A stretch of DNA of 20,251 nucleotides from a virus, in the IMG/VR virus record IMGVR_UViG_3300037586_000737, positions 1-20,251 of that record; one strand, given 5' to 3'. Position 1 is the stretch's first letter, and every line of letters begins with the position of its first letter. The notes beneath the pieces are model-generated. The model saw only the letters and a program-made list of their open reading frames with translations, ran no database searches and was not told the origin of the DNA. Shown piece by piece: positions 1 through 20,251 of this stretch. The translations under genes and the position numbers were made by a program.

Positions 1-712
1 TAATTGTGTTATCGGCTTCTGATCCTGCCGTTGCTCCACCGTCACCAAATGCTGTTGAGCGATTCTGGATAGTCATTGCCACCATACCTGTGCCGTGAGC
101 GCGGATTGCGCCACCTCTTGTTGAGCCGCCTGACCAATAACCGATTTCAGTGGTCTTATCAATTGTTGTTGTGACTCTGCGACCAAAGGCTGTTGAGTCG
201 TCACCATTGGCTATTACTCTGTAACCAGAAGCGGTGGATCTGTCTCCGTCGGCTTGGCAGAAGTATCCAAGAGCCGTGGCGTTGTATTCGCCACTGGCTG
301 TCGCATTGTTGCCGATGGCTAGGCAATCGTAGTCGCCACTGGCTGTTGAACCCTTGCCGATGGCTACGGAATCGTAGTTGCCGCTGGCTGTGGAGGTAGG
401 GCCGATTGCAGTGGAGTCGCTGCCGCTGGCTGTTGAACCCTTGCCGATGGCTACACTAGGATAGTAGCCGCTAGCGGTGGAGCCGTTGCCGATAGTAACC
501 GAACCATCGCCACTGGCAACCTGCGAGCCATCAGACCGACTCGCTTGAATGTTAATCGCATTCGCCCCGCGAGCATTCCCGCCTAAGTCACCGATGCTGA
601 CGGCTCCGTTTACGTCGGTTCGCATGTCCACTTCTGCCGCTGCTCGCATTGCAGCAGTGTCTGCACTGCCCATGAAATTATCTACGTCTGTTGATACTGT
701 TAAGTCTGCCAT
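1..712 (-). CDS. Tail fibre with YadA-like head repeats (3' end cut by window edge)
   Basis: Seen: the reading frame opens at ATG 712-710 and runs without a stop to base 1, giving 237 residues; the C-terminus is missing. Residues 9-30 (VDNFMGSADTAAMRAAAEVD) resemble a short motif common near the N-terminus of phage fibres (FMxxxDxAAMRxAL type). From about residue 71 to 180 there are alternating SVAIG/STAIG and STASG units every 14-15 residues, the pattern of the YadA/Hep_Hag head repeat, which in trimeric autotransporters folds as a left-handed beta-roll trimer. Inferred role: trimeric receptor-binding fibre. It follows the gp16-like gene, as gene 17 does in T7, but I see no T7 gp17-type N-terminal domain, so attachment to the tail may use a different adaptor. 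The upstream bases read CTCCTTAATATT-ATG, with no Shine-Dalgarno. The unseen C-terminus could hold the receptor-binding tip or a self-cleaving chaperone. Confidence 0.85.
   Translation of the reverse strand, partial: MADLTVSTDVDNFMGSADTAAMRAAAEVDMRTDVNGAVSIGDLGGNARGANAINIQASRSDGSQVASGDGSVTIGNGSTASGYYPSVAIGKGSTASGSDSTAIGPTSTASGNYDSVAIGKGSTASGDYDCLAIGNNATASGEYNATALGYFCQADGDRSTASGYRVIANGDDSTAFGRRVTTTIDKTTEIGYWSGGSTRGGAIRAHGTGMVAMTIQNRSTAFGDGGATAGSEADNTI
339..454 (-). repeat. 87-bp-spaced direct repeat inside the fibre repeat region
   Basis: A 29-base block is identical at 339-367 and 426-454. The offset is 87 bases, or 29 codons, so the frame is kept and each copy encodes part of an SVAIGKGSTASG unit. 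Neighbouring repeats are diverged at the nucleotide level, so this pair is either a recent duplication or a homogenised copy. Recombination between the copies would remove or add two beta-roll turns without a frameshift. Confidence 0.85.
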
Positions 713-724
713 AATATTAAGGAG

Positions 725-892
725 CTAAGGTTTCTTGTATAGTGATGTGCCGTCTGGTCGGCGGTATAGTGATGTGCCGTCTGGTCGGCGGTAGACGTCG
801 AGCAGGCCTGGCGCGGCTGCACCGCCCCTGGAACCAAGAACCCCTTGGAGCACTGGTGCGAAGACACTACGTATGACGGGTTGGACAACCAT
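725..892 (-). CDS. Small 55-aa protein with a tandem 9-residue repeat
   Basis: Seen: ATG at 892-890 overlaps the stop of the upstream gene by one base (TAATG) and the frame ends at TAG 727-725, 12 bases before the fibre start. The N-terminal half is hydrophobic (VVQPVIRSVFAPVLQGVLG). A GGAAAPGLLDVY linker follows, then YRRPDGTSL twice in tandem and a YKKP end. I prefer this frame over the alternative TTG-initiated frame across 700-888, because that one reads into the fibre start, has no coupled start codon and has unlike-protein composition. Function is unknown. Its place between the gp16-like gene and the fibre suggests a minor tail or fibre-attachment protein, or a small membrane peptide; this is inference from position and hydrophobicity only. 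Confidence 0.6.
   Translation of the reverse strand: MVVQPVIRSVFAPVLQGVLGSRGGAAAPGLLDVYRRPDGTSLYRRPDGTSLYKKP
738..791. repeat. Exact 27-bp tandem duplication
   Basis: Bases 738-764 and 765-791 are identical (unit begins tatagtgatgtgccgtctgg). The unit is nine codons, so the 55-aa gene on the minus strand stays in frame and gains a second YRRPDGTSL. Perfect identity points to a recent duplication or selection on copy number. Confidence 0.95.
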
Positions 893-1173
893 TAGTATGC
901 GCGTTTGATGGTGGCTTTCAGGTCGATGCTTGTCCCACCAGTAAGGAAGAACGAGATGCGGCCTTTGCCAAGAGTGACGATTTTATTGTAGGCTTCTGTC
1001 ACTGCCAGAGCAGCTTCAGATTCATCCAAGAGAGGCGTCCATTCGTCGCCCTCCTCTTCCTGCCAATCGACACGGACCGAGGTCCCACCGAAGGCAGCGC
1101 CATCGATATTTAGGAAATGTGGGCCCCCTCTGACGGGGTATGCTTCTGAGCGTCCTGTGGTGTCAAGTTTCAT
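892..1173 (-). CDS. Small unassigned virion-region protein, 93 aa
   Basis: Seen: ATG at 1173, TAA at 894-892, 45 bases after the stop of the giant internal protein gene. The protein looks like a single small beta-rich domain: alternating hydrophobic stretches, a GGTSVRVDWQEEEGDEW segment, and a glycine/threonine-rich segment near the C-terminus (GKGRISFFLTGGTSIDLK). No cysteines, signal peptide or membrane segment are visible. The leader is ACAACC-rich with no Shine-Dalgarno. I do not recognise the family. Small beta-sandwich proteins of this sort are common between tail genes of phages, so a minor tail or fibre-adaptor role is plausible but inferred. It is translationally coupled (TAATG) to the 55-aa gene. 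Confidence 0.75.
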   Translation of the reverse strand: MKLDTTGRSEAYPVRGGPHFLNIDGAAFGGTSVRVDWQEEEGDEWTPLLDESEAALAVTEAYNKIVTLGKGRISFFLTGGTSIDLKATIKRAY

Positions 1174-1218
1174 GATGTGTTGCTAGTTGATGTTGGTTGT
1201 GGAGTCAAGGTTATCTGC

Positions 1219-4200
1219 CTATTCTCCGTAGTTCTGCCAAGCTTTTACGAACTTCCCTTGGTTATACTTACGCTCAAAGAAATCCTCTCCCTTCTTCTGC
1301 TCGTAGTAGAGTGGAAGAGCATCCCCGAGGGCAGTGCCCATCATCATGCTAATGACAGGTCCGAGGATCGGATACGCTGATCCGTAAAGTGGGCGTGCGC
1401 GATGTAGTGCCTGTGCACCACTGTCTGCCCCAAAGATTTCGAGTGGCAATGTGACGAGAGGTGCAACAGGAACCTCTCGCTCAATGATCCCGCCGAGCAG
1501 TGGGTCAAGGACGCCGCCAACTCCCGAGGAATTGTAGACGCGGCCAATGCCAGCGGCAGTCATGTTATGTAAAAGCATCGGTTCACGTCCTGCTGCGAGA
1601 TCCTTCAGGACCATAGAGACATAGCCCATAGCCATGGCACCACCGATCCAGCCGCTCATATGGCCCATCATACGGGTGCGCGTATTGAATCCTTGGGACT
1701 CGTTATAACCATGGATGTAGCGCTTAAAGTGAATGTTCGAGGTCGCCATCGGAAAGGACATATACTGAAGCGTGTTACGGGCAGCAACACCGCGCCATGT
1801 TCCATCCTGCTGACCCATGCGCACAGTGGCCTGCGTTCCGAGGTCAGGGGTGATCACAGCATTGTTCATGTAGAAGATCTGATACTCGCGGAGCTTCCGA
1901 GAGAGCTCTGGATCAGGGACCATGCTGGAGGAGATACGCTCGACGCCGTCGGCGGTCTTTCCTACATACTTCCCAAGATCAGCAATCTCCTGCGGAGAGA
2001 ATCCGAAGTCGTTAAGACTGTGCCATGCTTGATCGCCCTTCTTGAGCCCTGCGATCTGACGTCCCATGTCCATGGAGAGCAGATCGATGTAGGTGTCCTG
2101 ACCCGCAGCCGTGATCAAGTTCAGGAAGTTCATGTTGAACAGAGCCTCATTGAGCTTCGAGATCAGATCCCCTCCCGTTGAGCCTTCTGAAACAGAGAAA
2201 CGTGCAGACTGTGCGTTCAAGAACGAATCCATGCCTGCTGCTTCCGAGAGGAAGTAGTGGCTCATCTCATCCCTGTTCCCGTTGAACCGTCGGGCGATGT
2301 TCTTAATATAGCTCGCCCAGAACCTCATGTCCAACATACCGATATTCACGCCTTGATATTTCAGGGTCGAAGTGATTCCTGGGACATCGTTCAGTGCGGA
2401 GATACCTGCCTTTGGAAGGTAGAGAATGTTCGAGACCTCACGGACCTGTCGTGCGCGGTGCGCAAGGTCCTTGTCCACAGGATTGTCGAGAGCACCTGTG
2501 GCCATGCGGACTGTATCCGAAAGGTGGCGGACTGCATGTGCGTGACGCTCGTCCTTGAACCAGCCTTCCCGTGTGGTATTGATCCCTGCTTCAATGCCAT
2601 GGGACTTCATGACCTTGTTAAAGTTCGGGATCGGCTGGTTGCCGAGGGCGTTGGCGACACCTATCATTTCGGAGCGGTAGCGAACCTGATCAATATACAG
2701 GCGACCAAGGTTCTTGTGGCCGCTGAACTCCTTGAGAACACCCGCCTCCTTGTCTGATTTGAGGATCACGCGACGTGACTTGGACATCGAACGAGCAATG
2801 TCCATGGAGGCATGATCCATGTCTGGAGTGGGCCTGCCCAGTTCCGTGAACCAGCCTCTGAGGAAAGCATCTCTGTCCCAGTCCACCCATTCAGTGGGCT
2901 CCGCAGGCATCCCTTCCGCACGGCGCTTACGTGCCGCTTCGACATCGTTCAGGTTCTTGTGGAGCTTGCCACCATGCATCTTCTCGGTGGCGACCCAGTC
3001 CACATCCTCCACCATGCGTTTATAGAAGTAAGGATATCCCTTTTTCTTGATCGTGTTCTCGTCCCATCTATGGGAGATACCAGAATATTCGTCGAGCATG
3101 TGGATATTAGCGCCTGCCTTATTAAGCATGCCCATCTGTGCCTCAGGGACTTCCTTGAATATCTTAGCGATCTTTTCAAACTCTGGAATGTCCTTCCATG
3201 ATACAGGAACCTGCCCTGTTTTAGCATATGCCATCAGATCCTCAATGAACGCGTTGGACGCGTTCTCAAGATTCTCACCATAGACTTCGCGTGCACGTTG
3301 ATCCGCCACTGTCGAAAGTTTATCGAAGCGGTAGGCGTCGGTATATTTCCCTGTGACAGCACCCATGAAGAGATCATAGAACCCTGTCTCATGGAGCACT
3401 TCGAGGATAGGCATCTGATCCAGTGTGATCTGTGCCTTGATCTGTGCATCCACGGAAGAGTGCACATGGATCGTGCGGCGCTTCTCCCCTGTCTTCTCGG
3501 AGCGGAACGTCCCGTCCATATAGGACTGGAGATACTTGAGCACTGTAGAAGGTTCCTTGCCGCGCATGCCGTCATGACGCTGACGGACATTGAAGTCGTG
3601 GAGCGATCTCATAGCGAAGGCCAATTGCTCTTCGTGCATAAGCTCATCCATCTTCGACAGAATCGAGAGGTCAGACTCTCCATCAGCGACCATCTGAGAC
3701 AGGCGCATGAACATGCTGTCAGAGAGCTTGGTTTTGATCGGCTTGCCTTTACGAAGGTCTTTCAGAACCTTCGTAGACTGCTTGCGCTGAGAGTTCATAT
3801 AGCCGTAGAACGAGAAGATGTCATCAAACAGCTTCTCATACTCCTTGTAAATTGGATCGTCCTTCTTGAAGTTCTTTGACTCAAGATATTCTAGAAGCTC
3901 AAGCTTACGGGACATCTGATCGGTGACAGCATTTCCTGCCACATCGGTCTTTGCTGCCTTAGCATCCAACGGCTCATGAAGCAACCGAGCAACGACAGGG
4001 TCGAGGATAGCATCAATCCGCTGTTTCAGTGCTGCTACAGGATTGGTATCAAAGTTCTTCTGCTCTGCTGCTCCCTTGGACTGTGTATCAGTGGCCTCCT
4101 TGACCTGTGGATCACGTTTCTCTGCTGCCACCTTCTTAGGGTCCACCGAGCGCTCCGCATCATTGATAGTCTGTGCGATCTTCTCTTGTGTGGGCGCTGG

Positions 4201-6774
4201 GCGATATGGGGCGCGTGGTTCAGTGGGCCTTGTTCCAGTAAATACGGGATCAAGGACGGGTGCTTCAGGTTCTGGAGCAATCTCGCCTTTCTTGGCATCG
4301 TCAAGATACTGGCGATACGTGACAACGTCGCTCTCATACTTATCGACCTCCTTCTGTATCTTCTCAGCGTCCTTGACCGCAGGATCGCTTTCAAGATCAC
4401 GGAGCTCCTGCTGAAGTGCTTTGAGCTCAGTGTCGTCAGCTTTCTTCTTTCTTGAGCGCTCCGTGGCGCGTGTTGCCTTAGGAAGTGCCTTCTGTGTCCG
4501 TGCGTAAGACTCCTCATTATGTTTGAGAGTAAGCTCCATTTGATCAAGAGCCTTTTCAAGCTCCTTAATACGCTTCTTCTCCGCCAGTGTCCTGTCAGCT
4601 TCTGATTTCTCGTAAAGTTTCTCAAGTTCCAGTGTCCTGTCACCAACCCGTTTACGGGAGGCAGCCACACGACGTTTTGCTTGCCTGTCTACTGCAACAG
4701 CGATCTCTTCGGATTCTGATAATTTACTAGAAGATGCTGACAGGTCTTGAGCGTCCTCAGCAGCTTTCTTCTCCGCTTTCCGGACCTTCTCACGAAGCGT
4801 CCGTATACCTGCATAAACTTTACGGGAATCTTTTCTCGCCTCTTTCGCAAGGGACAGAAGTTCTTCGGTAAGCCCAAGGAGATCCTCTGCTTCTTTGACC
4901 TCTGGATTAACCTTCGCTTCACCTTGCTTACGGGGAACCTTCTTACGATCAGGGACACGGCTCTTGAACTCATCAAGGGCTTTGATCTGCTTTTCAAGGT
5001 AGGCTAGTGTCCCTTGCTTGGATTTCTTCTTACTTCCTGAAAGTGTCTTGATATGGCTGCGAAGAGAGGACGCTTCCTCTTCAAGGGACACACGTTTCTC
5101 TGCCATACGGCGACGAGTCATTGAAATCTCTCTACGAGGACGCTTCTTTCTTCCCCGTGCCTGTGGTTCCACTGGAGCAGACTTACCACCAAGATTAAGC
5201 GCCTCCATCTCATCAGGATACAGCTCCTCCATGCGGTTAAGCGCATATACGTTCGCCGCAGAATCTGCATAGCCCTTATATTTCTTCGACTCAAAATTGT
5301 CGTCTAGTTCCTTGGCCCATTCTGCATCAAATCCTTTTTCGATACGAGAATCATATGCGGCTTGTTTTTGAAGAAAACTACGAACAGCCTCCCTTTTGTC
5401 CGCAGGGATGCGTTCGGGATATTTATCAAGGAAAGCCAATAGATTTGTGGCAGACTTGTCCTTCCCATCGAAAAACACATTATCCCCGTCAGTAAGTGTT
5501 CTTGCCCACATCTCTGCATCGGACGCTTCGGACGCTTCTTCACGGTCAGGATATCTTGAAGGATCAGCTTCCCCTGCAGTATCAACAACAGGCTTACCAT
5601 CGGGACCAATCGGCTTGATGTCCTTGTCGAAACGGATGATCAGATCTTGGAGTGCCTTCTGGACGTCGGCATCTGCTTCAGTGACCCACTTGAGCTCTTC
5701 ACTGGAAAGCTCATCACGGCGGCCTTCCATGACCTTGTTCACCGCTTCCATAACCTCGGACTGGTGCTTCTGCTTCATTGGCTCTGTAGCGAGGCGTGCA
5801 TCAAAAGGAACCACCTGAGACATGCACTTGAGCCATACCTTCTCTTGGTTATCGATCAGGAACTGTGTAACACGCTTGCCTTCTTCAGGAGTGATATTGG
5901 CACCACGAGACACGATCTCATTGATCTCCTCATCGGACTTAACCACAAGGTCCAGTTCCTTATCATACTTCGCCAGAACCTGTGTAACATGGCCCACGTC
6001 ACCATTGGCATAAGCCGACTGGATCGATGCCCGTGCCTGTAGCAGGTCACGGTTCATCTTCAGATGTTTCGCTGTCTTGCGAATATAGTTTGAGCCAAAG
6101 GCTGTGCGGATAGGGAACTGGAGAGCTGTGTCCGCAGCAAGGTCCAATAGGCCATACTCGTCACTGTTGCGATACTGTGCCGCCGTGTAGATGAAGGCGT
6201 TCTCCAATGTCTCTTGACGGGCACCCGCAGTGGCCACCTGTTTCGTAGCTGTCCATATCTCGGATTTAAGTCCTTGCCCAAACTTGGCAGCGTTCAACGT
6301 GTTCCCCGCCTTAACTGCACGACCTGCTGCCTTAGCCCTTCCGAGCACAGGAACGAACGGAACGAACATCAAGGGAGCGTCGGCAGCCATGCTGCCGATG
6401 GAGCCACCAATAAATTGTCGGACACCTCCAGCCTCTGCTGCGCGAATCTCCTTAGAAAAGAGCTCAGTGGCGCGGTCACGGCGGTAGTCCCATACGCGTC
6501 TAGGAGTGTCTTCTTGGAACTTCATGGAGGTGTTCTCACCGTAGCGTCCGTAGAACTGCTCCTCTGTGAGACCCTCCTCCTTGTTGACACCTGCTTCTAC
6601 ACGAAGACCAATCTCCTGAGATAAGGAAGCCCCTGCACCAAGGACAGAGTCCGTGGTTGCTCCACGTTCCATAATTGCCAGCGAAGATTGGATGAATCCA
6701 AACTTCGGAGTGGCTGGAGTGTTCCATTTCGACTCTCTCTCAAGCCGCGCTTCTGTTGTTCCGACGAATCCCAT
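1219..6774 (-). CDS. Giant internal virion (ejection) protein, gp16-like, 1851 aa
   Basis: Seen: ATG at 6774 lies 3 bases after the stop of the 908-aa gene; TAG at 1221-1219. Layout: an N-terminal part with a hydrophobic, glycine/alanine-rich stretch (about residues 118-146, GGSIGSMAADAPLMFVPFVP); a helical middle; a very lysine/glutamate/arginine-rich stretch at about 541-835 with coiled-coil character; a proline-rich linker (PEPEAPVLDPVFTGTRPTEP) near 840; and a long C-terminal region with a membrane-like segment near 1703-1727 (GWIGGAMAMGYVSMVL). Known: in T7, gp14, gp15 and gp16 leave the head and build a channel across the envelope. Third place in that order and the great length support the gp16 role (T7 gp16 is about 1318 aa). 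Unlike T7 gp16, I see no lytic transglycosylase signature (no GLMQ-type motif near the N-terminus). Function is assigned by synteny and architecture, not by a motif. Confidence 0.8.
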   Translation of the reverse strand: MGFVGTTEARLERESKWNTPATPKFGFIQSSLAIMERGATTDSVLGAGASLSQEIGLRVEAGVNKEEGLTEEQFYGRYGENTSMKFQEDTPRRVWDYRRDRATELFSKEIRAAEAGGVRQFIGGSIGSMAADAPLMFVPFVPVLGRAKAAGRAVKAGNTLNAAKFGQGLKSEIWTATKQVATAGARQETLENAFIYTAAQYRNSDEYGLLDLAADTALQFPIRTAFGSNYIRKTAKHLKMNRDLLQARASIQSAYANGDVGHVTQVLAKYDKELDLVVKSDEEINEIVSRGANITPEEGKRVTQFLIDNQEKVWLKCMSQVVPFDARLATEPMKQKHQSEVMEAVNKVMEGRRDELSSEELKWVTEADADVQKALQDLIIRFDKDIKPIGPDGKPVVDTAGEADPSRYPDREEASEASDAEMWARTLTDGDNVFFDGKDKSATNLLAFLDKYPERIPADKREAVRSFLQKQAAYDSRIEKGFDAEWAKELDDNFESKKYKGYADSAANVYALNRMEELYPDEMEALNLGGKSAPVEPQARGRKKRPRREISMTRRRMAEKRVSLEEEASSLRSHIKTLSGSKKKSKQGTLAYLEKQIKALDEFKSRVPDRKKVPRKQGEAKVNPEVKEAEDLLGLTEELLSLAKEARKDSRKVYAGIRTLREKVRKAEKKAAEDAQDLSASSSKLSESEEIAVAVDRQAKRRVAASRKRVGDRTLELEKLYEKSEADRTLAEKKRIKELEKALDQMELTLKHNEESYARTQKALPKATRATERSRKKKADDTELKALQQELRDLESDPAVKDAEKIQKEVDKYESDVVTYRQYLDDAKKGEIAPEPEAPVLDPVFTGTRPTEPRAPYRPAPTQEKIAQTINDAERSVDPKKVAAEKRDPQVKEATDTQSKGAAEQKNFDTNPVAALKQRIDAILDPVVARLLHEPLDAKAAKTDVAGNAVTDQMSRKLELLEYLESKNFKKDDPIYKEYEKLFDDIFSFYGYMNSQRKQSTKVLKDLRKGKPIKTKLSDSMFMRLSQMVADGESDLSILSKMDELMHEEQLAFAMRSLHDFNVRQRHDGMRGKEPSTVLKYLQSYMDGTFRSEKTGEKRRTIHVHSSVDAQIKAQITLDQMPILEVLHETGFYDLFMGAVTGKYTDAYRFDKLSTVADQRAREVYGENLENASNAFIEDLMAYAKTGQVPVSWKDIPEFEKIAKIFKEVPEAQMGMLNKAGANIHMLDEYSGISHRWDENTIKKKGYPYFYKRMVEDVDWVATEKMHGGKLHKNLNDVEAARKRRAEGMPAEPTEWVDWDRDAFLRGWFTELGRPTPDMDHASMDIARSMSKSRRVILKSDKEAGVLKEFSGHKNLGRLYIDQVRYRSEMIGVANALGNQPIPNFNKVMKSHGIEAGINTTREGWFKDERHAHAVRHLSDTVRMATGALDNPVDKDLAHRARQVREVSNILYLPKAGISALNDVPGITSTLKYQGVNIGMLDMRFWASYIKNIARRFNGNRDEMSHYFLSEAAGMDSFLNAQSARFSVSEGSTGGDLISKLNEALFNMNFLNLITAAGQDTYIDLLSMDMGRQIAGLKKGDQAWHSLNDFGFSPQEIADLGKYVGKTADGVERISSSMVPDPELSRKLREYQIFYMNNAVITPDLGTQATVRMGQQDGTWRGVAARNTLQYMSFPMATSNIHFKRYIHGYNESQGFNTRTRMMGHMSGWIGGAMAMGYVSMVLKDLAAGREPMLLHNMTAAGIGRVYNSSGVGGVLDPLLGGIIEREVPVAPLVTLPLEIFGADSGAQALHRARPLYGSAYPILGPVISMMMGTALGDALPLYYEQKKGEDFFERKYNQGKFVKAWQNYGE

Positions 6775-6777
6775 ATA

Positions 6778-9504
6778 TTAAAATCCAAGTTTTTCTTTGA
6801 CGGAGTCTTCCACTCTGTCGAGAGCACCCATAATGCCTTGTATGTTGCCATGCTTCCTAGTGAAACGTGCAGCAGAGGCTGTCTTAGCTTTAACTGCGCG
6901 TGCAGCATCCTTCGCAGGACGCTCAACCTGATATTTCCACAAGCGGCTCTCAATCTCATCACGTTGTTCACGGTATAGTTTATGCATAGCAGGGTCCTGA
7001 ATCTTCTTGAGCATCTCATCCACAGGGGCGAACACTCCACGACTAGGCATCTGCCCCTTTGCACCACGGGAGCTATCCATCTTCACTGTCTGATACCCTG
7101 AAGATACGCCTCCAAGATTGATCTGAGGCATCAGGAAGGCCATCTCCCTTTCCTTGGTAGTAGGTGAGATCATCTCTGTGCTTAGTTTAAACTCACGAAG
7201 AAGAAGCTCAGGAGGATAATCTTTACGGATCTGCTCTTGAGCAGCCTCACTTTCTGCGTAGCCCCCTTTCTTTAGGCCAGCCGCCCACTGCTCCACGATA
7301 TTGTTGTAGTGCTCTTTAACATATTCACCAGCCCAGTGATACATCATATCAGTGGCTTCTTCTTGGGTGATATGCATATCGCTCGGTGCAGTGCCTCCTT
7401 CCTCACTGGGAGTAGATGTATCAAAACCATACAGAAGCATCTCTGATCCGCTTCGATCACCTAGCTCAGACATGTATGCAGACACCCTACTTGCATGTAT
7501 CTGGACACCCTGTTCTCCAAGGGAGTCTACTGCGTTCCTGAAGAGCATGACACGTCGTCCATCGCTGCCTTCATATACGCGAGCCATACCGTTAATATGC
7601 TTCTTTGCCTCATTAATATACCAGTCAGGAGATTGCCCTGAACCATGTTCACTGACCAGCTTCGCAATAGCATGCTGCTCGTAAGTTGCCCATGTTATGG
7701 CCTCGTCAGGGGAACCATAGTCTCTAGCGTATGCCTGATGTGCACCAGTGATCACGCTAAAGGAGTCGTTTTTCTTGGTCAGTTTGGCATACACGGCATC
7801 ATACATCTTCTCCGCATCAGATCCTTTCCCTAGCAAAGATCGAGCAGAAGGACCTGCGGCGGCTGCGATTACGGACGTCATGAAATCGTCCTCCGCGATA
7901 CTTGTCCTTGCCTGTGCCACCGACTTAAATACCTTCATGTCTGGATCGGTGGTGTCGCCATTAATCGCCGACCATAAAGGCACGCTGGCGAGGCCATCAT
8001 TGGAAGCCACTAGGACATCCACAGCAGCGCCTGCATTCTCAGGATTATCTTTCACAAGCTGGAGCCCGATGTCGGCACCAATAATAGCATCCCCTCCCAG
8101 CACCAAGCTTCCTGGTCCAAGGGCAGGATCAAGCTGGCCCATGATCTGAGCTTCCGTTCTCGCCTCGCGGCGAAGAGTAGCCTTGTCTGACTCGTCTAAT
8201 GAACCTCCTGCGGCAAGCTTGTCCGTCATGGCCCGTCTGGTGGCATCTGCTGAATGAAACACTCCTGCAGCATGCGGATAGAGTGTCCTTTCTGCGGCAA
8301 TGGCCCCTCCCCTATCGCGGGCATCCTTATATGCCTTCACAATAGTATTACGTGTCGCTAGGACGTTGTTCATGTCACCCCTATCGACCTTGTTGAGGAC
8401 GCTCTTGTCGATCCCAGGAAGATCGGAGATCTTACCTGTAGGATTATCAACCATCCACTGACGTTGCTCTGAGCCGTTCATGGCTGCCTGAATACCATAA
8501 GCTAAGTAGGAAGAATCAAGGTTCTTATCTTCGTCTGAGAGAGGCTTAACTACCTTCTTCGCAGCGAGATATTGCTGCGTAATAGTGTCCATGTTTCTGT
8601 CTGCATATCCAGAGGAAGCGGCCTCGCCACCTGCCTGACCGAAGTCGTTCAATGTTCGATAAACCGACTGACCACTCTCGATGGCCTTAAACTGGATACC
8701 GAGACGGTCAAGCATGGCATTCTGTGCGTCCACGCCCATCCACTTGGCTTCACGCACCTGCTCGGAGGCATCCTTGAGCTGCTGCTGCGCATCTGCAATG
8801 TTCGGGTTACGTTCCTGTGCGAAGCGCATAGCATCCACATAGGCACCCATCTGCTCAGTGCCCTTGGCTACGTAAATTTCTTGCGCCTGTGGATTTGATT
8901 CCGCGAAAGCGCCGCTATGAAAGTAGATCCCCAAGTGATCAGTAATCCCTTCTCCTGTCTTAGACGACACTGAATTGGCCGCGACATCCCTTTCAAGTAT
9001 AGTCCCAGACCGCTCCATTATGACCTCTGCTTCATGGACCATGGCTCCAGTGAGGCTGGCCATGTCATAGTCATGGGCTACGCGATCATAGTCCGTCTTG
9101 AAATGTTCGTTGATAGGATTGGCGTATTCGTCACGAACGGAAGTATCCCCGTCCGTATTGAATTGGACATCGTTGACATGGGCATTCTCAGACCATGCCT
9201 TCATCATCTCCTTGTGCTTTGCCAGCTTACCAAATTCCTTCTGCTTTACGAGAAGATCGCCCTCACGGATCATCTCGTTCCAAGTGGCTTCCATTTTCGC
9301 ACCCTTACGCTTCCTGTTTCCCTCCTGCGTAGCACGATCCTTTCGCTCAAGGTTCCCCGCAATCTCCTTGGTTCCGTGAGCAACCTGACCCAGTGCTCCT
9401 TGTATAGCGCGTGCGCCACCGTCGCCGTGGTCTAGGCCGAGGCCGAAGGAAGCAGCGGAAGCTTGCGTGTCTTTTTGAGTAGAGTGTCCGAGTCGTATAG
9501 CCAT
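6778..9504 (-). CDS. Internal virion (ejection) protein, gp15-like, 908 aa
   Basis: Seen: ATG at 9504 lies 2 bases after the TAA of the 214-aa gene (TAACAATG); stop TAA at 6780-6778. The protein is largely helical and hydrophilic. The first 45 residues are small and glycine/alanine-rich, followed by a strongly basic and acidic helical stretch (ERKDRATQEGNRKRKGAK). The C-terminal 70 residues are again basic and helical, ending RVEDSVKEKLGF. No signal peptide or clear catalytic motif is visible. Known: the T7 gp15 internal core protein (about 747 aa) lies between gp14 and gp16 and lines the periplasmic part of the ejection channel. Size, order and composition fit that role. Assignment rests on position in the block; a different core or tail protein cannot be excluded from sequence alone. 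Confidence 0.75.
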   Translation of the reverse strand: MAIRLGHSTQKDTQASAASFGLGLDHGDGGARAIQGALGQVAHGTKEIAGNLERKDRATQEGNRKRKGAKMEATWNEMIREGDLLVKQKEFGKLAKHKEMMKAWSENAHVNDVQFNTDGDTSVRDEYANPINEHFKTDYDRVAHDYDMASLTGAMVHEAEVIMERSGTILERDVAANSVSSKTGEGITDHLGIYFHSGAFAESNPQAQEIYVAKGTEQMGAYVDAMRFAQERNPNIADAQQQLKDASEQVREAKWMGVDAQNAMLDRLGIQFKAIESGQSVYRTLNDFGQAGGEAASSGYADRNMDTITQQYLAAKKVVKPLSDEDKNLDSSYLAYGIQAAMNGSEQRQWMVDNPTGKISDLPGIDKSVLNKVDRGDMNNVLATRNTIVKAYKDARDRGGAIAAERTLYPHAAGVFHSADATRRAMTDKLAAGGSLDESDKATLRREARTEAQIMGQLDPALGPGSLVLGGDAIIGADIGLQLVKDNPENAGAAVDVLVASNDGLASVPLWSAINGDTTDPDMKVFKSVAQARTSIAEDDFMTSVIAAAAGPSARSLLGKGSDAEKMYDAVYAKLTKKNDSFSVITGAHQAYARDYGSPDEAITWATYEQHAIAKLVSEHGSGQSPDWYINEAKKHINGMARVYEGSDGRRVMLFRNAVDSLGEQGVQIHASRVSAYMSELGDRSGSEMLLYGFDTSTPSEEGGTAPSDMHITQEEATDMMYHWAGEYVKEHYNNIVEQWAAGLKKGGYAESEAAQEQIRKDYPPELLLREFKLSTEMISPTTKEREMAFLMPQINLGGVSSGYQTVKMDSSRGAKGQMPSRGVFAPVDEMLKKIQDPAMHKLYREQRDEIESRLWKYQVERPAKDAARAVKAKTASAARFTRKHGNIQGIMGALDRVEDSVKEKLGF

Positions 9505-9506
9505 TG

Positions 9507-10151
9507 TTATCTATTTTTCCACGCATCCCATGCCTGTGAGCCTGTAGAGGCGCCCTGAGCCACGCCACCGAGGAACGAGGCATAACCGCCGATGCGTGCG
9601 GAGGAAGCCTGCCCTCTGTATGCGGAGGCGCGATTACGTCCTTCCGCGAGAATGAGACCTGTTTGCGTGCGCCCTGTTTCAAGTGCTCGCTTGGAGCGCA
9701 TCTCTGCGAGTTCACCTTCTTTGGAGAATTGATAGCGTTCTTGGGCACCGCCTGAAAGTATTTCCACTTCCTGACGTTCCAGAAGAAGGGCATCCGAGCG
9801 AAGGACATCGTCAAAGCTGTAATCGAAGGTCCCTGTGCGAGCGCCCTTGGCCTCAGCCTTCGCCATGCGCTGCGCCGTCTGTGTGCGCTGGTCCCGTAGT
9901 GCCTTGGAGCGGGTCTGAGCAGAGTCCGCTGCATTGAACTGAGCCACAGAAGCTTGGAACGATTGGTCCCCTGCTTCAGCTACCGCATTGTTCTGGGCGA
10001 TCTGCGCATTGTAGGCAGCCATCTGCTCAGCAGCAGTGGCTTGATTCTCCGCCTGTGCCGCAGCATTCTGGGCACCGAGGTATCCTACCGCGCCAGATGC
10101 GAGGCTAGATACCGCAGATACTGCGAGCATTGTGGTTACTGGGTCTGACAT
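9507..10151 (-). CDS. Internal virion (ejection) protein, gp14-like, 214 aa
   Basis: Seen: ATG at 10151 lies one base after the TAG of the nozzle gene; stop TAA at 9509-9507. The N-terminus has an alanine/glycine-rich hydrophobic helix (about residues 5-28, VTTMLAVSAVSSLASGAVGY), followed by a long alanine/glutamine-rich helix (AQAENQATAAEQMAAYNAQI, residues 33-52). The middle is charged, and a glycine/alanine-rich hydrophobic segment sits near the C-terminus (RIGGYASFLGGVAQGAS). This hydrophobic-helix-first, glutamine-rich layout and the length match T7 gp14 (196 aa), the ejected protein that inserts in the outer membrane. A GGAGG sits about 15 bases upstream, too far for a normal Shine-Dalgarno. 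Confidence 0.82.
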   Translation of the reverse strand: MSDPVTTMLAVSAVSSLASGAVGYLGAQNAAAQAENQATAAEQMAAYNAQIAQNNAVAEAGDQSFQASVAQFNAADSAQTRSKALRDQRTQTAQRMAKAEAKGARTGTFDYSFDDVLRSDALLLERQEVEILSGGAQERYQFSKEGELAEMRSKRALETGRTQTGLILAEGRNRASAYRGQASSARIGGYASFLGGVAQGASTGSQAWDAWKNR

Positions 10152-10152
10152 A

Positions 10153-13100
10153 CTATTTTACTTCGACCTCCGTTACTGCTGAGATGACTGTGAGTGGATA
10201 AGGCTGATCTTGGATAAGCATTGGAACCTTGTCCACTGCATACTGCGATGAAGGCAATGTTTTTTCCTTGGTGAAGCCAGTGAACAGCGGGGGTGATTCT
10301 CCGTCAGGGGCATCATCCAGATGCTTCGTAATATCAAGGGCCCCTTCTTCTGTGAAGCCTTGTTTGAATCCGAGGCTACGGAACAGATAGAACCACTGCT
10401 TCACGTAGCGGGTGATCTGCCCATAGGCATTACCGCCGCGTGTCTCTATGCCGAGTGGGTTCCCCTGAAGCACCCCTGTATAAGGGAGTCCGACCAGAGA
10501 ATACTTGGTAACTGTCACGCCTTCTGGCAGTGTTACACGGCTGTTTAGGACAGGGAGGCACCCGTAGTCCAGACCGTCGATGACCGTTCTCACACAACCT
10601 TCCTCGTCAAGTAGTCTATCTGGTACAGGTATGACTACACTCGGAGTCTCGTGATAGCCTGTATCAGGGTAGCGAGAATATGAATCGAGGAATGCTGCAT
10701 TCGGCTTATAATTATCTTCCCCCGTGTCGATGAAGGACGCGTGCATACGCTCCATGGTACGGAGCCCGTCACGGTCAATGACCGCCCATACCTGATCCTC
10801 GGAAGTCTCTGTGTCCCCTTTAGGAACGACCTCCACCTCCGCGAAAGTACCGTCAGTGGTATGCTCCGCCCATGCGTAGTAGTCATCCTCCTTGCGGTAA
10901 GTGAGTGTAATCAGCCGACCCGCTTCTGTGACAATCCAGAACACAGCATGCGGATTTGCCTGATACGAGAATGAGATGATAGGATCATTGTCGAAAAGAG
11001 TAGGTACCAGTTTCGTAGTGGTCTTCGTATCGAAAGATTGAGACTGGAAATCAAAGATGAACTCAGAGAAGCTTCGGCCACTGATATGCGGGAAGAACAC
11101 TGATGCACCTACGCGCATACCCTGCTGGGTCGAGCCAATAGAGGTCTCTTGCGTGATTCGGATATTTTTCGGAGTAATGGCAGCTGAGAACTCATTGGGT
11201 CTCAGCTGCCACTCGTTCGATTCTGTCCCTATAATCAAGGTGGGACCCGATTCCAACCACCGAATAATTGTAGAGGATGTTCCGAGGGGGTAAGTAATTC
11301 CTGTGGTATCCAATACGGTACCATCAGACTCCACTGTTCGGAAATCACTGTCGTCCTTGGTACTGCTAAGCCATACCAGATTGGGGTCATTCTTGGACCC
11401 TGCATACACTCGTCGCTGTTCGTAAAAGGAAACTGCGACAGGCCAGTTATTGTCGTACCATGCCCCCCATCGATATTCGGTGAACACACCGTTGTTATTG
11501 ATCTCACCCGTAAGGGCGTCCCGTGGAATGTCGGAGAGGACGTCACACGTGGCGCTAGTAGACTGAGTAGAAGTGATGCGAAGAAGCACCCACTTATCAA
11601 CCAAGTTACCAAAGAAATAACGACCCGTGTCGCGGGTGTTGGAGAATACGTTTTTACTGGCATAAAGTGTAGTAGTATGAGAGGCGAGCCCGTCGCGATC
11701 ATTAGTCAGATCGTAGACTGAGACAGTGCCTGTTGTGGCTCGGAGATTGGTGTCCTTCACAACCACCTGAGTCTCGTCCGCTTCAAATACGTCGAACTGC
11801 TTCTGGGTAGACATGTTGGCTACGATGGAACCAGTGGCCGTTCCTGTTATCTCTGCACCATTTTCAAGTCCCTCCGTGATCTGGTAGTCCATGATGAATC
11901 GAGGAGAGCTGCCGCCTTCTTTGAGCTTATAGCGCTCTCGGGGAGTTCCCTCGGGAGCATCCACGCTGAACTCCGTGTATGTGCTCCACTCATATACCTC
12001 ATAGGTGCTTCCTGCTTCATAGTTGGAACTTTTGAGCGTATTGTATATAAAGTCCACTGGATGATCTTCCACACCACGGTAGTCTTTCAGATAGAACCAT
12101 CGGGTAAGACCGTCTTGGGAAGAGAATTCCGAGTCGGTAGGACGAACAGTAGGTTCGCACACGTTCGTAAAGAGCTTATCCCCACCAATACGGACCCATG
12201 CACCGATGTGAGATGTTTCAAAGATAGCTGCATCCGCACGGACATGCCACTTGTCATCAGGAACCCTATCGTTGCTCTGCCACTTGTCGGCACCTGTGCC
12301 TTTTAGTGCAAACAGCCGAACAGAGGGATCTTCTACGTTTACTACAGAATCCACTGGATCAACGTAGCAGGTGGTTCCAGAAGGATCTGGAACGTCTGGA
12401 TTGATTGCGGTTGTCAGGATACGTCCAAGGGCCCATTGGTTGGCTACCTTGTATTCCGTGTAATACGGAACCGTTTCCATGTCGATGATCTCCTGCGCAG
12501 TAAAATTGAAATCCTCTAGTGTAGATGTGAGACGAACCACCTCAACGGAGGGGTCAATTCGCATGACAACATCGGAGGTGTCGATCTTCTGGAAAGGGTG
12601 GGACGTGTAGTCCACCTTGCTGAAAGTCCATGGCGTCAGCCCCTCAGAACCAGCAGAGCCCGCGAACAGTGCGAGATTGCTCTCATCGGATTCTGTGGAA
12701 TACAGGCGAAAATTATCAGGAGCAGGGTCGGTCTCTGTAGAGTACAATGCCACCGAGTCAAAGACCGTATTGGCAGAGAGCTCATACGGCGGGTGGTTCG
12801 TGTGCGTGAACACCATCTTCTCCACTTCGCGTGAATAGCGGACATCTGGAATCTCAGAGTCAAGGTATGGAATATCCACACCATCGACGCCATTCTCACG
12901 AACATAAAGCAACAGGCCGTCGGTAGTATATACATGAAGCAGGCCTTCTGACAATCGCAGGAGGAATCGATTCTCATTGTTAATTGAGAACGAAATCAGC
13001 TTAACATTTCCCTCCACAGAATCCTCGATCCACTCGAACCCTTCCCGATACTTCACGGGACCTTGGATCGACGGTATGAAATTCTCTATACGTTGAAGCC

Positions 13101-13194
13101 CTTTGTTGAATTTATCAACGTCAAGGCGACCACGCATATACGGTCCCATGAGGCCGCCTGTAAAATCTGTGGTGATTGGGTTATATGATGCCAT
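10153..13194 (-). CDS. Tail tube nozzle protein, gp12-like (tail tubular protein B), 1013 aa
   Basis: Seen: I place the start at ATG 13194-13192, giving MASYNPITTDFTGGLMGPYM, which overlaps the end of the adaptor gene by 14 bases. An in-frame start 12 codons further upstream is possible but adds only a basic tail inside the adaptor gene. Residues 1-60 carry the typical opening of podovirus nozzle proteins: a short GG-containing segment, then ENFIPSIQGPVKYREGFEW. The rest is beta-rich with many aromatic, aspartate and threonine residues, in keeping with the beta-propeller fold of T7 gp12. A segment around residues 610-720 (SFYEQRRVYAGSKNDPNLVW, then TESNEWQLRP) is characteristic of this family. 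It is longer than T7 gp12 (794 aa). Role: hexameric nozzle below the adaptor, closing the tail until ejection. Confidence 0.9.
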   Translation of the reverse strand: MASYNPITTDFTGGLMGPYMRGRLDVDKFNKGLQRIENFIPSIQGPVKYREGFEWIEDSVEGNVKLISFSINNENRFLLRLSEGLLHVYTTDGLLLYVRENGVDGVDIPYLDSEIPDVRYSREVEKMVFTHTNHPPYELSANTVFDSVALYSTETDPAPDNFRLYSTESDESNLALFAGSAGSEGLTPWTFSKVDYTSHPFQKIDTSDVVMRIDPSVEVVRLTSTLEDFNFTAQEIIDMETVPYYTEYKVANQWALGRILTTAINPDVPDPSGTTCYVDPVDSVVNVEDPSVRLFALKGTGADKWQSNDRVPDDKWHVRADAAIFETSHIGAWVRIGGDKLFTNVCEPTVRPTDSEFSSQDGLTRWFYLKDYRGVEDHPVDFIYNTLKSSNYEAGSTYEVYEWSTYTEFSVDAPEGTPRERYKLKEGGSSPRFIMDYQITEGLENGAEITGTATGSIVANMSTQKQFDVFEADETQVVVKDTNLRATTGTVSVYDLTNDRDGLASHTTTLYASKNVFSNTRDTGRYFFGNLVDKWVLLRITSTQSTSATCDVLSDIPRDALTGEINNNGVFTEYRWGAWYDNNWPVAVSFYEQRRVYAGSKNDPNLVWLSSTKDDSDFRTVESDGTVLDTTGITYPLGTSSTIIRWLESGPTLIIGTESNEWQLRPNEFSAAITPKNIRITQETSIGSTQQGMRVGASVFFPHISGRSFSEFIFDFQSQSFDTKTTTKLVPTLFDNDPIISFSYQANPHAVFWIVTEAGRLITLTYRKEDDYYAWAEHTTDGTFAEVEVVPKGDTETSEDQVWAVIDRDGLRTMERMHASFIDTGEDNYKPNAAFLDSYSRYPDTGYHETPSVVIPVPDRLLDEEGCVRTVIDGLDYGCLPVLNSRVTLPEGVTVTKYSLVGLPYTGVLQGNPLGIETRGGNAYGQITRYVKQWFYLFRSLGFKQGFTEEGALDITKHLDDAPDGESPPLFTGFTKEKTLPSSQYAVDKVPMLIQDQPYPLTVISAVTEVEVK

Positions 13195-13777
13195 TACCTT
13201 GATGCGCTTCAATAAACTGTGACTGGGCATCGCTCATGTAGGTCTGCGGCGGGCCTTGTCGGGAAAATTGGGATTTAGCATCTTTCAGCTCTTGTCGCCA
13301 AAGGGCATCCATCTCTTGTCGCGTACCTTCTCCTGCGGATAATGGGACGGCAATACGGGCAGCTAAGTAGTATTCAAGAACACGTGTCAGCACCTCTGGC
13401 CACGTGGTAACATCAGTTGTTTCCACGTCTGTATAGCGGAAGTACGTATTCTCCACGTTCGTGTAGACATAGCCGTTCTCAATGGCAAAGTCTGTGAGGA
13501 TGCTACCATCTTCAGTCTCATAGCGCCATGTGCCATTGGCCTTGCTGGAAAAGCGAAAACCATATCGGGAGTCGCCAGAAAAAGTGACGTCAGCTACTTG
13601 GAGCTCACGTTTGCGTGCAACAGGCCAGTCCCATTTTGACGCGATATACTTAATGGCGCGAGCGAGCGCAGGCTTGACCACCTTGGCCTCAGCAGAGGAC
13701 TCATTTAGGTCAAGGATTGTTTCGTGTCCACCGACTTCAGCGACGGCGGCGTTTGCGATCTCAAGCTCGGTTGCCAT
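13181..13777 (-). CDS. Tail adaptor protein, gp11-like (tail tubular protein A), 198 aa
   Basis: Seen: ATG at 13777-13775, TAA at 13183-13181. The N-terminus shows the family pattern: LEIANAAVAEVGG, then a short LNESSAEAKVV segment, a helix with conserved basic residues, and WDWPVARKRELQ, corresponding to the W-x-W/F-A-x-x-R region of gp11-like adaptors. A tyrosine-rich segment follows (YGFRFSSKANGTWRYE), then YYLAARIAVPLS and a C-terminal helix with many glutamines. Length matches T7 gp11 (196 aa). Role: dodecameric adaptor ring between portal and nozzle. Its start codon is in direct contact with the U-tract of an upstream terminator (TTTTTATG), so only readthrough transcripts, or transcripts initiated nearby, could express it. 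It overlaps the nozzle gene, so the two are probably translationally coupled. Confidence 0.9.
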   Translation of the reverse strand: MATELEIANAAVAEVGGHETILDLNESSAEAKVVKPALARAIKYIASKWDWPVARKRELQVADVTFSGDSRYGFRFSSKANGTWRYETEDGSILTDFAIENGYVYTNVENTYFRYTDVETTDVTTWPEVLTRVLEYYLAARIAVPLSAGEGTRQEMDALWRQELKDAKSQFSRQGPPQTYMSDAQSQFIEAHQGNGII

Positions 13778-13816
13778 AAAAAGGGTGAGGGCCCGCCCAT
13801 GCCAAGACGGGCCCTC
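13778..13816 (-). terminator. Intrinsic terminator after the capsid/decoration genes
   Basis: A perfect 9-bp G+C-rich stem pairs 13787-13795 (gagggcccg) with 13808-13816 (cgggccctc) around a 12-base loop. On the minus strand it is followed by ACCC and then five T (13782-13778). It sits 9 bases beyond the decoration gene stop. T7 has its main terminator (T-phi) at the same place, between gene 10 and gene 11. On the plus strand the stem is followed by gggttttgtt, so weak bidirectional action is possible. Confidence 0.85.
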
Positions 13817-13824
13817 GGGTTTTG

Positions 13825-14271
13825 TTAGGTATTAACCACGTACAGGATGTATCCTGTAAGAGTGTCGTCAGCAGCGAGATCACCTACCGAAGTAGTGATG
13901 ATCACTGTCTGGATGCCTTCACCAACTTCCACGCCGCGTTCGCCAGCTGCGGAGAGACCTGCGGCAGCTGTAGCTGCGAGCAAGGCATCCGAGTTGTCGT
14001 CGGTAGGTGCGGATTTGGTTGCGTATCCAATTTCGACTTCCGCAGAATTGCTGACAGAGAGAGAACTGAGAACAGTCTCTACAACGACAGCTTTAGACGG
14101 CAGCTCGACTGCTTCCAGCACTGCACCTGCGGTGACAGCCCCAGTGGCAGTGTAGGAGAAACGCTTGATGCGAACGCGAGCACCGTCATCGACGGGGCTG
14201 AGCGGATTGTGGCCCTGACCACGAACTTGAGTAAGCTCGGTCGAGGCGTCGGAGTAAACGATACTAGCCAT
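13825..14271 (-). CDS. Probable head decoration or minor capsid protein, 148 aa
   Basis: Seen: ATG at 14271, TAA at 13827-13825, 31 bases after the capsid stop. The protein is rich in alanine, valine, threonine and serine and almost free of cysteine and aromatic residues. Segments such as FSYTATGAVTAGAVLEAVEL, then KAVVVETVLSSLSVSNSAEV, and a closing LTGYILYVVNT give a beta-sandwich impression. Known: small proteins with this YTATGAxTAG...ILYVV pattern are often encoded just after the major capsid gene in tailed phages and annotated as structural or decoration proteins. Role inferred from composition and position: capsid surface decoration or cement. The leader ends CATAAAATATT-ATG with no Shine-Dalgarno, and resembles the capsid and fibre leaders. 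Confidence 0.7.
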   Translation of the reverse strand: MASIVYSDASTELTQVRGQGHNPLSPVDDGARVRIKRFSYTATGAVTAGAVLEAVELPSKAVVVETVLSSLSVSNSAEVEIGYATKSAPTDDNSDALLAATAAAGLSAAGERGVEVGEGIQTVIITTSVGDLAADDTLTGYILYVVNT

Positions 14272-14302
14272 AATATTTTATGATATTGGGTTAAGGATGA
14301 GC

Positions 14303-15319
14303 TTACGCCTCTGTGCAGCGGATTTCACCAGCAACTTCACCCCACATGCGGGAAGTGCCGATGGTCTGCTTGTAGTAGATGTAAGGAGCTTTCTTCTTAC
14401 CAGACAGGCGCCAGATATCACCAACCAGCTCTTGGCCAATTGTCAATTTCTGTGCTTGTGGAAGCGAGACACGGATGCGGCGCTCGTCACCCACAAGTGG
14501 GATACGCTCGCTCATCTTGAAGTTGAAACCAAGGATATTGGTTGGATTACCGTCTGCAAGACTCTTCTTGATAGAGTAGTCTGCATTGATGATCTCGTCG
14601 AACTGCAAGAGCTCTTCCCACTGGTACGATGTCATCACACAGTCAAGCTGAGTGTTCTCGTCGATAGCTTCGAGGCGGAGCATCGTGGTGCGGATCGCCT
14701 TGAGTTTATCGATTGTGAGGCCGTATGTTCCAGGAGTACCCGAAAGGGTGAAGTTGGAACCGACGGAGGCACCCTCGTAATTACCGCTCTTGAGTGTATA
14801 TCGGCCAGCTGTTGCGGCAATCTTGTTTGAAGAGCCGTTGCTGACCTCACCGACGGTGATCGTGGTGCTGTCGAGGTCATCAGGTGCCACGCAGTATTCA
14901 ATTACTGTGTCACCAGACTTACCTGTGTATGCGGGAGCGTAGTAGCCTTCGTTGATGATGTCATCGCGCTTACGCTTACCAGAGGCAAGCATGGAAGTGC
15001 TGTAAGGATTCTTCGGGTCAGTGATGACGCGCATGAGGTCCTTCTCGTCGATGATCTTACCCAAGTCGTAAGACTTGAGACCGATGCGACGACGATCGTG
15101 AGGGATCTCAGATACAGGATTGTCACCATAACGGGTGTTATCCTCCTGCATTTCTTCGGCTTCACCGATACGGTCCCAATACTGGTATTCGGACGCTTGA
15201 GATTCATGTTCAACAAGAGGGTCGAGCTTCGACTCTGTTTGCTGGAACGCTTTTTGGAAACCTTCGCGAAACTGATTCACGTAATTGGTTGCAATGGATT
15301 CAGGGACTCCTGGGTTCAT
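14303..15319 (-). CDS. Major capsid protein, 338 aa
   Basis: Seen: I choose ATG 15319-15317 (MNPGVPESIATNYVNQF). An upstream in-frame GTG (15355) would add LYEQLLLNYFI inside the structured leader and is unlikely. The N-terminal helix is polar and glutamine/glutamate-rich (REGFQKAFQQTESKLDPLVE), as in HK97-fold capsids. A conserved-looking RRRIGLKSYDLGKIIDEKDL follows at about residues 75-95; later come the beta-rich insertion (residues 140-195) and LKAIRTTMLRLEAIDENTQL, QWEELLQFDEI and ILGFNFKMSERIP, typical of podovirus capsid proteins that lie downstream of Bbp19-like and scaffold genes. Length fits (T7 gp10A is 344 aa). The leader just before the start is very A+T-rich (TTAAATTATTTTATT-ATG). 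A terminator upstream and another after the next gene imply its own promoter. I see no obvious frameshift extension like T7 10B. Confidence 0.88.
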   Translation of the reverse strand: MNPGVPESIATNYVNQFREGFQKAFQQTESKLDPLVEHESQASEYQYWDRIGEAEEMQEDNTRYGDNPVSEIPHDRRRIGLKSYDLGKIIDEKDLMRVITDPKNPYSTSMLASGKRKRDDIINEGYYAPAYTGKSGDTVIEYCVAPDDLDSTTITVGEVSNGSSNKIAATAGRYTLKSGNYEGASVGSNFTLSGTPGTYGLTIDKLKAIRTTMLRLEAIDENTQLDCVMTSYQWEELLQFDEIINADYSIKKSLADGNPTNILGFNFKMSERIPLVGDERRIRVSLPQAQKLTIGQELVGDIWRLSGKKKAPYIYYKQTIGTSRMWGEVAGEIRCTEA

Positions 15320-15448
15320 AATAAAATAATTTAATAGAAGTTGCTCGTAGAGCACCGTGCTCTGCGAATGTGTTTGTTTCGAGGAGCTGCCCTTTCGGAC
15401 TCTTCTAGTCTTACGTTACCAGCGGCTGATACAGCTTTCCAGAGACCC
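15320..15448 (-). promoter_or_regulatory. Capsid gene leader with several small dyads
   Basis: This is the only sizeable non-coding stretch in the window, between the scaffold terminator and the capsid start. It contains, on the minus strand: GCTG-TAT-CAGC (435-425 of 15xxx); a GACT-N5-AGTC dyad (15398-15410); an overlapping GUCC-GAAA-GGGC hairpin with a GNRA-type loop (15389-15400); an 11-base arm dyad centred on 15356; and GCTC-TAC-GAGC, which competes with that dyad. It ends in an A+T-only stretch before the ATG. I see no confident -35/-10 pair or T7-type promoter. Since the upstream terminator should block much transcription, a promoter for capsid is expected here, possibly for a phage RNA polymerase. 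Confidence 0.45.
15345..15367. promoter_or_regulatory. 23-bp inverted repeat in the capsid leader
   Basis: The sequence tcgtagagcaccgtgctctgcga is a near-perfect dyad: 11-base arms around a single central C at 15356, with one T/G mismatch. A DNA-binding dimer site or an mRNA hairpin (AGAGC-ACGGU-GCUCU in RNA) are both possible. It lies about 30 bases before the capsid start codon. No protein or known family of operator is recognised. Confidence 0.5.
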
Positions 15449-15482
15449 AAAAAAGGGCTGTCTCTATAGAGGAGACAGCCCT
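15449..15482 (-). terminator. Strong intrinsic terminator between scaffold and capsid genes
   Basis: A perfect 11-bp stem pairs 15454-15464 (agggctgtctc) with 15472-15482 (gagacagccct) around a 7-base loop. On the minus strand it is followed by a run of six T (15454-15449). Another run of T precedes it, giving the A-tract/stem/U-tract form in both orientations. It lies 26 bases after the scaffold stop codon. It would reduce transcription into the capsid gene unless a promoter lies between it and the capsid start. Confidence 0.88.
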
Positions 15483-15508
15483 AAAAAGATCACGGAGTCA
15501 ACCGTAGA

Positions 15509-16456
15509 TTATGCTTTGGGGTGAAGTTTTTGATAAAGAGCGGTACGCTGCTTCAACATGTCCTCCCGCTTCAACTTGTCCGCGATGGACAAAGCATTGG
15601 GGTCGGTCATCAAAAGTTCAGCGTTCTGCGTCTCGAAGTCTTTAATCTGCGCCTGAACGCCTGCCACAGTGTCCCCTGCGAATCCACCTCCCTGTCGGCC
15701 ACCGACCATGCCAGCGTCCTGTACAAGAGGCGCCAGTGTATGGAACAGCTTCATGATCCCTGGGTGGTTCTCCACAATAGGAGACCATGCTACAAGGTCG
15801 CGAAGTTCAGGCACCTTCTCGGCCAAGATCTCAAATGCCTCGTTCGCAGACTTGTGGTTGAGCTCATAGTTGTCCGCCCACTCGTTCTGGAGTGCGCGTT
15901 GCTGCGCGGTCACAGATTCATTGATCTGCTCTGAGAGGGTACCTTCCGCACCGACGGATCGATTGGCCCAGATTTCACCGAGCTGCTTCGCCTGCTGCGG
16001 GGAAAGGTTCAGTTGGTCAGCCACCGTGCGAAGTTCTGTGACATCTCCCTCAGAGAGACTGTGCTTCACGACTTCCTCGCCCTTTGTGACGTCATAGCTC
16101 TCCTCAAAGACATAGCCATCAGTTGTCTCTGGACGGATGTTCGAGTAGAAGTTCGTCCAGTCGTCGTCGCCCCAGTTCTCATTGGGCGCTTCGAGTCGCT
16201 TTTTGCCAAGGGCAGATTGTGCATTGATTGTCTGGTCAACCAATGAGCCAAAGGTCTTGGTGTCCTTGAACATCCCAAGCTCCTGTTGTTCTGCGGGCAA
16301 TGAGCCAACGAACGCGCGGAAGGTGTCCTCGGACGAGAAGTCCATGGTTCCTCCTGCGGGAGGGGTTCCTTCAGCAGGAGGTGTTCCACCTCCTCCGCCA
16401 ATACCCCCTGCTGGGGGCTCTTCTTCAAATAGTGGTGTGCGTGGTCTTAGTAGCAT
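15509..16456 (-). CDS. Capsid assembly scaffold protein, 315 aa
   Basis: Seen: ATG at 16456, one base after the TAA of the Bbp19-like gene; stop TAA at 15511-15509. The N-terminus (residues 5-37) is a low-complexity glutamate/proline/glycine stretch (GGIGGGGGTPPAEGTPPAGG). An internal ATG at residue 38 (MDFSSEDTF) is a possible alternative start. The rest is acidic and helical: LVDQTINAQSALGKKRLEAP, NLSPQQAKQLGEIW, and NYELNHKSANEAFEIL. These are typical of podovirus scaffold proteins. The C-terminus is basic and short-helical (REDMLKQRTALYQKLHPKA), as expected for a tail that contacts capsid subunits. It lies directly before the capsid gene, as T7 gene 9 does. This is one of the few genes with a Shine-Dalgarno-like GAGGAA at a usable distance. 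Confidence 0.88.
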   Translation of the reverse strand: MLLRPRTPLFEEEPPAGGIGGGGGTPPAEGTPPAGGTMDFSSEDTFRAFVGSLPAEQQELGMFKDTKTFGSLVDQTINAQSALGKKRLEAPNENWGDDDWTNFYSNIRPETTDGYVFEESYDVTKGEEVVKHSLSEGDVTELRTVADQLNLSPQQAKQLGEIWANRSVGAEGTLSEQINESVTAQQRALQNEWADNYELNHKSANEAFEILAEKVPELRDLVAWSPIVENHPGIMKLFHTLAPLVQDAGMVGGRQGGGFAGDTVAGVQAQIKDFETQNAELLMTDPNALSIADKLKREDMLKQRTALYQKLHPKA

Positions 16457-16457
16457 G

Positions 16458-16724
16458 TTATTGTTCCTCTTCTATGATGTTGATTAGATGCTGCGGATCG
16501 TCTTTCCCCAGCAGGTGTAGGTATGACATCGCAAGGCGACGAGTCGCCTCCGCTGCCGTGATTTCATAAGGGTCGAGGCTGAACCGCGAACGGGTCACGC
16601 CACAATCCTTGAGAAATTGCTTGAAGAAGCGATCCCCGTGAGGGGTGTCCAAGATTGCTTGGAGGTCCTCCCGCATCTGGCGGCGCTTCTTAAGTCTATC
16701 GAGTGTGTTTAGAATCTTTCCCAT
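16458..16724 (-). CDS. Bbp19-like small structural protein, 88 aa
   Basis: Seen: ATG 16724-16722 overlaps the portal stop by one base (TAATG); TAA at 16460-16458. The pattern ILDTPHGDRFFKQFLKDCGV, then RSRFSLDPYEITAAEATRRL and a closing helix (LLGKDDPQHLINIIEEEQ), matches the Bbp19 family named after Bordetella phage BPP-1. These small helical proteins are found between portal and capsid genes in many podoviruses and have the conserved G-R-F...CGV...F..DP......GRR layout. Its exact role in the virion is not established. Translational coupling to the portal suggests it is needed in fixed proportion during head assembly. I recognise the family by motif memory only. Confidence 0.7.
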   Translation of the reverse strand: MGKILNTLDRLKKRRQMREDLQAILDTPHGDRFFKQFLKDCGVTRSRFSLDPYEITAAEATRRLAMSYLHLLGKDDPQHLINIIEEEQ

Positions 16725-18358
16725 TAAAGCTGTAGCATCTGGCCAATTCCTTCAGGATCGGTCGCCTTGGCATCGGCTACGTCCTTGGCGGCTCCCGCCA
16801 TTCCTGGAATATTATCCATGGTCTGCTGCTGCTGCTCCGCCTCTGCACGCTGTTCGCGTACAGCATTCACATCATCCTTGGTCTTAACGATACGGCGCGT
16901 GACGTTACGTAAGCGGCTGATTTCAGCGAAGAGCTCATTGTCGTCAATATTGTCCATGATCTCAGGTTTCGCCTGAGCCAGTGGAATGATGTCCTGAAGC
17001 ATCGCAGAGATGTTCGACATCCCAGAAGAATATTGTGCCTGTGCAGCGGGGCTAGTGTAGACAATCTCCATATCATGACCCTCCAGAGTGGACGGTACAG
17101 GAGGGAGCTTGTCGGACTTATCCAAGAAATCAAACTGTGCCTCGACACAGGGGGACAGGAACTCATTCTCCTGACGGGACAGGAGCGGTCCGAGCTGTTG
17201 AAGCATCTGTCCGCGCTCGTCCTGAATCTCAAGAATTGTCTGTCGTTCCTTCTTCTGGTCACGGATAATCTGATCCACGAAGAACGCCTTCACGATAGTG
17301 TCGCGATCCTGATTAATCATCTCCTGTGTCAGGTTCGGCTGGCTCCCTGAGAGCACAGGCTCTGGTGCAGGGGACCCTGGTTCGCGCCAGATCATCTGGC
17401 GGCTACCATAGCTGAACGGAAGCATGATTGTATCCTCTTCCGCGGTGAGTGGCGGTGCATTGGATATCTCCGCGCTCTTGATCAGCTCCTTGCGCATCTT
17501 GTTCACCATCTGGATAGTAGACAGACAGGTCATGGCAGGGGAGCGTCCGTATACCTCGCCAGGCAACTTGGCCCAGCGAGGAACGATGAACGGGAAATAG
17601 CTAAGTGTGCCTTCTTGAAGAACATCTTTCAGTTCTTCACACCAGTATGTAAATTGATATGGCTTGTTGGCGCCAATGGTTCCGCCCTTCTTCGCACGAA
17701 CATCACGGGACGGCTCAACGGAATAGACCAAGCTGTACGTGCGATCACCCTGACTAGGATCAAAGCCCTCGGCATTCACAATATCAGGGAACGCCTGAAT
17801 CATGGCCTTGGTGCGCAGTTTCCTGATGTAGAACATCGTATCCACGTCGCCGTCATCGCTGGTATCAAACAGACCCATGGACAATGGGACCGCGGTATAT
17901 TGGGAACCCCGCGCAGAGCGGTTGTTGTAGAGAATCGCTGTACCGTAGGAACCCTGATCCATGTAGACCTCATGCCCTGCTTCATAGAACCCTGTCTTGG
18001 GCAGCGCAAAGCTATGGCTGATCATATCAGAGACCTGCTCAAGGTAGATCAGCTCCTCGTCTGTGAGCTCAGAACTCGGCTTGCCCGCGGGCTTCAGGTA
18101 CGCCCAACGTGAGGACTTCGGCATCAAGTAGCTGCACATACCGTTGGCAAACATCTGATTCGCCCATACAGCAGTATCGTCGAACTTGTACTTGGAGCCG
18201 TCCTCCTGAGCCATGCCCCCCTGCTTCGACGAATTGTCAAAAGCCGAACCATTTGGGCGAACCAGCCGCTGGACGGACTCCAGCACAGGCTGAATCCCAG
18301 AACGGAGCATGCGCAACTCTTCCAGCCTATCGGCCAGACGGAGTCGCTCGGGGGTCAT
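16724..18358 (-). CDS. Portal (head-to-tail connector) protein, gp8-like, 544 aa
   Basis: Seen: stop TAA at 16726-16724. I choose ATG 18358 (MTPERLRLADRLEEL), 7 bases after the upstream stop; a GTG at 18376 would add MASNFQ and overlap the upstream gene. Family features: LEELRMLRSGIQPVLESVQR with a following PNG; QMFANGMCSYLMPKSSRWAY; DQGSYGTAILYNNRSARGSQ; PFIVPRWAKLPGEVYGRSPA; and QEMINQDRDTIVKAFFVDQI. Together these mark the phage head-to-tail connector family that includes T7 gp8 (536 aa). The C-terminal part is helical and glutamine-rich (REQRAEAEQQQQTMDNIPGM). Role: dodecameric ring at one vertex, the nucleus for scaffold/capsid assembly, the dock for terminase, and later the seat of the tail adaptor. 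Confidence 0.95.
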   Translation of the reverse strand: MTPERLRLADRLEELRMLRSGIQPVLESVQRLVRPNGSAFDNSSKQGGMAQEDGSKYKFDDTAVWANQMFANGMCSYLMPKSSRWAYLKPAGKPSSELTDEELIYLEQVSDMISHSFALPKTGFYEAGHEVYMDQGSYGTAILYNNRSARGSQYTAVPLSMGLFDTSDDGDVDTMFYIRKLRTKAMIQAFPDIVNAEGFDPSQGDRTYSLVYSVEPSRDVRAKKGGTIGANKPYQFTYWCEELKDVLQEGTLSYFPFIVPRWAKLPGEVYGRSPAMTCLSTIQMVNKMRKELIKSAEISNAPPLTAEEDTIMLPFSYGSRQMIWREPGSPAPEPVLSGSQPNLTQEMINQDRDTIVKAFFVDQIIRDQKKERQTILEIQDERGQMLQQLGPLLSRQENEFLSPCVEAQFDFLDKSDKLPPVPSTLEGHDMEIVYTSPAAQAQYSSGMSNISAMLQDIIPLAQAKPEIMDNIDDNELFAEISRLRNVTRRIVKTKDDVNAVREQRAEAEQQQQTMDNIPGMAGAAKDVADAKATDPEGIGQMLQL

Positions 18359-18365
18359 TTGAAAA

Positions 18366-18572
18366 TTAGAGGCCACTTCCTAGAGATTTCTTCTTTTTGT
18401 CCGCCGTTGTGCTGGCGGGTGTTGTCTTCTTGGCCCGCTGGACCTGAGTAGGGTTCACCACCTTGGCCGCTTTCTTCGCCTGCTTAATAGGCTGCCGTGC
18501 CACTGGCGCTGGAGGAGGAGGTGGAGGAGGAGGTGGAGGGGGCGGTTTCGGTCTACTTGGTTTTGATGCCAT
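18366..18572 (-). CDS. Small polyproline and lysine-rich protein, 68 aa
   Basis: Seen: ATG at 18572 (MASKPSRPK) overlaps the 123-aa gene by 20 bases; TAA at 18368-18366. Twelve consecutive prolines follow Lys9, then APVARQP, and a strongly basic C-terminal half (KQAKKAAK, QRAKKTT, DKKKKSLGSGL). No membrane segment is visible and it is likely disordered. T7 gene 7.3, also just before the portal gene, encodes a small lysine-rich protein ending in a KKSL-type serine/glycine tail, so this could be a positional analogue (a tail-assembly or adsorption-linked minor virion protein). That link is inference. The proline run would need EF-P for efficient translation. Frame conservation, overlap with its neighbour and consistent coding make it likely real. 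Confidence 0.65.
   Translation of the reverse strand: MASKPSRPKPPPPPPPPPPPPAPVARQPIKQAKKAAKVVNPTQVQRAKKTTPASTTADKKKKSLGSGL
18510..18545 (-). repeat. Polyproline codon microsatellite
   Basis: Twelve proline codons in a row, built largely of a repeated 12-base CCTCCTCCTCCA unit (aggaggaggtgg on the plus strand). The run is prone to slip in steps of 3 or 12 bases. The mRNA strand is CCUCC-rich, like the anti-Shine-Dalgarno of 16S rRNA, while the plus strand looks like a run of false Shine-Dalgarno sites with no gene behind it. Confidence 0.9.
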
Positions 18573-18924
18573 GGCGATTCATTAGGTTGCGAAGTCTCTT
18601 GGTCGGCAATAAACGCATTGCCCTTTTCTTATCCTTTGCATGGCGGGAAAACCCAACATAGTCAAGGTGATAAGGCATCAACCGAGCAAAAAGTTCCCCT
18701 GCGTTCTCATCGGTGGAACTCGCGTACACCACGTACCAGTATGGTTCCCGCTTCCGCGGGTCATTGGAACAGGGGTCCCATCGGGTCTCCTCATGCGCCA
18801 ATAAAATGTAGCCTGGACCAAAGAACGTGTACCGCTTTGCCTCGGGATAGGAGCTGATATAATGGTCCAGCAACTCAACGAAGTCCTCCCCGAAGCTACG
18901 GTACAGGAACACTGCCCTGTCCAT
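18553..18924 (-). CDS. Unassigned small phage protein, 123 aa
   Basis: Seen: ATG at 18924 (MDRAVFLYRS), 35 bases after the terminase stop; TAG at 18555-18553. The body is compact and aromatic-rich: KRYTFFGPGYILLAHEE, then EPYWYVVYASSTDENAGELF, then ARLMPYHLDYVGFSRHAKD, and a basic C-terminus with PTKRLRNLMNRHGI. The alternation of beta-like (YWYVVYAS) and helical segments gives a faint impression of an acetyltransferase-like fold, as proposed for T7 gp13-type proteins, but no acetyl-CoA binding loop is clear. I do not assign a function. Its place between terminase and portal suggests a virion-assembly role. The leader is C-rich (GACCTGACCCCC-ATG) with no Shine-Dalgarno. Confidence 0.75.
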   Translation of the reverse strand: MDRAVFLYRSFGEDFVELLDHYISSYPEAKRYTFFGPGYILLAHEETRWDPCSNDPRKREPYWYVVYASSTDENAGELFARLMPYHLDYVGFSRHAKDKKRAMRLLPTKRLRNLMNRHGIKTK

Positions 18925-18959
18925 GGGGGTCAGGTCGGTGGGTGGGGCGACTGGGGACG

Positions 18960-20251
18960 TTATAGAGATACGTCCACCTCCTTGTATTGGGAATTCTTCC
19001 GAGTGCTGGCATCATTCTCGCCCTTCGTTTGTTTCAGTCCGCAAGCAAGAGTTCTGAACGCGTCCGCGCCGTGCGAGGCAGCGTCATGCACAGGGGTCTT
19101 CTTGAACACGTTCCGTGCTGAGTCGAACTCCTTATGGTAACTTTTCAAGTGCTCAAGGCCCATATGACACTCTGCTTCACTGAACCAGCAGGTCGGCAGG
19201 ACCTGACGCACCGCTTCAATCCCGTCCTGCACACTCATCCGCTTCACCTTGGTAAAGCGCAGACCAAGCTTCCGCGCAGTCTCCAAACGGGAACGCCCTG
19301 TTCCCATCTCACGCACAGCAATATCATGCGGCGCGTAATGCTTCCCGTAGCTCGCATCGTTCAAGATGGCCCATCGGTCCAGCTCACGTGCGTAGTAAGG
19401 GAGCCCTTCCCCCGAGTTCTCCAGATAGTTCACAATTCTTAGCTCCCGCCCAAACATCTGGAAGAACCAGACACTGGTCGAGTCATCCATCCCGAGGTCC
19501 CATGCGGTATGGACAGGGAGGGACGGCTCCACTGGAATAGTCGGAACAATCTGCTCCTTCGCATACAGTCGAGACATGATCGGACCATAATAAGCCCCTT
19601 CAATCGGCGTGTGGAACGAGCACATGAACTCCGACTGGAACCGTGCTTCATTGTTGCCCTCCTTCCGCGCCGTGCGCAGATCCTCTGGCGTAATAGCCTT
19701 CGTGTCCAATGCCCCAAGGTGGCTGGCAAACCAGTTCTTATCGGCCTGTGCACGCAGAAGCAGATCATAGAAATGATTCTGACCACGGGGCGTCCCATTG
19801 AACAGGGCCCATCCACCATTCTCCGCAAGGATCGGGTTCGTCAGGACCCATGCTTGAGGATCGCTCAGGCTGAACTCCGAGAACACAATACCCACAGGAT
19901 TGATCCCCACCAACTTATCAGGATTGTCCGCCCCGAGCAGTTGGATGATTGATCCATTGGATAGGGTTAAGCTCATCTCCTGTTCCGATTTACGGACGAC
20001 CAGCTCCCTAGGAATGAAGTCCAAGAACTTCCGACCATCCCCGTCCTGCCCCTGCCAGATAATACGCCTGATCTGATTATTGAATGGACCAATATACAGA
20101 TACAGCCCCTTCCTCTGGAGCGCCTTGATCGCCATGATATTGATGGACGTCAGGTCCTTCCCCGCACGCCTGTGCCATGCAACCACGGCCCGTAGGCCCC
20201 GCTTGTCTTGGCACATGTATTTCGTGAACGGTAACTGGTAGGATCGCGGTA
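18960..20251 (-). CDS. terL: Terminase large subunit (5' end cut by window edge)
   Basis: Seen: stop TAA at 18962-18960; the frame runs through the right edge, giving about 429 residues. Methionine at 20216 is internal, since readable sequence (RSYQLPFTKY) precedes it. Counting from that methionine: Walker A AWHRRAGKD at 13-21; Walker B-like GIVFSEF at 109-115; the coupling motif LFNGTPRGQNHFYD at 138-151; nuclease acidic residues in TAWDLGMDD (D240, D244/245), in APHDIAV (D298) and in HGADAFR (D385). Two departures from the textbook are GKD in place of GKT/S, and serine in place of the first Walker B aspartate; both occur in phage terminases of this type. Role: ATP-driven packaging motor docked on the portal, and nuclease that cuts the concatemer. 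Only a short N-terminal segment is missing. No small subunit is in view. Confidence 0.95.
   Translation of the reverse strand, partial: PRSYQLPFTKYMCQDKRGLRAVVAWHRRAGKDLTSINIMAIKALQRKGLYLYIGPFNNQIRRIIWQGQDGDGRKFLDFIPRELVVRKSEQEMSLTLSNGSIIQLLGADNPDKLVGINPVGIVFSEFSLSDPQAWVLTNPILAENGGWALFNGTPRGQNHFYDLLLRAQADKNWFASHLGALDTKAITPEDLRTARKEGNNEARFQSEFMCSFHTPIEGAYYGPIMSRLYAKEQIVPTIPVEPSLPVHTAWDLGMDDSTSVWFFQMFGRELRIVNYLENSGEGLPYYARELDRWAILNDASYGKHYAPHDIAVREMGTGRSRLETARKLGLRFTKVKRMSVQDGIEAVRQVLPTCWFSEAECHMGLEHLKSYHKEFDSARNVFKKTPVHDAASHGADAFRTLACGLKQTKGENDASTRKNSQYKEVDVSL

Follow-up and report, generated by a model that had tools for sequence, protein, structure and literature searches.

In phage T7, the capsid unit consists of promoter phi10, gene 10 and terminator T-phi. 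The podophage capsid locus described here is built alike, having a capsid gene with a probable promoter of its own in front, a possibly leaky terminator behind and tail genes downstream; unlike T7, it has a promoter of the host sigma70 type, a front terminator that overlaps this promoter and a conserved, structured leader. A second parallel is the HK022 put RNA (putL and putR), a protein-free antiterminator made of compact, bulged stem-loops directly behind a promoter, which suppresses pausing and termination and contacts the β′ zinc-binding domain of RNA polymerase; putL is paired from the third base of its transcript (PMC9378689). Put and the capsid leader have in common a compact RNA behind a promoter (which one type of carrier phage, L062, lacks), transcription by host RNA polymerase, and terminators downstream. 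They differ in that put serves early operons, whereas the capsid leader stands in a late capsid operon and carries two mirrored identical modules. Descent from put was considered and dropped for want of any sequence or module similarity, and HK022 from 24 to 40.7 kb held no paired modules and no match at putL. The comparison, therefore, indicates a possible mode of action and not a family.

Two further classes bear a likeness. Stabilisers of the ompA type, cited in PMC3997798, have the 5′ end of an abundant mRNA in a stem, as in the marine clade of our leader, but the capsid leader has conserved sequence in two internal loops and is not 5′-terminal in all members. Attenuator leaders and riboswitches likewise combine a structured leader with a terminator before the gene (here in the L062 type) and with mutually exclusive hairpins (here a terminator and the first leader hairpin, H1); in the window's type, however, the choice would depend on where the transcript starts and not on a known ligand. 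A literature search returned no description of the capsid-leader RNA, the published list of 224 candidate RNAs (PMC5737381) being outside that comparison. In Rfam 15, the window and eight relatives gave 0 matches at or above the gathering cut-off, and the sub-threshold matches were terminator-like. The capsid leader is a new, undescribed RNA family, unusual in that terminator, promoter and leader overlap.

Anatomy of the capsid leader

The window is a 20,251-base IMG/VR viral record, and its minus strand encodes a podophage virion block of terminase, portal, scaffold/protease-like protein, major capsid protein, a small protein, and tail and internal virion proteins. The 43-kb record G001 is 99.9% identical to the window over 16 kb. 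This identity holds over 3966-20251 and falls abruptly to 86% over 3532-3900, within a giant ORF (1219-6774), which suggests that 3532-3966 marks a boundary where two close phages recombined. Low-complexity repetitive reading frames (e.g., YTADQTAHHYTADQTAHHYT) lie at 193-399 and 700-888, towards the low-numbered end of the window. The preliminary description had singled out 15320-15448 as a structured, non-coding interval directly upstream of the major capsid gene, among genes otherwise closely packed. The interval proved to be a real feature, but it cuts the element in half, since the element reaches to about 15465 and its promoter to 15501. On the minus strand, 15501-15377 holds a probable sigma70-like promoter, an intrinsic terminator and a four-hairpin RNA (15465-15381), all overlapping. 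The features of the region, all on the minus strand, are as follows.

15496-15501, minus: −35 box, TTGACT; 67 of 67 distinct loci have TTGAC[A/T] at 35-38 nt upstream of the H1 stem
15472-15478, minus: weak −10 region, CTGTCT (17-bp spacing) or TGTCTC (18-bp spacing), in the 5′ arm of the terminator
15449-15482, minus: intrinsic terminator of the upstream (scaffold) transcript, from a terminator scan; AGGGCTGTCTC, CTCTATA, GAGACAGCCCT, then a T-run
15441-15465, minus: RNA hairpin H1, AGAGA-CAG-CCC-UUUUUU-GGG-UCUCU; first base at the predicted transcription start
15425-15435, minus: RNA hairpin H2, GCUG-UAU-CAGC; 97% canonical pairs where present
15406-15421, minus: RNA hairpin H3, UGGU-AACGUAAG-ACUA; conserved CG in the loop, all cells paired
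15381-15405, minus: RNA hairpin H4, GAAGAG-UCC-GAAA-GGG-CAG-CUCCUC, followed by GAAA at 15380-15377
15345-15367, minus: hairpin H5, a 23-bp dyad, clade-specific; L062-type phages have an intrinsic terminator in its place
14303-15319, minus: major capsid gene (phrog_3437), ATG at 15319
13825-14271, minus: small gene 3′ of the capsid gene
13777-13816, minus: terminator-like hairpin behind the capsid and small genes (hairpin 13816-13787), GAGGGCCCGTCTTGGCATGGGCGGGCCCTC and ACCCTTTTT, running into the ATG of the tail gene at 13777

Across the family, H1 consists of an outer helix running to GG(G), a NAG bulge (mostly UAG or CAG), an inner helix that begins with C-G, a U-rich, UUCG or GNRA loop, and a 3′ strand that returns as G-UCC. 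The general form of H2 is GCUU/AAGC, and that of H4 is an outer helix, UCC-GNNA-GGG and a second NAG bulge. H1 and H4 thus share one internal loop, made of a UCC/GGG helix, the NAG bulge and a C-G helix, as mirror images of each other. From H4 to the capsid ATG the distance varies between 36 and 63 nt across types, in no fixed relation to the ribosome site, which is not hidden by any structure. Between the predicted start and the capsid ATG there is no other ATG that could open an upstream reading frame. In the marine clades, the capsid start codon lacks a Shine-Dalgarno sequence and is preceded instead by an AU-rich stretch with recurring AACUUCUA (window 15320-15340 and its equivalents); VP2, ZP6 and the L062-type leaders have a Shine-Dalgarno sequence before the capsid gene.

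The preliminary description saw no obvious bacterial promoter, a view that comparison speaks against. We segmented 67 distinct loci automatically, and in each of them a −35 box lies 35-38 nt upstream of the five-pair H1 stem (62 TTGACA and 5 TTGACT, the window among the latter). A −10-like TA[T/C][T/C]C mostly follows at 17 bp, which places the first base of H1 at the expected start, about 15465 in the window; these −10 sequences, mostly TATCTA, TATTCC, TATTCG or TACTCA, are weak, but their position is conserved. The window itself has a good −35 and a poor −10 and was absent from the list of a consensus scan, so that its promoter rests on the relatives; a bacterial-type promoter is probably there. 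Sigma70-type boxes also stand upstream of the distant leaders (VP2, K300, ZP6 and contigs L209, L211, L214, L221 and L222), with full or near-full consensus promoters at the same place in VP2, ZP6 and L222. In VP2, the −10 lies in the loop of a long inverted repeat without a T-run. The earlier suggestion of a phage-specific promoter found no support, given these boxes and the ten larger G001 genes outside the virion block, which include helicases, a primase-like protein and a family A DNA polymerase and among which no RNA polymerase was found. A PF00940 profile search of seven records gave no match either, a weak result, since control genomes gave none. The motif, which had been proposed for a search elsewhere in the genome, occurs once per genome checked and is not repeated.

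The terminator shares its bases with H1. In 65 of the 67 loci, a hairpin of at least 9 bp has as its 3′ arm the first half of H1 and as its T-run the H1 loop, and in most of these 65 the −10 lies within the 5′ arm. H1 (15465-15441) and the terminator hairpin (15482-15454) are, therefore, a conserved, mutually exclusive pair. Transcripts that start at the promoter could form H1 because they lack the 5′ arm of the terminator, whereas transcripts arriving from upstream would form the terminator. The overlap is common but not universal: in L014, promoter and terminator are apart and H1 is still kept, with a UUCG loop; VP2 and L222 retain H1 with no terminator overlapping it; and in VP2 and L211, H1 lies ∼20 nt inside the transcript.

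Conservation and distribution of the RNA

The folding energy of the window is unexceptional (z = −1.17, with 26 of 200 shuffles as good), and most members fold no better than shuffles; the evidence for a structured RNA is, therefore, comparison with relatives. A capsid protein search gave 55 loci, down to 47% identity, and nearly all of those reaching far enough upstream had a recognisable leader. A DNA pattern made from the most conserved part of the leader (GTCCGNNAGGGYAGCTNNNYGAA) matched at least 119 viral stretches. Counting all loci, with some contigs counted twice, 164 matches had a capsid gene of the same family directly downstream; only three viral matches had none, and each of these was cut by a contig end.

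Among 81 distinct sequences, 94% of the predicted pairs were canonical, with stem limits set partly by complementarity and 14 distant members placed by hand. We scored covariation with our own R-scape-like script against a tree-preserving null. Of the 28 pairs, 5 show significant covariation (E < 0.05), and no column pair outside the predicted structure does. These are pairs 3-5 of the H1 outer helix (E = 2.5e-5, 3.5e-4 and 0.045), pair 2 of the H1 inner helix (E = 0.011) and pair 6 of a longer form of H3 (E = 0.025). The strongest covariation can be seen by eye beside invariant sequence, as in CATGGGA/TCCCATG, ATGTGGG/TCCATGT, TTGAGG/TCTCAA and CTAGG/TCTAG. A separate count on a covariance-model alignment, of a kind biased towards its own structure, gave 95.6% paired compared with 86.9% in shuffles and 29-59% in slid controls, and 135 double changes compared with 36. 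The G-U pairs, invariant in H4 (UCC/GGG is identical in 80 of 80 sequences) and frequent in H1, speak for an RNA rather than a DNA site. We are highly confident of a conserved RNA family that starts at its promoter. Comparison establishes the RNA family and how it folds, the tie to the capsid gene, the constant spacing from the promoter, the bases shared with the terminator and the terminators downstream.

The structured, novel 5′ untranslated region foreseen in the preliminary description is thus present, with the covariation it had asked for, but its details fared unevenly. The proposed GUCC-GAAA-GGGC stem is real and conserved as the inner helix of H4. The 23-bp dyad exists, as H5, in the window's clade and several others and is missing in AT-rich clades. 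GACT/AGTC retains three of its four pairs in most relatives through conserved sequence and is lost in distant ones, and GCTC-TAC-GAGC was seen in the closest relatives only; because neither is conserved, the two exclusive pairs built on them are unsupported as switches. Long-range pairing of UAGAAG (before H4) with CUUCUA (before the ATG) was also tried; it fits the window and some clades and is lost in others.

The element precedes the capsid gene in dozens of marine phages as well as in known Vibrio and Alteromonas phages. Searching isolated phages with the leader by blastn gave no useful match, and VP2 and ZP6 were reached through capsid gene similarity. Vibrio phages VP2 and K300 and contigs L209, L211, L214 and L221 have both modules within 150 nt in their capsid leaders (0 of 400 shuffles for each). 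The leader of Alteromonas phage ZP6 has two H1-type modules, and that of L222 has H1 and an H4 variant with UUG; divergent versions in L115, L202 and L217 were judged by eye only. We did not see the element in HTVC010P, in five other pelagiphages or in the leaders of L210, L215, L220 and L223. G001, G003 and VP2 each have a single module pair in front of the capsid gene, and G001 has one further, chance-like match elsewhere. VP2 (L239, 5850-5975) and ZP6 (L240, 5750-5830) are both annotated with a PurZ-type adenylosuccinate (diaminopurine) synthetase. Pattern matches in bacterial genomes look like chance, with the exception of one contig of the phage group (L069/L192, NZ_NZMB01000002.1) filed in a metagenome-assembled genome of the alphaproteobacterium Sneathiella, a weak hint at hosts. 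The distant carriers, whose hosts include Vibrio and Alteromonas, have capsid proteins only 21-30% identical to that of the window, yet nearly constant modules; the partner is, therefore, likelier to be a conserved component of the cell than a phage protein.

Downstream terminators and possible roles of the RNA

Most marine relatives examined have an 11-14 bp terminator-like hairpin with a T-run 8-16 nt past the capsid stop; in some it follows the next small gene instead. VP2, L211 and L222 share this arrangement, and ZP6, L209 and L221 have strong hairpins behind the capsid gene. The post-capsid hairpin runs straight into the start of the tail gene with no TTGAC box between, so that there is no room for a promoter and the tail genes should depend on read-through. 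In L029 and its relatives, the hairpin (GTAGCCTCCCC...GGGGGAGGCTAC) lies ∼8 nt past the capsid stop, and a conserved TCC precedes the T-run, which is unusual for an intrinsic terminator. Only a single clade has complementarity between the 3′ side of this hairpin and GGGUAGCC of H1. Circularisation of the mRNA through GGCUACUCC of the post-capsid hairpin and GGGUAGCC was rejected, the pairing being lost in the clade with GGGGGUACUCC. Phages of the L062 type (IMG/VR contigs L062, L075 and L115) have canonical terminators on either side of the capsid gene, the one in front lying after H4. No promoter is visible at their element, and their H1 overlaps the likely stop codon of the upstream gene; in most types there is no terminator between element and gene.

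We favour, with a probability of about 0.4, a reading of these sequences in which the leader is a cis-acting antitermination or anti-pausing RNA of the capsid-tail transcription unit, over a stabiliser or a feedback site. Transcripts of the scaffold gene would arrive at the intrinsic terminator and stop. Host RNA polymerase would restart at the sigma70-type promoter, whose −10 lies mostly inside the terminator 5′ arm; the new RNA, free of that arm, would fold its first bases as H1 and then form H2-H4 upstream of the capsid start codon. Comparison supports the order of events to this point. The mirrored NAG-bulge modules of H1 and H4 would then act in cis on the polymerase that transcribed them, which would pass the post-capsid terminator (and in the L062 type also the pre-capsid one). 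Such read-through would express the genes for tail and internal virion proteins, before which no promoter is visible. We infer start, termination and read-through in cells, as well as the molecular target, from sequence.

An antitermination or anti-pausing RNA fits because the element precedes terminators that must be passed: the terminator-like hairpins that follow the capsid gene, where no promoter is visible, and, in the L062 type, the terminator before it. Covariation, the invariant internal loops, the fixed promoter spacing and the shared terminator bases also count in its favour, as do the lack of a phage RNA polymerase among the genes examined, the consensus sigma70 promoters of VP2, ZP6 and L222, the constancy of the modules among diverged capsid proteins, and the variable distance from H4 to the capsid ATG. 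Against it, complete read-through would make the post-capsid terminator useless, and this terminator may be leaky and set the capsid-to-tail ratio unaided; the link of the element to a single gene would suit feedback control as well; and there is no similarity to put, while the window's own −10 is weak.

H1 could serve instead to protect the message, by pairing the mRNA 5′ end and blocking decay from it, so that, with the 3′ end closed by the terminator hairpin, the capsid mRNA would be abundant and long-lived. The capsid message must indeed be abundant, H1 starts at the predicted +1 in 67 of 67 loci, and the stem-stabilised mRNAs cited in PMC3997798, ompA among them, offer precedents. This role asks for no particular hairpin, yet the sequence of two internal loops hardly varies; moreover, H1 is internal to the transcripts of VP2 and L211, and in the L062 type the element has no promoter and is followed by a terminator. 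We consider a stabiliser unlikely. Less likely again is attenuation by feedback or by a ligand, in which the mirrored modules, when bound by the capsid protein, another protein or a small molecule, would adjust how the capsid gene is terminated or translated. The strict link to that gene, the suitability of two equal modules for a dimer or bivalent ligand, and the L062-type terminator after the element speak for it, but the modules do not change with the capsid proteins, which diverge to 21-30% identity, no structure covers the ribosome site, and most types lack a terminator between element and gene.

Insulation by the overlapping terminator and promoter, with the RNA as a by-product of the overlap, would account for the 65 of 67 loci in which terminator and H1 coincide, and in vitro a polymerase that a terminator has released can slide to a promoter close by and start again (PMC6978380). 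We find it improbable as the whole explanation, given that H2-H4 lie outside the overlap and are equally conserved and that H1 persists in L014, whose terminator and promoter are separate, as well as in VP2 and L222, which have no terminator overlapping it. Recycling of polymerase from the terminator into the promoter that overlaps it may be an added benefit. The poorest candidate is a ribozyme, or a site of RNA processing, that cuts the capsid message free of the upstream transcript: the position of a structured RNA between two late genes and the overlap of H1 with the upstream stop codon in the L062 type would suit it, but Rfam has no match and a promoter at the edge of the element makes cleavage unnecessary. 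A hammerhead was examined specifically and rejected, as the CUGANGA and GAAA core positions vary across relatives (e.g., CGAGCG in L014).

Meaning for marine podophages

This undescribed RNA family is attached to the gene that common marine podophages, and cultured phages of Vibrio and Alteromonas, express most heavily; because of these cultured members, it can be tested at the bench now, and the L062-type group offers the best natural test of antitermination against attenuation. More tentatively, we propose jointly that the leaders may represent a widespread new class of nascent RNA, in phages of alpha- and gammaproteobacteria, in which two mirrored NAG modules act on host RNA polymerase and let it pass terminators, and in which one DNA segment is terminator, promoter and first RNA module at once. 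If the leader does act on RNA polymerase, it would be a second, unrelated route to protein-free antitermination beside HK022 put; if not, the locus would still be an unusually compact DNA segment that is at once terminator, promoter and structured mRNA 5′ end.
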